From contig NZ_WARX01000001.1 in NCBI RefSeq assembly GCF_009720385.1, positions 1,426,001 to 1,490,000 on the forward strand: a stretch of DNA of 64,000 nucleotides. Reading direction: 5' to 3'. Position numbers and translations under genes: made by a program. The number at the start of each line of letters is the position of its first letter. The stretch's first letter is position 1. This DNA comes from Catellatospora vulcania. Its GTDB lineage: Bacteria; Actinomycetota; Actinomycetes; Mycobacteriales; Micromonosporaceae. The notes under the pieces were generated by a model. The model saw only the letters and a list, made by a program, of their open reading frames with translations. It had not been told where the DNA came from and did no database searches. Below are positions 1 through 64,000 of the stretch, piece by piece.

Positions 1-3000
1 TCCGCTCCCCGCCTGGACACGCTGCGCGGCTACGCGGCGAACCTGGCCGGGTTCGTGAAGGACAACCCGGACGCCGACCTGAGCCGCATCGCGTACACCC
101 TGCAGACCGGTCGTGAGGCCTACCGTGAGCGGCTGGCCGTGCTCGCCCCCGACGCGCAGCGGCTGGTCGAGGCGCTGTCGGCGGCGGCGCGTGACCTGCC
201 CGGCGGCGACACGCTCTTCCTGCAGGCTACCGCCGACGAGGCGGCCCCACCGGCCGAACCCGACGCCGACGCCGCCGACCTCGCCGAGGCGTGGGTCAAC
301 GGCGCGCTGGTGGAATGGGAGCTGCTCTGGGCAGACCAGCGTCCGCGGCTCATGTCGCTGCCCGGCGTCCCGTTCACCAAGGTGCGCCACTGGTTCAAGG
401 TGCCCGCGGCCCAGGCCGCCGTCGCTCAGGCTCCTGCTGCTCAGGCTTCCGTTGCTCAGGCGGCGACTGCTCAGGCCGCTGTCGCTCCGGCCCCTGTCGC
501 TGCGGCGACCGTCGCCAAGGAGGCTGCGGTCCAGCCGTCCGCGGCCGTGACCGGGCCGTCCGCGGCTGCGGCACTCCCGTCACCGGGATCTGCGGCAGCC
601 GGGGGCACGCAGGTCACCGACCGTCGCCGCCCGGCAGGCGAGAAGATCCGGCTGGCCGCGGCCCCGGCGCGCGGCCGAGGCGGTCTCACCCTGGCAGCGC
701 GGCCAGGCAGCGCCGCGTCGCCGCCCCGCGAAGCCGGCGGCGAAACCACGCCGACAGCACCCGAGCAGCCGCAGACCACCGCGCCCGCTACGGCACCGGC
801 GAGCCATCGGGAGCCCGACGCCGACGCTCGCGGCGGTGCGGCCGGCGCGGCCGAGGTCGACGGCCTGATCCGGGACAGCCTGGCCGAGGTGCTCGATCTC
901 CCCGCCGAATCGATCACGCCGACCAGCTCCTTCACCGGCATCGGCCTGGACTCGATCTTCCGCATGGAACTGGTACGCCGCATCAACACCGCCTACGGGC
1001 TGGAGCTGAAGGCCTCGGAGCTGTACGACTTCGACACCGTCGCCGAGCTCACCAGGGAGGTGCTGGCCGCGATCGCCGCCTCGCCGCAGGCCGCACCTGC
1101 CGTACCCGACCCGGCGCCCGCCGTGCCGGAGCCTGCACCGGCCGCCGAGGCGCTGCCCACACCTGCCCTCACCCCGCCGCCCGCACCCGCCGTGCGTCCT
1201 GCCCCGGCCGCACCCGCGGCGGCCCCCGTCGCCGGGCCCACGACCGGGGGCGATCACGCCGCGGCGCAGGCGCACCTGGCCAGGCTGCTGTCCACGGTGG
1301 CCGGCCGGGCGCTGCCCGCCGACGCCGGTCTCGCCGACGGCGGGCTGACCTCGTTCGACATGCTGCGCAGCGTGAGCGTGCTGGAGAAGCGGTTCGGCGC
1401 GTTGCGCAAGACGCTGCTGTTCGACCACCCGACGATGCCGCAGCTGGCCGGTCACCTGATCGAGCAGTACGGGTCCGGCGCGGTGGCCCGCCTGGCCGAG
1501 GCCGCCGACCTGGCCGAGGCCGGCTCGGCGGGCAGCGCCGACGGCGTCGCGCTCACCCCGGCGGCCCCACCGCCCGCGGGCGGGTGCGCCATCGTGCGCA
1601 AACGCAGCCTGCCGGAGTATCCGGAGCTGGCCGAACTGGTCGCGACCCTGGACAGCCGCTGGGCCAAGGAAGGCGGCCTGGCCGGACGCGACATCGCCCC
1701 GCTGATATTCCTCGGGGCCGAACGGGAGGGCTACTTCAACTTCTCCCGGCGCGACGACGTCCTGTTCGCCTGGAGCTACGTCGGCTCGCGCGAATACCTG
1801 CCCGTCCTGGTCGAGCAGTACGTCGCCTACGCCGACCGGCACCGGCTGCGGCCCAACTTCCTGTCGATGGAACGTATCGAGCAGGTGGCGGGCGTCGACT
1901 ACACCGCCACGCCGTTCGGCGCGATCCAGCGGCTGGAGGACCTGGGCTCGTTCACCCTGTCCGGCAGCCGTATGCAGCGGCTGCGCTACATGGTGGGCAA
2001 GTTCCAGTCGTCGGGTGCGTGCCGCGTCGAGGAGTACGCCGTGGGCGCCTCGCCGCAGACCGACGCGCAGATCGTCGAGCTGATGGGCCGCTGGGGCGAC
2101 TCGAAGCAGATGGTCAACCCGTACGTGGCGGTCGTGGCCGCCGAACTCGGCCAGGGGCGGCTGGCGGCCCGCCACCGCATGTTCCTGACCCACGTCGACG
2201 ACACGCTGTGCAGCGCGATCATCGTCACGAAGCTGCCCTCCGAACCGGCGTACCTGCTGGACCTGGAGTTCTATCCCGAGGAGGCGCCGCTGGGCGGGCT
2301 CGAGTTCGCGATCGTGCGGATCATCGAGCAGCTGCTGGCCGAGGGCGTGGAGATGTTCAGCTTCGGGGCGAGCTTCGGCGTGCAGACGGTCGAGTCGCCC
2401 AACGCCGCCCCGGAGGTGGCGCAGGGCATGTCGGAGCTGCGTTCGGTAGGCGTGTTCGGGGAGGGCAACTTCCAGTTCAAGAACAAGTTCCGGCCGACCA
2501 ACCTGCCGATCTACCTCTGCCAGCCCGACGACGACCGGGCCACCCCGGTCGCCGACATCATCCTGATGATCGCCAACCCCGACCTCGGCACGGTGGTGCC
2601 GGAGGAGCTGGGCTCCGCGCCGGTCACCGCCGTCGTCGCGCCCGGGGCGGCGACATCCTCACCCGCCGCCACGTCGCCGGTCCCGGCTTCCGCAGCCCCG
2701 ACCCGCGCGGTCGCCGCGCCGTCGACCCTCGCCCTGGCCGCCGCGCCGTCGCCGGCCGCCTCGGCGGTCTCCGGTCGCACGGCTTCGGCTTCCGGCACCT
2801 CCGCGCCGCCGGTTACGGCGGATGTCGCCGGCCGGTCGGCGGTGCTCGCCGCAGCCGGTCACAACCCCGTCACCCTGGCCGCGGACGCGGTGGAGTACGA
2901 CCTGATCACCGACTCCTGGGCGGAGCTGTCCACCCCGGCTGTGGCGCAGCGCATGGCGCAACTGAACGGGCATGGCCCGGCGACCGCCCCGCCGGCCCCG

Positions 3001-4935
3001 GCCTGGCTGGACTTCGCCCAGGTCGTCCCGACGCCGTCGGGGCGGACCGCCGAACACCTGCTGTGCCAGAGCTGGCCCGCGCCACCGGCGACCGTGCTGC
3101 ACAACGGGCTGTTCCCCACCTGGCTGATGAGCCTGGCCGAATCCGGCTTCCAGCCCGTCGCGCTGAACCAGGAACCCCCGGCCGAGGACGAGGTCTTCCA
3201 CGACCTCGACGTGGCGCAGCTGCGTTCGGCGCTGGCGCAGCGACCGGGCCAGGTGTCGATGGTGTGCCTGGAGCTGAGCAACAACGCCCACGGCGGGCAC
3301 CCGGTCTCACTGCGCAACCTGCGCGAGGTCGCCGGCGTGCTGCGCGAGGCCGGTGTGCCGCTGGTCCTGGACGCCACCCGCGTCGTGGAGAACGCCGCGT
3401 TCATCGTCGCCAACGAGCGCGGCCAGCAGGGCCGCGGCGTGTGGAAGGTCGTCGGCGACCTGCTGGCCACCGCCGACGCGGTCACGATGAGCCTGTCCAA
3501 GGACTTCGGCCTCGACTTCGGCGGCCTGGTCGCCGCGCGAGGCCAGGCGCTGGCCGACCGGCTGCGCGAACACACCAGCACGAAGGGCCACCTGGTCAAC
3601 CGCGCCGGACGGGCCCTGATCGCGACCGTGCTGGCCGACGCGGACGCGGTCGCCGCCCAGGTCGGCAAGCGCATGGCGACCGTCAAGTCGCTGTACGTCC
3701 AGCTCGCGGCCGACGGCCTGCCGGTCGTCGGGTCCCCGGGCGGGCACTGCGTGCTGCTCGACGTGGCCCGGATGCCCCGCTTCGCCGCCATGGAGCATCC
3801 GGTGCCGTCCTTCCTGGCCTGGCTCTACACCCAGACCGGCGTACGCGGCGGCCCGCACCTGGCCGCGGGCAGGCACGCCCTGGTCCGGCTCGCCGTCCCG
3901 GTGGGCACGGCACCGGGCGACGGCCGGCGGATCGGCAAACGCATCGTGGCCGCCTGGCACCGGGCCGACGACCCGGTCGAGCTGATCCCCGTCGACCCGT
4001 CCGCGCCGCCCGCCACCGCGGTCTACCACCCGGCCCACGTCGTGCCCCGTGACATCCGAAACGCGCTGCGCGAGGGCGCGCGGGCCCGCGACGACAACGA
4101 GGCGGTGCTGGCCGAATCCGGCGCCCGGGTCCAGCGGCGCCTGCTGCGCCTGTCGGGCCACGACCCGTACCCGGGCGAGGTCGAGGTCTTCACCGCGGGC
4201 GCCGGACCGACCCTGCTGCTGGTGCACCCGTTCAACATCGGGGCGGGACTGTTCGCCGAGCAGTTCGCCGGACTCGCGCAGCACTGCCAGGTGGTCGTCG
4301 TGCACGCCCCGGGCGTCGGCGCCACCAACGCCTCGGCCGACCTGACCCTCAACGGGCTGGCCGAGATGCACCACGCCGCGCTGCGCGAACTCGGCGTCAG
4401 CTGGCCGGTGCACGTGGGCGGCGCGTCGTTCGGCGGGCTGACCGCGCAGGCGTTCGCGCTGCGCTACCCGCAGGAGACCGCCTCGCTGACGCTGATCTGC
4501 AGCTCCTACAAGTCGGGCAACCGCTCCAACGAGGTCAACCGACTCGACGTCGTGATGCGCGAGGACTTCGACCGGCTCGCCGCGGCGGGGTCGACCAACC
4601 TCGACGAGGACCGCCGGCGGCACCTGGAGCAGCAGCTGCTGCGCTGCGAAAGCATGGACCCGCAGACCGGGCTGCGCTACCTGGACGTCTTCGCCGGGCA
4701 GCCCAACCTGCTGTCCCGGCTGGCCGACATCGCCGTACCCACCCTGATCATCCAGGGCCGCCACGACACCGTGATCCCGATGAAGACAGCCCACCTGCTG
4801 CACGGCAGCATTCCGCACGCGCGCTTCGAGCAGATCGAGGCGGGCCACTTCCCGATGCTGACCGACCCCGACACGCTCAACGAGCTGATCGCCGCCTACC
4901 TGGCCGAGCACGAGGAGACGGAGCCCCGCGCATGA
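1..4935 (+). CDS. lnmJ: Leinamycin-type polyketide synthase, C-terminal part (KS linker-ACP-ACP-DUF-SH-TE), 5' end outside window
   Basis: The frame is open from base 1, so the gene starts upstream; 1644 residues are visible. Residues 1-135 are the post-ketosynthase linker, ending in a PRLMSLPGVPF-type signature. ACP1 has GLDSI with Ser318. ACP2 has GLTSF with Ser451, where Thr replaces the usual Asp. Residues about 529-850 resemble DUF2156/GNAT acyltransferases. After an Ala/Pro linker, residues about 985-1335 are a tryptophanase/tyrosine-phenol-lyase-like PLP domain with LDATRVVENAAF and the PLP lysine at 1167 (SLSKDFG). Residues about 1350-1644 are an alpha/beta-hydrolase thioesterase with GASFG (Ser1476), a GRHD Asp and an AGHF His. 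DUF-PLP lyase-TE is the known end of LnmJ, whose SH domain cleaves the cysteine C-S bond to thiolate the chain. The stop overlaps the next start. The family call is firm; the product is not predictable from this fragment. Confidence 0.85.
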   Translation, partial: SAPRLDTLRGYAANLAGFVKDNPDADLSRIAYTLQTGREAYRERLAVLAPDAQRLVEALSAAARDLPGGDTLFLQATADEAAPPAEPDADAADLAEAWVNGALVEWELLWADQRPRLMSLPGVPFTKVRHWFKVPAAQAAVAQAPAAQASVAQAATAQAAVAPAPVAAATVAKEAAVQPSAAVTGPSAAAALPSPGSAAAGGTQVTDRRRPAGEKIRLAAAPARGRGGLTLAARPGSAASPPREAGGETTPTAPEQPQTTAPATAPASHREPDADARGGAAGAAEVDGLIRDSLAEVLDLPAESITPTSSFTGIGLDSIFRMELVRRINTAYGLELKASELYDFDTVAELTREVLAAIAASPQAAPAVPDPAPAVPEPAPAAEALPTPALTPPPAPAVRPAPAAPAAAPVAGPTTGGDHAAAQAHLARLLSTVAGRALPADAGLADGGLTSFDMLRSVSVLEKRFGALRKTLLFDHPTMPQLAGHLIEQYGSGAVARLAEAADLAEAGSAGSADGVALTPAAPPPAGGCAIVRKRSLPEYPELAELVATLDSRWAKEGGLAGRDIAPLIFLGAEREGYFNFSRRDDVLFAWSYVGSREYLPVLVEQYVAYADRHRLRPNFLSMERIEQVAGVDYTATPFGAIQRLEDLGSFTLSGSRMQRLRYMVGKFQSSGACRVEEYAVGASPQTDAQIVELMGRWGDSKQMVNPYVAVVAAELGQGRLAARHRMFLTHVDDTLCSAIIVTKLPSEPAYLLDLEFYPEEAPLGGLEFAIVRIIEQLLAEGVEMFSFGASFGVQTVESPNAAPEVAQGMSELRSVGVFGEGNFQFKNKFRPTNLPIYLCQPDDDRATPVADIILMIANPDLGTVVPEELGSAPVTAVVAPGAATSSPAATSPVPASAAPTRAVAAPSTLALAAAPSPAASAVSGRTASASGTSAPPVTADVAGRSAVLAAAGHNPVTLAADAVEYDLITDSWAELSTPAVAQRMAQLNGHGPATAPPAPAWLDFAQVVPTPSGRTAEHLLCQSWPAPPATVLHNGLFPTWLMSLAESGFQPVALNQEPPAEDEVFHDLDVAQLRSALAQRPGQVSMVCLELSNNAHGGHPVSLRNLREVAGVLREAGVPLVLDATRVVENAAFIVANERGQQGRGVWKVVGDLLATADAVTMSLSKDFGLDFGGLVAARGQALADRLREHTSTKGHLVNRAGRALIATVLADADAVAAQVGKRMATVKSLYVQLAADGLPVVGSPGGHCVLLDVARMPRFAAMEHPVPSFLAWLYTQTGVRGGPHLAAGRHALVRLAVPVGTAPGDGRRIGKRIVAAWHRADDPVELIPVDPSAPPATAVYHPAHVVPRDIRNALREGARARDDNEAVLAESGARVQRRLLRLSGHDPYPGEVEVFTAGAGPTLLLVHPFNIGAGLFAEQFAGLAQHCQVVVVHAPGVGATNASADLTLNGLAEMHHAALRELGVSWPVHVGGASFGGLTAQAFALRYPQETASLTLICSSYKSGNRSNEVNRLDVVMREDFDRLAAAGSTNLDEDRRRHLEQQLLRCESMDPQTGLRYLDVFAGQPNLLSRLADIAVPTLIIQGRHDTVIPMKTAHLLHGSIPHARFEQIEAGHFPMLTDPDTLNELIAAYLAEHEETEPRA

Positions 4936-5912
4936 CCACTACGTTGATCCATCCGCAGGTGTGGCGGTCGGCCGACGGGTCGGTATGCCGACTGGTCACG
5001 ATCAAGCCCGGCATGTGCGGGCACAACTCGCTGTTCTACGGCCAGCTCGGCGACTGGACCTGGGAGACGGTCAGCGAGCTGTGCGAGGCCGACGCGTTCA
5101 ACGCGTACAACGCCGCCGGGCAGCCGACCTACCTGTCGTTCTACTACTTCCACGTCCGGGCGGGCGACGCCCTGCACCCGCGCTCGCTGAGCTTCGGGCA
5201 CCGGGTCGAGGTCGTCTCCCGCGTCTTCGGGTTCGGCAGCGAGTCGGTGCTCACCCTGCACCGGCTGCGCCAGGTCGGGCCCGACTACGAGGCCGACCCG
5301 GACGCGGGCTTCGAACCGTACGAGTTCTACGACGCGCCTCGCGCCGACTGCCTGTACGTGCAGAACTTCAACCGCTGGGTCTCGCGCGGCCGGGACGGCA
5401 GCAACGAGGGCCTGGTCGCCGCGGCCCCGGTCGGGTTCCGGCACGAGCACCTGCCGCAACTGCCGGCGCAGTACTCTCCGCGCCTGGTCTACAGCCGGGC
5501 CCGGCAGCAGCTGACCTTCCACGACCCGCAGCAGCCCGGCTGGCGCGAGGTGGTCGGCGAGCACCGCACCGACTACCGGATCGACATCTCCCGTGACGTC
5601 AACGGCGTCGGGCTGCTGTACTTCGCGTCCTATTTCTCCATCGTCGACGGCGCGCTGCTCGGGCTGTGGCGCGAGCTTGGCCGCAGTGACCGGTCGTTCC
5701 TGGACCGGGTGGTTCACGACCAGAAGCTGTGCTACCTCGGTAACGCCGATGTGGACACCCGGTTGCGGATCACGATGCGCTCGTGGCGGGCCGAGCACGA
5801 CCCGGCCGAGGAGATGTTCAACGCCGTGATCGAGGACAGCGCCACCGACCGGGTCCTGGCGGTTTGCACGCTTCACATCCGCTCGGAGGGCAGCCATGTC
5901 GAACGTCGCTGA
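4932..5912 (+). CDS. lnmK: LnmK-like bifunctional acyltransferase/decarboxylase
   Basis: 326 residues starting at an ATGA overlap with the PKS stop. The protein matches what I know of LnmK: a double hot-dog protein that loads methylmalonyl-CoA onto a discrete ACP and decarboxylates it to propionyl-ACP for beta-alkylation. Supporting stretches are GMCGHNSLFYGQLGDWTWE near the N-terminus and PTYLSFYYFHVR at about 57-68, followed by a second hot-dog-like half containing DGALLGLWRELG. It lies directly between the DUF-SH-TE PKS and the ACP and HMG-synthase genes, the expected partners. The 3' end overlaps the next gene by 17 bases, implying translational coupling. The propionyl specificity is inferred from the family. 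Confidence 0.82.
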   Translation: MTTTLIHPQVWRSADGSVCRLVTIKPGMCGHNSLFYGQLGDWTWETVSELCEADAFNAYNAAGQPTYLSFYYFHVRAGDALHPRSLSFGHRVEVVSRVFGFGSESVLTLHRLRQVGPDYEADPDAGFEPYEFYDAPRADCLYVQNFNRWVSRGRDGSNEGLVAAAPVGFRHEHLPQLPAQYSPRLVYSRARQQLTFHDPQQPGWREVVGEHRTDYRIDISRDVNGVGLLYFASYFSIVDGALLGLWRELGRSDRSFLDRVVHDQKLCYLGNADVDTRLRITMRSWRAEHDPAEEMFNAVIEDSATDRVLAVCTLHIRSEGSHVERR

Positions 5913-6159
5913 ACCGGACCGGGAGAAGATCGCCATCCTGGTCACCGAGACGATCACGGCCATCCTGCCGCTGGTCACGCCCGATCAGATCCGTGAGGAC
6001 ATCCACCTGATGGATCTCGGCGCGGACTCGGTCGACCGCGTCGAGATCATCATGCTGCTCATCGAGCGGTGCGGCCTGAACGAGCCGATGAGCAGCTTCA
6101 GCGCGATACCCGACATCGGCGCACTGATCGACTTCGTACGGGAGAGGAAGCGGCGATGA
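5896..6159 (+). CDS. lnmL: Discrete acyl carrier protein, LnmL-like
   Basis: 87 residues, one ACP domain with the phosphopantetheine site GADSVDRVEI (Ser45). It starts inside the end of the lnmK-like gene and its TGA overlaps the ATG of the HMG-synthase gene. By position and family it is the carrier on which the LnmK-like enzyme forms the acyl group for transfer to a beta-keto intermediate on the PKS. The context matches lnmK-lnmL-lnmM. The second discrete ACP at 7407 could share or split this job, so the pairing is inferred. Confidence 0.8.
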   Translation: MSNVAEPDREKIAILVTETITAILPLVTPDQIREDIHLMDLGADSVDRVEIIMLLIERCGLNEPMSSFSAIPDIGALIDFVRERKRR

Positions 6160-7397
6160 GCCTGACCGGCATCGGCATCGAAGCGATCAACGTCTTCTGC
6201 GGGCTGGCCCAGCTGCCCGTGCCGGCCCTGTTCGACGGCAGGGGCCTGGACCGGCAGCGGCTCGACCACCTGATGATGGAGTCGCGGTCGATCGCGCTGC
6301 CCTGCGAGGACCCGGTGACCAACGCCGTCAACGCGGCGCTGCCCATCGTCCGCGGGCTCGGCGACGCCGAACGCGACAGCATCGAAATCCTGATCACGTC
6401 CAGCGAGTCGGGCGTCGACTACAGCAAGTCCATCAGCTCCTACGTGCACGACCTGCTCGGGCTCAGCCGGCACTGCCGCGTGTTCGAGGCCAAGCAGGCC
6501 TGCTACGCGGCCACCGCGGCGGTGCAGCTGGCCGCCGCGTACGTGTCCTCCGGCGTGTCGCCCGGAGCCAGGGCGCTGGTCATCGCGACGGACGTGGCCA
6601 TGGTCGACGCACGGGCCGGGTACGCCGAACCGGCCACCGGCCACGGCGCCGCGGCGATGCTGATCAGCGACCAGCCCCGGGTGATGGCCTTCGACCTGGG
6701 CGCGTTCGGCACGTACAGCTACGAGACGCTGGACTCGGCCCGGCCCGGTCCCGACTTCGACATCGCCGACGTCGACGCCTCCCTGTTCGCCTACCTCGAC
6801 TGCCTGTCGCAGACGTTCGCCGACTACCGCACCAAGGTCGACGACGTCGACTTCGCCACGACGTTCGATTACCTGGCGCTGCACACGCCGTTCGCCGGGC
6901 TGGTCAAGGCCGGGCACCGCAAGCTGATGCGCGAGCAGGCACGGGCCTCGGTCGAGGAGGTCGACGCCGACTTCGCGGCCCGGGTGATGCCGTCGCTGCG
7001 CTATCCGAGCCTGGTCGGCAACCTGTGCTCCGGAGCCGTCTACCTGGCGCTGTGCAGCCTCATCGACAACGCGCCCTACACCGACGGGGCCAGGGTCGGG
7101 ATGTTCTCCTACGGCTCGGGCTGCGCGTCGGAGTTCTTCAGCGGGCTGATCGACCAGGGTTCGCGCGACGAACTGGCGCGCATGCGCATCGCCGAGCACC
7201 TGGCCGCCCGCCTGCCGCTGACCTTCGCCGAGTACGCCGAAATGCTCGAGGAGAACAAGCAGTGCCTCGTGCCGGTGCCCGACCGCGAGGTCGAGATCGC
7301 CCGGTACAAGCGCTTCTTCGAGGCGAGCGCCGAGCGGGGGCCGCTGCTGGCGCTGCGCGGCGTCGAAGCCTTCCATCGCAAGTACGAGTGGGTTTAG
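6156..7397 (+). CDS. lnmM: HMG-CoA synthase-like beta-branching enzyme, LnmM-like
   Basis: About 413 residues from the ATG at 6156 (MSLTGIGIEAINVFCG), which overlaps the ACP stop. The open frame extends upstream to 6069, but the overlap start fits the family. It belongs to the HCS group that adds an acyl-ACP carbanion to a beta-keto polyketide to begin beta-alkyl branching. The catalytic Cys lies in KQACYAAT (Cys116), with the Glu in SSESGVDYSKS and the His-containing LALHTPFAGLVKAGHRK stretch. Later steps need enoyl-CoA hydratase homologues. None is seen here, so those genes must lie upstream, if present. Confidence 0.88.
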   Translation: MSLTGIGIEAINVFCGLAQLPVPALFDGRGLDRQRLDHLMMESRSIALPCEDPVTNAVNAALPIVRGLGDAERDSIEILITSSESGVDYSKSISSYVHDLLGLSRHCRVFEAKQACYAATAAVQLAAAYVSSGVSPGARALVIATDVAMVDARAGYAEPATGHGAAAMLISDQPRVMAFDLGAFGTYSYETLDSARPGPDFDIADVDASLFAYLDCLSQTFADYRTKVDDVDFATTFDYLALHTPFAGLVKAGHRKLMREQARASVEEVDADFAARVMPSLRYPSLVGNLCSGAVYLALCSLIDNAPYTDGARVGMFSYGSGCASEFFSGLIDQGSRDELARMRIAEHLAARLPLTFAEYAEMLEENKQCLVPVPDREVEIARYKRFFEASAERGPLLALRGVEAFHRKYEWV

Positions 7398-7406
7398 GAG
7401 CCGGAC

Positions 7407-7649
7407 ATGGAACAGAACGACATCTTCGCGATGGTGCGCGGCAACCTCAGCACCGTGATCCCGGAACTGGACGCCGACGAGATCACCATGGACGCGACGC
7501 TGACCGACCTGGGCTGCAACAGCATCGACCGGGCCGAGGTCGTCACGATGACCATGTCGGACATGGGCATCCACGTGCCGGTCATGGAGTTCCAGGAGGC
7601 CGGCGACATCCGCTCGCTGGTACGGCTGCTCGCCCGGCACACGGCGTGA
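7407..7649 (+). CDS. Second discrete acyl carrier protein
   Basis: 80 residues with the phosphopantetheine site GCNSIDRAEV (Ser39). It begins 9 bases after the HMG-synthase stop, and its TGA overlaps the GTG of the decarboxylative ketosynthase, so the two are probably a functional pair. In HMGS cassettes outside leinamycin, the donor ACP (AcpK type) is loaded with malonate and decarboxylated by exactly such a KS. This carrier may therefore bring an acetyl unit, whereas the ACP at 5896 would bring propionyl. That division is inference. Confidence 0.8.
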   Translation: MEQNDIFAMVRGNLSTVIPELDADEITMDATLTDLGCNSIDRAEVVTMTMSDMGIHVPVMEFQEAGDIRSLVRLLARHTA

Positions 7650-8914
7650 GCGCGGCCGCCAACGGCGCGGGCGTCCCGGTCGTGGTGACCGGCATCGGCG
7701 TGGCGTGCTCGATCGGCGTCGGCGTCGAGCCGTTCGCCGCGTCGCTGCGCGCGGGCCGCACCGGCATCCGCCGCCAGGACGGCCAGGTCAGCGCGCCCCT
7801 GGCCGGATTCGACTTCGCCCATGCGGTCGGCGCCGTGCCCGGCCTGCCGCAGGAGCTGAGCAGGCGGGCGCTGCGCAAGGCCGGGCGCTCGCTGCCCGCC
7901 GTCCAGGCGGCCGTGGCCGCGGCGCTGCAGGCGTGGACCGGTGCCGGCCTGCCTGCCGCGGACCTGCCCGGTAGCCAGGTCGGGGTCGTGGTGGGCGGCA
8001 ACAACGTCACCGGCGCGGCGGCGTACCGGATGGCCGAACGTTTCCGCGGCGACCCCGTCGCGGTGCCCGGCAGGTTCGCCCTGCACGTGCAGGACACCGA
8101 CCACGTCGGGGTGCTCAGCGAGATCCTGGCGATCACGGGGGAGGGGTACACCGTCGGCGGCGCGGCGGCCAGCGGCAACCTCGCCGTCATCCACGGCGCC
8201 CGCATGGTCCGCAGCGGGGCGGCGCGCGCCTGCCTGGTCGTCGGGGCGATGACCGAGCTGTCACCGGTGGACCGGCAGAGTTACCTGGCGCTGGGCGCGA
8301 TGGCCGACCCCGCTGCCGCACCCGACGACGACGTGCTGTGCCGCCCGTTCGACACGACCCGGCGCGGCTTCGTCGCCGGGGAGGGCACCGCGGCGCTGCT
8401 GCTGGAGGCGGAGCCGTCGGCCCGCGCCCGCGGGGTGCGCCCGCTGGCCCGGGTGGCCGGCGAGGCGATGGCCCTGTCGGCCAACAGCCTGGCCGACCCG
8501 AGCGAGGAGGTCGAGGTGGCGGTGATGTCCACCGCACTCGCGCGTGCCGGCGCACGGCCGGAGCAGCTCGACTACGTCAACACGCACGGCACGGCGTCGC
8601 GCCTGGGTGACGAGGTCGAGGCCGCCGCGCTGCGGCGGGTGCTGGGCCGCGACAGCGGCGCGTGGGTCAACGCCACCAAGGCGCTCACCGGGCACTGCCT
8701 GTGCGGGGCCGGCGCGGTCGAGGCGGTCGCCACGGTCGTGCAGATGACGCACGGCTTCGTGCACCCGAACCCGCACCTGGGCATGCCGCTGACCGGCGAG
8801 TTGCGGTTCGCCGGCCGGCAGGCCGAACCGGCCCGCATCGGCCTGGCACTGTCCAACGGTTTCGGGTTCGGCGGGCTGCACTCGGCTGTGGTCTTCGCGG
8901 GGGAGGTGGCGTGA
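7646..8914 (+). CDS. Ketosynthase-like decarboxylase of a beta-branching cassette (active-site Cys replaced by Ala)
   Basis: 422 residues from the GTG at 7646, which overlaps the ACP stop as GTGA. The fold is KAS II-like. The catalytic nucleophile region reads TVGGAAASGN, with Ala174 where condensing enzymes carry Cys. The His of NTHGTAS (314), Lys345 (NATKALTGH) and His350 are kept. Loss of Cys with retained His residues is the mark of KS enzymes that only decarboxylate malonyl-ACP, as in PksF/CurC-type HMGS cassettes; the GGA-x-ASGN context also matches that group. The gene overlaps the type II thioesterase start. A chain-length-factor role is the main alternative, but no partner KS sits beside it. 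Confidence 0.85.
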   Translation: MSAAANGAGVPVVVTGIGVACSIGVGVEPFAASLRAGRTGIRRQDGQVSAPLAGFDFAHAVGAVPGLPQELSRRALRKAGRSLPAVQAAVAAALQAWTGAGLPAADLPGSQVGVVVGGNNVTGAAAYRMAERFRGDPVAVPGRFALHVQDTDHVGVLSEILAITGEGYTVGGAAASGNLAVIHGARMVRSGAARACLVVGAMTELSPVDRQSYLALGAMADPAAAPDDDVLCRPFDTTRRGFVAGEGTAALLLEAEPSARARGVRPLARVAGEAMALSANSLADPSEEVEVAVMSTALARAGARPEQLDYVNTHGTASRLGDEVEAAALRRVLGRDSGAWVNATKALTGHCLCGAGAVEAVATVVQMTHGFVHPNPHLGMPLTGELRFAGRQAEPARIGLALSNGFGFGGLHSAVVFAGEVA

Positions 8915-9708
8915 GCATGCGCGGCGCATGGGTGGTGCCCGAGCCCAGCCTGGACTCGGCGCGGGTCAGGCTGTTCTGCGTGCCGCACGCCGGCGGCGGC
9001 GGGGTGATGTTCCGGCCCTGGCGTGACCTGCTCGGATCCGAGGTGGAGGCGTGTTCGATCGTGCTGCCCGGCCGGGAGAGCCGCATCCACGAGCTGCCCT
9101 ACGTACGCATGGAGCAGCTGGTCGGGCCGCTGTTCGAGCAGCTGCGGCCGCACCTGGACCGGCCCTTCGCGCTGTTCGGGCACAGCATGGGCGCCGTCGT
9201 CGCCTACGAGCTGGCGCGCCGCTGCCAGCTCGAAGGCGCCCCGGCCCCGGTCCGGCTGTTCGTGTCAGCGCGGCGCGCACCGCACCTGCCCGCCCGCCGG
9301 CCGTCCTACGCCGACCTGAGCGACGACGAGTTCCTGACGGCGGTCGCCGCCATGAACGGCACGCCCGCCGAGGTGCTGGCCCAGCGTGACCTGCTGAAGA
9401 TCTTCCTGCCGGGGCTGCGCGGCGACTTCGAGCTCAACGACACCTACGTTCCGCTGCCCGGCCCCCGGCTGACCTGCCCGATCTCGGCCTCCGTCGGCGA
9501 CGCCGACCCTGAGGCCGACCTGCCGGAGATCCTGGCGTGGTCGCAGGTCACCACCGGCGGGTTCCGCAGCCGGGTGTTCCCCGGCGACCACTTCTACCTC
9601 AAGACCGACCCGGCGGCGCTGCTGCGCGCGATCTGCGACGACCTGGGGGTCCGCAGCGGCTCCGCGGCCGGCGGCGAGCTGGTGCCCAGCCCGCCGCCGC
9701 GCGGCTGA
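8911..9708 (+). CDS. Type II thioesterase of the PKS cluster
   Basis: 265 residues from the GTG at 8911, which overlaps the ketosynthase stop as GTGA; an ATG two codons downstream is also possible, and GGGGGAGG lies just upstream. It has the family pattern LFCVPHAGGGGVMFRPW, the nucleophile in FGHSMGA (Ser92), an Asp near SVGDADPEAD and the His in PGDHFYL. Type II thioesterases remove wrongly primed acyl groups from carrier proteins. This is the last gene of the overlapping + strand operon and probably corresponds to LnmN. The C-terminus is a proline-rich tail. Confidence 0.87.
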   Translation: MSMRGAWVVPEPSLDSARVRLFCVPHAGGGGVMFRPWRDLLGSEVEACSIVLPGRESRIHELPYVRMEQLVGPLFEQLRPHLDRPFALFGHSMGAVVAYELARRCQLEGAPAPVRLFVSARRAPHLPARRPSYADLSDDEFLTAVAAMNGTPAEVLAQRDLLKIFLPGLRGDFELNDTYVPLPGPRLTCPISASVGDADPEADLPEILAWSQVTTGGFRSRVFPGDHFYLKTDPAALLRAICDDLGVRSGSAAGGELVPSPPPRG

Positions 9709-9718
9709 ACCGGACCTG

Positions 9719-10117
9719 TTAGTCGAGGTCGTAGTCGAGCCGCAGCGTGTTCCTGCCCTGCTCGTCGTGCCCGAAGGTGCAGCTGCCGCGCAGGCCGGCC
9801 AGCTCGCCGGTGCCGGAGTTGGGCACGATGAACCCGAGCCGGTGCGGCGTCTCGCCGCCCATGGCCGCCACGTGCTGCAGGACGAACGTGCCGCGGCGGC
9901 CCGCGATGGTGGCCGCGACGTGCTCGTTGGCGACGTAGCCGGCGGACTTCGCGTCGGGGCGGCAGCAGAGCAGGATGGCCTCGCTGGTGCCCTCGATGTC
10001 ACCGTGCAGGGTCCGCTTGACGTCTGCCCGGATCAGCGGGTGCCCTTCGGCCGGCTCGAAGTAGTTGTGCTCGTCCCAGGCGTCCTGGTCCCACAGGGCG
10101 ACGGCTACCTTGCTCAC
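9719..10117 (-). CDS. DUF3224 family protein
   Basis: 132 residues. The pattern VKRTLHGDIEGTSEA, then GTFVLQH and SGTGELAGLRGSCTF with a final LDYDLD, is typical of the DUF3224 family of small beta-barrel proteins with no settled biochemical role. It is the only minus-strand gene within the cluster. It converges on the type II thioesterase with a 10-base gap and diverges from the ligase gene. A role as a cyclase-like or binding protein in the pathway is possible, but nothing in the sequence proves it. Confidence 0.75.
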   Translation of the reverse strand: MSKVAVALWDQDAWDEHNYFEPAEGHPLIRADVKRTLHGDIEGTSEAILLCCRPDAKSAGYVANEHVAATIAGRRGTFVLQHVAAMGGETPHRLGFIVPNSGTGELAGLRGSCTFGHDEQGRNTLRLDYDLD

Positions 10118-10270
10118 TGCGTGTCTCCTTTCAGGCCGCAGCGGGCCCGCAGCGGCCAGGTGTCAACGTCGGAGTCTAAGAGGATGTTCAGGGCCATGAC
10201 GCTCAATAGTGAGCGGTTGTGTCGATAGCGGGTTTATACCGTGTAACTTCCGTGTCGTCGAGGAGCGCGC
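10118..10270. promoter_or_regulatory. Divergent intergenic region of the cluster
   Basis: 153 bases between the divergent DUF3224 gene and the ligase gene must hold both promoters. It is more AT-rich than its surroundings near 10200-10250, with a TATACC stretch at about 10235. I see no strong inverted repeat and do not assign -35 or -10 elements. GAGGAGCGCGC before the ligase ATG supplies the RBS. Confidence 0.45.
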
Positions 10271-11758
10271 ATGAGTGAGACCACGTCCCAGCCCATCGTC
10301 ACCGATCTGCTCCGCTTCCGCGCGGACGGATACCCGGATCGGGTGGCGATCAACGTCGATGGCCAGGATACGATCACCTACGGACAATGGCAGCGGCGCG
10401 TCACCCGCACCGTGCACACCTTGCTGGCGAACGGTGTCGGCCGAGGCGAACGGGTCGGCCTGCTCTTCGGTGGCATGGACTGGATCGACTACGCGGTGGC
10501 CTACCTGGCGGTGCTCAGCGCCGGAGCCACCGCGGTCCACCTCAACGACGGCATGCCCGCCCAGGAGATCCGCCGGCGGCTCGACGAGTGCGACTCGCGG
10601 CGGCTGATCCGCGGCGGCGACCAGGCCACACCCGAAGGCTTCGGCGGCTGGTCGGTGACCGTCGCCGAGATCGACAGCGGCGACGAGACACCGGTCTCGG
10701 TGGAGATCGGGCTGCACGACATCGCCGACATCCTCTACACCTCCGGCACCACCGGGCCCGCGAAGGGCTTCACGAATCCGCACGGCACCCTCACGTTCGG
10801 GCGCGGGCCCGCAGGTCTGCAGCAGTTCACCAACCCGACGCCGCTGCTCGCGCCCATGCCGCTGGGCACCACGTCGAGCGCGACCACCGTCGCGATCGTG
10901 GCCCTGACCGCGACGGCGGAGGTCGTCGTGTGCCGCCTCGACGACGTCGTGCGGATGGGTGAGCTGATCGACCGCTACCGGATCGGCTCCATCATGCTCA
11001 CCCCCTGGATCGCGATGCAGATGATCGCGGCACGGCTCGACGAGCACTTCGACGTCGGCTGCGTCGAGCGCATCGGGATCGCCTCGGCGCCCATGCCGCC
11101 GACGGTGTCGCTGGCGCTGCTGAAGGTCTTCCCCGGCGCGCAGCTCAACACCGCGTACGCGCAGTCCGAGGCGGTGCCCGCCGTCATCGTCAACACCTTC
11201 GACCCGGCCCGGCCCGCGACACTGGGCCGCCCCGCGCCCGGCACCCAGCTGCGGGTCGCCGACGAGCACGGCGAGCCGGTCCCGGTCGGCGAGGTGGGGG
11301 AGATCTGGCTGCGCTCGGAAGCCCCCCGGCGCCTCTACCTGGACACCGAGCGGGCCAAGCAGACCAACGTGGACGGCTGGATCCGCACCGGCGACTTCGG
11401 CCACACCGACGCCGAGGGATACCTTTACCTCTTCGACCGCGGCAGCGACGTGCTGCACGTGGGCGGGCGCAGGCTGTCCTCGGTCGAGATCGAGTCCGCG
11501 CTCTACGAGCACCCGGCGGTCACCCAGGCGGCGGTCCTGCCCTGGGGGGACGCCGACCGGGGCCAGACGATCGCGGCGGCGGTGGTGCTCAGCGACGGCG
11601 AGGCGCTGCCGCGGGTGTCGTCGTTCCTGGCCGAGCGGCTGCGCCCGGAGCAGGTGCCCTCACATGTCTTCGTGGTGGACAGCCTGCCGCGCGGGGTCAC
11701 CGGCAAGGTGCTCAAGAACGAGCTGCGCAAGCAGCTGATCGAGCAGGAGGAGAACTGA
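10271..11758 (+). CDS. AMP-forming acyl-CoA/aryl-CoA ligase-like adenylating enzyme
   Basis: 495 residues of the ANL superfamily. The ATP-binding loop is LYTSGTTGPAKG (about 157-168), the hinge is GWIRTGDFG, and the C-terminal catalytic Lys is in PRGVTGKVLK. The protein activates a carboxylate with ATP for transfer to CoA or a carrier. In leinamycin the matching job (LnmQ) is an adenylation protein for D-alanine, but the substrate pocket here cannot be read with confidence. The ATG at 10271 has GAGGAG upstream. The DUF427 gene follows after 2 bases, implying coupling. Confidence 0.8.
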   Translation: MSETTSQPIVTDLLRFRADGYPDRVAINVDGQDTITYGQWQRRVTRTVHTLLANGVGRGERVGLLFGGMDWIDYAVAYLAVLSAGATAVHLNDGMPAQEIRRRLDECDSRRLIRGGDQATPEGFGGWSVTVAEIDSGDETPVSVEIGLHDIADILYTSGTTGPAKGFTNPHGTLTFGRGPAGLQQFTNPTPLLAPMPLGTTSSATTVAIVALTATAEVVVCRLDDVVRMGELIDRYRIGSIMLTPWIAMQMIAARLDEHFDVGCVERIGIASAPMPPTVSLALLKVFPGAQLNTAYAQSEAVPAVIVNTFDPARPATLGRPAPGTQLRVADEHGEPVPVGEVGEIWLRSEAPRRLYLDTERAKQTNVDGWIRTGDFGHTDAEGYLYLFDRGSDVLHVGGRRLSSVEIESALYEHPAVTQAAVLPWGDADRGQTIAAAVVLSDGEALPRVSSFLAERLRPEQVPSHVFVVDSLPRGVTGKVLKNELRKQLIEQEEN

Positions 11759-11760
11759 CC

Positions 11761-12078
11761 GTGCGGGGTAACAGGGTGCAGGCCGTTTGGCAGGGCCAGG
11801 TCATAGCCGAGTCCGACGACACCGTGGTGGTGGAGGGCAATCACTACTTCCCGCGCGGCTGCCTGCGCGAGGACGTGCTGCGTCCCTCGGCCACGCACAC
11901 GGTGTGCCCCTGGAAGGGCACCGCGTCGTACTACCACCTGGAACTCGGCGAGGCCCGCACCGAGGACGCGGTCTGGTTCTACCCGGACCCGTCGGCGGCG
12001 GCGGAGTCGGTCCGCGAGCGGGTCGCGTTCTGGAAGGACGTCGAGGTCCGCGTGCTGCCCGCCGAACAATCCGCATGA
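11761..12078 (+). CDS. DUF427 family protein
   Basis: 105 residues starting at GTG, 2 bases after the ligase stop. The pattern VVEGNHYFP, then CPWKGTASYYHL and a late AVWFYPDP, is diagnostic for DUF427, a small beta-rich family with no established reaction. Close coupling to the ligase suggests it acts on or with the activated substrate. It is the last gene before a strong hairpin and I take it as the 3' edge of the cluster. Confidence 0.8.
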   Translation: MRGNRVQAVWQGQVIAESDDTVVVEGNHYFPRGCLREDVLRPSATHTVCPWKGTASYYHLELGEARTEDAVWFYPDPSAAAESVRERVAFWKDVEVRVLPAEQSA

Positions 12079-12086
12079 CTTCCGCA

Positions 12087-12137
12087 GACGTACGGGCTCG
12101 GCTGCGCGGTCATACCGCGCAGCCGAGCCCGTACGTC
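12087..12137. terminator. Bidirectional terminator: perfect 24-bp stem, 3-base loop
   Basis: Arms 12087-12110 and 12114-12137 are exact reverse complements around the loop CAT. The hairpin lies between the convergent DUF427 and VOC genes (stops at 12078 and 12164), so it can end transcription from both sides. No T-run follows, as is common for actinobacterial hairpin terminators. Confidence 0.85.
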
Positions 12138-12163
12138 GTCGCGCGGTCGGTCCGCGCCGTGGC

Positions 12164-12532
12164 TCAGCTCTTGGCGGGGAACAGGCAGAACGGGTGGCCC
12201 GCCGGGTCCAGGTAGACGGTCCAGCGCTCGCCGCCCGGCTGCTCCGGTGCCTTCTTGGCGCCGTGCTCGAGCACGAGTGCCTCGGTCTCGTCCAGGTTGT
12301 CCACGGCGAAGTCCAGGTGGAACTGCTGCGGCACGTCCTGGCCGGGCCACTGCGGGGCCTGGTAGTCCGCCACCTTCTGGAAACCGATGGCCGGCCCGCC
12401 GTCGGCCTCCAGGCCGGCGAAGCTGTCGGAGCTGTAGGAGATCTTCAGGCCGGTGAGGTGCTGGTAGAACTCGGCCAGCTGTGCCGGGTCGGCGCAGTCC
12501 AATGTCACTGCGTGGAGCTTGGTCGTAGGCAT
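12164..12532 (-). CDS. VOC (glyoxalase/bleomycin-resistance fold) protein
   Basis: 122 residues, a single vicinal-oxygen-chelate domain pair. It begins MPTTKLHAVTLDCADPAQLAEFY and ends YLDPAGHPFCLF, both typical of the family. Such proteins bind metals or sequester small toxic molecules, and some modify metabolites. It follows the cluster across the terminator in the opposite direction, so it is not part of that transcript. A self-resistance role is conceivable but unsupported. Confidence 0.85.
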   Translation of the reverse strand: MPTTKLHAVTLDCADPAQLAEFYQHLTGLKISYSSDSFAGLEADGGPAIGFQKVADYQAPQWPGQDVPQQFHLDFAVDNLDETEALVLEHGAKKAPEQPGGERWTVYLDPAGHPFCLFPAKS

Positions 12533-12669
12533 GCGGTCGGTTCCTCCAGATCGAAGCCTGCTGAAAAGCCGGACTGTTCAGTCCATACCCAACAAGCATC
12601 CTAAAACACCCGGATGATCTCAAATCGTACGGGTATCACATAATGGTGTATATCAAGCGTTTCGGCAGC

Positions 12670-12698
12670 GTGCGCAGGTCCACGCACGACCTGCGCAC
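12670..12698 (-). terminator. Hairpin terminator after the flavin monooxygenase gene
   Basis: An 11-bp perfect stem (GTGCGCAGGTC against its complement, 12670-12680 and 12688-12698) with a 7-base loop, 8 bases beyond the stop codon of the minus-strand flavoprotein gene. Confidence 0.65.
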
Positions 12699-12705
12699 GG
12701 CTGCG

Positions 12706-13917
12706 TCAGCGCGACGGCGTCGACTCGGCCGCCGGGCTCAGCAGCGCCCGCAGCTCCGGGGTGTACAGCTCGGAGACCGGGCGCACCCCCGCCACCGTGT
12801 CGAAATAGCGCTGCGTCAGATCCGGGCTCGTGCTCACCGCGCGCAGCAGCGCCTTGCGCTGCGGTCGGGCGTCGGCCTGCGCGACCAGCAGGGTCGCGCG
12901 GTAGCTGTCGGTCAGCAGCCGGTCCCGCTCCTCGGCATAGGACGCCAGCGCCTGCGCCAGGTGCTCCTCGTCGCCCAGCCGGTCGCCGACGTGGCCGGTC
13001 AGCAGATCCGCCTGCAGGAACGCGTCGCCGATGCCGCGCGCGGTGATGGAGTCCTTGTGGTGGCCCGCGTCGCCGACCAGCGCCCAGCCCGGTCCCGCCG
13101 CCTGGCGGAAGAAGTTCTGCTGGTCGCCCGTGCCGCGCAGCCGCTCCACCTGCTCGCCCGCGCGCATCTGCGCGAACAGCGCCGGCGCGTTGACCTCGAC
13201 GCTGCGCAGGTAGGCCCCCTGGGCGTCGCCGCGGACCTCGTCGAAGCGGTCCTGCGTGAAATACGCCGAGACCAGCACCGCGTCATTGGTGGGCACCGCG
13301 GAGACCCAGCCCTCGTCGCCCTCGTACAGCTCGAAGTAGGTCTTCAGGCCGTGCCAGAACGTGTAGTAGGCGCAGGTCAGACGCGGATGCTCGACGGTTT
13401 TCGGGGCGTCGACCAGCGTGGCGACGGTGGAGCGCATGCCGTCGGCGCCGACGACCAGCCACGCCCGCGCCGTCGCCTCCTTGCCCGACGGCAGGGTGTA
13501 GCGCACGCCCGTCACCCGGTCTCCGCCGCGGAGCAGGCCGGTGACCGCGCATCGTTCCTGCAGCTCCGCGCCCGCCGCCACGGCCGCCTCGGCCAGGATC
13601 TGGTCGAGCAGGTGCCGCCGCGGGGCGTAGGCCGACGAGACACCGTCGACGGCCGCCGCGCAGCCCTCGACGCGCACCTCGTCCAGTTCGTAGACCACGT
13701 GGTCGAGCTCGGGGCAGCCGGTCGCCACGACCGCGTCGAGCACACCCCACCGCTTCAGCCGCGCCACACCCGGTTGCTGGATGTAGAGCGTGGAGATCTT
13801 GTCAGAGGGAAAGGCCGAGCGTTCGAGCAGCAGCACCCGGTAGCCGAGCCTGGCGAACAACATCGCGGTGGGCGAACCCGCGCACCGCGCGCCCACGACG
13901 ATCACGTCGTAATCCAT
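12706..13917 (-). CDS. FAD-dependent monooxygenase/oxidoreductase
   Basis: 403 residues from the ATG at 13917, chosen over the longer frame to 14010 because GAGGTGG sits just before it and MDYDVIVVGARCAGSP is the normal N-terminus. The Rossmann FAD motif is GARCAG, with the second dinucleotide motif GADGMRST and the flavin-pyrophosphate motif VGDAGHHKD. The family hydroxylates or otherwise oxidises small molecules. It lies downstream of a TetR gene in the same direction. Substrate unknown; it could be a tailoring enzyme for the nearby cluster or a detoxification enzyme. Confidence 0.85.
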   Translation of the reverse strand: MDYDVIVVGARCAGSPTAMLFARLGYRVLLLERSAFPSDKISTLYIQQPGVARLKRWGVLDAVVATGCPELDHVVYELDEVRVEGCAAAVDGVSSAYAPRRHLLDQILAEAAVAAGAELQERCAVTGLLRGGDRVTGVRYTLPSGKEATARAWLVVGADGMRSTVATLVDAPKTVEHPRLTCAYYTFWHGLKTYFELYEGDEGWVSAVPTNDAVLVSAYFTQDRFDEVRGDAQGAYLRSVEVNAPALFAQMRAGEQVERLRGTGDQQNFFRQAAGPGWALVGDAGHHKDSITARGIGDAFLQADLLTGHVGDRLGDEEHLAQALASYAEERDRLLTDSYRATLLVAQADARPQRKALLRAVSTSPDLTQRYFDTVAGVRPVSELYTPELRALLSPAAESTPSR

Positions 13918-14019
13918 CGTCTCCACCTCGCTGCGCCGCGCCGGACAGGCGCGTCCGCGCGCCGGGTCATCAGCACCGTACGCAGCGGCGGCGGAGGGCG
14001 CCGCACACAATTGAGCGAT

Positions 14020-14628
14020 CTACCGACGGATCAACGGGATCAGCACACCGTCCACGACGGACACGAGGAACTGGTCGGGCACCGGGCTGGAATCACCCAG
14101 GAAGCGGTACATGAGCATGGCGGGTCCGACCTCGGCGACCAGCGGGCTCAGGTGCGCCGGGTGCACCTCGCCGCGTCCCACCGCCCGGTCGAAGACCAGC
14201 TGGAACATGTTGCGGCGCGGCTTGAACACGCGCTCGTCGACCAACTTGACCAGCGGCTGGTCACGGTCGATCTCGGCGAGCAGGCTCTGCACGGCACGCC
14301 CCACCGGCGAGTTGAGCACCGCCGCCTTGGCGCGCATCAGCTCGACCATGTCGTCGCGCACGTTGCCGAGGTCCGGCAGGTCCTCCGCGGCCGGCAGCAT
14401 GTGGTCGATGGTCTCCACGACCAGGTCGGCCTTGTCCGACCAGCGCCGGTACAGCGCCGCCTTGCCGGTCTGGGCGGCAGCGGCGACGCGCTCCATGGTG
14501 AGCCCCGCGTATCCGACTGCCCGTAACTGGTCGATCACGGCCTGGAAGATGGCCGACTCCAGTGCGTCCCCTCGGCGACGCCGCACCGCCGTCGGCGCCG
14601 GCTGCTTGTCTTGACCGCCGTCGTCCAC
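14020..14628 (-). CDS. TetR family transcriptional regulator
   Basis: 202 residues from a GTG preceded by GGAAGGAG. The N-terminal HTH reads LTMERVAAAAQTGKAALYRRWSDKADL, typical of TetR/AcrR. The gene diverges from an MFS exporter and precedes the flavin monooxygenase. This is the usual layout for a repressor that is released by the exporter's substrate. The inverted repeat at 14650-14671 is the likely operator. Confidence 0.9.
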   Translation of the reverse strand: MDDGGQDKQPAPTAVRRRRGDALESAIFQAVIDQLRAVGYAGLTMERVAAAAQTGKAALYRRWSDKADLVVETIDHMLPAAEDLPDLGNVRDDMVELMRAKAAVLNSPVGRAVQSLLAEIDRDQPLVKLVDERVFKPRRNMFQLVFDRAVGRGEVHPAHLSPLVAEVGPAMLMYRFLGDSSPVPDQFLVSVVDGVLIPLIRR

Positions 14629-14649
14629 AATTCTCCTTCCTCAACACGA

Positions 14650-14671
14650 TAGTGAACACTTGCGTTCACTA
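14650..14671. promoter_or_regulatory. Probable TetR operator between regulator and exporter
   Basis: TAGTGAAC-6 bases-GTTCACTA is an 8-bp perfect inverted repeat in the 108-base divergent region, the usual size for TetR-family sites. It lies 21 bases before the TetR start and could control both directions. Confidence 0.7.
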
Positions 14672-14736
14672 CTCAGAACACCTACAGTCGTGGCCGAACA
14701 GTGCACTATACGGACTCAATCCCCTGACAAGGATGC

Positions 14737-16218
14737 ATGATGACCAGTTCGGTATCTGCTGCACCAACCTCCCCAAGCCGCCCGCGCCGCAGCGGGCTGG
14801 CGCTGACCGTCATCGCGTTGGCACAGCTCATGGTGGTTCTCGACGCCACAATCGTCAACGTTGCCTTGCCGAGCGTGCAGCGGTCGCTGGGATTCTCGAC
14901 GGCAGAGCTGTCCTGGGTGGTCAACGCCTATACGCTCTCGTTCGGTGGCCTGCTGCTGCTGGCCGGCCGGGCCGGCGACATCCTGGGCCGGCGTCGGGTT
15001 TTCGTCACCGGTTTGGTGGTTTTCGGCATCGGCTCGCTGATCGGCGGGCTGGCCTCGTCCTCGGAGTGGCTGCTCGTGGCGCGCTCGCTGCAGGGCGTCG
15101 GCGCCGCGATCGTCGCGCCGGCCGCGCTGTCGCTCATCGCCACCAGCTTCCAGGGTGAGCGTGAGATCAATCGTGCCTTCGGCGTGTTCGCGGCCGTGTC
15201 CGGCGCGGGTGGCGCCATCGGCCTGCTGCTGGGCGGCGTGCTCACCGAGTGGCTCTCGTGGCGGTGGGTCATGTTCGTCAACGTGCCGCTGGCCATCGGG
15301 CTGGCGCTGCTGGCGCCGCTGTGCATCGCCGAGACGGAGCGCCAGCGCGGCCGGTTCGACATCCTCGGCGCCATCACGTCCACAGTGGGCATGGTCGCGC
15401 TGGTCTACGGCTTCACCCGGGTCGCGTCCGGCGGCTGGGGCGACTCGGTGGCCGTCACCTCGTTCGTGGTGGCGGTGGTCATGCTGATCCTGTTCGTCAT
15501 CATCGAGCGGATCATCGAACAGCCGATCACGCCGCTGCGCATGTTCGCCGACCGCAACCGGGCCGCGATCTACGTCATCGCGCTGGCGCTGACCGGCGCG
15601 CTGATGGGCCTGTTCTTCTTCCTGACGATGTTCATGCAGAACGTGCTGAACTACGGCCCGCTGCAGGCAGGTCTGGCGTTCCTGCCGGTCAGCATCTCCA
15701 TCGTCGTGGTCGTCGGCATGACCTCGAAGCTGCTGCCCAAGATCGGGCAGAAGACGCCCCTGGTGGCGGGCCTGGCGCTGAACACGGTCGCCCTCGGCTG
15801 GCTGTCGACGATCTCGGCCGACAGCACCTACCTGCAGGCCATCCTCGGCCCGCTGCTGCTGTTCGGCATCGGCACCGGCCTGCTGTTCGTGCCGCTGACG
15901 ATGATCGGCGTGTCCGGTGTGGAGCAGCACGAGGCGGGCGCCGCCTCCGGCGTCCTCAACGCCATGCAGCAGGTCGGCGGCTCGCTCGGCCTGTCGATCC
16001 TGGTCACCGCATACGGGTTCGCCGTCCGTGACGTGTCCGGCGACCCGATCGCGGTGCTGACCGAGGGCACCCCGACCGCCTTCCTCGTCGCCGCGATCTT
16101 CGCCGCGGTGGCTTTCCTGATAGCCGTCCTGGTCGTCCGTCCCGCCGTTCCCCCGGCGGCGGGAGCCCCGGCCGCTCCGGCCGAGGTCCACGAGGCGGAG
16201 GCCGCCCAGCCCGTGTAG
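14737..16218 (+). CDS. MFS drug exporter, DHA2 (14-TM, EmrB/QacA) type
   Basis: 493 residues; ATG at 14737, or the next codon, with AAGG just upstream. About 14 hydrophobic segments run through the protein. The signatures LDATIVNVALPSVQRSL in TM1 and GRAGDILGRRRVF in the first cytoplasmic loop, then GGVLTEWLSWRWVMFVNVP, are those of proton-driven multidrug exporters of the DHA2 group. It is divergent from the TetR regulator. It may export the product of the adjacent polyketide cluster, but the cluster boundary makes that only a possibility. Confidence 0.92.
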   Translation: MMTSSVSAAPTSPSRPRRSGLALTVIALAQLMVVLDATIVNVALPSVQRSLGFSTAELSWVVNAYTLSFGGLLLLAGRAGDILGRRRVFVTGLVVFGIGSLIGGLASSSEWLLVARSLQGVGAAIVAPAALSLIATSFQGEREINRAFGVFAAVSGAGGAIGLLLGGVLTEWLSWRWVMFVNVPLAIGLALLAPLCIAETERQRGRFDILGAITSTVGMVALVYGFTRVASGGWGDSVAVTSFVVAVVMLILFVIIERIIEQPITPLRMFADRNRAAIYVIALALTGALMGLFFFLTMFMQNVLNYGPLQAGLAFLPVSISIVVVVGMTSKLLPKIGQKTPLVAGLALNTVALGWLSTISADSTYLQAILGPLLLFGIGTGLLFVPLTMIGVSGVEQHEAGAASGVLNAMQQVGGSLGLSILVTAYGFAVRDVSGDPIAVLTEGTPTAFLVAAIFAAVAFLIAVLVVRPAVPPAAGAPAAPAEVHEAEAAQPV

Positions 16219-16234
16219 TCGGGCAGGGCGACCG

Positions 16235-16275
16235 CGCGGCCGCACACCAGCCCACCGGGCCGGTGTGCGGCCGCG
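16235..16275 (+). terminator. Hairpin terminator after the MFS gene
   Basis: A 14-bp perfect stem (16235-16248 with 16262-16275) around a 13-base loop, 17 bases past the exporter stop. Confidence 0.6.
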
Positions 16276-16382
16276 ACGACGCGGTCGACGAGGAGGACCG
16301 GCCGGAGCCGGGACGGACGTCGAGTGGGGCCGCTGCGGCAGGCGCGGGGACCGCGCTGGTCCGCCGCGGCTACCGTGGCCGC

Positions 16383-16814
16383 ATGGCCCGCAGATGGATG
16401 CTCCCGATCCTGTTCCTGCTCATCGGGCTCGCGATGGCGCTGAAGCAGGTGAGCACCGGGTCGGGCGGTGCCGGAGTGGCCCTGGGACTGGTCTTCGTCC
16501 TGCTCGGCGTGGCGCTGTCGCCACTGATCTTCCCCCGGTCGATCAGTGCGGCCGAGGCGCGGCGACGCAGCGCGGCCGACGGCAGGCCGATCGTCTACTG
16601 GCGGCCCGGTTGCCAGTTCTGCCTGCGCCTGCGGGTCCGCCTGGGCAGCGCTGCGAGTCGTGCCCACTGGGTCGACATCTGGCGCGACCCGGACGGCGCG
16701 GCGGCGGTGCGGGCCGTGACCGGCGGCGATGAGACGGTGCCGACCGTCGTGGTCGCCGGGCAGCCGCACGTCAATCCGGACCCGGGCTGGCTGCGCCGGC
16801 AGCTGATCGGATGA
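16383..16814 (+). CDS. Membrane-anchored glutaredoxin-like protein
   Basis: 143 residues from the ATG at 16383; the frame is open from 16263, but MARRWMLPILFLLIGLAMAL is a plausible membrane start. Two hydrophobic segments (about 5-20 and 30-48) precede a C-terminal thioredoxin-fold domain with the CxxC site WRPGCQFCLRLR and the cis-Pro stretch DETVPTVVV. It probably reduces or isomerises disulfides at the membrane, with the redox domain after TM2. Partners are not visible. Both neighbours are unrelated. Confidence 0.8.
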   Translation: MARRWMLPILFLLIGLAMALKQVSTGSGGAGVALGLVFVLLGVALSPLIFPRSISAAEARRRSAADGRPIVYWRPGCQFCLRLRVRLGSAASRAHWVDIWRDPDGAAAVRAVTGGDETVPTVVVAGQPHVNPDPGWLRRQLIG

Positions 16815-16845
16815 TGCGAAGCCCGCTGAGCACCTGAAGAGTGAA

Positions 16846-16873
16846 CCGGCCGAGTGCTGGTGCACCCGGCCGG
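16846..16873. terminator. Hairpin between convergent genes
   Basis: CCGGCCG (16846-16852) pairs with CGGCCGG (16867-16873) between the glutaredoxin-like gene and the converging PadR-partner gene. The stem is short; moderate support. Confidence 0.4.
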
Positions 16874-16887
16874 AGTTCGGCGCCGTG

Positions 16888-17778
16888 TCAGGACTTGTGG
16901 GGATCGGAGCCCTTCGGGGGGAGGAACTGCATCCGGGCGAGCAAAACCATCCAGACGGCGAAGCCGACGAGGAAGGTCAACCACGACCAGGTCCAGCCTA
17001 TGGTGAAGCTGAGCAGGAGGAAGGCGGCGGAGGAGACGGTCCACACGACCACGGTGTAGATGCCGAACCGGGCGGCGGCGGCCGGGTCGCCCGCGAACAC
17101 GTCACCCATCTCCTGGTGCTCGCGCTGCAACCGGACCATCCACGGCTTGTGGCGGTTGGTTTGGGTCACGCCCAGGTAGGTGAAGGCGACGGCAGAGGCG
17201 ATCAGCAGGACACCGGCGGCGACCAGCAGCCCCACCGGCCACTCGGGACTGGCGGCGGCCACGCACCCGGCTCCGGCCAGGCCCACTGTCGTGGCCACGC
17301 CGTAGCCGATCGCACGACCGGTCGGCAGGGGATAGCTGGATGTCGTCTCCTGCCGCAGCGCGTCGGTCACGATGACGCCGCCGGCGACCGCCAGCACCGC
17401 GATGGCGACCGGCTGCCAGTCCAGCGCCGCCGTGTCGAACACGGACCACACGAGCACGCCCAGTGCGGCCGCCGCCAGCAGTGACAGCAGCAGCGTCCGT
17501 ACGACGTAGCCGGGCCGTGGCCGGACCCGCTGGTCGAGCCATGCGGCCGTGGACGGCGCCGCGGCGGCGTCGGCCACGATCGAGCGGATGTCACCCAGCT
17601 CGGCCATCGCGCGCTGCGCGGAGACGGCGCTGCTGACGCCGGACTGTTCGAGTTCGGCCATCCGGGCGACGAGGTTGGCGCGCATCTCCTCCTTGAGATC
17701 GCGGGCCTCCGGGGTCATCTCGATTCCGGCGAACGCCTCGTCGAGGAGGCGGTGGATCGCCAGGCTGTCATCGGTCAT
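16888..17778 (-). CDS. HAAS-domain membrane protein, PadR partner
   Basis: 296 residues from the ATG at 17778, overlapping the PadR gene by 11 bases. The first 90 residues carry a HAAS-type signalling region (LKEEMRANLVARMAELEQSG, then AMAELGDIRSIV). Several hydrophobic segments follow and the C-terminus is membrane-embedded (GWTWSWLTFLVGFAVWMVLL). Such proteins are regularly encoded after PadR regulators and are thought to link membrane state to gene control. No enzymatic motif is visible. Confidence 0.75.
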   Translation of the reverse strand: MTDDSLAIHRLLDEAFAGIEMTPEARDLKEEMRANLVARMAELEQSGVSSAVSAQRAMAELGDIRSIVADAAAAPSTAAWLDQRVRPRPGYVVRTLLLSLLAAAALGVLVWSVFDTAALDWQPVAIAVLAVAGGVIVTDALRQETTSSYPLPTGRAIGYGVATTVGLAGAGCVAAASPEWPVGLLVAAGVLLIASAVAFTYLGVTQTNRHKPWMVRLQREHQEMGDVFAGDPAAAARFGIYTVVVWTVSSAAFLLLSFTIGWTWSWLTFLVGFAVWMVLLARMQFLPPKGSDPHKS

Positions 17779-18187
17779 TGCTGCCGCCTTTGGGTCGCGT
17801 GGTGCCCGTGCGGGCAGGTTTGCCGAGCTTGAGCAGGGTGTCGATGAGGCCCCGGGTGATCTCCCAGGCGCCCACGTTGTCGTCGTACACGGCACGTCCG
17901 GCATCGGTGATGCGGTAGTACTTGCGGCGGCCGCCCTGGGTCTCGTCGCCCCAGTAGGCCTCGACGAGGCCGTCCTTGAGCAGGCGGCGGTAGCTCGCGT
18001 AGAGCGTCGCCTCCTTGATCTCGTAGGCGCCGCCGGTGGCATCCCGGATCGTTTTGAAGATCTCGAAGCCGTAGCTCTCGCCCCGGCTCAGGACCGCCAA
18101 CACGATCGTGTCGGTATGCCCACGCAGGAGGTCGGCGGCGAAGGCGTCGCTCGCCAGAAAGGTATCGCTGTCAGATATCTCGGGCAC
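17768..18187 (-). CDS. PadR family transcriptional regulator
   Basis: 139 residues with the winged-helix pattern DTIVLAVLSRGESYGFEI, EATLYASYRRLLKDGLV and RRKYYRITDAG, diagnostic for PadR. It is first in a two-gene operon with the HAAS membrane protein, with which it overlaps. AGTACT repeats just upstream may be its own operator. Confidence 0.92.
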   Translation of the reverse strand: MPEISDSDTFLASDAFAADLLRGHTDTIVLAVLSRGESYGFEIFKTIRDATGGAYEIKEATLYASYRRLLKDGLVEAYWGDETQGGRRKYYRITDAGRAVYDDNVGAWEITRGLIDTLLKLGKPARTGTTRPKGGSNDR

Positions 18188-18191
18188 GTCG

Positions 18192-18214
18192 AGTACTGTA
18201 ACAGATAAAGTACT
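18192..18214. promoter_or_regulatory. Paired AGTACT repeats upstream of padR
   Basis: Two AGTACT hexamers (18192-18197 and 18209-18214; each self-complementary) lie 5 bases before the PadR start, with an AT-rich spacer. They would overlap the promoter and suit autorepression. Inference from position. Confidence 0.5.
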
Positions 18215-18268
18215 TGAGTTGGCAAGGGTCGTCCCGGGGTCGCCGGACGGTCGGTCCCTGGCGTCACA

Positions 18269-18655
18269 TCACCGCAGGTCCCGCCGCAGCGGGTGGTCGT
18301 CCGGGATCTCGACGAGCACGATGGCCACGCCGTCCGGATCCTCGATCCACATCTCGTCCAGGCCCCACGGCTCACGCCGCGGCTCGCGGGCGATCGTCAC
18401 GCCCAGCGCCGCCAGGCGCTCATGCTCGGCCCGCAGGTCACGGACCTGCAACCAGATGCGGATCGGGCCGGCGGGTCCGCCGTCGGCGCGGCCGGACACC
18501 TCGAGCAGGCCCTGGCCGAGGAAGAAGACCAGGCCGGGATCGTCGGGCGGCCCGAACTCGCGGTACACCGCCAGCCCGAGCACCTCCCGGTAGAAGCGAC
18601 GCGACGCCGCCGGGTCCGACGGCCGGAGCAGGATCCGGCTGCTGAGCACATCCAT
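18269..18655 (-). CDS. VOC family protein
   Basis: 128 residues with the glyoxalase-like pattern SRRFYREVLGLAVYREFG at the N-terminus and GLDEMWIEDPDGVAIVLVEIP at the C-terminus. The Glu in WIEDPDG occupies the usual metal-ligand position. It is monocistronic and separated from padR by 81 bases. Function beyond the fold cannot be given. Confidence 0.85.
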   Translation of the reverse strand: MDVLSSRILLRPSDPAASRRFYREVLGLAVYREFGPPDDPGLVFFLGQGLLEVSGRADGGPAGPIRIWLQVRDLRAEHERLAALGVTIAREPRREPWGLDEMWIEDPDGVAIVLVEIPDDHPLRRDLR

Positions 18656-18821
18656 GAACCGATCATCCCGCGATACGCCACATTAGTTGCACGTACCGAC
18701 GAATGCGCATACGCTGACCGACGCGCGGATGAGTCAGGGCAGCGATCAGCGATCAGGCACACGTGCCTGCGGGCATGACGCGATCCGCCCCTGTCCTTGG
18801 GGCCTCCTCCAGAGGTAGGTC

Positions 18822-20216
18822 ATGAAAAGACTGCTCACATCCGTCGGTGTCGCCGTGCTGGCCACCGCCGCGTCCATCCTCGTCGCCGTCAGCCCCGCTG
18901 AGGCGGCCGTCGGCCTGCACATCAGCGGCCGCAACATCGTCGAGGCCAACGGCCAGAACTTCATCATGCGCGGGGTCAACCACGAGCACGTCTGGTTCAC
19001 CGGCCAGACCAGCTCGTTCGCCAACATCAAGGCCGCCGGCGCCAACACCGTCCGGGTGGTGCTGGGCAGCGGCAAGCGCTGGGGCCCGTCCAACGACGTC
19101 GCCAACGTCATCTCCCTGTGCAAGCAGAACCGGCTGATCTGTGTCCTGGAGGTGCACGACACCACCGGGTACGGCGAGGACGGCGCGGCCGCCACCCTCG
19201 ACGAGGCCGTCAACTACTGGATCAGCCAGAAGAGCGCGCTGGTCGGCCAGGAGAACTACGTCGTCATCAACATCGGCAACGAGCCGATCGGCAACACCAA
19301 CGCCGGACAGTGGACCGCGGCCACCGTCGCGGCCATCCAGAAGATGCGCACCAACGGGTTCCAGCACCTGCTCATGGTCGACGCGCCGAACTGGGGCCAG
19401 GACTGGCAGTACGTCATGCGCGACAACGCCCAGACGGTGCTGAACGCCGACACGTCCCGCAACACCGTGCTGTCGATCCACATGTACGACGTGTTCAACA
19501 CCGCCACGGCGATCCGCGACTACCTCGACCGGTTCCAGAACAACGGCTGGCCGCTGGTCATCGGTGAGTTCGGCTGGCAGCAGTCGCCGAACAACGTCGA
19601 CGACCAGACCCTGATCGCCGAGGCCAACGCCCGCGGCCTGGGCTACCTCGGCTGGTCCTGGGCCGGCAACAACGACCCGTACCTGGACATGACGGTCAAC
19701 TTCGACCCCACCCAGCTCACCACCTGGGGTCTGCGGCTGTTCAACGGCGCCAACGGCATCAAGGCCACCGCCAAGGAGGCCACGATCTTCGGTGGCACGC
19801 CCTCACCGAGTGCCTCCGCGTCGCCGCGCCCGTCGGCGTCGCCCAGCACCTCGCCGAGCGCGTCCCCGCGGCCGAGCTCCTCGCCGTCGCCCAGCGCGTC
19901 GCCGTCGCCGGGCGGGCGCGGCTGCACCGCCGTGTACGCGATCACGGGCCAATGGCCCGGCGGCTTCCAGGCCGACGTGAAGGTGACCGCGGGCAGCGCG
20001 GCGATCACCAGCTGGACCGTGACCTGGACGTACGCCAACGGCCAGACCGTCACCCAGGCCTGGAGCGCCACGGTGACCAGCAGCGGATCGGCGGTGACCG
20101 CCCGCAACGTCAGCTACAACGGCAGCCTGTCCGCCGGGGCGAGCACCAACTTCGGGTTCCTCGGCTCGTGGAACGGCACGAACGCCGTTCCCGCGGTGTC
20201 CTGCACCGCGAGCTGA
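18822..20216 (+). CDS. Secreted GH5 endo-beta-1,4-mannanase with CBM2
   Basis: 464 residues. A Sec signal peptide (about 1-28, ending AEA) is followed by a GH5 catalytic domain to about residue 326. Its opening GLHISGRNIVEANGQNFIMRG then VNHEHVWF matches actinobacterial GH5_8 mannanases. The acid/base is Glu154 in NIGNEPIGN and the nucleophile Glu249 in VIGEFGW. A Ser/Pro linker (about 327-366) leads to a CBM2 cellulose-binding module starting GCTAVYAITGQWPGGF. The enzyme cuts mannan in plant walls while the CBM tethers it to cellulose. An endoglucanase function is the alternative. The gene stands alone and ends at a strong hairpin. Confidence 0.88.
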   Translation: MKRLLTSVGVAVLATAASILVAVSPAEAAVGLHISGRNIVEANGQNFIMRGVNHEHVWFTGQTSSFANIKAAGANTVRVVLGSGKRWGPSNDVANVISLCKQNRLICVLEVHDTTGYGEDGAAATLDEAVNYWISQKSALVGQENYVVINIGNEPIGNTNAGQWTAATVAAIQKMRTNGFQHLLMVDAPNWGQDWQYVMRDNAQTVLNADTSRNTVLSIHMYDVFNTATAIRDYLDRFQNNGWPLVIGEFGWQQSPNNVDDQTLIAEANARGLGYLGWSWAGNNDPYLDMTVNFDPTQLTTWGLRLFNGANGIKATAKEATIFGGTPSPSASASPRPSASPSTSPSASPRPSSSPSPSASPSPGGRGCTAVYAITGQWPGGFQADVKVTAGSAAITSWTVTWTYANGQTVTQAWSATVTSSGSAVTARNVSYNGSLSAGASTNFGFLGSWNGTNAVPAVSCTAS

Positions 20217-20220
20217 TCGC

Positions 20221-20259
20221 CGGTCGAGGGCCGGGCGGTCACCGTCCGGCCCTCGACCG
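20221..20259 (+). terminator. Hairpin terminator after the mannanase gene
   Basis: A 14-bp perfect stem (20221-20234 with 20246-20259), which can extend inward to a tight loop, 4 bases after the stop codon. Confidence 0.75.
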
Positions 20260-20344
20260 CACGAGGCGGCGTACCACGCAGGCTTGCCCGCCGTCGCCAC
20301 GGCCGCCCGGACCAGGCCTTGCCACTACCTGCCATGCTCGGTCC

Positions 20345-20986
20345 GTGCCGACCGTCTACCGCAGCAGCAAGCGCCTTCGCGGCCGCAGCCGCCGTACCCG
20401 CGTACTGCGCACGCTCGGCATCCTCGCGGCCGTCGCCGTCGTGGCCGCCGCCGCACTGTGGCTCTGGCCGGCCGGACCCCGCCCCCTGTTCCAGCTGCCC
20501 GCCGCGTGCGGCGAGAAGTGGCAGCTGGGCACCTATCCCGGCCACGGGGCGGACGACGTCGACATGTTCCCGATGTCCGGGCAGTCCTGGGGGCATCCCG
20601 TGCTCGCGTCCTACGGCGGGACGGTCGTCGAGGCCGGGATCAACGGCGAGCTGGGCGGGCGGACGCCGCAGAACCCGCAGGGCCCGCGAGGTAGCGGCGG
20701 CGGCTACTGGGTCAAGATCGATCACGGCGGCCGGTGGACGACGGTGTACATGCACCTGCTCGAACCGCCGATGGTCGAGCAGGGCCAGCGCGTCGAGCAG
20801 GGCCAGCAGATCGGCAAGGTCGGCAGCACCGGCGACTCGGGAGCGGCGCACCTGCACTACGAGCAGCGCCGCGGCCTGGAGACCGTGGAGAGCTTCTTCG
20901 ACGGCGCGGCCTCCGGCATCACGCACGACGACAAGGAGTACACCGTCCTGCGTACCAGCAACAACTGCGTCGGCAGGAAGCGGTAG
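20345..20986 (+). CDS. M23 family metallopeptidase, membrane-anchored
   Basis: 213 residues from the GTG at 20345; no good RBS, so the start is tentative. A basic N-terminus and one hydrophobic segment (about 25-43) anchor a LytM-type domain outside the membrane. The zinc ligands are the His and Asp of YPGHGADDVD and the second His of AHLHYEQ, with MHLLEP between. M23 enzymes cleave peptidoglycan cross-bridges or activate other wall hydrolases. No partner is adjacent. Confidence 0.82.
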   Translation: MPTVYRSSKRLRGRSRRTRVLRTLGILAAVAVVAAAALWLWPAGPRPLFQLPAACGEKWQLGTYPGHGADDVDMFPMSGQSWGHPVLASYGGTVVEAGINGELGGRTPQNPQGPRGSGGGYWVKIDHGGRWTTVYMHLLEPPMVEQGQRVEQGQQIGKVGSTGDSGAAHLHYEQRRGLETVESFFDGAASGITHDDKEYTVLRTSNNCVGRKR

Positions 20987-21067
20987 CCGACCGGCCGGGA
21001 CCGTTGCTCATCGACCGCTTCGCGGGCAGGCATTCACTCCCGGAAGCCGCCGATCCCGAACGGTAGG

Positions 21068-23227
21068 GTGCGGATCGTGGACGGGTTCGAGGGTTTCATG
21101 CGCACCGCGACAGGTCACGCTCCCCACCCGTACCAGGCGCTGCTGGCCGCCGACGGGCTGCCCGAACGGCTCAGCGCACCGACGGGGGCGGGTAAGAGCG
21201 TCGCGGGCGTGCTGCCCTGGCTCTACCGGCGGCTGGTCGCCGCGCCGGAGAGCACGCCGCGCAGGCTGGTGTACGTGCTGCCGCAGCACAGCCTGCCCGA
21301 TCAGCTGCACGATCGGATCGGGCAGTGGCTGGGCAGGCTCGGCTACGCCGACGAGGTCGGCCTGCACCAGATCACCGACGGCCGATGGCGGCGTCATCCC
21401 GAGCGCACGGCGATTCTCGTGGGCACCCATGACCTGGTGCTGAGCCGCGCCCTGATGCGCGGATTCGGCGACGCGACCGAGCTGGCCCCCGTCTCGTACG
21501 CGCTGCTGCACACCGACACCCAGTGGGTCTTCGACGAGATGGACCTGCTCGGCCCCGCGCTGCCGGTGACCGTCGAGCTCCAGCGGCTGCGCGACGAGGT
21601 CGGCACGCCCTCGCCGACCAGTACGATGTGGATGTCGTCGGATGCGTCTCTCGCCTCGGTCCGGCGGATCACCCGGCTGGACGTCGACCCCGCGCACTAC
21701 CTCGACGGGCTCGTCGACGCGCTGACGGCCGCGCATGTCCCCGGCACCCAGACCATCGCCGTGCTCAACACGGTGGAGCGGGCGCGGGCGCTGTACACGG
21801 CGCTGCGCGACACGGGACGGGACGTCCTGCTGATCCACCCGCGGTTCCGGGCCGCGGACCGCCGGCGTCTGCTTTCGGAGCTCGGCGAGACCGGGCACGA
21901 CCGTATCGTCGTCTCGGCGCAGGCGCTGGAGGCCGGGATCGACGTCTCCAGCCGCACGCTCCTGACGGAGCTCGCCCCCGTGAGCGCGATCGTGCAGCGG
22001 GCAGGGCGCTGCAACCGCTACGGCGAGCACCCCGAAGGCGGGGACCTGCTCTGGTGCGAGCCGCCGAGCGGCGGAGATCCTGACGCGGCACGCTGGCTGC
22101 TCGCACCCGACAGGCCGCCGGTCCGCCCGGACACCCCGCACCGTCCGGTCCTGCGCCTGCGCGACCTGCTGGAGCTGTTCGACACCGCCGAGCCCGACCC
22201 GGACGTCAGCCGCTGGATCTGCGACGCCGCCGACCTCACGATGATGGTCGCCTGGCGCGACGGCGAACCCTCCGACGAGCAACCCGGCCCCGGCCGCGAC
22301 GAGCTCTGCCAGGTCCCGCTCGCCGACCTGCGGCAGCGCGACCACGCCTGGGTGCGGGACCGGTGGGACGGCCACTGGCGGCCCGCGGCGGCCGGGGACT
22401 TCCAGCCCGGCGCGACCGTGTTGCTGCAGGCCGAACACGGCGGCTACCTGCCGGACGAAGGCTGGGCCCCGGAAAGCCGCACCCCGGTGACGGCCCTGGC
22501 CCCGCCTCCCGGCACGCAGACCTTCGCCTGCACCAGGTGGGTCAGCCTCGACCAGCACCTCATGGAGACCGAGGAGGAGGCGCGCCTGCTCCTCGACGCC
22601 CTGCCGGGCCTGCCCGCCGAGCAGCGGGAGGCCGTGGCCCGCGCGGCCCGTTACCACGACCTCGGCAAATGCCACGAGGTCTTCCAGGAGATGCTGCGCG
22701 CAGGCGGCGGCGACTTCCCGGACGGCCTGCTGGCCAAGTCCGCAGCCCCCTACAACACGGGCCGCTCCCGCCGGCCGCACTTCAGGCACGAGCTGGTCAG
22801 CGCGCTGATCCTGCCGGACGGACAGCCGCTGATCAACTACCTGGTCGCGGCACACCACGGCAAGGTGCGGATCACCGTGCGCCCGGCGGGGGAGGAGGCG
22901 CCCTTGCTCATGGGCGTGCGCGACGGCGACCGCACCCCGCCGATCGAACTGTCCACCGGCGAGCGCTTCCCCGCCCGCTCCCTGCAGACCGACATCTTCA
23001 CGACCGGCCCGTGGACCGAACGGGCCAAGACCCTCCGCGACGGCCTCGGTCCCTTCCGGCTCGCCTACCTCGAGACCCTGGTCCGCGTCGCCGACTGGCG
23101 GTCCAGCGCCCGCCACGACGGCCCGGTCCCACCGGGTGACGGCGAACCCGGCCAGGGCGTCGGTGACGATTCCCAGCCTCCAGGGCCGGGCGGGCAGGAC
23201 GAGATCCAGCGCGGTGGACCGGCCTAG
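21068..23227 (+). CDS. cas3: Orphan CRISPR-associated Cas3 (helicase with C-terminal HD nuclease)
   Basis: 719 residues from a GTG; a GTG at 21077 is also possible. The SF2 helicase core is N-terminal: Walker A APTGAGKS (37-44), DEMD box (156-159), an SSDAS motif III (190-194) and motif VI QRAGRCNR (310-317). The HD nuclease is C-terminal: YHDLGK with His530-Asp531, HFRHELVSA and AAHHGKVR. Helicase-then-HD is the order seen in type I-G (old I-U) Cas3, the reverse of most Cas3. No other cas gene or repeat array occurs in the window. Its neighbours are an M23 peptidase and a converging esterase that overlaps its stop by 4 bases. It may be a leftover, a trans-acting Cas3, or repurposed. Confidence 0.82.
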   Translation: MRIVDGFEGFMRTATGHAPHPYQALLAADGLPERLSAPTGAGKSVAGVLPWLYRRLVAAPESTPRRLVYVLPQHSLPDQLHDRIGQWLGRLGYADEVGLHQITDGRWRRHPERTAILVGTHDLVLSRALMRGFGDATELAPVSYALLHTDTQWVFDEMDLLGPALPVTVELQRLRDEVGTPSPTSTMWMSSDASLASVRRITRLDVDPAHYLDGLVDALTAAHVPGTQTIAVLNTVERARALYTALRDTGRDVLLIHPRFRAADRRRLLSELGETGHDRIVVSAQALEAGIDVSSRTLLTELAPVSAIVQRAGRCNRYGEHPEGGDLLWCEPPSGGDPDAARWLLAPDRPPVRPDTPHRPVLRLRDLLELFDTAEPDPDVSRWICDAADLTMMVAWRDGEPSDEQPGPGRDELCQVPLADLRQRDHAWVRDRWDGHWRPAAAGDFQPGATVLLQAEHGGYLPDEGWAPESRTPVTALAPPPGTQTFACTRWVSLDQHLMETEEEARLLLDALPGLPAEQREAVARAARYHDLGKCHEVFQEMLRAGGGDFPDGLLAKSAAPYNTGRSRRPHFRHELVSALILPDGQPLINYLVAAHHGKVRITVRPAGEEAPLLMGVRDGDRTPPIELSTGERFPARSLQTDIFTTGPWTERAKTLRDGLGPFRLAYLETLVRVADWRSSARHDGPVPPGDGEPGQGVGDDSQPPGPGGQDEIQRGGPA

Positions 23228-24624
23228 GGCGCGTCCCGCCGACGGGGGCCGAACCGCCGGACGGTCGTGCGCCTGCCCGCGTACGGCGTCCAGCCCTGCG
23301 CGGTCAACGCGGCCGCGCCGTCGGCGGCGAACGACAGCCACGCCGAACGCAGCCCGCTGCCGTGCTCGGTCACGTCCTGCCAGGTCTGACCGGTCAGCAT
23401 CGGTGTCTGCGCCCACGCGGCCTCGTCGCCGAACAGCCACGGCAGGTCGCTGCAGTGCCCGGCCCGGTACGGCGACGCCGAAGGCGGGCCGTCGATGCCG
23501 TACGCGAAGACCCGGGCCCCGGCCCCGGCCAGCAGCCTGGCGAACCGCCGCGTCGGCCGGGTGAAAGCCGTCCAGGTCACCATGCCGATGACCCCGTTCT
23601 CGACGACGCGCCCGACCAACGGCACCCGCCGGGAGATCGGGCCGCCGGCCAGGAAGTACGCCATCTCGCGCCGGGTGGTGCCGAGCACCACCTCGAGGTC
23701 CTGGGCGCCCGCCCGGCACGCGGCCAGCCAGCCGGCCGCGTCGGGCAGCGGATCCGCGCCGGCCACCGGCCCGTACGCCGGGGTGAACCCGCGTCCGGAC
23801 ACGTCCCGTTCGGCCGCCTGCTGCGCCGCGAGCACCTGCTCCAGCGAAGCCGCCAGCGGATCGCCACCGAGCCGGGCGAGGAAGCGTTCGCCCAACCGCC
23901 CGGTGTCGGCGGCACCGCCCAGCCCCAGTCCGAGCGGCGGGCTCTGCAGCACGACCCGGCGGAACAGCGGCCGTGCCCGCGCCACGCCGAGCAGGCAGGC
24001 GATCGAGTGGGCGCCGGACGACTGCCCGACCAGCGTCACGTTGCCGGGGTCGCCGCCGAGGTCGGCGGCGTTGTCGCGGACCCAGCGCAGGGCCTCGATC
24101 TGATCCAGCAGGCCCAGATTGCCGGGGGAGACGCCGGGCGCGGCCAGGTAGCCCAGCGCCCCGAGCCGGGAGTTGACGCTGACCACGACGACGTCGCCCT
24201 CGCGGGCGAGCCGGTCGGTCCGGTAGCGGTCCCAGGACCCGGCGCCGGAACGGTACGAGCCGCCGTGCAGCCAGACGATGACCGGCCGCTGCGCCCCGTC
24301 GGCCGCCGGGGTGACGATCGTCAGGTTCAGGCAGTCCTCGGACTGCACGCCGATCTCGGGCCGCCCGCCCGCCGAACCGGGCCGGGCCTGCGGCTGCGGG
24401 CTGACCCCGCCGTGCTCGACCGCGTCACGCACGCCCGGCCAGGCCGGTTCGGGCACCGCCGGGCAGAACCGCGCCGCGGTGGCGTACCGCACGCCGCGCA
24501 ACACCGTCAGCCCGTCCTCTCGCCGCCCGCGCAGCGTGCCGCCGCGGACGGTGACCAGCACCTCCGGCGCGGCCGGGTCGGCTGCGGTCGTTTCACCACC
24601 GGGAGCGGGGGACTGGGGTGGCAC
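23224..24624 (-). CDS. Carboxylesterase, type B family
   Basis: 466 residues from the GTG at 24624, chosen because AAAGG lies upstream and because the longer frame to 24780 would overlap the neighbouring gene. The nucleophile motif is GQSSGA after GGDPGNVTLV, the oxyanion hole is WLHGGSY, and EDCLNLTI is a further family signature. Such enzymes hydrolyse carboxylic esters of varied substrates. There is no signal peptide, so it is probably cytoplasmic. Its stop overlaps that of cas3 on the other strand. Confidence 0.88.
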   Translation of the reverse strand: MPPQSPAPGGETTAADPAAPEVLVTVRGGTLRGRREDGLTVLRGVRYATAARFCPAVPEPAWPGVRDAVEHGGVSPQPQARPGSAGGRPEIGVQSEDCLNLTIVTPAADGAQRPVIVWLHGGSYRSGAGSWDRYRTDRLAREGDVVVVSVNSRLGALGYLAAPGVSPGNLGLLDQIEALRWVRDNAADLGGDPGNVTLVGQSSGAHSIACLLGVARARPLFRRVVLQSPPLGLGLGGAADTGRLGERFLARLGGDPLAASLEQVLAAQQAAERDVSGRGFTPAYGPVAGADPLPDAAGWLAACRAGAQDLEVVLGTTRREMAYFLAGGPISRRVPLVGRVVENGVIGMVTWTAFTRPTRRFARLLAGAGARVFAYGIDGPPSASPYRAGHCSDLPWLFGDEAAWAQTPMLTGQTWQDVTEHGSGLRSAWLSFAADGAAALTAQGWTPYAGRRTTVRRFGPRRRDAP

Positions 24625-24751
24625 GGGCGATCTGGCCTTTCGTTCGGCGGTCTGCGTCGACGGCCGGACGGGGCGAGTCCGCGCATGACGCGACGACCTC
24701 ACGATATTCCGGAGACACCGGTGGATGCACCTCGGCGGGGTGCCCGTCGGG

Positions 24752-26722
24752 TCAGCCCGCGGTGATCGCCTCGCCGTCACGCTGCTGCCCGGGCAGCAGC
24801 TGCGCGCCGGGCAGCGCCGCCGCGCCCAGCGCGTTCTCCAGCTGCTCCCAGCGGGTGACCAGATCCGAGATCATCAGCATCATGACGTCGGGGAACGCGT
24901 ACAGGAACGTCTTGTACCGGTAGTGGTCGAGGTAGTAGAGCTCCACGTCGCCGACCGCGGTGACGGTGGCGGTGCGGGCGCTGAAGAACAGGTCGTGCGC
25001 GCCCAGCAGAGCGCCACGGGTCATCGTCGCGCGCTCGTAGACACCGCCGAAGTCGACCTCGACCTGCCCGGCGGCGATCAGGTAGATGCCGTGGGCGGAG
25101 TCGTCCTCGCGGCACACGGCCTCGCCCGGGGCGAAGGACAGTTCGTCGAACATCGAGGCCAGGGTCTCCAGCTCGGCCTCCACCAGCGGTGCGAACAGGC
25201 GCACCCCGTACGGGTCGACGCCCTCGCGCAGGCACGCCACCCGCTCGCGCAGGTCGCGGTCGTCGATGTGGCTCATCCGCATCCGCGCGAAACGCTTCAT
25301 GCGGTCGATGTCGCGGCGCTGGCGGCGCGGGGTCTCGGCGCTCGGCGCGGTGTAGAGGGAGGTGTCGCCGCTGATCCGGGCGGCCTCGCGCAGCCCCGAC
25401 TCGTAGGCGCTGTGCACGCAGCCCCAGTGGTGGCCGTTGGTGGCCTCGCCCGCGAAGAACATGCGCCCGCCGACCGGTTCGGCGAGCACGCCGATGTCCT
25501 TGCCCGAGGCGTCGACGCCGATGCAGGTGTAGGAGCCGCGGGCGTACGGGTTGGCGGTCCAGCCGGTGCGGGAGATGTGCTCGGGGGCGGGCACGTCGGG
25601 GCCGAACAGGTCCTGCACGACGGTGGCGCTGTAGTCGGCGACCTGCTCGTCGGACCAGGTCTCCAGCTCGCGGCCGAGCGAGCCGCCCAGCAGCATCACC
25701 AGGATCGGCCTGCCGTGCGACTTCCACATGCTGATCACGACCGTCGGGTAGCGGTCGGTGTCGCGGCACAGGTAGCCGAAGGCGTACTGCTCCAGCGGCC
25801 AGAACGGCTCCGGGAAATGCAGGGCGATCTTGTTAAGGGTGCCGAAGCCGAGTCGCTCGATCGCCGACTGCTTGTGTTCGGGCAGCGGCGGGTCGAAGGC
25901 CACGGCCCCGGACTTGAGGACCCCGAGCGGCAGGGTGACCAGCACCCGGTCGGCTTCGTAGGCGCCCTGGTCGGTGACCACCCGCACGGGTCCGTCGCCG
26001 GTCTCGATCCGCGTCACGACGTGGTTCAGCCGGATGTCCAGGCCGTCGGCGAGGGCGTCCACGACCGACTGGTAGCCGCGGTGCAGGACGCTGTCGCCGT
26101 GCCCGTACACCAGGTAGCCGTCCTCCCAGAATTTCAGCGACAGCCGCCCGGCGTCCTCGGCGACGTCCTCGCGCAGCACCACGTTCAAGTGGTAGCGCAC
26201 GGCGTGCTCGTCCTCGGGGGCGAAGGCGCGGGCGGCGAGGATCTGCCCGACGGCATCGGCGACCGACACGTCCGGGTGTCCGTGCCTGCGGGCCTGCTCG
26301 GCGCGCTGTTCGAGTTCGTGCAGCACGCTGTCGGCGAGTTCCAGGGTGCGGTTCTTCGCGGCCTGGCTGGTGAGCCGCCGATCTGCGCCGAACAGGTCGA
26401 GGTTGTCGAAGCCGCCGGTGTAGGAGCTGTCGCCGCCCACGTAGCTGTAGGGGATCTCCAGCCGTTCGACCAGCTCGGTGATCGGGTTGCCGTCGGTGCC
26501 GTGGATCCAGTGCGCGCCCAGGTCGACGCCGTCGGCGTCGGTCCAGATGCGGCCGCCGACGCGGTCGCGGGCTTCCAGGACCGTGACGGGATGGCCGAGC
26601 CCGCGCAGCGCCTGCGCCGCCGCCAGTCCGGCGATCCCGGCCCCGATCACCAGCACGCGGGTCGGGCCGGTGCCGGGCCCTGGCGGACCGATCGGGAGGT
26701 GTTGCCCGTTTTGCTCAGACAT
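24752..26722 (-). CDS. Flavin amine oxidase fused to a cyclic-nucleotide-binding domain
   Basis: 656 residues. The first 460 or so form a monoamine/polyamine-oxidase-type flavoprotein: VIGAGIAGLAAAQALRGLG, then LEARDRVGGRIWT, and the FAD-binding end GRMFFAGEATNGHHWGCVHSA. After a basic, Arg-rich linker (about 470-505), residues 509-625 form a CRP-like cNMP-binding roll with GIYLIAAGQVEV and the phosphate-loop Arg583 in RTATVTA. The Glu normally found after the loop Gly (GE-L) reads GAHDL here, so nucleotide binding may be altered. No HTH follows. The fusion suggests oxidation of an amine gated by a nucleotide or used as a regulatory arm. Substrate unknown. Confidence 0.87.
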   Translation of the reverse strand: MSEQNGQHLPIGPPGPGTGPTRVLVIGAGIAGLAAAQALRGLGHPVTVLEARDRVGGRIWTDADGVDLGAHWIHGTDGNPITELVERLEIPYSYVGGDSSYTGGFDNLDLFGADRRLTSQAAKNRTLELADSVLHELEQRAEQARRHGHPDVSVADAVGQILAARAFAPEDEHAVRYHLNVVLREDVAEDAGRLSLKFWEDGYLVYGHGDSVLHRGYQSVVDALADGLDIRLNHVVTRIETGDGPVRVVTDQGAYEADRVLVTLPLGVLKSGAVAFDPPLPEHKQSAIERLGFGTLNKIALHFPEPFWPLEQYAFGYLCRDTDRYPTVVISMWKSHGRPILVMLLGGSLGRELETWSDEQVADYSATVVQDLFGPDVPAPEHISRTGWTANPYARGSYTCIGVDASGKDIGVLAEPVGGRMFFAGEATNGHHWGCVHSAYESGLREAARISGDTSLYTAPSAETPRRQRRDIDRMKRFARMRMSHIDDRDLRERVACLREGVDPYGVRLFAPLVEAELETLASMFDELSFAPGEAVCREDDSAHGIYLIAAGQVEVDFGGVYERATMTRGALLGAHDLFFSARTATVTAVGDVELYYLDHYRYKTFLYAFPDVMMLMISDLVTRWEQLENALGAAALPGAQLLPGQQRDGEAITAG

Positions 26723-26842
26723 ACGGAGATTGTCGGGTAGGTGGGCCCGCCGCGATAGAGGCAGAAAAGGGGCAGAACAACCACACCTGCCGCTGCCCGT
26801 CCCGTACCGGGGTGCCCGAGGCGCGGCGTAGCATCACCGGCC

Positions 26843-27613
26843 ATGAATCCGTCCCGTGTGCAGCGAGAGCGTCCCAGGTGGTACTTCGAGGCGCCGCTGC
26901 TCGTCGCGGGATATCTCCTGTTCGGGCTGGCGCGAGCCGCGGTGGATCGCGGCGAACCGGCGGCGACGGGCAACGCCCGGCTGGTCCAACGCCTGGAACA
27001 GGCCCTGCACATCGCGGTCGAGTACCCGCTCAACCACACGATGCAGGCCCATCCTGCCGTGATCCACCTCACGGGCTACTTCTACCGGCTCTGCCTCATC
27101 GCGGTGCCGATCATCCTGATCTGGCTGTACGTCGCCCGGCCGGGGCGCTACCGGCAGCTGCGCACCGTCCTCGTGGTGACGACGCTGCTCGACCTGCCCC
27201 TCGTGTGGCTCTACCCCGAGGCGCCACCACGGTTCGCCCTGAACGGCATCGTCGACTACATGGCGAACCACGACATCCTCTACAGCGCCGCCTCCCGCGT
27301 CCCCCGCCCGGGCGTGAACCTGCTCGCGGCGATGCCGAGCATGCACATCGCCTGGACGACCTGGTGCGCGTACGCCGTGTGGTCGGCGCTGCGCCGGAAC
27401 AGGCCCCGCGCCGCGGTGCTGTGCTGGCTGTTTCCCCTGGCGACCGCGTTCGTCGTGCTCGCGACCGGTCACCACTACGTCCTGGACATCGTGGCCGGAA
27501 CGGCCGTCGTCGCCATCGCGATCCAGCTCACCAGGTGGACGGCTCGCCGCAGGCCGACGACGGAGCAGCGGCAGCCGCGCTCAGCTGACCTCGAACACGA
27601 ACCGGTGACTTGA
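26843..27613 (+). CDS. PAP2-superfamily membrane phosphatase/transferase
   Basis: 256 residues with about six hydrophobic segments. The PAP2 phosphatase signature is partly visible as MPSMHIAW (motif 2) and GHHYVLDIVAG (motif 3), with the active-site His residues. Actinobacterial proteins of this shape resemble inositol-phosphoceramide or phosphatidylinositol synthase-like lipid enzymes. It begins 120 bases from the divergent amine oxidase gene, and its 3' end overlaps the converging heparinase-like gene by 33 bases. Confidence 0.8.
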   Translation: MNPSRVQRERPRWYFEAPLLVAGYLLFGLARAAVDRGEPAATGNARLVQRLEQALHIAVEYPLNHTMQAHPAVIHLTGYFYRLCLIAVPIILIWLYVARPGRYRQLRTVLVVTTLLDLPLVWLYPEAPPRFALNGIVDYMANHDILYSAASRVPRPGVNLLAAMPSMHIAWTTWCAYAVWSALRRNRPRAAVLCWLFPLATAFVVLATGHHYVLDIVAGTAVVAIAIQLTRWTARRRPTTEQRQPRSADLEHEPVT

Positions 27614-29248
27614 TCGCCCGGCCGGAGCCACGGTGGTGCAGCTCAGCCGGTATACCCGGTCGGGCCGCGCCTGGTGATCGGAGGCGACCACTTGCTCGAC
27701 CGACGCCTGCGGGCAGCTGTGCGAGAGGGTGACCAGGCCGCCCCAGCCCACCGACCCGGTGGTCAGCGTCGGCTCCCGGCGGCTGACGAAGACCTCTTCG
27801 ACGGTCAGCTCCCGCTCGGCGTCGATCTCGTCGGTCAGTTCGAGCCGCCCGTCCGGCCGCCAGCGGAAGCGCCGGACCAGCGACCTCAGCCCGGCGACCT
27901 GGTACGCCGAGGTCAGGTCGAGATCGAAGTGGACCGTGTCGCCGTCGTCGCGGTAGTCCAGGACCTTCGCCGCCCGGTCCGCACCCGGCAGCTGGACCTG
28001 GCCGTCGATCACGGGTACGGAGTGGCCGCGCGCCGACGGGTGCAGGTACTCGTAGCGGCCGGGTCCGAAGTAGCCAGCGGTGTACTCGCCCGCGCCGAGG
28101 TCGTCCAGCACGCTCTCACCACGGGTGTGCAGTACGAAGTGGCCGAGGTCGTTGTGGTTGTGCGGCTCGTCGTTGTGGCCGCCCTTGGCGGCGAACGCGA
28201 ACCGGCCCCGGTGGACCACCCAGGCCAGATCCGGCAGGTGGCTCGTCGTCTCGGCGAGCGCGGCCGGCGCGGCGGGCCGGAACCAGGCCAGGGTGCGCGA
28301 CAGGTGCCCCCACCGGTAGCAGTGGTCGTCGTGCAACGACGGCACGACCTGCGCGGGCGGGGTCCCGAACCGCTCGGCCAGGCGGGTGAGCAGCCCCGCG
28401 GGCAGCCACGGCCGCTCCGAGGCGTCCGAGAACGGGGCGTACGCGCCCCCGCCCAGCGCCACCCGGTGCGGGAACGCCGCGATCTGGGCTACCTTCGGGC
28501 GGTCGAGCAGGTCCTCGCCGGTGTGCTCGCGCAGCGCCTCGGCGAAGTAGACGAAGTAGCCGAAGCCGTAGACCCAGTAGTCCACGCCCTCCGCGCAGCC
28601 GCCGTCGTCGCCGAACCCGGACAGGTAGCGGTCCATGGCCCGGCGGCTGCGGTCCAGCATCGCGGCCAGCCGGGAGGCGTCGGCGGGGGAGTCGCGCAGC
28701 AGCGCCAGGGCCGCCATGCCGGCCGCGCCCGCGCACACCGCCTCCCAGTTGTTGGCGTAGCCCTCCCAGTTCAGCGGCCGGGCGTCGGTGTACGGCACGA
28801 ACACGCGGCGGTCCACCTCGGCGCGGACCCGGTCGGCGACGCGCCGGTCGAGCCGGTCGCCCAGCCCGGCGACGGTCTCGGCGAGGGTGTGCGCGGTCTC
28901 GGCGGCGAACAGGTCCAGGCACTGCTCAGGCCCGCGGTCCTGGTCGGCGCTGTGGCGCACGTGCGCGGGCAGCGCCCAGGTGTGCTCGTCGCAGACCGAC
29001 CACAGCGTGTCCGACAGCGGCCCGAGGTCGGTGTCCGGGTCGAGCAGCGCTTGGGCGGCGCGGGCGGCGAGCCGGGCGCGGCGGCCGAAGTAGCGCCGCT
29101 CGTACCGGATGCGGTTGCCGGTGTCGAAGTAGTCCCGGTACGCGGTGTAGGTGAGCTCCGGCATGGCGTCGTCGGCGGCTGCGGCACGGATGTCGCGCAG
29201 CAGCGAGGCCAGCTCGCCCGCCGGGCGGGGGAACGCGACGTCGGGCAT
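27581..29248 (-). CDS. Heparinase II/III-like protein (polysaccharide lyase type)
   Basis: 555 residues from the ATG at 29248, 2 bases after the regulator stop, so co-transcribed with it. The N-terminal half is an alpha/alpha toroid (NWEGYANNWEAVCAGAAG, then GGCAEGVDYWVYGFGYFVYF). The C-terminal half carries the heparinase II/III beta-sandwich signature HNDEPHNHNDLGHFVLH and YTAGYFGPGRYEY. Family members cleave uronate-containing polysaccharides by beta-elimination. No signal peptide is seen, so it probably acts on imported oligosaccharides. Substrate not assignable. Confidence 0.8.
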   Translation of the reverse strand: MPDVAFPRPAGELASLLRDIRAAAADDAMPELTYTAYRDYFDTGNRIRYERRYFGRRARLAARAAQALLDPDTDLGPLSDTLWSVCDEHTWALPAHVRHSADQDRGPEQCLDLFAAETAHTLAETVAGLGDRLDRRVADRVRAEVDRRVFVPYTDARPLNWEGYANNWEAVCAGAAGMAALALLRDSPADASRLAAMLDRSRRAMDRYLSGFGDDGGCAEGVDYWVYGFGYFVYFAEALREHTGEDLLDRPKVAQIAAFPHRVALGGGAYAPFSDASERPWLPAGLLTRLAERFGTPPAQVVPSLHDDHCYRWGHLSRTLAWFRPAAPAALAETTSHLPDLAWVVHRGRFAFAAKGGHNDEPHNHNDLGHFVLHTRGESVLDDLGAGEYTAGYFGPGRYEYLHPSARGHSVPVIDGQVQLPGADRAAKVLDYRDDGDTVHFDLDLTSAYQVAGLRSLVRRFRWRPDGRLELTDEIDAERELTVEEVFVSRREPTLTTGSVGWGGLVTLSHSCPQASVEQVVASDHQARPDRVYRLSCTTVAPAGRSSHRFVFEVS

Positions 29249-29250
29249 CG

Positions 29251-30378
29251 TCAGCCGCGCGTGCCGCTGGAGTCGCGCACGATCAGCTGTGGGCTGATCA
29301 GCACCCGGTGCACGGGCCGGCCCGGATCCAGCAGGCGCTTGGACAGCAGCTGCATCGCGCTCTCGCCGATGGTGTACTTCGCCGGACGGATCGCGCTCAG
29401 CGCGGGGTCGGCCAGCCCCGCGACCTCGTCGTCGAACGCGACCACGGCCAGGTCGCCGGGGACGTGGACGCCGCGCTCCTCGCACCGGGCGACCAGCGAG
29501 ATCGCCTCCCGGTCGGAGTGGGCCAGCAGCGCCGTGGTGCCGGCGGCGAGCCAGGCGTCGATGCCGCGGTCGATCTCGGCGTCCCAGCGGGGGTCGCGGT
29601 GATCGGGGCTGATCAGCTCGGGGGCGTCGAGTTCGAGTCCGATCGCGGCGGTGGTCTGCTGCCAGCCGCGCCGCACCGCGGGCGTGTGCGGGCTGCTGGC
29701 CGAGGCCAGGAACCCGACCCGGCGGTGACCGCGCGCGGCGAGGTGCCGCACGGCCAGGCTCGCCCCGAAAGCGTGGTCGGTGGACACGGACTCGACGTGT
29801 TCCTGGTAGAGGCCGACGGTGGCGGTGCGCTCGATGAACACCACCGGGATGTCCAGCGCGGCCAGCCAGTCGATGAGCTGCGCGGCCTCGTCGCCGAGGG
29901 TGGGCGGTGCGATGAGCAGGCCCTGGATGCCGGCGGTCTCCAGCAGCCACGCGGTCTGGCGGCGCACGTCGGCGACGTCGTCGTAGGACGATCCGCGCAG
30001 CACGATGCGGACCCCGGCGTCGGGCGCGGCGTCGCGGGCGCCGCGGACGATCTCCGGCCAGTAGTAGTCCAGTGACGGCACGACCATGCCCACAGCGGGC
30101 AATGACGCCTCGTCGGTGCCGGCGGACCGGCCCGGCTCCTCGACGGCGACGCTGAAGTGCGGCTGCCCTTCGCCGTTACGGGGCAGCCGGATGCCGCCGT
30201 GCACTCTTTCGATCGCGCCTTCGTCGGCGAGCTGGGCGATGTCGCGGCGCACGGTGACGGTGGTGACGCCGAGCGCGCGGGCGATCTCGCTGACCCGCAG
30301 CGTGCCGTGGGCGTGCAGGTCGGCCAGGAGCCGCTCGCGGCGCTGGTCCGGCAGCAGCGGGGGCTCGGACAGGGTCAC
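29251..30378 (-). CDS. Hybrid sugar regulator: DeoR-type HTH with LacI/periplasmic-binding sensor
   Basis: 375 residues from the GTG at 30378 with GGAGG 7 bases upstream. The N-terminus is a DeoR-type winged helix (RRERLLADLHAHGTLRVSEI, then TVTVRRDIAQLADEGAI). From about residue 95 it becomes a LacI-like periplasmic-binding-protein effector domain (GMVVPSLDYYWPEIVRGARD, ending PGDLAVVAFDDE). Such regulators sense sugars. It is followed at once by the heparinase-like gene and faces the dehydrogenase/ABC operon across a 331-base region, so it probably controls the whole locus. Confidence 0.88.
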   Translation of the reverse strand: MTLSEPPLLPDQRRERLLADLHAHGTLRVSEIARALGVTTVTVRRDIAQLADEGAIERVHGGIRLPRNGEGQPHFSVAVEEPGRSAGTDEASLPAVGMVVPSLDYYWPEIVRGARDAAPDAGVRIVLRGSSYDDVADVRRQTAWLLETAGIQGLLIAPPTLGDEAAQLIDWLAALDIPVVFIERTATVGLYQEHVESVSTDHAFGASLAVRHLAARGHRRVGFLASASSPHTPAVRRGWQQTTAAIGLELDAPELISPDHRDPRWDAEIDRGIDAWLAAGTTALLAHSDREAISLVARCEERGVHVPGDLAVVAFDDEVAGLADPALSAIRPAKYTIGESAMQLLSKRLLDPGRPVHRVLISPQLIVRDSSGTRG

Positions 30379-30538
30379 GGATGTGCCTCCACGGTGGTGT
30401 CGCGCGCGTCGGGCTCGATTGTGCACGGACGCGGGCCGTGGCACGGCACGCGGCATGCCGCCGTCCGGACGGACTTGACCGGCCCGGACGGGCATCGATG
30501 GCGGGATGGTCGCACCGTCGTCCCCTTCTCGCGCTTCA

Positions 30539-30554
30539 AACGAAGATATTCGTT
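30539..30554. promoter_or_regulatory. Candidate operator 1 (AACGAA-4-TTCGTT)
   Basis: A 6-bp inverted repeat with a 4-base spacer in the AT-rich divergent region. Its right half TTCGTTC is the complement of GAACGAA in the second palindrome, as expected of two sites for one regulator. Confidence 0.55.
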
Positions 30555-30645
30555 CACAAAGAAAAGCGCAGGTCTACGCGTTCCATGTTACGACTTCGTA
30601 ACGGGCACTTGTCGTGCAGTTTCCAGGCTGGTCTACTCATCGCAC

Positions 30646-30659
30646 TGTTCGAACGAACA
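30646..30659. promoter_or_regulatory. Candidate operator 2 (TGTTCGAACGAACA)
   Basis: A 14-base palindrome with 6-bp perfect arms, 51 bases before the dehydrogenase start and 105 bases after operator 1. It suits repression of the dehydrogenase/DUF2264/ABC operon by the DeoR/LacI hybrid. Confidence 0.55.
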
Positions 30660-30709
30660 TAAACAAACATATCAGCAAGGCTCTTGGGAACCTGGGGAGA
30701 GGCCACCGC

Positions 30710-31720
30710 ATGTACCGTCCGCAGGCACTGCTCGTGATGGGGCCCGAACCGTTCCGGCTCCAATTCGGGCCACAGGAGCTGCAACGGCTGCGGGCGCTCG
30801 CCGACCTCGGCGACCCGATCTGGACGGACGACCTCGACGACCCGCACACCCGGGCCCGGCTCGCCGACACCGAGGTGCTGCTCACCTCCTGGGGCGCCCC
30901 GACGTTGACCCCGGACCGGCTGGCCGCCGCACCCCGGCTGCGCGCCGTGCTGCACTGCGCCGGCAGCGTGCGCAACCTCGTCTCCGACGAGATCTGGCGG
31001 CGCGGCATCCTCGTCACCAGCGCCGCCGAGGCCAACGCGACCCCGGTCGCCGAGTACACCCTCGCCGCGATCGTGTTCGCCGGTAAGAAGGCCCACGTGC
31101 TGGCCGCCGAGTCACGGCTGCGCCCGGCCGACTGGGACGCCGTGCACCACCGCGAGGACCTGTCCAACTACGGGCGCACCATCGGCATCGTCGGGTTCTC
31201 CCGCATCGGACGCCGCGTCGTCGAGCGCCTGCAGACCCTCGACACCGCGCAGGTGCTCGTCACCGACCCCTACGCCGACCCGGCCGCCGTCGCCGCCGCC
31301 GGCGGCCGCCTCGTCGAACTCGACGAGCTGCTGGCCAACGCCGACATCGTCTCCCTGCACCTGCCCGAACTGCCGCAGACCCGGCACACCCTCGGAGCCC
31401 GGGAGCTGGCGCTGATGCCCGACGGCGCGACCGTCATCAACACCGCCCGCGGCGCGGTGATCGACACCGCGGCGCTGGAGCGCGAGTGCGCCACCGGCCG
31501 GCTCAACGCCATCCTCGACGTCACCGACCCTGAGCCGCTGCCCGCCGGATCGCTGCTGGCCCAGCTGCCCAACGTCATGATCACGCCGCACATCGCGGGG
31601 TCTCTCGGCTCGGAGACCCGCCGCCTGAGCGCGCAGGCCCTCGACGAACTCGACCGCCTCGTGCACGGCCAACCCCCGCTCGATGCCGTCACCAGCGAGG
31701 CCATGGAGGTGATCGCATGA
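30710..31720 (+). CDS. D-isomer-specific 2-hydroxyacid dehydrogenase
   Basis: 336 residues from the ATG at 30710 with GGGGAGAGG upstream; the open frame extends further 5' but without an RBS. The NAD-binding fold shows GIVGFSRIGRRV, where Ser takes the usual Gly position of GxGxxG, followed by TDPYADP. The catalytic Arg lies in INTARGAVID, the Glu in DVTDPEP, and the His in MITPHIAGS. Family members reduce 2-keto acids or oxidise 2-hydroxy acids with NAD(H). In this locus it could process a keto-acid sugar product of the lyase. It overlaps the DUF2264 gene as ATGA. Confidence 0.88.
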   Translation: MYRPQALLVMGPEPFRLQFGPQELQRLRALADLGDPIWTDDLDDPHTRARLADTEVLLTSWGAPTLTPDRLAAAPRLRAVLHCAGSVRNLVSDEIWRRGILVTSAAEANATPVAEYTLAAIVFAGKKAHVLAAESRLRPADWDAVHHREDLSNYGRTIGIVGFSRIGRRVVERLQTLDTAQVLVTDPYADPAAVAAAGGRLVELDELLANADIVSLHLPELPQTRHTLGARELALMPDGATVINTARGAVIDTAALERECATGRLNAILDVTDPEPLPAGSLLAQLPNVMITPHIAGSLGSETRRLSAQALDELDRLVHGQPPLDAVTSEAMEVIA

Positions 31721-33825
31721 GCGAGCACAGCAGCCGGAACGGTCTCGCCGGGGGCACGAGCATCTCTCCTCATACCGGCTGGACCCGCGCCGAATGGGCG
31801 GCGCTGGGCGACCACCTGCTCGACTCGGCCTGGCGGCACGCCTCGCCCACGGGCGCGCTGATCACGCCGCCCGGCGTGCCCGGCGGGTACGGCGCCGCCG
31901 TCGACGGCCTCGAAGGCTTCGCCCGCACGTTCCTGCTCGCCGGGTTCCGCGTCGTGGGCGAGCACGGCAACGACCCGGCCAACCTGCTCGAACGCTACGC
32001 GGGTGGCATCGCCGCGGGCACCGACCCGGCCTGCTCCGAGCGCTGGGTCACGCCCCGCGAGCACGGCCAGGCCAAGGTCGAGGCCGCGTCGATCGCGCTG
32101 ATCCTGGACATGACCCGACCGTGGCTGTGGGACAACCTCGACCCGGCCGTGCAGGAACGGGTCGTCGACTACCTGGCCCAGGTCGTCGGCGACCACACCT
32201 ACCCGCAGACGAACTGGGTCTGGTTCCGCATCGTCGTCGAGCAGTTCCTCGCCTCCGTCGGCGGCCCGTGGTCACCCGACGACATGGCCGCCGACCTGGC
32301 CATGCACGAGTCGTTCGCCCGCGACGGCGGCTGGTACTGCGACGGGGCCGAGCGCAGCTACGACCACTACGCGGGCTGGGCGCTGCACCTGTACCCGATC
32401 CTGTGGAGCCGGATGACCGGCGCGCAGGCGCAGGCCGCGCCGCTGCTGCCCGAATACACCCGGCGCCTGGACCGCTACCTGCTCGACGCGGTGCGGCTGG
32501 TCGGCGCGGACGGCTCGCCGCTGATCCAGGGCCGCAGCCTGACCTACCGCTTCGCGGCCGCCGCCCCGTTCTGGGCCGGCGCGCTGGCGGGCAGCGACGC
32601 GCTCGCTCCAGGGCTGCTGCGCCGGGCCGCGTCCGGGATCGTCAAGCACTTCACCGACCGCGGCGCACCCGACGCCGACGGGCTGCTCAACCTGGGCTGG
32701 CATCACCCGTGGCGGCGCATCGCCCAGCGCTATTCCGGCACGGGCTCGCCGTACTGGGCGTCCAAGGGCCTGCTCGGGTTGGCCCTGCCCGCCGAGCATC
32801 CGGTGTGGACCGCCGTCGAGCAGCCGCTGCCCGTCGAGCAGGCCGACCAGCTCGCCGTGCTGACCGCGCCCGGCTGGGCGCTGTCGGCGACCGCGGCCGA
32901 CGGGGTGGTGCGGGTCTACAACCACGGCACCGACCACGCCCGGCCCGGTGACCGCAGCACCGACTCACCGCTGTACGCGCGGCTGGCCTACTCGACCGCG
33001 ACCGCCCCGGCGATGGACGACGACGGCTGGGACTCCCCGCTCGACCAGTCCGTGGTGCTGCTCGACGCGCACGGCGAAGCCACTCACCGCAGCGGCTTCA
33101 CCACCCTGGACGTACGGGCCCTCGACGGGGACGCCGCCGTGCTGGCCTCGCGTGCCCGCTGCCGCTGGGTCAAACCGGACCGCAACGCCCCCGACCACGG
33201 CTCCGGCCTGCCGGGCGACGCCGTCGACGCGGCCACCGTCACCACCGTGTCGGTGGTGCGCGGCGCATGGGAGGTCCGGCTGATCCACGTCGACCCCGCC
33301 GGTGCGCCCGGCTGGGACCAGGTCACGGCGCTTCGTGTCGGCGGCTGGCCGGTCCCGGTCGCAGCCGCCGCCGACCTGTCGAGCCCGGTCGCCGGCGCCG
33401 CCGCCCGGGAGACGGATCCGGCCGCGCCGGGCGATGTCGACTTCCGGGCGCCGGGTCTGCCCGCGCCGCAGGTCGAGGCACCCGGCCAGCCTGTCGCCGA
33501 AGCCGTCGGCACCACGCTCACCTCGACCGCGGTCGGGCTGCACGGCCTCGACGTCGCCGGAGTGCACACCGTGCACGACGCGACCCCGCTGGCCGAGTGG
33601 ACCGCCATCCCATGGCTGCAGACCAGGCCGGGTGACACCGGCTGGCAGGTGGCCGCGTTCGCGCTCAACGGCGGCGCGCGTGCGCCGCTGGCCCAGATCT
33701 CGGGACCCGAGGACGCGCCGGTCGTCCGGGTCACGTGGCCCGACCAGGCCACCACGACGGCGGCGCTGCCCGCGCCGCCGACCGGCCCGCACCACCACGC
33801 ACAGAACAGATCCTCCGCCGCGTAA
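31717..33825 (+). CDS. DUF2264 domain protein
   Basis: 702 residues, starting at an ATGA overlap. The N-terminal 370 residues match DUF2264, an alpha/alpha-toroid-like family (VDGLEGFARTFLLAGFRV, TNWVWFRIVVEQFL, DGGWYCDGAERSYDHYAGW). The C-terminal 300 are predicted beta-rich. DUF2264 genes commonly sit in lyase and hydrolase loci for acidic polysaccharides, but I know of no reaction that I can assign with confidence. There is no signal peptide; probably cytoplasmic, acting with the heparinase-like protein. Confidence 0.8.
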   Translation: MSEHSSRNGLAGGTSISPHTGWTRAEWAALGDHLLDSAWRHASPTGALITPPGVPGGYGAAVDGLEGFARTFLLAGFRVVGEHGNDPANLLERYAGGIAAGTDPACSERWVTPREHGQAKVEAASIALILDMTRPWLWDNLDPAVQERVVDYLAQVVGDHTYPQTNWVWFRIVVEQFLASVGGPWSPDDMAADLAMHESFARDGGWYCDGAERSYDHYAGWALHLYPILWSRMTGAQAQAAPLLPEYTRRLDRYLLDAVRLVGADGSPLIQGRSLTYRFAAAAPFWAGALAGSDALAPGLLRRAASGIVKHFTDRGAPDADGLLNLGWHHPWRRIAQRYSGTGSPYWASKGLLGLALPAEHPVWTAVEQPLPVEQADQLAVLTAPGWALSATAADGVVRVYNHGTDHARPGDRSTDSPLYARLAYSTATAPAMDDDGWDSPLDQSVVLLDAHGEATHRSGFTTLDVRALDGDAAVLASRARCRWVKPDRNAPDHGSGLPGDAVDAATVTTVSVVRGAWEVRLIHVDPAGAPGWDQVTALRVGGWPVPVAAAADLSSPVAGAAARETDPAAPGDVDFRAPGLPAPQVEAPGQPVAEAVGTTLTSTAVGLHGLDVAGVHTVHDATPLAEWTAIPWLQTRPGDTGWQVAAFALNGGARAPLAQISGPEDAPVVRVTWPDQATTTAALPAPPTGPHHHAQNRSSAA

Positions 33826-33852
33826 GCGGCCGTCCTTTAGGAAGGAACGTTC

Positions 33853-35118
33853 GTGAAGAGAAGGAAGATGCTGGCGGTCGGCCTGGCGATGGCAGTCGCC
33901 CTGCCGCTGGCCGCGTGCGGCTCCGGTGACGACGACGCCGAGAGCGGCCCCGTCGAGCTCACCGTGGCCGTGTGGAACCTCGCCTCCACGCCCGAGTTCC
34001 AGACCCTGTTCGACGCCTTCCACCAGGCGAACCCGGACATCACCATCAAGCCGGTCGACATCCTCGCCGCCGACTACCCGACCAAGGTCACCACGATGCT
34101 CGCCGGCGGTGACACCACCGACGTCATCACCATGAAGACGCTGGCCGACTACGTGCGCTTCTCCGGCCGTGGCCAGCTCAAGGACGTCACCTCGCTGGCG
34201 ACGTCGGCCGAGGGCCAGAAACTCGCCGGGCTCGACCAGTACAAGCAGGACGGCGACAAGTACTACGCGCTGCCCTACCGGCAGGACTTCTGGGTCCTGT
34301 ACTACAACAAGAAGATGTTCGACGCCGCCGGGCAGCCCTACCCGACGAACCTGACCTGGGACCAGTACGTCGAGGTGGCCAAGAAGCTGACCACGGGCAC
34401 CGGCGACAAGAAGGTCTACGGCGCCTACCAGCACACCTGGCGCTCGGTCGTGCAGGCCATCTCGGCCGCGCAGACCGGCGGCGACCAGCTCGCCGGCGAC
34501 TACAAGTTCTTCGCCGACCAGTACAAGACCGCGCTGGCGCTGCAGGAGGCCGGGGCCACCCTCGACTTCGGCACCGCGGTCACCCAGAAGACCGGCTACG
34601 CCTCGATGTTCGAATCCGGCAAGACCGCGATGCTGCCGATGGGCACCTGGTACATCGCGAAGATCCTGTCGGAGAAGAAGAAGGGCACCACCGACGCGGA
34701 CTGGGCCATCGCCCCGATGCCGCAGCGCCCCGGCGCGACCGGCGTCACCACGTTCGGCGCGCCGACCGCCTTCGCGGTGAACAAGAAGGCCAAGCACGCC
34801 GACGCGGCGCAGAAGTTCGTCGAGTTCGCCAGCTCGCTGGCGGGCGCCAAGGCCATCACCGGCATCGGCGTGGTCCCGGCCTACCAGAGCGACGAGATCA
34901 GCAAGCAGTACTTCGCGCTGCCAGGCATGCCCACCGACGAGCTGTCGAAGAAGGCGTTCACCCCGGACAAGGTGAACCCCGAGATGCCGGTCAGCGACAA
35001 GACCGCGAAGATCGACACGATCCTCAACGAGGAACACCAGCTCATCATGACCAAGCAGAAGTCGCTCGACGACGCGATCAAGGAGATGGAGTCCCGCGTC
35101 AAGACCGAGGTCAACTGA
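33853..35118 (+). CDS. Sugar ABC transporter solute-binding lipoprotein
   Basis: 421 residues from a GTG with AGGAAGGA upstream. The signal peptide ends in the lipobox LPLAACGSG, so it is a lipoprotein. The body is a family 1 extracellular solute-binding protein (FQTLFDAFHQANPDITIKP, then LPYRQDFWVLYYNKKMFDAAG). It captures an oligosaccharide for the two permeases downstream. A hairpin after the stop probably raises its level over the permeases. The ligand is presumably the substrate of the lyase/DUF2264 pair. Confidence 0.92.
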   Translation: MKRRKMLAVGLAMAVALPLAACGSGDDDAESGPVELTVAVWNLASTPEFQTLFDAFHQANPDITIKPVDILAADYPTKVTTMLAGGDTTDVITMKTLADYVRFSGRGQLKDVTSLATSAEGQKLAGLDQYKQDGDKYYALPYRQDFWVLYYNKKMFDAAGQPYPTNLTWDQYVEVAKKLTTGTGDKKVYGAYQHTWRSVVQAISAAQTGGDQLAGDYKFFADQYKTALALQEAGATLDFGTAVTQKTGYASMFESGKTAMLPMGTWYIAKILSEKKKGTTDADWAIAPMPQRPGATGVTTFGAPTAFAVNKKAKHADAAQKFVEFASSLAGAKAITGIGVVPAYQSDEISKQYFALPGMPTDELSKKAFTPDKVNPEMPVSDKTAKIDTILNEEHQLIMTKQKSLDDAIKEMESRVKTEVN

Positions 35119-35132
35119 CCCACGCGCAGGTA

Positions 35133-35162
35133 CGCGGGGACGGCCGCCCGGCCGTCCCCGCG
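35133..35162 (+). terminator. Intercistronic hairpin between binding protein and permease genes
   Basis: A perfect 14-bp stem (35133-35146 with 35149-35162) with a 2-base loop, 14 bases past the binding-protein stop. It can act as a partial terminator or mRNA 3' stabiliser, giving more binding protein than permease. Confidence 0.7.
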
Positions 35163-35179
35163 GCACCCGGGAGGACGAG

Positions 35180-36121
35180 ATGGCAGACCTGCTCACCGCG
35201 ACGCCGGCGACCGCGAGCGCAGCCCCTTCGCCGCGGGCGCGCGACCGACGGCGCGCCCGGCGCAACACGCTCATCGGCTGGAGCTTCATCCTGCCGAACT
35301 TCCTCGGCTTCGCCGTGCTCACCCTCGTGCCGGTGATCGCCGCGTTCGCCCTGTCGTTCATGGAGTGGGACTCCTACAACCCGCCCGAGTGGGTCGGCCT
35401 GGACAACTTCCAGCGGCTACTCAACGACGAATCCACCAAAATCGCGCTGCGCAACACGGCCTTCTACGCCCTCGGCCACGTGCCGCTGACCATGCTCGCC
35501 GCGCTCGGCCTGGCCCTGCTGCTCAACCGCAAGATCGCCGGCGTCGGCTTCTTCCGCGCCGCGGCGTTCTTCCCGTACATCACCTCGATGGTCGCCGTCG
35601 CCGTGGTGTGGAACATGCTGTTCAACCCGCAGTTCGGGCCGGTCAACCAGTTCCTGCAGTTCCTCGGCGTCGACAGCCCGCCCGGGTGGACCACGAGCAC
35701 CACCTGGGCCATGCCCGCGATCATCCTGACCAGCGTGTGGCGCGACATGGGCTACTACATGGTGCTGTTCCTGGCCGGGCTGCAGGCCATCCCGGTCGAG
35801 CAGTACGAGGCCGCCAAGGTCGACGGCGCGAGCACGTGGCAGCGATTCCGCGCGGTCACCCTGCCCGGCCTGCGGCCGGTCACCTTCCTCGTGCTCATCC
35901 TGCTGACAGTGCAGAGCTTCAAGGTCTTCGACCTCGTCGTCGTCATGACCGACGGCGGCCCCGGCCGCGCCACGCTGGTGCTGTCCCAGCAGATCTACCG
36001 CCGCGGCATCATCGAGGGCGAGTTCGGCTACGCCTCGGCGATCTCGCTGGTGCTGTTCCTGCTCGTGCTGGTGTTCACCCTCGTCCAGTTCTGGTTCAAC
36101 AGCCGAAGGGAGCGCCGATGA
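35180..36121 (+). CDS. Sugar ABC transporter permease (MalF-like)
   Basis: 313 residues, six membrane segments (the first, ILPNFLGFAVLTLVPVIAAF, at about 36-55). The cytoplasmic EAA loop reads EQYEAAKVDGASTWQRFRAVTLPGLRP in outline, the contact for the ATPase. It overlaps the second permease as ATGA. No ATPase gene is nearby. In actinobacteria such importers usually share one MsiK-type ATPase encoded elsewhere. Confidence 0.92.
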   Translation: MADLLTATPATASAAPSPRARDRRRARRNTLIGWSFILPNFLGFAVLTLVPVIAAFALSFMEWDSYNPPEWVGLDNFQRLLNDESTKIALRNTAFYALGHVPLTMLAALGLALLLNRKIAGVGFFRAAAFFPYITSMVAVAVVWNMLFNPQFGPVNQFLQFLGVDSPPGWTTSTTWAMPAIILTSVWRDMGYYMVLFLAGLQAIPVEQYEAAKVDGASTWQRFRAVTLPGLRPVTFLVLILLTVQSFKVFDLVVVMTDGGPGRATLVLSQQIYRRGIIEGEFGYASAISLVLFLLVLVFTLVQFWFNSRRERR

Positions 36122-36981
36122 GCACCGTCGACACGGCCGCGGCCCCGCGGGCCCGCGGCCCGCTCGCCATCGTCCGCCGGGTCGCCCTGTACGTGGCGCT
36201 GACCCTGGCCGCGCTGCTGATCCTGGTGCCGTTCCTGTGGATGGTCAGCGCGTCGCTCAAACGTAACAACGACGTGTTCACCATCCCGATCCAGTGGATC
36301 CCCAAGGACTTCCAGTGGCACAACTTCGCCGACATCTGGACCCGGGTGCCGCTGGCGACCTACCTCGGCAACACCGTGTTCCTGAGCCTGGTCATCACGT
36401 TCCTGCAGGTGCTGACCGGCAGCTTCGCCGCGTACGGGTTCGCCAAGGTCCGCTTCCGGGGCCGTGACACGCTGTTCCTGATGTACATCGCGACCATCGC
36501 CGTGCCCTGGCAGGCGTACATGATCCCGCAGTACATCATGATGCAGAAGGCCGAGCTGACCGACACGTTCTGGTCGCTGATCCTGCTGCAGGCCTTCGGC
36601 GCGTTCGGCGTCTTCCTGATGCGCCAGTACTACCTGACCATCCCCGACGAGCTGTGCGAAGCGGCCCGCGTCGACGGGCTGTCCGAGTACGGCATCTGGG
36701 CGCGGATCATCTTGCCGCTGTCGAAACCGGCCCTGGCGAGTCTGGCCCTGCTCACCTTCGTCAACACCTGGAACGACTACATGGGGCCGTTCATCTACCT
36801 GACCAGCAACGACCTGTGGACGATCCAGCTCGGCCTGCGCTCGTTCGTCGGCCAGTTCGACGCCGACTACGCGATGATCATGACCGGGTCGGTGCTGTCC
36901 GTGCTGCCCATCACGATCATCTTCCTGCTCGGCCAGCGCCACTTCATCCAGGGCATCGCCTCCTCCGGCATGAAGGGGTGA
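36118..36981 (+). CDS. Sugar ABC transporter permease (MalG-like)
   Basis: 287 residues, six membrane segments, with the EAA loop DELCEAARVDGLSEYGIW followed by RIILPLSKPALA. The start overlaps the stop of the first permease. It completes the importer with the lipoprotein at 33853 and an unlinked ATPase. Confidence 0.93.
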   Translation: MSTVDTAAAPRARGPLAIVRRVALYVALTLAALLILVPFLWMVSASLKRNNDVFTIPIQWIPKDFQWHNFADIWTRVPLATYLGNTVFLSLVITFLQVLTGSFAAYGFAKVRFRGRDTLFLMYIATIAVPWQAYMIPQYIMMQKAELTDTFWSLILLQAFGAFGVFLMRQYYLTIPDELCEAARVDGLSEYGIWARIILPLSKPALASLALLTFVNTWNDYMGPFIYLTSNDLWTIQLGLRSFVGQFDADYAMIMTGSVLSVLPITIIFLLGQRHFIQGIASSGMKG

Positions 36982-36987
36982 GCTGAC

Positions 36988-37620
36988 ATGCGACTGCTCG
37001 CCCGGCTGCCCTACGACACCGTCTTCGGCACCGTGTACGCCGGCCTGAAGATCAACCTGTGCCTGGTCGCGGCCTGCCTGCCACTGCTCGCCGCACTCAC
37101 CGTCGGCGGCAGCCCGCTACAGGCCTGGCCGTTCTACACCGCACTGTCGGCGCTCTGCGGACCCGCGGTCGCCGCCGCGTTCGCCGCGTTCCGCCAACTG
37201 TCCGACGGCGAGCACGGCGTCAGCCGGGCCTTCTGGGCCGCGTACCGGACGTCGTTCGGCCGGGCGCTGGCGGTCGCGGGTGCCGCATCCGCTGCCGTGA
37301 TCGTGCTCGCGGCCGACTTCCAGCTCGCCCTCGGCGGCCCGTTCGGCGCGGTCACCCCGATGCTCGCGCTGCTCATCGCCCTGGTCGTCGTCACGGCGAC
37401 CGCACTGCTGGCCGTCGACGCCCGCCTGTCGCGGCGGGCTCTGCTCGGCTGTGCCTACCTGTCGATCCGGCACTGGTACCTGAGCCTGGCCAACCTCGCG
37501 ATCCTGGGCGTGCTCGCCGCCGCGATCGTAGCCAAACCGGCGATCGGGCTGTTCCTGCTGCCCGCCCCCGCTCTCTACGCGGTCTGGGCCAACACCCGCC
37601 ACCTCACCGCCACGCGCTAA
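36988..37620 (+). CDS. DUF624 (YesL-like) membrane protein
   Basis: 210 residues with about five hydrophobic segments, starting 6 bases after the permease stop. The pattern VFGTVYAGLKINLCLVAACLP near the start and FRQLSDGEHGVSRAFWAAYR in the first loop are typical of YesL-like proteins. Such genes accompany ABC importers for plant-wall oligosaccharides such as those from pectin. The role is not known; it may assist the transporter. Last gene of the locus. Confidence 0.82.
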   Translation: MRLLARLPYDTVFGTVYAGLKINLCLVAACLPLLAALTVGGSPLQAWPFYTALSALCGPAVAAAFAAFRQLSDGEHGVSRAFWAAYRTSFGRALAVAGAASAAVIVLAADFQLALGGPFGAVTPMLALLIALVVVTATALLAVDARLSRRALLGCAYLSIRHWYLSLANLAILGVLAAAIVAKPAIGLFLLPAPALYAVWANTRHLTATR

Positions 37621-37975
37621 GGGCCCGTCGAAGCGATGCCAGCGACGCGGGCGACGGCTGAGGTGTGGCCGAACATCAGCCCGTTTCGGCGTTTCGGGCT
37701 GACGAAGGTGGGGCCTTCATGTATCGCTTTGGTTGTCTACGCCAAGCCCTCCCGAAGGCCCCACAGTGTCCTTCTACCCGGTCTGCGGCCAAGCCGACGC
37801 CGGCTACCAGGGTCACCTCGTCGACTGGGCCGCCATGTGCCTGCGTATGACGGTCGACATCGTCCGCAATCTCGCCGACTAGGTCGGCTTCCACGTCCTG
37901 TATCGCATGTGGGTCGTCAAGCGGCAGGAACGATGACGTGACTCAGGGGTGGCACCCCGTGGTTATGGTCTGCGG
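37621..37975. other. Gene-poor stretch with hairpins and an IS remnant
   Basis: 355 bases without an intact gene. AGCCCG (37678-37683) pairs with CGGGCT (37695-37700) as a likely terminator for the transport operon. GTGGGGCCTTC (37708-37718) is the exact complement of 37754-37764. The rest is the transposase scrap listed separately. Confidence 0.6.
37793..37936 (+). pseudogene. IS5-family transposase remnant (C-terminal fragment)
   Basis: About 48 codons translate to ADAGYQGHLVDWA, a TVDIVRNLAD block, a TAG stop (37879-37881), then VGFHVLYRMWVVKRQER and TGA. This matches the end of the DDE domain of IS5-type transposases (ADAGY..., then VLPRRWVVERTF). The N-terminal two thirds are missing and the catalytic-Glu region is altered (WVVKRQ instead of WVVERT). 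It is a dead fragment with no clear terminal repeats. Confidence 0.75.
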
Positions 37976-38551
37976 GTGATCGATGTCAAGGAGGCGCTGC
38001 GCGTCCGCGCCGCCCACGTCGCCGAGTTGGGTTGGCGGAACGTGCTTGGTGCGCTCTGGGTCGGGTTCGTCGTGCTCTGCGCCTCCTTCCCGCTGCGCTC
38101 CGGGATCGACGCGATGCGTGCGAGTGTGTCCGGTGTCGACGGCACCCTGCTGGTCACCAGTTGCGAACGCCACGACGGCCGCAAAGGCGGTGACTGGATC
38201 TGCGCGGGCCGCTTCCGCTCGGCGGACGGCACGCTTGTCATCGACAAGGTGGAACTGGTGCCGGCATTCGAGCAGGACCAGACTGCCGCGGCCCCGGCCG
38301 ATCGAGAGTTCCCGTCGCAGGTCACCGGACCGGACGCGGCATACGCGTACCCGATCGACTCCGACTGGCCGCTCTCGCTGGCGGCAGGCCTGTTCATGCT
38401 CGGCCTCGCGTGCTGGGCGTTCTGGCAGTGGGTGACGCCGCCACCCGATCCGCCGGCGACGACCGCGAAGCAGCGGCGCCTGCGACACCGCGCCGCGTCC
38501 CGCCGGCGACGCGAGGCGCAGGCCCGAGCTTCTGGCGCACCGCCGGCCTGA
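37976..38551 (+). CDS. Membrane protein of unknown function
   Basis: About 191 residues from the GTG at 37976; a GTG at 37949 in the same frame is possible. Two hydrophobic segments, at about 22-40 and 130-150, flank an extracytoplasmic region with two Cys (SCERHDGRKGGDWICAG) likely to form a disulfide. The C-terminus is strongly basic (RRLRHRAASRRRREAQ). I do not recognise the family. It stands alone between the IS scrap and a two-component system on the other strand. Confidence 0.6.
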   Translation: MIDVKEALRVRAAHVAELGWRNVLGALWVGFVVLCASFPLRSGIDAMRASVSGVDGTLLVTSCERHDGRKGGDWICAGRFRSADGTLVIDKVELVPAFEQDQTAAAPADREFPSQVTGPDAAYAYPIDSDWPLSLAAGLFMLGLACWAFWQWVTPPPDPPATTAKQRRLRHRAASRRRREAQARASGAPPA

Positions 38552-38638
38552 CGCCCGGTGATGTCACCGCCAAGCCCGCCGCCCCTCGCGGGAGACCCGG
38601 TTCACCAGAGGGCTGTCGACGCAGGCAGCCGGGTCGGT

Positions 38639-39295
38639 TCAGAGCTGCGGGTTGGACCGGAGGTAGGCGAGCACGGCCAGCACCCGCCGGTTCGTGTCGT
38701 CGGTCGGGGGGAGCCCGAGCTTGGCGAGGATGTTGCCGACGTGCTTGCCGACGGCCGCCTCGGTGACCGTGAGCCGCCGCGCTATCGCGGCGTTCGAGTG
38801 GCCTTCGGCGACCAGCGCCAGCACCTCCCGCTCACGCGGTGACAGCTCGGCGACCGGGTCGCGGCGATGGGCCAGCAGCCGCCGCACCACGTCCGGGTCG
38901 ATCACGGTGCCGCCGCCGAGCACCGAGCGCAGCGCCCCGACGAAGTCCGCGATGTCGACGATCCGGTCCTTGAGCAGGTAGCCGACCCGCCGCCCGTCAC
39001 CGCTGTCGAGCAGCCGCGCCGCGTACTCGGCCTGCACGTACTGGCTGAGCACGACGACCGCCCGGCCCGGATCCGCGGCCCGCAGCGCCAGCGCGGCCCG
39101 CAGCCCCTCGTCGGTGAACCCGGGCGGCATCCGGATGTCGGTGATCACGAGATCCGGGTCCTCGGCCGCGACGGCGTCGAGCAGCGCGCCGGCGTCACCG
39201 ACCGCCGCCACCACCGCGAACCCGAAGCGCTCCAGCACCCCGGCCAGGCCTTCGCGCAGCAGCACGCCGTCCTCGGCCAGCACGACCCTGGTCAC
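38639..39295 (-). CDS. NarL/LuxR-type response regulator
   Basis: 218 residues from the GTG at 39295, overlapping the kinase stop. The receiver domain has the phospho-acceptor Asp53 in VITDIRMPP and the Lys in YLLKDR. The C-terminal LuxR HTH shows ELSPREREVLALVAEGHSNAAIARRL. It is the cognate partner of the histidine kinase upstream. Targets unknown. Confidence 0.93.
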   Translation of the reverse strand: MTRVVLAEDGVLLREGLAGVLERFGFAVVAAVGDAGALLDAVAAEDPDLVITDIRMPPGFTDEGLRAALALRAADPGRAVVVLSQYVQAEYAARLLDSGDGRRVGYLLKDRIVDIADFVGALRSVLGGGTVIDPDVVRRLLAHRRDPVAELSPREREVLALVAEGHSNAAIARRLTVTEAAVGKHVGNILAKLGLPPTDDTNRRVLAVLAYLRSNPQL

Positions 39296-40614
39296 GGCAG
39301 ACACGGCAGCTCCACGCGTACGAGCGTAGGGCCCCCGGCCGGGCTGGACAGCAGCAGCCGCCCGCCCACCGCCGCGACCCGGTCGGCCAGACCGGTCAGG
39401 CCCGTGCCGCGAGCCGGATCGGCCCCGCCCGCACCGTCGTCGTGGACCTCGACGACCAGCGTGTCGCCGTGGTGGGCGAGCCGCACCGCGGCCGTCGCGG
39501 CCCCGGCGTGTTTGGCGACGTTGCCCAGCGCCTCGGAGGCGGCGAAGTACGCGGTGTTCTCCAGCCGCGACGGGTAGCGGTCGGCCACGCCGGGCTCGAC
39601 GGTCACCGCGACGTCGAGCGGGCTGCGGTCGGCCAGGTCGCGCAGTGCGGCGGGCAGGCCGAGGTCGGCCAGTGTCTGCGGGCTGATGCCGTGCACGAGA
39701 TCGCGCAGCAGCACCATCAGGTCCTTGGCCTCGGCGTGCGCCCGGTCCAGGGCCGCCGCGGCGGGCGTGTCGTCGGGCAGGTCCAGCCGGGCGACGCCGA
39801 GCTGCAGGGTGAGGCTGGTCAGCCGGTGCTGCGCGCCGTCGTGCAGGTCGCGTTCGATGCGGCGGCGCTCGGCGTCGAACGCGTCGACGAGCCTGGTCCG
39901 CGAGCGGGCCACCTCCCGCAGCTCGGCCTGCCCGCCGCCGCCGAGCAGCGCCCGTGCGGTCGCGGCGTGGGCGGCGGCGAGCAGGCCGGTCAGGTACGCC
40001 AGCACGGGCAGCAGGGCCAGGCCCAGGAGCACGAACGGGATCGCCTCCGCCAAGGACGTCACCTGCCACGGACCCAGGCTGATCGCGGACATCGCGCCGT
40101 CGACACTTCTGGGTATCAGCAGTGGACTGATCACCAGCGTGCCGACGACCAACGCGGCGAAGGCCAGCGCGCCGTACGCGAGCGGCGCGACCGTGGCCAG
40201 CAGCATCAGGTACAGCAGCTCGCGCCAGGCGGCGGGCTCGGCGTAGCGGGCGCTGAACCAGGAGGCCGCGCTGCTCACCCGGGCCGCCGGTTCGACGGGG
40301 CGCGGGTCGGCGATGGCCAGACGGCGGCGTTCCAGCGCGGCGAACGGGGCCGCCAGCAGCGGGCCGACCGCGGCCAGCCCGATCGTGGCGAGCCCCGCGA
40401 CCGCCAGCAGGAACGGGACGCCTGGGTAGCCCTTGGTGGCCTGCACGATTAGAGCTGCGCCCGGCACCGTGACCGGCGACAGGAGCAGCGCGGCGACGCC
40501 GACGACGGGCAGTGCGGTCAGGACGTAGAACAGGGCTCGCCAGGGCCACTCTGAGATCAGGTAGCGGCGTGAGGCGAGGGCGGCGAGGAGGTGATGTGGC
40601 TGCTCAGAGGGCAT
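39292..40614 (-). CDS. Sensor histidine kinase (HisKA_3/NarX type)
   Basis: 440 residues. About six hydrophobic segments form a membrane sensor region to residue 222. The phosphorylated His258 is in RRIERDLHDGAQHR, followed by an HATPase domain with EALGNVAKHAGA and GTGLTGLADRVAA. The stop overlaps the regulator's GTG. It begins 78 bases after the regulator of a second, separate system. Confidence 0.93.
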   Translation of the reverse strand: MPSEQPHHLLAALASRRYLISEWPWRALFYVLTALPVVGVAALLLSPVTVPGAALIVQATKGYPGVPFLLAVAGLATIGLAAVGPLLAAPFAALERRRLAIADPRPVEPAARVSSAASWFSARYAEPAAWRELLYLMLLATVAPLAYGALAFAALVVGTLVISPLLIPRSVDGAMSAISLGPWQVTSLAEAIPFVLLGLALLPVLAYLTGLLAAAHAATARALLGGGGQAELREVARSRTRLVDAFDAERRRIERDLHDGAQHRLTSLTLQLGVARLDLPDDTPAAAALDRAHAEAKDLMVLLRDLVHGISPQTLADLGLPAALRDLADRSPLDVAVTVEPGVADRYPSRLENTAYFAASEALGNVAKHAGAATAAVRLAHHGDTLVVEVHDDGAGGADPARGTGLTGLADRVAAVGGRLLLSSPAGGPTLVRVELPCLP

Positions 40615-40691
40615 GTGAACACGCTAGCCAGCGGCGGCGGCCCGGCCCAGCCGTCCAGGGGGCGGATCGGAGGTAGTGCCAGGCATACCTG

Positions 40692-41312
40692 TCACAGCAG
40701 GCCGCGGGCCATCGCCTTGGTCACCGCGGCGGTGCGGTCGGACACGTCGAGCTTGGCGAACGTGCGCAGCAGGTGCGTCTTCACCGTGGCCTCGCTGATG
40801 TGCAGCTGCCGGCCGATGTCGGCGTTGGTGCTGCCCTGCGCGACGAGCCCGAGGACCTCGACCTCCCGCGCCGACAGCTGCTGCTGCGTCGGGCCGGTGC
40901 GGACCTGCCGGATCAGCCGCCCGGCGACCGAGGGCGCGAGCACCGTCTCGCCTCGGCTGGCGGCGCGCACCGCGGCGGTCAGCTCCGCCCGGGTGGCGTC
41001 CTTGAGCAGGTATTTGGACGCGCCGGCCTCCACCGCGCGCAGGATGTCGGCGTCGGTGTCGTAGGTGGTGAGCACGACCACGTGGGTGTCGCGCAGCTCG
41101 GCCCGGATCAGCCCGGTCGCGGTCGCTCCGTCGCCGCCCGGCATCCGCAGGTCCATGAGGATCACGGCGGGCCGCAGCGACCGGGCCACGACGACCGCTT
41201 CGGCACCGGAGCCGGCCTGCCCGACCACGTCGATGTCGGGCTCGGCGTTGAGCATGCCGCGCAGCCCGTCGCGTACGACCGGGTGGTCGTCGACCAGCAG
41301 TACCGTGATCAT
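40692..41312 (-). CDS. NarL/LuxR-type response regulator of the ABC-exporter operon
   Basis: 206 residues from the ATG at 41312, overlapping the kinase stop by 4 bases. Receiver Asp54 is in VILMDLRMPG; the LuxR HTH reads LSAREVEVLGLVAQGSTNADIGRQL. It is the last gene of the ATPase-permease-kinase-regulator operon and probably controls expression of that exporter. Confidence 0.93.
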   Translation of the reverse strand: MITVLLVDDHPVVRDGLRGMLNAEPDIDVVGQAGSGAEAVVVARSLRPAVILMDLRMPGGDGATATGLIRAELRDTHVVVLTTYDTDADILRAVEAGASKYLLKDATRAELTAAVRAASRGETVLAPSVAGRLIRQVRTGPTQQQLSAREVEVLGLVAQGSTNADIGRQLHISEATVKTHLLRTFAKLDVSDRTAAVTKAMARGLL

Positions 41313-42523
41313 GCGGGCAGCTCCAGGGTGAGGGTGGTGCCGAGGCCGGGTGCCGAGCGGACGGTCAGTTTCCCGGCCACCTGCTCGACCCGGGCCAGGA
41401 TGCCGCGCAGGCCGTAGCCGCCCGTGGCGGTCGCCGGGTCGAAGCCCGCGCCGTCGTCGGAGACGGTGAGCACGACCGCGTCGCCGGCGCCGATCAGGTC
41501 CACGGTGACCGTGGCCGCGCCCGCGTGCTTGCGGATGTTGGCCAGCGACTCCTGCAGCGCCCGTATCAGCACCACCTCGACGGCCGTGGGCAGGCCCGCC
41601 GGCAGGTTCTCGACGGTGCAGCTGGTGGCCGCGCCGGTGTCGTCGGCAAGCCGGGCGACCTGCCGGGCCGCCACCTCGGCCAGTGTCGCGGTCCGCAGCT
41701 CGGCCGGGGTGAGCACGGTGACCATCGCCCGGGCCTCGGCGAGGTTGTCGCGGGCGGTGCGGACCGCGAGCGCGAGGTGCCGGTCGGCCGCGGCCCGGTC
41801 GGTGTCCAGCTCGGACTCGGCCGCCTGCAGCAGCGTGACGATGCTGGTGAAGCCTTGGGCGAGGGTGTCGTGGATGTCGGCGGCGAGCCGGGCCCGCTCC
41901 GCGGCGGCACCGGCCTCGTGCGACAGCGCGGCGACCTCGGCCCGGCTGGCCTCCAGGTCCTCGATGAGCCGGCCTCGTTCGGCGTTCTGGCTCGTGACAC
42001 GGTCGATGGTGGTGCCGATCAGTGCCGAGAACGTCAGGCCCAGCACCCCGATGGCGATGCCGGTACGCATGGCCGCCAGGTCGGCCCCACGCAGCGCGTA
42101 GATCGGCAGCGGGGCCAGGTTCAGCACCGCCACCGCCAGCAGCGCCGGCCGCTGCGACAGGCACAGGAACACCATCGGGCACAGCGCGAACAGTGCGAAC
42201 GAGCTCATCGCGTCGGCCGCCACCGCCACGACGAACAGCACGATGATGAAGGCGACGAACCAGCGGCCGGCGGCCGTCTCATGGCCGTGGTCGCCGTCGT
42301 CGGGTGCGGTGCGCCGCCCGACGGCCCAGCCCAGTGCCATGAGCACGATGCAGGAAACGCCGACGGTCCGCGCCGCGGCGCCGATCTCGGTGTGCCGGGC
42401 CACCGACACGGCCACGACGGCGAGGCAGGTGACCAGGTAGATGTCCCAGCGCCACAGCCACCGCCGGGACGGGCACGGCTTGGCGGTCGGGCCGACCGCC
42501 GGGCCGTGCGTCGGGGACGTCAC
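41309..42523 (-). CDS. Sensor histidine kinase of the ABC-exporter operon
   Basis: 404 residues from the GTG at 42523, overlapping the permease stop. Several hydrophobic segments to residue 162 precede a coiled stretch and the dimerisation helix with His218 (ARLAADIHDTLAQGF). The HATPase part has ESLANIRKHAGA and GGYGLRGILARVEQ. The genetic link to an ABC exporter suggests it senses a compound handled by that pump, as in antibiotic-response systems. Confidence 0.92.
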   Translation of the reverse strand: MTSPTHGPAVGPTAKPCPSRRWLWRWDIYLVTCLAVVAVSVARHTEIGAAARTVGVSCIVLMALGWAVGRRTAPDDGDHGHETAAGRWFVAFIIVLFVVAVAADAMSSFALFALCPMVFLCLSQRPALLAVAVLNLAPLPIYALRGADLAAMRTGIAIGVLGLTFSALIGTTIDRVTSQNAERGRLIEDLEASRAEVAALSHEAGAAAERARLAADIHDTLAQGFTSIVTLLQAAESELDTDRAAADRHLALAVRTARDNLAEARAMVTVLTPAELRTATLAEVAARQVARLADDTGAATSCTVENLPAGLPTAVEVVLIRALQESLANIRKHAGAATVTVDLIGAGDAVVLTVSDDGAGFDPATATGGYGLRGILARVEQVAGKLTVRSAPGLGTTLTLELPA

Positions 42524-43341
42524 CGGGTGCGCCGGTCGGTCCAGCGGAACGTCGCCAGGCACAGCACCAGGCCGAGCGCGCACCACGCCGCCAGCACCAG
42601 TGCCGTCCTGCCGTGCTCCCACTGTCCCGCCACCTCCTGCGCCGCCAGCCCGTCGGGCAGGAACACCGACCGGAAACCCTGCCCCATCCACTTCACAGGG
42701 AACAATGACGATACTGCGGTCATCGCCGCCGGCAGCGCGGCGATGCTGACGAAGATGCCGGACGAGAACTGCAGCGCCAGCACCGGCAGGTTCAGCACCG
42801 CCGGGGCGCTGCGGGCCGAACGGGCCAGCGAGCTGGCCGCGATGCCCAGCAGCGTGCAGGCGACGATCGACAGGGCCAGCAGCCACCCGAAGGTCAGCCA
42901 GCGTCCCGCGTCGGTCGGCAGCCGCAGGTCGAACAGCACCACCCCGACCGCGAGCATCAGCGTGATCTCCGCCAGCGTGGTCACGGTCACCAGGACGACC
43001 TTGCCGATGAGGTACGCCCCGGCGGTCGCGGGCGTCGCCCGCAGCCGCTTTAGCGTGCCGTCGTCGCGGTCACCGCTGATGCCGACACCGATGCTGATGA
43101 ACGCGGTCGACACGATCCCGTACGCGATCATCCCAGCGGCGAAGACCTGGCTGACGTGCACGTCGGCGTACCCGTCCAGGGGCTCGTCGAAGATGAACCC
43201 GAGCATGATCAGGATGCAGGAGGGCAGTGCGAAGGTGAACACCACCGCGTCGCGCTCGCGGAAGAACTGCTTGACCTCGACGACGCCGCGTGACAGTCCG
43301 GTGCGCAGGGTCGAGGGCAGGGGGACGGTCAGGGTCGTCAC
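42520..43341 (-). CDS. ABC-2 type exporter permease
   Basis: 273 residues from the GTG at 43341, overlapping the ATPase stop. Six hydrophobic segments with the ABC-2 layout; the conserved loop GDRDDGTLKRLRATP follows the second. With the ATPase it forms a drug- or lipid-type exporter. Downstream genes encode its probable two-component control. Confidence 0.92.
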   Translation of the reverse strand: MTTLTVPLPSTLRTGLSRGVVEVKQFFRERDAVVFTFALPSCILIMLGFIFDEPLDGYADVHVSQVFAAGMIAYGIVSTAFISIGVGISGDRDDGTLKRLRATPATAGAYLIGKVVLVTVTTLAEITLMLAVGVVLFDLRLPTDAGRWLTFGWLLALSIVACTLLGIAASSLARSARSAPAVLNLPVLALQFSSGIFVSIAALPAAMTAVSSLFPVKWMGQGFRSVFLPDGLAAQEVAGQWEHGRTALVLAAWCALGLVLCLATFRWTDRRTR

Positions 43342-44174
43342 CGGGATTCTCCGATCAGGTCGAGGTAGACGTCTTCGAGGCTGCGGCGCTGCACCCGCAG
43401 GTCGGTGAGATGCGGGTCGTCGCGGCCGGTCAGTTCGCCCAGCAGCACGGCCGGGTCGGCGACCGAGACCTGGTGCGTGCCGTCGGCGTCGCGCCAGCTC
43501 ACCGTCGACTCCTCGGTCCGCCCGCCGATCGTCTGCGGCGTGCCCGAGGCCACGATCCGGCCACCGGCCAGCACGACGAGCCGCCCGGCCAGGGCCTCCA
43601 CCTCGTCGAGGTAGTGGCTGGTGAGCACGATGGTGGTGCCCTCGGCGGCGAGACTGCGGATCAGCGACCAGAACTGCCGCCGCGCCTGCGGATCGAACCC
43701 GGTGGTCGGCTCGTCGAGGAACAGCAGCTCCGGGCCGCCGACGATGCCCAGCGCCACGTCGACCCGGCGGCGCTGGCCGCCCGACAGCGTGCGCAGCTTC
43801 GCGTCGGCCTTGTCCGACAGGCCGCACAGCTCGATGACGGCGTCCGGGTCGCGCGGCGCCGGGTAGAAACCGGCGACGTGCCGCACGACCTCGCGCACGG
43901 TGAGCCCCGCGCTGTCGTTCGCCTGCTGCAGCACGACCCCGATCCGGGCGCGCCAGCGCCGGCCCGCCGTGCCCGGGTCCTCGCCGAGCACCAGCACGTC
44001 CCCGCCGTCACGGGGGCGGTACCCCTCCAGGATCTCCACCGTGGTGCTCTTGCCCGCGCCGTTGGGGCCCAGGAGCCCGAACACCTCGCCACGCTCGACG
44101 GTGAGGTCGATGCCGTCGACGGCCTGATGCCGCCCGTACCGTTTGCGGAGTCCGTGGACTTCGATGACTGCCAT
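43338..44174 (-). CDS. ABC exporter ATP-binding protein
   Basis: 278 residues. Walker A is GPNGAGKST, the signature is LSGGQRRR, Walker B is ELLFLDEPTTG, and the switch His is in VLTSHYLDEVE. It belongs to the drug-resistance (DrrA/CcmA-like) group and heads a four-gene operon with permease, kinase and regulator, all overlapping by 4 bases. Confidence 0.95.
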   Translation of the reverse strand: MAVIEVHGLRKRYGRHQAVDGIDLTVERGEVFGLLGPNGAGKSTTVEILEGYRPRDGGDVLVLGEDPGTAGRRWRARIGVVLQQANDSAGLTVREVVRHVAGFYPAPRDPDAVIELCGLSDKADAKLRTLSGGQRRRVDVALGIVGGPELLFLDEPTTGFDPQARRQFWSLIRSLAAEGTTIVLTSHYLDEVEALAGRLVVLAGGRIVASGTPQTIGGRTEESTVSWRDADGTHQVSVADPAVLLGELTGRDDPHLTDLRVQRRSLEDVYLDLIGESR

Positions 44175-44262
44175 ACGTCGATCGTCGCTTTCGGACCACC
44201 GCCCCCGGGACGACCGCGCGATGGAATCCGGCTGTCCACCGGTCGACGGACACGACGGCGAC

Positions 44263-44292
44263 GGCCCCGGGACGCCTCACCGTCCCAGGGCC
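44263..44292 (-). terminator. Hairpin terminator after the GH43 gene
   Basis: A 12-bp stem (44263-44274 with 44281-44292) with one C-A mismatch and a 6-base loop, 18 bases past the minus-strand GH43 stop. Confidence 0.6.
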
Positions 44293-44309
44293 GGAAGCCG
44301 TGCCGTGCG

Positions 44310-45716
44310 CTAGACCCGGGTGATGCGTATCGCGTCGGCGATGACCAGGCCGGTGCCGTTGGTCCAGCGGCTGACGCCGACCTTGTTCTCGTCCCCGGCG
44401 GTCAGCGTGAACGTGCCCAGGGTGCGCCACGAGCCGCCGTTGAACCGCTGGTCGACGTTCACCGTCTGGTTGCCGCTCGCGGTGACGACGACGTACGGCG
44501 CTTTCGTGCTGTAGCCCGACAGCGACGGCCACCACGCGTCGACCCGGTACGTGCCGGTTTCCGGGATCGCGAACCTGTACCAGGCCGCGTCACTGGCCGA
44601 CACCGGGTCGGCGAACCGGTAGTCGGCCCCGTAGCGCTGCACCGAGTACGACGACACACCCCAGTTCGCGCTCGCGGTGAACCGGCCCTCGGTGGTGTTG
44701 TCGACGATCGCCGACCAGGCCGTGGACGGGTTGTCCGGGTCGCCCGACGGCGGCGTCAGCGGCGTGCCCAGCGCGTACGGGCGGCCGAAGTTCGGGGTTC
44801 CGTCCCCGTTCCAGGTGATCTTCTGTGCGCGGGTGGTGCGGCCCGCGTAGGTGTACGCCGAGGTGGTCTTGCCGTGGTAGACGATCCAGTCCTCGGTTCC
44901 GTCCGGGGACTTGAAGAACCCGTTGTGGCCTGGCCCGAACACGCCCGCGGCGTCGTTGCGCCAGAACACCGGGCCCGCGTGCTGCACCCAGTTGCCCGGC
45001 ACCAGGGGGTCGGCGCCGTCGGCGATGGACTTCATCCATAGTTGGTAGTCGGGCTTGCCGGTGTCGCAGGTCGAGTAGACCAGGAACAGCCGCCCGTTGC
45101 CGCGCAGCCCGACCGCGCCCTCGCGCACCTCGGTGCAGCCGCCGCTGGCCGGCAGCGCCATCCGGGAACCGGTCGTCGACCACGGTGAGTCCATGCGCTG
45201 CAGGTAGATCTGCGCCGGGCCGCCCATGCCGCGGCCGGGGCCGCTCCACGCGAAGTACATCTGCCCGTTGTGCACGAACGGCTCGCCGTCGATGGCGTAC
45301 TCGCCGTGGTCGGCGATGCGCGCCTTGAAGTGGTACGGGCCCAGCGGGTCGTCGCCGTCGGACTCGATCACGTAGGTGCGGTGGTTGGCGTCGACGCCGT
45401 TGCTGGCCGTGTAGTAGACGTACCAGCGCTGCCCGAAGCGGTACAGGCCCGGGGCCCACATCTGCTGGTTGCGGCTCGGGTCGCTGTCGCGCCACACCGT
45501 GTGCTCGCCGGAGGTGGCCAGCCCCGCCAGCGTCGGCGACTTCCAGATCCCGATCCGGTCCCCGAGCGTCGTGGCGAGGTAGTAGTTGCCGTTGACGAAC
45601 GTCAGCGTCGGGTCCGCGCTGCCGTTGAGGGGATTGGTGAACGTGCCCGCGGCCAGCGCGGGCGCGGCGGGTAAGAGCAGTACGAGCATCATGCACAGCA
45701 CAGCCAGGCGTCGCAT
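44310..45716 (-). CDS. Secreted GH43 glycosidase with golvesin-like C-terminal domain
   Basis: 468 residues from the ATG at 45716. A Sec signal peptide (about 1-22, ALA) precedes a five-bladed propeller GH43 domain. Its general base is the Asp of GSADPTLTF, the pKa-tuning Asp is in YAIDGEPFV, and the acid Glu in EVREGAV. From about residue 335 a golvesin-like beta-sandwich follows (YGADYRFADP, AWYRFAIPETGTYRVDAWW). GH43 enzymes of this type usually release arabinose or xylose from plant hemicellulose. The exact activity is not readable. Confidence 0.85.
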   Translation of the reverse strand: MRRLAVLCMMLVLLLPAAPALAAGTFTNPLNGSADPTLTFVNGNYYLATTLGDRIGIWKSPTLAGLATSGEHTVWRDSDPSRNQQMWAPGLYRFGQRWYVYYTASNGVDANHRTYVIESDGDDPLGPYHFKARIADHGEYAIDGEPFVHNGQMYFAWSGPGRGMGGPAQIYLQRMDSPWSTTGSRMALPASGGCTEVREGAVGLRGNGRLFLVYSTCDTGKPDYQLWMKSIADGADPLVPGNWVQHAGPVFWRNDAAGVFGPGHNGFFKSPDGTEDWIVYHGKTTSAYTYAGRTTRAQKITWNGDGTPNFGRPYALGTPLTPPSGDPDNPSTAWSAIVDNTTEGRFTASANWGVSSYSVQRYGADYRFADPVSASDAAWYRFAIPETGTYRVDAWWPSLSGYSTKAPYVVVTASGNQTVNVDQRFNGGSWRTLGTFTLTAGDENKVGVSRWTNGTGLVIADAIRITRV

Positions 45717-45901
45717 CGGGTCAGCTCCCGTCGGGAAGGTGGCGCGGATGCGACAGAGCATGCGACCGGCCCGCCGGGCTGTGCCAGTCGCTTCGGGCAG
45801 GGCCGAAGCGTGCTCCGGCGCCGGAACTTATCGTCACATGTGCATCACTGATTGCCCGTAATGCCCTTCTCCGGTAGAGTCCGCGCAGCGGAGGCCTGAC
45901 C

Positions 45902-46909
45902 ATGCTGCGTTTACACTTCACCGCCGCAGACCTGGGCTCGCTGCGGCTCGCCTCAGGCGCCGACCCGCTGTGGGAATCCCTGCTGAGCCAGCACGCGCTG
46001 ACCAGCGGCCACGAGCCGCCCGCCCTCGGACCATGGCGCCGGCGCGCGATCATGCGGCTCACCCCCGAGATGCGGGCCATGCTCAGCCTGGCCCCTCCCA
46101 CCGGCTACTCGCCCGACTTCCTGACCCCGACGCGCGGCCTGCACGACGCCGACACCGGCCTCGACGCCTGCCTCGACGAGGTCCTCGCGACACCGGTCGA
46201 CCACCTGCGCACGGACCTGCGCCAGGTCCGGCCGCAGCACTGCCCCCGCGACCGGGCGCAACGCCTCGCCGACGGCGACCGCGCCGCGATGACCGCGCTG
46301 ACGGACGCGATGCGCGCCTACTTCGAGGCGGTGCTCGCCACCTACTGGGAGCTGATCTCGGGGCAGGTCGCGGGCGCACGCGCGCGAGGGGCGCGGTTCC
46401 TGGTCGACGGGGGAGTCGACCGGATGCTGGCCACGCTGCATCCGACGATCCGGTGGGACCCGCCCACCCTGCACGTCGCCTACCCCGACGACCGCGACAT
46501 CCACCTCGCCGGCCGCGGGCTGGTGCTGCTGCCGTCGTTCTTCTGCCGCGGCACACCTGTGACCCTGCGGGCGGCCGACCGGCCGCCGGTGCTGGTGTAC
46601 CCGATAGACCACGATCCCGATCGGGACGCCGAGCGGACTCCGCCTCCCGGCGGCGAGCTGGTCGCGCTGCTGGGCAGCACCCGCGCCGCGGTGCTGCGCG
46701 TCGTGCAGTCGCACCCGCACGGCTGCACCACCACCGACCTCGCCCGCCGGGTACGGATCTCCCTGTCCAGCGCCAGCGAGCACGCCACGACGCTGCGGCG
46801 GGCGGGCCTGCTGCGGACCCGCCCGTACGGCCGGCACATGCTGCACGTGGTGACTCCGCTGGGCCGCGCGCTGCTCACCGGACGCCCCGGCCCGCCGCAG
46901 TCCTGGTGA
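45902..46909 (+). CDS. ArsR-type winged-helix regulator
   Basis: 335 residues. The first 230 residues are of a kind found in large actinobacterial ArsR-like proteins (LRLHFTAADLGSLRLA, then FLTPTRGLHDADTGLDACLD), with no enzymatic motif. The C-terminal part is an ArsR winged helix (AAVLRVVQSHPHGCTTTDLARRV, SSASEHATTLRRAGLL). There are no metal-binding Cys clusters. It diverges from the GH43 gene across 185 bases, so it might regulate that gene, but this is inference. Confidence 0.82.
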   Translation: MLRLHFTAADLGSLRLASGADPLWESLLSQHALTSGHEPPALGPWRRRAIMRLTPEMRAMLSLAPPTGYSPDFLTPTRGLHDADTGLDACLDEVLATPVDHLRTDLRQVRPQHCPRDRAQRLADGDRAAMTALTDAMRAYFEAVLATYWELISGQVAGARARGARFLVDGGVDRMLATLHPTIRWDPPTLHVAYPDDRDIHLAGRGLVLLPSFFCRGTPVTLRAADRPPVLVYPIDHDPDRDAERTPPPGGELVALLGSTRAAVLRVVQSHPHGCTTTDLARRVRISLSSASEHATTLRRAGLLRTRPYGRHMLHVVTPLGRALLTGRPGPPQSW

Positions 46910-46956
46910 GGCGACGCCCCGCCGGGGCAGCGGGCGCGGCACCTGGCGGCCCGGAA

Positions 46957-47946
46957 TCACTCGACGGTGACCACCACCTTGCCGCGTGCCCGTCCTGTCT
47001 CGACGTAGCGGACCGCATCCGGCAGCTCGGTGAAAGGGAACGAGCGGTCGACGACGGGTTCGACGGCGCCGCTGTCGAACAGCGCGGTCAGCTCGACCAG
47101 GTCGCGGGCGCTGGCCGGGCCGATCGGGGTTGAGGTGAGGGCCGTGCGCTGGGAGGTCAGTCTGCCGGTCGCCGCGGCGGCGACCATGTGGTCGACGGGC
47201 CTGAACCAGCGTCCGGCGTCGCCGCCGACGATGACGTAGACGCCTGCCGGGCGCAGCACGCGCCGGGCGGCCCGGACCGGCGGGCTGCCGGCGATGTCGA
47301 CGAGGGCGTCGAAGTCGCGGGCGACACGGGTGAAGTCCTGCGCGGTGTAGTCGATCACGTGGGCCGCGCCGGAGGACCGGACGAGGTCCACGTTGCGGCT
47401 GCTGCACACGCCGGTGACCGCCGCGCCTGCCGCGCGCGCCAGCTGCACGGCGAACGTTCCGACGCCGCCTGAGGCCCCGTTGACGAGGACCCGCTGTCCG
47501 GGTTGGACCTTGGCGTCGTCGCGGATCGCGACCAGCGCGGTCACCGCAGCCATCGGCACCGCGGCCGCCTGCTCGAAGGACAGGCGGCGCGGTTTGGCGG
47601 CCAGGTGGTCCTCGGCGATGCAGGTGTACTGCGCGAACGCGCCGCGCTTCACGAGCGCGTAGACCTCGTCGCCGGTCCGGAACCGGGTGACGCCGGGCCC
47701 GACCGCCACGACCTCGCCGGCGACGTCGCAGCCCAGGATCGGGTGGCTCGGCCGGCGCTTGCCGAAACCGCCTCCCATGAATCGGGCGACGACCGGCTCG
47801 CCGCGCAGGTGGTGCCAGTCGTAGGGGTTGATCGACGTGGCGCGGACCCGCACGAGCACCTCACCGGCCCCGGGTGCGGGCTCGTCGACGTCGGTGAGCT
47901 GCAGGTTCTCGGGTGGTCCGTAGGAGTGGAGCACGTACGCCTTCAT
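46957..47946 (-). CDS. NADPH:quinone reductase-like zinc-free alcohol dehydrogenase family protein
   Basis: 329 residues of the MDR family. It opens MKAYVLHSYGPPENLQL; the catalytic-domain landmark GCDVAGEVVAVGPGV and the NADPH site VNGASGGVGTFAVQLARAAG are clear. The structural zinc Cys cluster is absent, as in quinone reductases. It likely reduces quinones or enones in electrophile defence. Three palindromes directly before the start point to tight repression. Confidence 0.9.
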   Translation of the reverse strand: MKAYVLHSYGPPENLQLTDVDEPAPGAGEVLVRVRATSINPYDWHHLRGEPVVARFMGGGFGKRRPSHPILGCDVAGEVVAVGPGVTRFRTGDEVYALVKRGAFAQYTCIAEDHLAAKPRRLSFEQAAAVPMAAVTALVAIRDDAKVQPGQRVLVNGASGGVGTFAVQLARAAGAAVTGVCSSRNVDLVRSSGAAHVIDYTAQDFTRVARDFDALVDIAGSPPVRAARRVLRPAGVYVIVGGDAGRWFRPVDHMVAAAATGRLTSQRTALTSTPIGPASARDLVELTALFDSGAVEPVVDRSFPFTELPDAVRYVETGRARGKVVVTVE

Positions 47947-47960
47947 CGAGGTCTCCTGAC

Positions 47961-48005
47961 CTTACGTTGTAAGCCTTACGTTGTAAGGTAGCCTTACGTT
48001 GTAAG
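47961..48005. promoter_or_regulatory. Three tandem palindromic operators before the quinone reductase gene
   Basis: CTTACGTTGTAAG occurs three times (47961-47973, 47975-47987, 47993-48005). Each is an inverted repeat CTTAC-GTT-GTAAG; copies 2 and 3 extend to CCTTAC/GTAAGG. They lie 15-59 bases before the reductase start. The form suits a TetR-family dimer. No TetR gene is adjacent; the nearest in the window are at 14020 and 50050. Confidence 0.8.
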
Positions 48006-48077
48006 GCGGTCAATCAGGGGGATCCCCTGGTTCGGTTGGGGTGGAACCGATCCGCCTTCTCGTGCGCCAGGCAGGAT

Positions 48078-48572
48078 GTGCAGGTGGATGAGGTACGCCA
48101 GCGTGCCCCCGGTGATGTGTACGCCCACGAGTACCCGGGGCTGGTACGCCTCGCGTACGTGACCACGGGCAGCCTCGCCGCCGCCGAGGACGTGGTCCAG
48201 GACGTCTTCGCCGACTGGTTCCGGCTCGAGGGCATCCGCCGCGAGCAGGTACGCGAACCAGCCGCGTACCTGCGCCGCGCCGTGCTGTCGCGATGCACGT
48301 CATGGGTACGGCGGCGGATCCTGGAACGCCGGCACGCCGCGGCTCCGGCTCTGGCGCCCCCGGCATCCGACGCCCCCGCCCAGGCCGACATCGCGGCCGT
48401 GCGAGCCGCGCTGCGGCAGCTGACCCCGCGCCAGCGCGCGGCGGTGTTCCTGCGCTACTACCTGGACCTGCCCGAGGCTCAGGTCGCCGCCGCACTCGCC
48501 TGCCGCCCCGGCACCGTCAAGTCACTGCTGCACCGGTCGCTCACCAAGATGAAAGAGGTGCTCGGTGACTGA
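48078..48572 (+). CDS. SigE-family ECF RNA polymerase sigma factor
   Basis: About 164 residues from the GTG at 48078; GTG codons at 48036 and 48084 are alternatives. Region 2 reads YPGLVRLAYVTTGSLAAAED, then VVQDVFADWF; region 4 reads LTPRQRAAVFLRYYLDLPEA and GTVKSLLHRSLTKMKE. These are typical of actinobacterial SigE-type ECF factors. The stop overlaps the next gene by 8 bases, whose product is the likely membrane partner. Confidence 0.9.
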   Translation: MQVDEVRQRAPGDVYAHEYPGLVRLAYVTTGSLAAAEDVVQDVFADWFRLEGIRREQVREPAAYLRRAVLSRCTSWVRRRILERRHAAAPALAPPASDAPAQADIAAVRAALRQLTPRQRAAVFLRYYLDLPEAQVAAALACRPGTVKSLLHRSLTKMKEVLGD

Positions 48573-49902
48573 CCTCGAACAGCGGCTGCGCGCCGCGATC
48601 CGCGCCATCGCCGACGAGCCCGACGTCGCCCTGCCGCCCCGGCCCGCCGTCACCGTGCGCCTTCCCTGGCTTCGCCGGTACGCGGTGCCTGCCGTCGCGG
48701 CTCTCGCAGTGGTGGTGGCGATCTTCGCCATCACGCTGCCGCAACCCGGCGGGACCCCGCACCGGCCCGCGGCGGGCAGCGACGAGGTGTTCCTGCCAGA
48801 CGAGATCGCCGGGCTTTCGCTGCTCACCGCGACAGTGTCGGACGCACCGCTCGGGCAGCCCGCCATGGCGGTGCTGCATCAGGGCAACCTCGGTACGACC
48901 TGGGGCAGCAGCCAGGTCGTGGTGATCGCGGCGGACGGCCGGACCTACCGCCGGCTCGACCTGGCAGAGCAGCGCGGCGCGCTCGCGGCCGACGGCGAGT
49001 GGGTCCACGCCCAGACCAGGCTCGCCCCGGACGGACGCCTCGTCGCGATCGGCGACCCCCACGGCGGCGCCACCGACATCGCCGTGCTGGATCTGGTCAC
49101 CGGACGACGCCACGACTATCCGCTGGCCCGGCCGTCGGCCTACCGCCTGCTCGGCTGGTCACCGGACGGCAGGACCCTGGCCCTGCTCGCCGTGCCCGGG
49201 GCCACCCGCGACATCTACGAGACGGAACCCGGCGGCCTCGCCGACCTTGTCGTCCTGGATCTGGCGACCGGTGCCCTCGCCACGGTCAGCCAGGTGCCGT
49301 CGGCCGTGGGCGAGCACTACTGCTTCACCGGCGACGGCCGGGCGGTCGTGGCCGGCGTCCGCGACGACGAGGAGCCCGGGTTCACTCTCTATCCGATCGA
49401 CGGCTCGGCGAAGCGGACCGTGCCGGTGCCTGCTGCATGGCGCCTGGCCGGATGTGCGCCTGACGGATCGCTGCTGGTGACCCAGCCTGATACGGCGGAC
49501 GCTCGGCTGCGCCTGGTCTCGGCGACCGACGGTGCCGTTCTTCGGGAGACGCGGCTGCCCCAGCCGGTCGATGAGGCCCTGGCCTGGCGGTCCGCGAGCA
49601 CCCCGATCCTCTACGCCCCGTCCTGGCTCGCCGAGGGCGCGACCGGGCGGGTGCTGGCCGCGCCGTTCGACGGACAGGTGACGACGCTCAGCACGGCCGA
49701 CGAGGGCTGGTTCAGCCGTGTCACGGTCCTGGAACTGGCCGCCGCCCTCGCCGGGGATGCCGCGCCGACCGGAGCCGGCCCCGAGCGCGGTCCCTGGCCG
49801 GTGTGGGCACGGGTCGTCACGGCCACGCTTGTCGTGCTGGCCGGTGCGGTGCTAGTACTGCGCCGGCGGCGGCGCACGGCAACGAGCGAGGTCACGGCAT
49901 GA
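48565..49902 (+). CDS. Membrane protein with extracytoplasmic propeller-like domain, probable sigma-factor partner
   Basis: 445 residues from a GTG overlapping the sigma gene. A short cytoplasmic head (about 1-36) is followed by a TM segment (about 38-58), an extracytoplasmic domain with WD40/TolB-like blades (RLAPDGRLVAIGDP, LLGWSPDGRTLALLA, then DLVVLDLATGALATV), a second TM near 413-435 and an RRRRR tail. Proteins encoded after SigE-type factors often act as anti-sigma factors. The small head lacks a clear zinc motif, so this role is inferred. Confidence 0.7.
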   Translation: MTDLEQRLRAAIRAIADEPDVALPPRPAVTVRLPWLRRYAVPAVAALAVVVAIFAITLPQPGGTPHRPAAGSDEVFLPDEIAGLSLLTATVSDAPLGQPAMAVLHQGNLGTTWGSSQVVVIAADGRTYRRLDLAEQRGALAADGEWVHAQTRLAPDGRLVAIGDPHGGATDIAVLDLVTGRRHDYPLARPSAYRLLGWSPDGRTLALLAVPGATRDIYETEPGGLADLVVLDLATGALATVSQVPSAVGEHYCFTGDGRAVVAGVRDDEEPGFTLYPIDGSAKRTVPVPAAWRLAGCAPDGSLLVTQPDTADARLRLVSATDGAVLRETRLPQPVDEALAWRSASTPILYAPSWLAEGATGRVLAAPFDGQVTTLSTADEGWFSRVTVLELAAALAGDAAPTGAGPERGPWPVWARVVTATLVVLAGAVLVLRRRRRTATSEVTA

Positions 49903-50049
49903 CCTGACCCGCCCGGCCAGCCGCGTGGTCGGGGACCTGCGGGGTCACGCCGCCGCGCATGGCCGACTCGTGGGCCATGGGCGGGCGCGGGCAGCGGGCG
50001 GCCATGGTCGGCGGGCTCGAACACGGTGCGCTCGACCGGGTTCCGGCGG

Positions 50050-50757
50050 TCAGCGCCGCCGGTCCAGGCCGTCCAGGAGCAGATCGAGCCCGAACTCGAA
50101 CTCCGACTGGTCGTCGCACCAGCCCAGCGTCGAATCAGGATCATCGTGCATGACCTCGGCCAGCATGCCGACGAGATTCGGCAGCCGCGCGGCCATGCTC
50201 GCCAGCACCGGATCGGGCTCACCCGTCGCCGGCCCGTCGCCCGGGGTGAACAGCTCCTGGCTGAAGCCCAGTGCCCGGCTGCCGAGCGCGTGCATCGCAT
50301 GATGGGCCAGGTCGTTGGAGAACCCGCCGTCACGCATGATGCCGACCAGCCCGTCGTAGTACACCAGCACCGCGGGGCTGGTCGTGGTCCGCGACTCGAA
50401 CACCGCGGGCGCCCACGGGTGCCGCAGCAGGATCTGCCGCGCGGTCAGGATGCGTGCGCGTGCCGCGGCCTTCCAGGCCTTGCCCCGGGTCGGCAGCGTG
50501 AGCCGGCCGACGGCGTCGTTGATCTCGGCCGCGATGACGTCGACCACGCCGTCGAGCACCTGTTCCTTGTTGGCCACGTGGTGGTAGAGCGACATCGCCT
50601 CGGCGCCCAGGCTCTCGGCGAGACGGCGCATGGTCACGGCGGCGATGCCGCCCTCGTCGGCGATGTCGACCGCCGCCCGCAGCACACGGTCCCGGCTCAA
50701 CGCAGGTCGTGACTCGGTGCGCTTGCTTCGGGTGGCCAACGACATCAAGCCCTTCAC
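50050..50757 (-). CDS. TetR family regulator (TetR_C_1 type)
   Basis: 235 residues; a start at the internal Met (50745) is also possible. The HTH reads AVTMRRLAESLGAEAMSLYHHVANKEQ, and the C-terminal ligand domain resembles tetracycline-repressor-type TetR_C_1 (ILLRHPWAPAVFESR, DGLVGIMRDGGFSND). No divergent target gene is beside it. It stands alone with a 307-base gap upstream. It could be the regulator of the palindromes at 47961, though nothing here shows it. Confidence 0.88.
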   Translation of the reverse strand: MKGLMSLATRSKRTESRPALSRDRVLRAAVDIADEGGIAAVTMRRLAESLGAEAMSLYHHVANKEQVLDGVVDVIAAEINDAVGRLTLPTRGKAWKAAARARILTARQILLRHPWAPAVFESRTTTSPAVLVYYDGLVGIMRDGGFSNDLAHHAMHALGSRALGFSQELFTPGDGPATGEPDPVLASMAARLPNLVGMLAEVMHDDPDSTLGWCDDQSEFEFGLDLLLDGLDRRR

Positions 50758-51064
50758 TCGCAGGTCATCGTACAGGCAAGGCTACGTGCGCCTGGTCGCG
50801 CGAAGCTCTGCCGACCGCCGGCCCGGCGCAACGACGCGTAACGATCGACCAGATCACTCTGTTATGAGCTGTTCACCCTTTCTGGGTAATTCGCCCGGTT
50901 GTCGGTTGGCGGACAACGGCGCTGACCAGCACCTCACTGGACAGCCGTAACGCACCGTGTTCTCTATGTCCCCCTCCGCAGCGAATACGGCAAGGTAGTC
51001 CGCGTGGCCGCAGCCGGTGCCCACCGCCGACCAGCCCCGCCCACCTACCCAGGAGGAACCGAAC
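50758..51064. other. Gap between divergent TetR and exported-protein genes
   Basis: 307 bases with no supported gene. It must hold the promoters of both neighbours. The stretch 50850-50960 is less GC-rich, and a short TTGTC/GACAA inverted repeat lies at about 50898-50916. AGGAGGA before 51065 is a strong RBS for the next gene. Nothing else stands out. Confidence 0.5.
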
Positions 51065-51520
51065 GTGACCGTCCCGTCGCCGACCCGGCGCGCGCTCGCC
51101 ACAGCAGGCGCGCTCGCCGCCGCCGCGGTGATCGCCACCGGCGCCGGTGCGGCTGCCGCCTCCGCCTGGCTGGGCAAAGCCCAGGCCGCGGTCAGCGGTC
51201 ACACCGGACAGTGGCCGGCACCGTCACCGGCCCCCAGCGCCACCCCGACGACCACTCCCGGGGCGCGGGCTTCCGGCAGCGCTGATCCCGAGCGGCACGC
51301 CGACCCGAGCGCGACGATCTCGCCTGTTCCCGACAGCCCCGCCCCGGCCGCCTCCACGCCGGACGCAGCTGAGCAGCCGGACTCCGCCGAGCCGGCCCCC
51401 TCGACGCAGGTCACGCCGTCGCTGTCGCCGTCGGCGAGTCCGTCATCGCCCGCGCCGCCGCCACCGCCCGAGCCGGAACCCGGCATCGAGATGCCGGCCG
51501 TCACCACGCCCGAGCCGTAG
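51065..51520 (+). CDS. Small exported Pro/Ser/Ala-rich protein
   Basis: 151 residues from a GTG with AGGAGGA upstream. An Ala-rich signal peptide or anchor (about 8-33) is followed by a low-complexity tail of Pro, Ser, Ala and Thr with a run of six prolines near the C-terminus. There is no catalytic motif. Such tails act as wall-spanning linkers. It precedes a second exported protein with the same RBS style, so the two probably form an operon of surface proteins. Confidence 0.65.
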   Translation: MTVPSPTRRALATAGALAAAAVIATGAGAAAASAWLGKAQAAVSGHTGQWPAPSPAPSATPTTTPGARASGSADPERHADPSATISPVPDSPAPAASTPDAAEQPDSAEPAPSTQVTPSLSPSASPSSPAPPPPPEPEPGIEMPAVTTPEP

Positions 51521-51630
51521 CCCACCGTCACCGCGGCGGCCACGCCCGCGGCACCGCACCACATCCGACACCGCCTGCCCGCCGCATCGCAGGGATGCGC
51601 CGGTCGATCCACCCTGTCCAGGAGGACACC

Positions 51631-52119
51631 GTGAAGCACCAGAAGAGCACCAACCGCACCGGCGTCCTCGTCGCCGTCGCCGCACTCGGCACCGTCGGCG
51701 TGGCCACGGCCGCCTGGGCGGTCTTCGGCAGCACCGTCATCGCCGGAGCGAGCGGCGGCGCCGAGACCGTCACCGCGATCACCGTGTCCGGCCAGCAGCT
51801 CAGCTCACCACTGCTGCCCAACGAGGCGTCACATGTGCAGTTGACGATCGCCAACCCCAACGCCAATGTGCGAGCACAGGTCACCTCGATCACACCGGGC
51901 GCCGTGGCGATCGGGGGTGTGGCCCAGGCCGACGTGGACACGTGCAAGGCGTTCGTCGTCACCACCCAGGGACAGCTGCCGGGGTTGCCGACCCTGGAGA
52001 AGAACGGCAGTACCGACCTCACGATCGTCGACGGCGTGAAACTCGGCAACGCCCCCATGAAATGCCAGGGCATGACCTGGACGACGTACTGGGACGTGAC
52101 GTTTCAAGCTGTCCGGTGA
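51631..52119 (+). CDS. Small exported beta-rich surface protein
   Basis: 162 residues from the GTG at 51631 with AGGAGGACACC upstream. A hydrophobic N-terminal segment (about 11-33, ending AAWAVFGSTVIAG) is like those of actinobacterial exported proteins of the SipW-dependent sort. The rest alternates short beta strands and holds two Cys (DTCKAF and MKCQGM). No known enzyme family is recognised. Directly after the TGA, in the +1 frame, lies a cell-wall sorting signal, so the real protein may be longer. Confidence 0.7.
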   Translation: MKHQKSTNRTGVLVAVAALGTVGVATAAWAVFGSTVIAGASGGAETVTAITVSGQQLSSPLLPNEASHVQLTIANPNANVRAQVTSITPGAVAIGGVAQADVDTCKAFVVTTQGQLPGLPTLEKNGSTDLTIVDGVKLGNAPMKCQGMTWTTYWDVTFQAVR

Positions 52120-52237
52120 TCGGTCGCGGGCCCCCGACCGGCTCCCGGTCACCGGCCCGGATGTGGTGTCCCTGGTTATCTCCGGTGTCGCCGCCGTGCT
52201 GCTCGGGGTGTGCAGCCGGTGGTGGGCCCGGCGGTAG
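52100..52237 (+). pseudogene. Out-of-frame LPXTG cell-wall sorting signal
   Basis: Frame 2 is open from 52100 (stop at 52097-52099) to the TAG at 52235. It reads RLPVTGPD, a hydrophobic run VVSLVISGVAAVLLGVC, and the basic end SRWWARR. That is the exact three-part layout of a sortase signal: LPXTG, TM helix, positive tail. No ATG, GTG or TTG start precedes the motif in this frame. A +1 step at CGG-TGA (52114-52119) would join it to the preceding exported protein. It is either a frameshifted tail or a programmed shift. Confidence 0.6.
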
Positions 52238-52254
52238 GTCCCGCCAGGGTGGGA

Positions 52255-52293
52255 GATCGGGCCCGGGGTCCTCGCGGAACCCCGGGCCCGATC
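52255..52293. terminator. Bidirectional hairpin terminator
   Basis: A 15-bp perfect stem (GATCGGGCCCGGGGT at 52255-52269 with its complement at 52279-52293) with a 9-base loop, between the exported-protein genes and the converging alkC gene. Confidence 0.8.
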
Positions 52294-52328
52294 CGTCGCG
52301 CGCGGCCTCGCGCTCGCAGCGGAAGCCA

Positions 52329-53414
52329 TCAGTGCCCGTCGTGCAGCACGATCTCGGTACCGGCCAGGACGCGGCCGTTGACCTGGATGTCGATGCGGTG
52401 CGGCCCGGGATACAGCTGGCGCACGCTGACGTGCTGGAACGTGTGGCGACGGGTGACCTGGCGGGGGAGTCCGGGTTCGAGGGTCGCGGTGGTCAGCTTG
52501 AACACCTTCGGGCCGCGGGGTCCGCGCGCCCCGGCGTGGTGCACGACGTAGTCGACGGCCGCCCGCACGGTCGTGTCCGCGGTGAGCGTGAACGCGATGG
52601 TGACCTGCCCGCCGATGGGCAGCGAGCCCGGGGTGACGGTGAAGCCGGTGACGGCGACGTTCGCGCCGTGGTCGAAGCCGAGCAGCCCCAGCGCCTCCGG
52701 GTGGCCCTGCTTGACCAGCGAGCGCAGCGCATGGCGGATCACCCACGCGGTGCCGTCGCCGCCGCCGGCGGCCCAGCGCCGGGCCGTGGCCAGCGCCACG
52801 TCGGGGTGGTCCTTGGTGATGTCGTTGAGGTGGTTGGCGACCGAGCGCCGTACGTAGAGTTCGGGGTCGTCGTGCAAGCGGTCGAGGACCGGGAGGGTGA
52901 CCTGCGGGTCGGCAAGCATCGGCACCCGCGAGGCCCACGGCAGCCGGGGCCGGGAACCCTCCGAGGCGAGGCGGCGCAGGTGCTGGTCGGGGTCGACGGC
53001 CCAGTCGTGCAGCTGGGCGAGGGTGCGTTCGGGGTGTGCGGCCAGGTAGGGGCGGATCGCGAACTCGGCGGTGGCGTGCGGGGTGAGCGCGGCGAGGGTG
53101 GCCAGCGCGTCGTCGGGGTGGCCGAGCCCGTGCACGGCGACGTAGTCGGTGGCCGGCCAGGCGCTCCACATGTCCAGCGGGGTCGCCGCGACGGTGTCGC
53201 GCAGCACGTGCGCGGCGACTGGGAACGGCTGCGGCAGGTGCGCGGCGAGCTGCGCGGACACGACCGACACGCGCTGCTTGAGGGGGAGGTCGCCCAGGCC
53301 GGCGTGGGCGGCGGCGGTGAACTCGCGGGCCGGGAACGCCGGGTGTACGCGCGTGATCGCCGCGGCCAGACGGTCCAGGCTGACTTCGTTGATCTGGTCT
53401 TTCAAGTCAGCCAT
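52329..53414 (-). CDS. alkC: AlkC-type DNA alkylation repair glycosylase
   Basis: 361 residues. The first 245 or so form HEAT-like repeats with the family signature YVRRSVANHLNDITKDHPDV and GTAWVIRHALRSLVKQG. From about 250 an immunoglobulin-like beta domain follows (VAVTGFTVTPGSLPIGGQVT, ending DIQVNGRVLAG). HEAT plus Ig-like is the layout of AlkC, which removes N3-methyladenine-type lesions without flipping the base. It stands alone; no ada/alkA-type neighbour. Confidence 0.82.
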   Translation of the reverse strand: MADLKDQINEVSLDRLAAAITRVHPAFPAREFTAAAHAGLGDLPLKQRVSVVSAQLAAHLPQPFPVAAHVLRDTVAATPLDMWSAWPATDYVAVHGLGHPDDALATLAALTPHATAEFAIRPYLAAHPERTLAQLHDWAVDPDQHLRRLASEGSRPRLPWASRVPMLADPQVTLPVLDRLHDDPELYVRRSVANHLNDITKDHPDVALATARRWAAGGGDGTAWVIRHALRSLVKQGHPEALGLLGFDHGANVAVTGFTVTPGSLPIGGQVTIAFTLTADTTVRAAVDYVVHHAGARGPRGPKVFKLTTATLEPGLPRQVTRRHTFQHVSVRQLYPGPHRIDIQVNGRVLAGTEIVLHDGH

Positions 53415-53506
53415 CGCGGTCTCTCCTCATCGTCGCGGCCGGCGGCGCAGCCGGTGTGATCAGTAGACCGTAAGCCTCTGACATGCTCAGACTCGCGGCA
53501 CGGACG

Positions 53507-53938
53507 TCACGGGCGGAAACGGTCGGCGAGGCGGTCGAGGCTGGCGCTGATCGCGCGGCGGTTGCGGCGCGGGAACCAGCTGAGGCTGATCAGCAGCGGG
53601 CTGCGTGCGGTCGACCAGTCGAACTCCTCGGTGACCAGGGTGTGCCCGTCGGCGGCCGGTTCCAGCCGCCAGCGCCACCGGTGGCCGTTGAAGTGCCGCC
53701 AGGCGATCAACCGGCCCTCCTCGAACTCGACGACCGTGTTGAGGATCGGGTAGTCGACGCCCATGTGCATGTCCATGCCGAACTTCATGCCCAGCGCCAG
53801 CCGCCGGGGGGCACCGCGGGCGGCGAGCACCGAACCCGACCCGTCGATGAGCGGATGCTGAGCGGGGTCGGCGAGCAGCTCAAAGATCTCCGCGGGCGTG
53901 GCGGCGACGGTCCGGCTCTCGCTGATCAGATGGCGCAT
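53507..53938 (-). CDS. SRPBCC family protein
   Basis: 143 residues with the START/Bet v1-like pattern SRTVAATPAEIFELLADPAQHPLID at the N-terminus, GRLIAWRHFNGHRWRWRLEP in the middle and a C-terminal helix SASLDRLADRF. These proteins have a hydrophobic pocket for small ligands. There is no clear operon link: the DUF72 gene upstream ends 36 bases before its start. Confidence 0.8.
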   Translation of the reverse strand: MRHLISESRTVAATPAEIFELLADPAQHPLIDGSGSVLAARGAPRRLALGMKFGMDMHMGVDYPILNTVVEFEEGRLIAWRHFNGHRWRWRLEPAADGHTLVTEEFDWSTARSPLLISLSWFPRRNRRAISASLDRLADRFRP

Positions 53939-53973
53939 CCGCGCACTCTACCGACCGGTAGGGATGGGCCGGA

Positions 53974-54843
53974 TCAGAACAGGGTCAGCGGCTCGACCGG
54001 CGCGGGCTCGGGCAGCGGCCGCAGTTGCGGCACCCGGGCGCGGACCTCGTCGTGGAAGCGGCGGGCGAGTTCGGGCGCGTCGGCGTTGTCGGGGGTGTGG
54101 AGGAACACCGTCGGCGTGCGGCCCTCGCGCAGCCAGCCGGCGACCGTGGCGACCCAGGGCTGCCAGCCCTCGACCGTCGCGGTGGTGTCGTCGCGGCCCA
54201 GGTAGCGGATGATCGGCCGGTCGGTGAGCGCGCGGGAGCGGTGCGGCATGCGGGGCTTCTTGGTCCAGGCGTCGCGTTCGGCGTCGCTGGTCGGCGGGGA
54301 ACGGAAGAACGCGACGGTGTCGAACGGCACCCATTCGGCGTCGGCCGCGGTGAGCACGTCTTCGAGCAGCCGCGCGGAGCGGTCGTCGTCGAAGAACGCG
54401 CGGTGGCGCACTTCCACGGCGTACCGGTGTTCGGCGGGCAGGCGGCGCAGGAAGGCGGCCAGCACGGGTACGTCGGCCGGGGTGAACGAGCCCGGCAGTT
54501 GCAGCCAGAGGGCGTGGGTACGCGGGCCGAGCGGTTCGATGGCGTCGAGGAACGCGCGCAGCTCGGCGTCGGCGTCGACGAGGCGGCGCTCGTGGGTGAT
54601 CGGCTTGGGCAGCTTGAGCACGAACCGGAAGTCCGGGTCGGTCTGCTGCGCCCAGGAGACCACGGTGGCCCGTGCCGGGGTCGCGTAGAACGTCGTGTTG
54701 CCCTCGACCGCGTTGCACCAGCCGGCGTACGCCCGCAGGCGCTCCTCGGCCGTGCCCGGCTGCGGCAGGAACCGTCCCTGCCAGGCCTTGAGGCTCCACA
54801 TCGCGCAGCCGACGTGCAGGCGCGGGATGTCCGGGCCGGTCAC
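53974..54843 (-). CDS. DUF72 (YecE-like) TIM-barrel protein
   Basis: 289 residues from a GTG overlapping the exonuclease stop as GTGA. Family stretches are LHVGCAMWSLKAWQGRFLP, NAVEGNTTFYATP, FRFVLKLPKPITHE and YAVEVRHRAFF. DUF72 proteins have a TIM-barrel fold and no agreed function. The overlap with exonuclease III suggests co-translation and perhaps a shared role in nucleic-acid upkeep, which is inference. Confidence 0.88.
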   Translation of the reverse strand: MTGPDIPRLHVGCAMWSLKAWQGRFLPQPGTAEERLRAYAGWCNAVEGNTTFYATPARATVVSWAQQTDPDFRFVLKLPKPITHERRLVDADAELRAFLDAIEPLGPRTHALWLQLPGSFTPADVPVLAAFLRRLPAEHRYAVEVRHRAFFDDDRSARLLEDVLTAADAEWVPFDTVAFFRSPPTSDAERDAWTKKPRMPHRSRALTDRPIIRYLGRDDTTATVEGWQPWVATVAGWLREGRTPTVFLHTPDNADAPELARRFHDEVRARVPQLRPLPEPAPVEPLTLF

Positions 54844-55724
54844 TTGTCGTCCGGGGTGGCCGGTCCGGCCTGGGGCAGGCGGGCCTTGCCGCGCCGGGCG
54901 GCGGGCGCGGACGGCGGCGGCACGACAGGGCCGATGTCGCCGTCGGGGGCCTCGTCGAGGTCGACGATGACGGGGGCGTGGTCGCTGGGCCCGGTGCCCT
55001 TGCGGGCGTGCCGGTCCACCCAGGCGGCCTTGACCCGCCCGGCGACCGGCGCGGAGGCGAGCACGAGGTCGATGCGCATGCCGAGGTCCTGGTGGAACAT
55101 GCCGGCGCGGTAGTCCCAGTAGGAGAAGATCCGCTTGTCGGGCCAGTGGTCGCGGACGACGTCGTGTAGCCCGGCCGCCTGGAGGTCGGCGAGCGCGGCG
55201 CGTTCCGGCGGGGTCACGTGGGTCTGGCCGGCGAACGCGGCCGGGTCGAACACGTCGGCGTCGGCCGGGGCGATGTTGATGTCACCGGCGACGATCACGG
55301 CGTCGGGTCCGGCGGCGACGGTGTCGCGCAGCGCGGCCAGCCAGGCAAGTTTGTACTGGTAGTGGTCGGAGTCCGGGGTGCGGCCGTTCGGCACGTACAC
55401 CGAGTGCACGCGGACCCCGCCGCAGGTCGCCGACACGATCCGGGCCTCGGGGTGGGGGAAGCCGGGGCCGCCGGGCATGCCGACCACGACGTCGTCGAGT
55501 CCGACTCGGGACAGGATGGCGACCCCGTTCCAGCGCGCCTCGCCGTGGGCCGCGTACTCGTAGCCGCGGTCGGTGAGCTCCTTGCTCAGCAGCTCGGCGA
55601 AGGCGGCGTCGGCGAGTTTGGTCTCCTGCAGGCAGAGCACGTCGGGCCGGCGCTGGTCCAGCCACGGCAGGAGCCGGGGCAGCCGCTGCTTGACGGAGTT
55701 CACATTCCAGGTCGTCACCCGCAT
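54840..55724 (-). CDS. xth: Exodeoxyribonuclease III (AP endonuclease family)
   Basis: 294 residues from the ATG at 55724 (MRVTTWNVNSVKQRLPRLLPW); a GTG three codons upstream is possible. The catalytic pieces are LCLQETKLAD (metal-binding Glu), VHSVYVPNGR (Tyr), AGDINIAP (Asp/Asn) and the final GPSDHAPVIVDL (Asp-His). It cuts DNA at abasic sites and trims 3' ends in base excision repair. A Pro/Arg tail extends past the nuclease domain. It is first in an operon with the DUF72 gene. Confidence 0.93.
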   Translation of the reverse strand: MRVTTWNVNSVKQRLPRLLPWLDQRRPDVLCLQETKLADAAFAELLSKELTDRGYEYAAHGEARWNGVAILSRVGLDDVVVGMPGGPGFPHPEARIVSATCGGVRVHSVYVPNGRTPDSDHYQYKLAWLAALRDTVAAGPDAVIVAGDINIAPADADVFDPAAFAGQTHVTPPERAALADLQAAGLHDVVRDHWPDKRIFSYWDYRAGMFHQDLGMRIDLVLASAPVAGRVKAAWVDRHARKGTGPSDHAPVIVDLDEAPDGDIGPVVPPPSAPAARRGKARLPQAGPATPDDK

Positions 55725-55781
55725 TGGATCCACGATATACGCGCCACGGCGGCGGCGGTCTCGGTGGTGGGTGCACGGAAA

Positions 55782-55808
55782 ACGCGGCGGGGACCAGCCC
55801 CGCCGCGT
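55782..55808 (-). terminator. Rho-independent-like terminator after the cutinase gene
   Basis: An 11-bp perfect stem (55782-55792 with 55798-55808) and 5-base loop. On the minus strand it is followed by TTTT, the classic form, 16 bases past the cutinase stop. CACGGA/TCCGTG flanks can lengthen the stem. Confidence 0.8.
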
Positions 55809-55823
55809 GTCCGTGGAGGTGTT

Positions 55824-56696
55824 TCAGCAGGCGTTGGTGCGGAAGTCCGACACCGCCGTGCCGCTGTAGCCGCAGGTGAACGGCGTGAAGCGGGCGTCCT
55901 GGTTGAGCCAGCGCTTGAACCAGGAGACCAGGGCCCGCGACGTGGTCGCGTTGGTGGTCTGCGGGAAGAAGTGGCTGGCGCCGTTCAGCTCGACGTAGCT
56001 CTTGGACCCGCCGAGGGAGTTGTAGAACGGGATGGAGTGCGAGCTGACTCCGGCGACGGTGTCGCTCTCGCCGCCGATGATCTGCACGGGCTCGGTGACG
56101 TTGTTCCAGGTCTTGTCGGAGTTCCACGGTGCGAGCGGCACGCCGGCCTTGACGTTGCCGGTGGTGTCGGCCGCGAGGGCCTCCAGGGTGCCGCCGCCGC
56201 CCATGGAGTGGCCGGCCACGCCGCGGCGGCTGCCGTCGGCGCGGGAGGTGATGACGCTCGGGGCGGAGTTCACGGCCCAGTTCAGCGCGGCGAGCAGCTG
56301 GCTGCCGCGGCTGGCGGGCTGGTCGTAGACGCTGTTGGTCTCGATGCCGACGACGACGAAGCCCCACGAGGCCAGGCGCGGGCCGATCCAGCTGATGCTG
56401 GACCAGCGGGCGGTGAAGCCGGGGGAGACCGCGACGACCGGGTAGCGCCCGGCGGTGCTCGGGTAGTACGCCACGCCGCCGCCGAAGCCGGTGACGAGGC
56501 TGGAGATGTTGTAGGTGGACACGGAGAAGCTGCCGTTGCCGGTGATGTTGGACGAGGTGGGCGCCTGTCCGATCTCGTCGGCGTACGCGGGGGCGCCGGT
56601 GCCCAGAGCGGTTCCGGCGGCCATCGCGGTGGCGAGGAAGGTGGTGGCGATCAGGCGGGTGATCCGCCGGCGGGGGGACGAGATGGATTGCTGCAC
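55824..56696 (-). CDS. Secreted polyester hydrolase/cutinase (PET-hydrolase-like)
   Basis: 290 residues. A long signal peptide (about 1-39, ending AYA) precedes an alpha/beta hydrolase closely patterned on Thermobifida-type cutinases. The triad is Ser164 (GHSMGGGG), Asp212 (GGESDTVA) and His242 (GASHFFP). Substrate-clamp residues known from PET-active cutinases are present: Met165 and Trp191 (APWNSDKTW); the usual Tyr of GYTG is Phe94 (PGFTA). Cys275 and Cys290 can make the conserved C-terminal disulfide. It likely acts on cutin and other polyesters. Activity on PET is inference. Confidence 0.87.
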   Translation of the reverse strand: MQQSISSPRRRITRLIATTFLATAMAAGTALGTGAPAYADEIGQAPTSSNITGNGSFSVSTYNISSLVTGFGGGVAYYPSTAGRYPVVAVSPGFTARWSSISWIGPRLASWGFVVVGIETNSVYDQPASRGSQLLAALNWAVNSAPSVITSRADGSRRGVAGHSMGGGGTLEALAADTTGNVKAGVPLAPWNSDKTWNNVTEPVQIIGGESDTVAGVSSHSIPFYNSLGGSKSYVELNGASHFFPQTTNATTSRALVSWFKRWLNQDARFTPFTCGYSGTAVSDFRTNAC

Positions 56697-56874
56697 TGTT
56701 CCACTCCTGACGGTGAGGAACCAGCTGCCCAGCAGCGGTGCTGCGGGGGACGGGCGGCTGGTCGATCGAGCAGTGGAGTCAGTTTCATCGATGTTAACGG
56801 AACGGGCATCGGCAGAATCACCGGTCGAACCGGTGGCAGCCCGGCGATGCGGGTAAAGCGGCAGATCGGCGCAA

Positions 56875-57897
56875 TTACCGGCCGTCGATTGGCGGGGCGG
56901 TGCTGGCTCGCACCACCAGGCGGGTCGGCACCAGCGCGGTGCCGTGTTCGGTCTCGCCGCGCTCGATCTGGCGCAGGACGCCTTCCACGCAGCGGCGGCC
57001 GACCTCGGCGAAGTCCTGGTGCACGGTGGTCAGCGGCGGGATGAAGGAGGTCGCGTCGGGGATGTCGTCGAAGCCGACGACGCTGACGTCGGCGGGCACG
57101 GCGCGGCCGCGTTCGTGCAGGGCGCGCAGCACGCCGAGGGCCATCTGGTCGTTGGCCGCGAAGATCGCGGTGCAGCCGGGTTCGTCGGCCAGGGCGAGCC
57201 CGGCCCGGTAGCCGGATTCGGCCGACCAGTCGCCGCGTTGCGGCGGGGGGATCTCGCGCCCGGCGGCGGTCAGGGTGTCGCGCCAGGCCTGGGCGCGCCG
57301 GTCGCTGGCGAAGGACTCCTCGGGCCCGGTGACGTGCCACACCGTGCGGTGGCCGAGGGCGAGCAGGTGCTCGACCGCCTGGCGGGCGCCGTCGGCCTGG
57401 TCGGTGTCGACGACGGTGTACCGGTCGCCGGCGTCGGAGTCGACGACGACCACCTGCACGTTCGGCGGCAGGGTCACGGTCGCCGCGTCGAGCAGGTGCA
57501 CCTCCATGATCACGATCACGCCGTCGACGGCGAGTTCGCCGAGGCGGGTGAACGCGCCGAGCACGCTGTCCTGGGTGGGCATCGCGACGGGGATGAGCGT
57601 GATGGCGTACCCCTGCAGCGCCGCATGGGTGGCGATGGCCTCCAGGGTGCGGCTGTTGCCGGTGCTGGACAGGGTGAACAGGATCACGCCGATGGTGCGG
57701 AACTGGCCGCTCTTGAGCGCGCGGGCGGCGCTGTTGGGGCGGTAGTGCAGCTCCTTCATCGCGGCGAGGACCTGCTGGCGGGTGCTGCCGACGACGCTGG
57801 GGTGACCGTTGGCCACGCGGGAGACCGTCTGCGAGGAGACGCCGGCGAGCCGGGCCACGTCGGCCATCGACACCCGGGGCGCCTTCGGGCGGCTCAT
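56875..57897 (-). CDS. LacI family transcriptional regulator
   Basis: 340 residues. The HTH reads VSMADVARLAGVSSQTVSRVANG with the hinge helix RPNSAARALKSG, followed by a periplasmic-binding-like sensor (GVILFTLSSTGNSRTLEAIA, ending DVSVVGFDDIPDA). It diverges from the sugar ABC/GH42 operon. Two matching palindromes in the gap are its probable operators, so it should repress the operon until a galactoside-derived inducer appears. Confidence 0.93.
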   Translation of the reverse strand: MSRPKAPRVSMADVARLAGVSSQTVSRVANGHPSVVGSTRQQVLAAMKELHYRPNSAARALKSGQFRTIGVILFTLSSTGNSRTLEAIATHAALQGYAITLIPVAMPTQDSVLGAFTRLGELAVDGVIVIMEVHLLDAATVTLPPNVQVVVVDSDAGDRYTVVDTDQADGARQAVEHLLALGHRTVWHVTGPEESFASDRRAQAWRDTLTAAGREIPPPQRGDWSAESGYRAGLALADEPGCTAIFAANDQMALGVLRALHERGRAVPADVSVVGFDDIPDATSFIPPLTTVHQDFAEVGRRCVEGVLRQIERGETEHGTALVPTRLVVRASTAPPIDGR

Positions 57898-58006
57898 CGC
57901 GTGCTCCCTTCATGCGGTGTTCGCCGGGGCGTCGAGTGCTTCGTGTAACGAATCCGAAACCGCTTCTTGACGCCTGTTCGGCGTCGGTGACACTATCACC
58001 GGGCTG

Positions 58007-58022
58007 ATGTTTACGTAAACAT
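58007..58022. promoter_or_regulatory. LacI operator 1 (ATGTTTACGTAAACAT)
   Basis: A perfect 16-base palindrome with the central CG usual for LacI-family sites, 110 bases before the LacI start and 123 before the permease start. Confidence 0.85.
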
Positions 58023-58084
58023 TACGCAGCGTGATCGAACCATTCCCTTTTGTGCATGATCGGAGTGGCGGTGGCGACAGCGCT

Positions 58085-58100
58085 ATGTTTGCGTAAACAT
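58085..58100. promoter_or_regulatory. LacI operator 2 (ATGTTTGCGTAAACAT)
   Basis: Same as operator 1 but for one base; 78 bases separate the two starts, about 7.5 helical turns, so looping is possible. It lies 45 bases before the permease start and probably blocks its promoter. Confidence 0.85.
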
Positions 58101-58144
58101 CTGGTCTGACCAGCCATTCTTGAAACTCGTCGGAAGGAGGAGAC

Positions 58145-59071
58145 ATGACGGTGCTTGCCCCTCCGACCATCTCGCGCACCGGCCAAGCCGACCGGAGACC
58201 CGCGCGTCGCCGCCGGTCCTGGACCGGCTGGGCGTTCGTCGGCCCGTTCATGGCCGTGTTCGCCTTCGTCTTCGTCGCCCCCATCGCCTACGCGATCTAC
58301 CTGAGCGTGTTCCGGACCCGGCTCATCGGCGGCACCAGCTTCGTCGGCCTGGACAACTACCAGCAGGTCTTCACCGACCCGCAGTTCTGGTCGGCGACCT
58401 GGCGGGTGACGCTGTTCCTGCTCGTCCAGGTGCCGATCATGCTGTTCCTCGCGCTGCTGATCGCTTTGGCCATCGACAGCGGCCGGCTCTACGGCAAGGC
58501 GTTCTTCCGGGTCGCCGTGTTCATGCCCTACGCCGTGCCCGCCGTCGTCGCGACGCTGATGTGGGGTTTCATGTACGGCTCCCGGTTCGGCCTGGTCGGC
58601 AACATCAACGACACCTTCGGCGTCGCGCTGCCCGACCCGCTGTCCCCGGACCTGGTGCTCGCCTCCATCGGCAACATCGTCACCTGGGAGTTCGTCGGCT
58701 ACAACATGCTGATCTTCTACAGCGCGCTGCAGGTCGTGCCCAAGTCGCTGTACGAGGCCGCCGAACTCGACGGCGCGAGCCAGCTGCAGGTCATCCGCTC
58801 GGTCAAGCTCCCGGCGATCAAGGGCGCGCTGCTCATCGCGACGATCTTCTCGATCATCGGCAGCTTCCAGCTGTTCAACGAGCCCAGCATCCTGCAGAGC
58901 CTCGCGCCCAACGCGATCACCACGTACTTCACCCCGAACATGTACGCGTACTCGCTGTCGTTCTCCGGTCAGCAGTACAACTACTCCGCGACCGTTGCGA
59001 TCGTCATGGGCATCCTCACCATGATCGTCGCCTACGCCGTCCAGCTGCGTGGCACGCGGAAGGACAGGTAG
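58145..59071 (+). CDS. Sugar ABC transporter permease (MalF-like), GH42 locus
   Basis: 308 residues from an ATG with GGAAGGAGGAG upstream. Six membrane segments; the EAA loop is KSLYEAAELDGASQLQVIRS. It is first in the operon permease-permease-binding protein-GH42 and starts just downstream of operator 2. No ATPase is encoded here, so a shared ATPase elsewhere is expected. Confidence 0.93.
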   Translation: MTVLAPPTISRTGQADRRPARRRRSWTGWAFVGPFMAVFAFVFVAPIAYAIYLSVFRTRLIGGTSFVGLDNYQQVFTDPQFWSATWRVTLFLLVQVPIMLFLALLIALAIDSGRLYGKAFFRVAVFMPYAVPAVVATLMWGFMYGSRFGLVGNINDTFGVALPDPLSPDLVLASIGNIVTWEFVGYNMLIFYSALQVVPKSLYEAAELDGASQLQVIRSVKLPAIKGALLIATIFSIIGSFQLFNEPSILQSLAPNAITTYFTPNMYAYSLSFSGQQYNYSATVAIVMGILTMIVAYAVQLRGTRKDR

Positions 59072-59073
59072 CC

Positions 59074-59958
59074 ATGACGACGCAGACGAACCCCCGCAAC
59101 GCCGTGCGCCGCAGCAAGCCCAAGCGCAGCCCGCTGCTGACCGCGCTCACCGCGCTCATGCTGATCTACAGCTTGGTGCCCCTGGTCTGGCTGCTCATCA
59201 ACGCCAGCAAGACCCAGGAAGGCCTGTTCACCTCGTTCGGGCTGTGGTTCGACGACGACTTCGCGCTGTTCCGCAACATCCGCGACACGCTCACCTACGA
59301 CGACGGCGTGTTCGTCCGGTGGCTGCTCAACACCCTGCTCTACGTGGTGCTGGGCGCGGGCGGCGCGACCGCGCTGGCCACCCTGGGCGGATATGCGCTG
59401 GCGAAGTTCGACTTCCCCGGCAAGCGCGGCGTGTTCGCCGTCGTCATCGGCGCGGTCGCGGTGCCGGGCACCGCCCTGGCCGTGCCGACCTTCCTGATGT
59501 TCTCCAAGCTCGGGCTGACCAACACACCCTGGGCCGTGATCATCCCGTCGCTCATCTCACCGTTCGGGCTCTACCTGATGTGGACCTTCGCGGCGAGCGC
59601 CATCCCCGGCGAGCTGCTGGAGGCTGCCCGGGTCGACGGCGCGGGCGAGCTGCGCACCTTCTTCCGCATCTGCATGCCGCTGCTCGCCCCCGGCATCGTC
59701 ACGGTCGCGCTGTTCACCATGGTCGCGACCTGGAACAACTACTTCCTGCCGCTGATCATGCTCAAGGACCCGGACTGGTACCCGCTGACCCTGGGCCTCA
59801 ACGCGTGGAACGACCAGGCCGCCACCGCCGGCGGGCAGGCCATCTTCCACCTCGTGATCACCGGCTCGCTGCTGACCATCCTGCCGCTGCTGGCCGCCTT
59901 CCTGTTCCTGCAGCGCTACTGGCAGTCCGGCCTGGCCGCCGGCGGCGTCAAGGACTGA
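59074..59958 (+). CDS. Sugar ABC transporter permease (MalG-like), GH42 locus
   Basis: 294 residues from the ATG at 59074, 2 bases after the first permease; the same frame is open much further upstream but only as a shadow of that gene. Six membrane segments; the EAA loop is GELLEAARVDGAGELRTF followed by RICMPLLAPG. Confidence 0.92.
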   Translation: MTTQTNPRNAVRRSKPKRSPLLTALTALMLIYSLVPLVWLLINASKTQEGLFTSFGLWFDDDFALFRNIRDTLTYDDGVFVRWLLNTLLYVVLGAGGATALATLGGYALAKFDFPGKRGVFAVVIGAVAVPGTALAVPTFLMFSKLGLTNTPWAVIIPSLISPFGLYLMWTFAASAIPGELLEAARVDGAGELRTFFRICMPLLAPGIVTVALFTMVATWNNYFLPLIMLKDPDWYPLTLGLNAWNDQAATAGGQAIFHLVITGSLLTILPLLAAFLFLQRYWQSGLAAGGVKD

Positions 59959-60015
59959 CGCCCACCGACCTCACCGCTCATGAAATGCGCTACACCCCCG
60001 TTTGAGAGGACACCG

Positions 60016-61356
60016 ATGTTCACCAACCGACGCGCGTTCCTGCGCACAGCGGCGCTCGCCACGGCCGCGATCACGACCGCGGCCCTGGCCGCCTGCGGCT
60101 CCGACGACGGCGGCGACACGACCACTCCGGTCTCCGCCGACCAGGTGCAGGCCGCGCTCGACAAGGGCGGCTCGATCACCGTCTGGGCCTGGGAGCCGAC
60201 CCTCAAGCAGGTCGTCACGGCCTTCGAGGCCAAGTACCCCAAGGTCAAGGTCAACCTGGTCAACGCCGGCACCGGCAACGACCAGTACACCGCGCTGCAG
60301 AACGCGGTCGCGGCCGGCTCCGGCGTGCCGGACGTCGCGCAGATCGAGTACTACGCCCTGCCGCAGTTCGCCCTCGGCAAGTCGCTGACCGACCTGGCCG
60401 CGTTCGGCTCCGGCTCGCTCGACGGCACCTTCACCCCCGGCCCGTGGTCGTCGGTGAAGACCGGCGGCGGCACCTTCGGCCTGCCGATGGACTCCGGCCC
60501 GATGGCGCTGTTCTACAACAAGGAGGTCTTCGACAAGCACAAGATCGAAGTGCCGACCACGTGGGACGAGTACGCCGCGGCGGCCAAGAAGCTGCACGCC
60601 GCCGACCCGAAGGCCTACATCACCAACGACACCGGTGACGCCGGCTTCACCACCAGCCTGATCTGGCAGGCCGGCGGCAAGCCGTTCGCCGTCGACGGCA
60701 CCAACGTGAAGATCAACCTGGCCGACGAGGGCTCCGCCAAGTTCGCCGCCACCTGGCAGACGATGATCAGTAACAAGCTGCTCGCGCCGGTCGGCTCGTG
60801 GAGCGACGGCTGGTACAAGGGCCTCGGCGACGGCAGCATCGCGACGCTGGTCATCGGCGCGTGGATGCCCGCCAACCTGGAGTCCGGCGTGCCCGGCGCC
60901 AAGGGCAAGTGGCGCGTCGCGCCCATGCCGCAGTGGACCGCCGGCGCCAACGCCGCGGCCGAGAACGGCGGCAGCTCGCTGGCCATCCCGAAGGCCGGCG
61001 CCAACAACGCCCTGGCCTACGCGTTCCTCAAGTACGCCACCGCCGGTGAGGGCGTGCAGATCCGCGTCGACAACGGGGCGTTCCCCGCCACCAACGCCGA
61101 GCTGAAGTCCGCGGCGTTCCTCGGCAAGGAGTTCCCGTACTTCGGCGGCCAGAAGGCCAACGAGATCTTCGCGAAGTCGGCCGCCGACGTCGTGCCCGGC
61201 TGGTCGTACCTGCCCTTCCAGGTGTACGCCAACAGCATCTTCAACGACACCGTCGGCCAGGCGTACGTGACCGACAAGCCGCTGACCGACGGCCTCAAGG
61301 CCTGGCAGGAGGCGTCCGCCAAGTACGGCAAGGACCAGGGCTTCACGGTCGGCTGA
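60016..61356 (+). CDS. Sugar ABC transporter solute-binding lipoprotein, GH42 locus
   Basis: 446 residues from the ATG at 60016 with GAGAGGA upstream; an in-frame ATG at 59980 lacks support. The signal has a twin-arginine-like NRRAFLR start and the lipobox LAAC, so it may be a Tat-exported lipoprotein. The body is a family 1 binding protein (ITVWAWEPTLKQVVTAFEAK, PMDSGPMALFYNKEVFDKH). It should bind a galactose-containing oligosaccharide, given the GH42 enzyme downstream. Confidence 0.92.
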   Translation: MFTNRRAFLRTAALATAAITTAALAACGSDDGGDTTTPVSADQVQAALDKGGSITVWAWEPTLKQVVTAFEAKYPKVKVNLVNAGTGNDQYTALQNAVAAGSGVPDVAQIEYYALPQFALGKSLTDLAAFGSGSLDGTFTPGPWSSVKTGGGTFGLPMDSGPMALFYNKEVFDKHKIEVPTTWDEYAAAAKKLHAADPKAYITNDTGDAGFTTSLIWQAGGKPFAVDGTNVKINLADEGSAKFAATWQTMISNKLLAPVGSWSDGWYKGLGDGSIATLVIGAWMPANLESGVPGAKGKWRVAPMPQWTAGANAAAENGGSSLAIPKAGANNALAYAFLKYATAGEGVQIRVDNGAFPATNAELKSAAFLGKEFPYFGGQKANEIFAKSAADVVPGWSYLPFQVYANSIFNDTVGQAYVTDKPLTDGLKAWQEASAKYGKDQGFTVG

Positions 61357-61369
61357 CCGTAGCCCGCGC

Positions 61370-61396
61370 CGCGGGCGGGACACGATCCCGCCCGCG
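61370..61396 (+). terminator. Intercistronic hairpin between binding protein and GH42 genes
   Basis: CGCGGGCGGGA (61370-61380) pairs perfectly with 61386-61396 over a 5-base loop, 14 bases past the binding-protein stop. A near copy of the left arm's surroundings recurs at about 61401-61418. It can act as a partial terminator or 3' stabiliser. Confidence 0.6.
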
Positions 61397-61480
61397 ACGT
61401 ACCCCGCGCCGCGGGCGGCCACCCCGACCGTCCGCGGCGCGGCCCTGGCCCGATCGCACAACCTCGCAAGGAGCACCTCC

Positions 61481-63517
61481 GTGACCCACCCCGCCCGCCC
61501 GTTGTGGCTGCGCCGGCCCGACAACGTGGCGCCCGGCATCGCCTACGGCGCCGACTACAACCCCGAGCAGTGGCCCCGTGAGGTGTGGCGCGACGACGTA
61601 CGCCTCATGCGCGAAGCCGGGGTCAACATCGTCTCGCTCGGCATCTTCTCCTGGGCGCGGCTGCAGCCCGCCGAGCACACCTGGCGCTTCGACTGGCTCG
61701 ACGAGGCCATGGGCCTGCTGTACGACAACGGCATCGCCGTCGACCTGGCCACCGCCACCGCCTCGCCGCCGCCGTGGCTGACCGCGAAACACCCGGAGAT
61801 CCTGCCGGTCAACGAGCGCGGCGAGACCCTCTGGCCCGGCGGCCGCCAGCACTGGCGACCCACCTCACCGGTGTTCCGCGAGCACGCCCTGGTCCTGGTC
61901 GAGAAGATGGCCGGCCGCTACGCCGACCACCCGGCGCTCACCGCCTGGCACCTGTCCAACGAGCTGGGCTGCCACAACATCTACGACTACTCCGACGACG
62001 CGGCACGCGCCTTCCGGGACTGGCTGCGCGCGCGGTACGCCACCCTGGACGCGCTCAACCACGCCTGGGGCACGGCGTTCTGGTCGCAGGAGTACAGCGA
62101 CTGGGCGCAGATCCTGCCGCCGCGCCTGGCCACCACCCACCCCAACCCGACCCAGCAGCTGGACTTCAAGCGCTTCTCCTCCGACGCACTGCGCGACTAC
62201 CTGCGGGCCGAGCGAGACATCCTGCACCGGCGCACCCCGGACGTGCCCGTCACCACCAACTTCATGATCATGGGTGGCACCAAGGGCATGGACTACGCCG
62301 CCTGGGCCGCCGAAATCGACTTCGTCTCCAACGACCACTACGTCGAGCCCGGTCCGCAGGCGTCCGACGAGCTGTCGTTCTCGGCCAACCTGACCGGCAA
62401 CATCGCCGGCGGCCGGCCGTGGTTCCTGATGGAGCACTCCACCAGCGCCGTCAACTGGCAGCCGGTCAACGTCGCCAAGAAGCCCGGCGAGCTGGCCCGC
62501 GACTCGCTCACCCACGTCGCGCACGGCGCCGACGCGGTCTGCTTCTTCCAGTGGCGGCAGTCGAAGGCGGGGGCGGAGAAGTACCACTCCGGTATGGTCC
62601 CGCACGCCGGCCCCGACAGCGACGTGTTCCGCTCCGCCGCCGCACTGGGCGCGACCCTGCGCGACCTCGCCCCGGTCGCCGGGGCGACCCGCGAGCAGGC
62701 GCCCGCCGCGATCGTCTTCCACTGGGACTCGTGGTGGGCCGCCGAGGCCGACTCGCACCCCACCGACCGCCTGCGCTACCGGCAGGAGGCCCTGGACTGG
62801 TACACCGCGTTCCTGAACCTGGGCATCCGCGCCGATGTGGTGCCGCTGGGCACGGCGCTGGACGGCTACCGCCTGGTCGTCGCGCCGATGCTGCACATGG
62901 TCGGCGAGCCGGTCGCCAAGGAGCTGCGCGGCTACGTCGAATCCGGTGGGCACCTGGTGACGACGTACTTCTCCGGCATCGTCGACGAGCACGACCACGT
63001 CTGGCTCGGCGGGCACCCGGGTGCGCTGCGCGACCTGCTCGGCGTACGCGTCGAGGAGTTCGCGCCGCTGCTGGACACCGAGTCCGTGACCCTCGACGGC
63101 GACCTGTCCGCCACCCTGTGGACCGAGCGGGTCCAGGTCACCGGCCCCGACACCGCCGTGCTGTCGCGCTACGCCACCGGTGAGCACGCCGGGCACCCGG
63201 CCGTCACCCGCCGCACCGTCGGCGCAGGCTCGGCCGCCTACGTGTCGACCCGGCTGGGGGCGCAGGGCGTCACCGCCGTGCTCGACGGGCTGGCCGCGGC
63301 CGCGGGCGTGACCAGTGAGCTGCCGGCCGGCGTACGCGGCGGCGTCGAGCTGACCGTGCGCCGCCGCGGCGCGGAGCGCTTCGCGTTCCTCGTCAACCGC
63401 ACCGACCAGCCCGTCACCGTCGCCGACCTGCCCGGGGAGCCGCTCGTCGGCACCCGCGGACCGCACGGCGAGCTGTCGCTGGAGGCAAGGGGAGTGGCCG
63501 TCCTACGGCTGGGCTGA
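61481..63517 (+). CDS. GH42 beta-galactosidase
   Basis: 678 residues from a GTG with AAGGAG upstream. The TIM barrel opens with YGADYNPEQWPREVWRDDV. The acid/base is Glu161 in HLSNELGCHN and the nucleophile Glu318 in FLMEHSTSAVNWQ. The trimerisation (Rossmann-like) domain and a C-terminal beta domain follow, the normal GH42 layout and length. No signal peptide, so it cleaves beta-galactosides taken up by the ABC importer encoded upstream. It ends at a strong terminator. Confidence 0.95.
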   Translation: MTHPARPLWLRRPDNVAPGIAYGADYNPEQWPREVWRDDVRLMREAGVNIVSLGIFSWARLQPAEHTWRFDWLDEAMGLLYDNGIAVDLATATASPPPWLTAKHPEILPVNERGETLWPGGRQHWRPTSPVFREHALVLVEKMAGRYADHPALTAWHLSNELGCHNIYDYSDDAARAFRDWLRARYATLDALNHAWGTAFWSQEYSDWAQILPPRLATTHPNPTQQLDFKRFSSDALRDYLRAERDILHRRTPDVPVTTNFMIMGGTKGMDYAAWAAEIDFVSNDHYVEPGPQASDELSFSANLTGNIAGGRPWFLMEHSTSAVNWQPVNVAKKPGELARDSLTHVAHGADAVCFFQWRQSKAGAEKYHSGMVPHAGPDSDVFRSAAALGATLRDLAPVAGATREQAPAAIVFHWDSWWAAEADSHPTDRLRYRQEALDWYTAFLNLGIRADVVPLGTALDGYRLVVAPMLHMVGEPVAKELRGYVESGGHLVTTYFSGIVDEHDHVWLGGHPGALRDLLGVRVEEFAPLLDTESVTLDGDLSATLWTERVQVTGPDTAVLSRYATGEHAGHPAVTRRTVGAGSAAYVSTRLGAQGVTAVLDGLAAAAGVTSELPAGVRGGVELTVRRRGAERFAFLVNRTDQPVTVADLPGEPLVGTRGPHGELSLEARGVAVLRLG

Positions 63518-63546
63518 GCGCAGCCGACCACCGGCGACATCGGATG

Positions 63547-63579
63547 GAGCGGGACCGCCTGCGGGCGGTCCCGCTCTTT
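63547..63579 (+). terminator. Rho-independent terminator of the ABC/GH42 operon
   Basis: A 13-bp perfect stem (63547-63559 with 63564-63576), 4-base loop, followed by TTT, 30 bases past the GH42 stop. Confidence 0.85.
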
Positions 63580-63801
63580 CGGTGAACGTGGAACTCTTTC
63601 GGTGGAACCGGATCGGCCACCTTTGCGCAGTGAGTGTTGACGTCCCAGCTTGGCGGCTCCGTAAGCTTCGTGTTCCCTCCGACGTGCAGATATCCGTCTG
63701 TCTCGTTGTTGCGGATCCTGTTGCGAGCGCGCGCTGCGACCGGATCGTGGTGATGTCCACTCCGCTGTGGTCGATGCCTTTCATTGCGCTTAGGAGCCGT
63801 C
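63580..63801. other. Upstream region of the last gene
   Basis: About 220 bases, clearly richer in T than the coding DNA around it, presumably holding the promoter and 5' leader of the secreted-protein gene. CTCTTTCGGTG occurs twice (63574-63584, 63594-63604), a 20-base-spaced direct repeat overlapping the terminator. No gene seen. Confidence 0.4.
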
Positions 63802-64000
63802 ATGGCAGCATTCCCATTGGCCCCGTCCCTACGAGATCCACGTAGGAGCAGCCGGCTCCGCGCACCCGGACGGGTGCGCGCCCGCCTGCTCGGCGCGCTG
63901 GCGCTGGTGCTCGTCGTGCTCGGCGGGCTGCTGCCGTTCGCGCCGCCGGCCCGTGCCGCCGCGGCCGACTACCCGTTCCCGCTGCCCGACTTCAGCCACC
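63802..64000 (+). CDS. Secreted protein, N-terminal part (runs off the window)
   Basis: 66 residues are visible from an ATG with TAGGAG upstream, and the frame is open to the window end. A basic, Arg-rich n-region of about 28 residues leads into a hydrophobic core (LLGALALVLVVLGGLLPFA) and a cleavage site near PARAAAA, so it is exported. The mature start, ADYPFPLPDF, is too short to name a family. Its place after a GH42 operon suggests a secreted glycoside hydrolase, which is a guess. Confidence 0.7.
   Translation, partial: MAAFPLAPSLRDPRRSSRLRAPGRVRARLLGALALVLVVLGGLLPFAPPARAAAADYPFPLPDFSH

Follow-up and report, generated by a model that had tools for sequence, protein, structure and literature searches.

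What kind of assembly line ends in the first 4,935 bases of this stretch of the Catellatospora vulcania genome, and what would it make? The window, by which we mean the whole 64,000-nucleotide stretch (C1:1426001-1490000 of an 8.8 Mb genome), opens inside a polyketide synthase (PKS) gene. A sequence-only reading had taken this gene end for a leinamycin-type DUF-SH-TE terminus, and its coordinates and residue number proved exact. Analysis of the window and the DNA upstream indicates that these bases very probably encode the terminal module of a largimycin-type, leinamycin-family trans-AT NRPS-PKS, which would act by the pathway proposed below and give a product without a C-3 epoxide.

The terminal module of J

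Bases 1-4935 of the forward strand form a single open frame, the sole stop being the last codon. They encode the C-terminal 1644 residues of a 7132-aa trans-AT PKS of the LnmJ/LrgJ type (J), whose gene starts outside the window at position -16463 (C1:1409537), as found when 60 kb of upstream DNA was joined. Pfam matches and the joined frame gave the order KS8-ACP-ACP-DUF-SH-TE for the terminal module, as in the leinamycin family, and this anatomy is not due to chance. All of its domains lie on the forward strand. The end of KS8 and a RhiE/CurL-like trans-AT KS linker (PF22336/PF22621; residues 1-63, 4e-16) occupy bases 1..189, and the PP-binding matches (PF00550) fall in two stretches (4e-21). 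The DUF domain (1600..2640), a relative of aminoacyl-tRNA-dependent lipid synthases, matched LPG_synthase_C/DUF2156 (PF09924; residues 591-840, 6e-15), in line with the DUF2156-like domain first proposed. The thioesterase (4207..4869) matched Abhydrolase_1 at residues 1403-1623 (4e-18). Its triad had been called complete; Ser1476 (in GGASFGG) and His1616 (in AGHFP) were located in their motifs, and the third member is likely Asp1589 (GRHD), assigned by motif alone.

The two ACPs were compared with residues described for module 8 of leinamycin-family synthases in the available text of PMC7618002, which gives D35, R39, E41, Y60 and D63 as acceptor markers of the first ACP and T32, M36, R38, F56 and P59 as non-acceptor markers of the second. 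ACP 1 (868..1056, Ser318) carries 5/5 of the former, as a beta-branching acceptor type, and ACP 2 (1258..1470, boundaries approximate, Ser451) carries 5/5 of the latter, as an off-loading type. Among G.[DTSEN]S sites, a score of 5 was reached by one site of each type out of 12 in J, and by 0/7 in I, the preceding synthase. To place these results, 41 DUF-SH loci were collected by a pattern search of genome contigs, with patterns taken from the C. vulcania protein. The full pair occurs in 20/41 loci (L032 and L033 being identical), and L030 scored 4/5 and 5/5. Neither signature was present in the other 20/41, several of which are short frames.

The SH domain

The SH domain (2824..3849; tryptophanase-like residues 942-1283) is a PLP-dependent lyase domain with a Beta_elim_lyase match at residues 1002-1237 (1e-25). 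The Schiff-base lysine had been placed at residue 1167, and it was located there, in SLSKDFG (bases 3499-3501). By sequence, the nearest solved structure is PDB 9cen, 'Polyketide Synthase Protein' (1.1e-82); the match to a tyrosine phenol-lyase (TPL) structure is 1.1e-30. The domain also fell below the tryptophanase NF009709 cut-off (143.5 bits vs 285) and the TPL cut-off (112 bits vs 721).

Free-standing tryptophanases were considered as the origin of the PLP domain. SH regions were recovered from 36/41 loci, two short rows were dropped, and the remaining 34 with that of C. vulcania gave 35 SH rows, which were compared with 15 tryptophanases from its bacterial family. The tree split SH rows from free-standing tryptophanases at 100/100 support, ruling out such an origin and placing the PLP domain among the SH domains of PKSs. 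Within them, the C. vulcania domain joined those of Streptomyces cellostaticus GX14503 (L005/G001), Streptomyces sp. Tue 6430 (L016/G010) and Streptomyces sp. CB01373 (L017/G011), again at 100/100. SH_L034, L031 and L035 are long branches whose placement is unsure.

Upstream genes and starter loading

A check of the upstream DNA for homologues of lnmI, lnmG and lnmF had been proposed; this DNA carries an LnmI homologue, a gene in the LnmG position with AT and NMO-type domains, ECH1, an HMGS and loading genes. The LnmI/LrgI homologue (I, 4285 aa) precedes J and contains, by Pfam, two C-type domains, an A domain, a nitroreductase-like (Ox) domain and three KSs. Ahead of the tandem ACPs, J contains DH-KR, KS-ECH, KS-DH-KR, KS-DH-KR and the last KS. 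The in-line ECH (PF00378), after the first KS of J, belongs to module 5. Both condensation domains of I show DxxxxD, which we take to be the cyclisation-type condensation motif. The HGTGT motif is lost from the first KS of I in C. vulcania and in three other I homologues, including those of CB01373 and S. cellostaticus (4/4), a loss that would leave six elongating KSs.

An upstream PKS without trans-AT features would have been at odds with the sequence-only reading. No AT domain was found in I or J (PF00698, at 1e-5), and a separate AT gene lies upstream (PF00698, 1.5e-35), which together rule out a cis-AT PKS. Further upstream are ECH1, a second HMGS, two DUF6039 proteins, a discrete A-PCP, a PhyH-type enzyme and an alpha/beta hydrolase. 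The second HMGS set for C-9, which includes KS0 and the second ACP downstream of J, and the in-line module-5 ECH of the largimycin type are both present.

The genes before I also form a largimycin-type loading set, with a discrete A domain, a non-haem iron halogenase and an alpha/beta hydrolase in the transfer-protein position. The code of the discrete A domain is DFWNIGMVH, which we take to be of Thr type, and the PhyH-type, SyrB2-like halogenase keeps HxA. This combination suggests a chlorothreonine starter. A halogenase of this type was found in 15/17 searched genomes carrying DUF-SH. In a sample of the family it was found in 16/200 genomes at 1e-60, 11 of them at 66% or more, C. vulcania included; its closeness to the PKS was checked in four clusters.

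The A domain of I has the code DLFNCALVW, compared with DLFNAAMVW in CB01373 and DLFNFSLVW in the homologues from Nonomuraea spiralis and Paractinoplanes. These codes were read by eye from motif anchors, not by structural alignment, at the presumed code positions. Ser and Cys were weighed as substrates, and the C. vulcania code favours neither. It has Ala301 in common with CB01373 but not two further positions, so the two lines may use different second amino acids.

Genes downstream of J

Homologues of LnmK, LnmL and LnmM had been placed next to J, and an LnmK homologue, an ACP and an HMGS were indeed found at 4932-7397. The first (4932..5912, +) is a predicted LnmK/LrgK-type methylmalonyl acyltransferase/decarboxylase (TIGR04098, 7.9e-83; LnmK structure PDB 4hzo, 3.6e-106). 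It is followed by a donor ACP in the LnmL/LrgL position (5896..6159, +; PF00550, 5.6e-7; 57% to its CB01373 counterpart) and an HMG synthase in the LnmM/LrgM1 position (6156..7397, +; PF08540; 71% to CB01373). Next come a second, LrgA-like donor ACP (7407..7649, +; PF00550, 1.5e-7; 65% to CB01373) and a LrgD-like decarboxylating KS0 (7646..8914, +; PF00109/PF02801), in which the active-site Cys is replaced (GGAAASG). The series continues with a LrgN-like type II thioesterase (8917..9708, +; PF00975, 2.6e-42). A DUF3224 protein (9719..10117, -; 61%) and an AMP-ligase (10271..11758, +; 63%) are conserved in the CB01373 cluster, which contains no match to the DUF427 gene at 11761-12078.

A VOC/glyoxalase-like protein (12164..12532, -; PF18029; 72% to CB01373) is a candidate LrgB, itself a VOC protein (PMC9396626, available text). 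An FAD-dependent oxidoreductase (12706..13917, -; PF01494; 70% to CB01373's) is a candidate for the oxime-forming LrgO; in CB01373 and in S. cellostaticus, no called gene other than its counterpart has an N-terminal FAD-type motif. A TetR-family regulator (14020..14628, -; 62-70% to two CB01373 genes) and an MFS transporter (14830..16218, +; 51-62% to two CB01373 frames) complete the set.

Proposed pathway

The gene and domain anatomy, the grouping and the conserved motifs are established, and each reaction below is assigned by homology. The discrete A-PCP would load L-Thr, which the SyrB2-like halogenase would chlorinate. The LnmI/LrgI homologue would condense this starter with a second amino acid and form an azole. 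Modules 3-7 would extend the chain, with an acetyl-derived beta-branch introduced at module 5 by HMGS2, KS0, ECH1 and the in-line ECH. At module 8, LnmK/L/M1 and ECH1 are predicted to place a propionyl-derived, carboxylated beta-branch on the first of the tandem ACPs. The DUF would then add L-thiocysteine to the resulting alkene. The SH domain would cut the cysteinyl C-S bond by PLP-dependent beta-elimination, a step that follows PMC8479088 in its available text, leaving a C-3 hydropersulfide (-SSH). Finally, the TE would cyclise the product and release it from the second ACP. The end of J would probably install a two-sulfur group on a natural product of antitumour type.

L-thiocysteine addition by the DUF is itself a proposal in print. 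The PF09924 match was found in 29/29 aligned DUF members, and a profile built on them matched LpiA/MprF-type domains (best 8.5e-16). By sequence, the nearest solved relatives are the aminoacyl-tRNA-dependent phosphatidylglycerol synthases of the MprF/LpiA type, and for this reason only we raise the highly speculative idea that the DUF draws thiocysteine from a charged, persulfidated cysteinyl-tRNA and not from free L-thiocysteine. Were it true, a tRNA-charged thiocysteine source would make -SSH installation tRNA-dependent. A tRNA role for the DUF was not found in print: PMC8479088, PMC7618002 and PMC13200230 do not use the word tRNA in their main text, and a literature search listed two apparently unrelated papers. 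The chemistry of the DUF differs from that of its relatives, being conjugate addition via sulfur and not acyl transfer.

The product had been expected to be a sulfur-containing, macrolactam-like compound. A leinamycin-family line is borne out. Because the cluster has a likely LrgO orthologue, an oxime-ester or ester macrolactone is more probable than a macrolactam; loss of LrgO leads to a macrolactam (PMC13200230, available text).

A reduced P450 set

LrgC1- and LrgC3-type P450s, a PPTase, a PIG-L/LmbE-like gene and a second AMP-ligase occur in 3/3 Streptomyces relatives (CB01373, Tue 6430 and S. cellostaticus), and none of them was found in the 124 kb examined in C. vulcania. The only P450 in the cluster, in place of the three of the largimycin type, is closest to PikC and CYP107A1 and gives a 66% match to the LrgC2 type. 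In the Streptomyces clusters, the P450 at L062:13038-14321 (LrgC1-type) is closest to 3dbg/3el3, which we take to be CYP170A1. The third matched CYP164A2 at 1.4e-48, with other matches higher (CYP107A1 at 1.2e-51 among them), and was assigned as the putative LrgC3 mainly by elimination. The available text of PMC13200230 describes LrgC2 as CYP107-like and LrgC1 as CYP170A1-like, and its authors speculatively assign to LrgC3 the hydroxylation of NRPS-bound alanine to serine.

In S. argillaceus, loss of lrgC1 gave no C-3 epoxide and led to tetrahydrothiophene-type compounds, an lrgC2 mutant made beta-thiolactone compounds, and loss of lrgC3 left no detectable product (PMC13200230, available text). 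With only an LrgC2-type P450 in the cluster, the C. vulcania product should be a largimycin relative lacking the C-3 side-chain epoxide. The gene set further predicts that the cluster does not need LrgC3, or replaces it. Because of the S. argillaceus result, a cluster without lrgC3 might instead be silent or rely on another P450. As for the PIG-L-type function, a 59% relative lies elsewhere in the C. vulcania genome, so it may not be lost.

Alternative explanations

It is unlikely, though worth weighing, that a true largimycin is made with LrgC1 and LrgC3 functions supplied by P450 genes elsewhere in the genome. The genome is rich in P450s (15 matches to an LrgC3-type query at 1e-20), and the best LrgC1-like one (C3:16396-17568, 34%) forms a reciprocal best match with LrgC1 in 3/3 Streptomyces genomes. 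That match is just 34-35%, however, against 55-83% for the best matches of the cluster, and the neighbours of the gene encode MetRS, TatD, an rRNA adenine dimethylase and a GHMP kinase. Likewise, the best LrgC3-like P450 (41%) is closer to other Streptomyces P450s (51%) than to LrgC3 (41-42%). Neither match looks orthologous, and the rest of the genome gave no clear orthologue of LrgC1 or LrgC3. Alternatively, the cluster could be a decaying remnant that makes nothing after the loss of two P450s, of which one is required for production in S. argillaceus. The abolished production on lrgC3 loss (PMC13200230, available text) would fit this, as would the occurrence of LnmK in 1/11 genomes of the genus (C. 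vulcania only). In a sample of the class, LnmK was found in 3/394 genomes, C. vulcania included. We consider decay improbable, since both long frames (4285 and 7132 aa) are uninterrupted and the catalytic motifs inspected are present; HGTGT is missing from the first KS of I, but equally from the three other I homologues.

Two further alternatives concern the terminal module itself. The SH domain had been read as a C-S lyase on a cysteinyl-polyketide adduct, which would leave -SH. In published SH domains the substrate is a thiocysteine adduct. LnmJ-SH does have weak cysteine-lyase activity in vitro, and a cysteinyl substrate was the earlier proposal, but the SH domains of LnmJ, GnmT and WsmR convert thiocysteine adducts to -SSH with kcat/Km 50- to 106-fold over cysteinyl ones (PMC8479088, available text). 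Nascent GNM and LNM products are reported as hydropersulfides, and the C. vulcania domain sits within the SH group of the tree, so that a cysteine lyase here carries little probability. DUF-SH also occurs in unrelated assembly lines, and J could in principle belong to one of the three other groups described in PMC8479088 (available text), the leinamycin tandem-ACP pair being missing from 20/41 loci, several of them cut short. Such an origin is contradicted by the tandem ACPs, the TE, LnmK/L/M and the LnmI partner, all present here, and is scarcely credible. Domain anatomy, SH tree, tandem ACPs and LnmK/L/M agree on the leinamycin-type DUF-SH-TE end that was first proposed.

Comparison with known clusters

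Judged by its genes, the cluster (about -44.3 to +16.2 kb) is a largimycin-type member of the leinamycin family. Its novelty is that of a confirmed largimycin-type cluster with a reduced P450 set, and it is otherwise an ordinary member of that family. Compounds of the leinamycin family are rare sulfur-containing antitumour leads, and this cluster resembles a largimycin line, outside Streptomyces, that naturally lacks lrgC1 and lrgC3. From its product one could tell whether azole formation really needs LrgC3, and what happens to the C-3 hydropersulfide in a pathway that never forms the side-chain epoxide. We dropped the notion of a largimycin type new to the Micromonospora family, as clusters are in print for Salinispora arenicola (five BGCs scoring 65% antiSMASH similarity to largimycin; PMC12838356, available text) and for Micromonospora (leinamycin-like clusters; PMC5765111, available text).

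Matches to 26/27 called genes (-44291 to 16218; best matches 55-83%) were found in the CB01373 cluster. The two clusters are collinear from the first regulator as far as the AMP-ligase, and the C. vulcania MFS-TetR-FAD-VOC block is inverted relative to that of CB01373. The S. cellostaticus cluster matched 25/27, and the missing first-regulator frame was found there by tblastn. Tue 6430 was compared for eleven selected proteins. The lrg names used here (MIBiG BGC0001853) were assigned from gene order, from P450 family and from descriptions in the text of papers. The cloning text for lrg places lrgT2-lrgR2-lrgC2 on one side and lrgC2-lrgQ/lrgR1 on the other (PMC13200230, available text). The corresponding order in CB01373 is a Na/H-exchanger-like transporter, a regulator, the P450, a PPTase and a regulator; C. 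vulcania has this order minus the PPTase, and its two regulators (-44291..-43833 and -41814..-41278) are of Crp type.

By description, the S. argillaceus lrg cluster shares with C. vulcania LrgI/J with the module-5 in-line ECH2 and module-8 tandem ACPs, two HMGSs, LrgK/L, LrgA/D, ECH1, the Thr-loading A domain, the halogenase and transfer protein, the LrgC2-type P450 flanked by a regulator and transporter, an FAD oxidoreductase (in C. vulcania the LrgO candidate) and a VOC protein. The Thr-loading trio, two HMGS sets and LrgB given for lrg (PMC9396626, available text) all have counterparts. C. vulcania differs in lacking the LrgC1- and LrgC3-type P450s and the PPTase (LrgQ position), and in not being a Streptomyces host. 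With the leinamycin cluster (lnm) it shares the K/L/M set and the module-8 architecture as printed, the sequence compared being that of the LnmK structures only. Leinamycin itself is an 18-membered macrolactam containing a thiazole (PMC13200230, available text), whereas C. vulcania has genes for Thr loading and a halogenase, a second set for beta-branching and a likely oxime-forming enzyme. The weishanmycin cluster (wsm) shares the DUF-SH-TE ending, the module-5 ECH2 and the tandem-ACP residues; it uses one donor ACP with KS0 (PMC7618002, available text), while C. vulcania has LnmK and KS0 with two donor ACPs.

Genes around the assembly line

Two proteins encoded upstream in the cluster matched DUF6039 (7e-119 and 1e-127), at window positions -39798..-38899 (L002:202-1101) and -34324..-33368 (L002:5676-6632), where L002 is the upstream DNA. 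One lies on each side of the HMGS/ECH/AT block, and relatives of both were found in the four clusters compared. Within the window, 3′ of the cluster, are genes for a Cas3-like HD/helicase protein (21068-23227) and, on the minus strand, a flavin amine oxidase that ends in a cyclic-nucleotide-binding domain (24752-26656) and a GH43 glycosidase with a C-terminal Golvesin domain (44310-45716).

DUF-SH loci in other genomes

The DUF-SH pair occurred in long frames, of about 2000-6700 aa, at L018, L019, L021-L026, L028, L031, L037, L038 and L042. The leinamycin tandem-ACP signature was absent from these loci, which are probably different assembly lines with a common sulfur module.

An Ardenticatenaceae MAG (Chloroflexota) carries a module 8 of leinamycin type (L008, 10001-12502 and 3′ flank), with both tandem-ACP signatures present. 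Within the 22.5 kb examined, HMGS, KS0, ECH1, AT-ER and DUF6039 were also encoded, and LnmK gave no match at 1e-3. Judging from this locus, the leinamycin family appears to extend beyond Actinomycetota.
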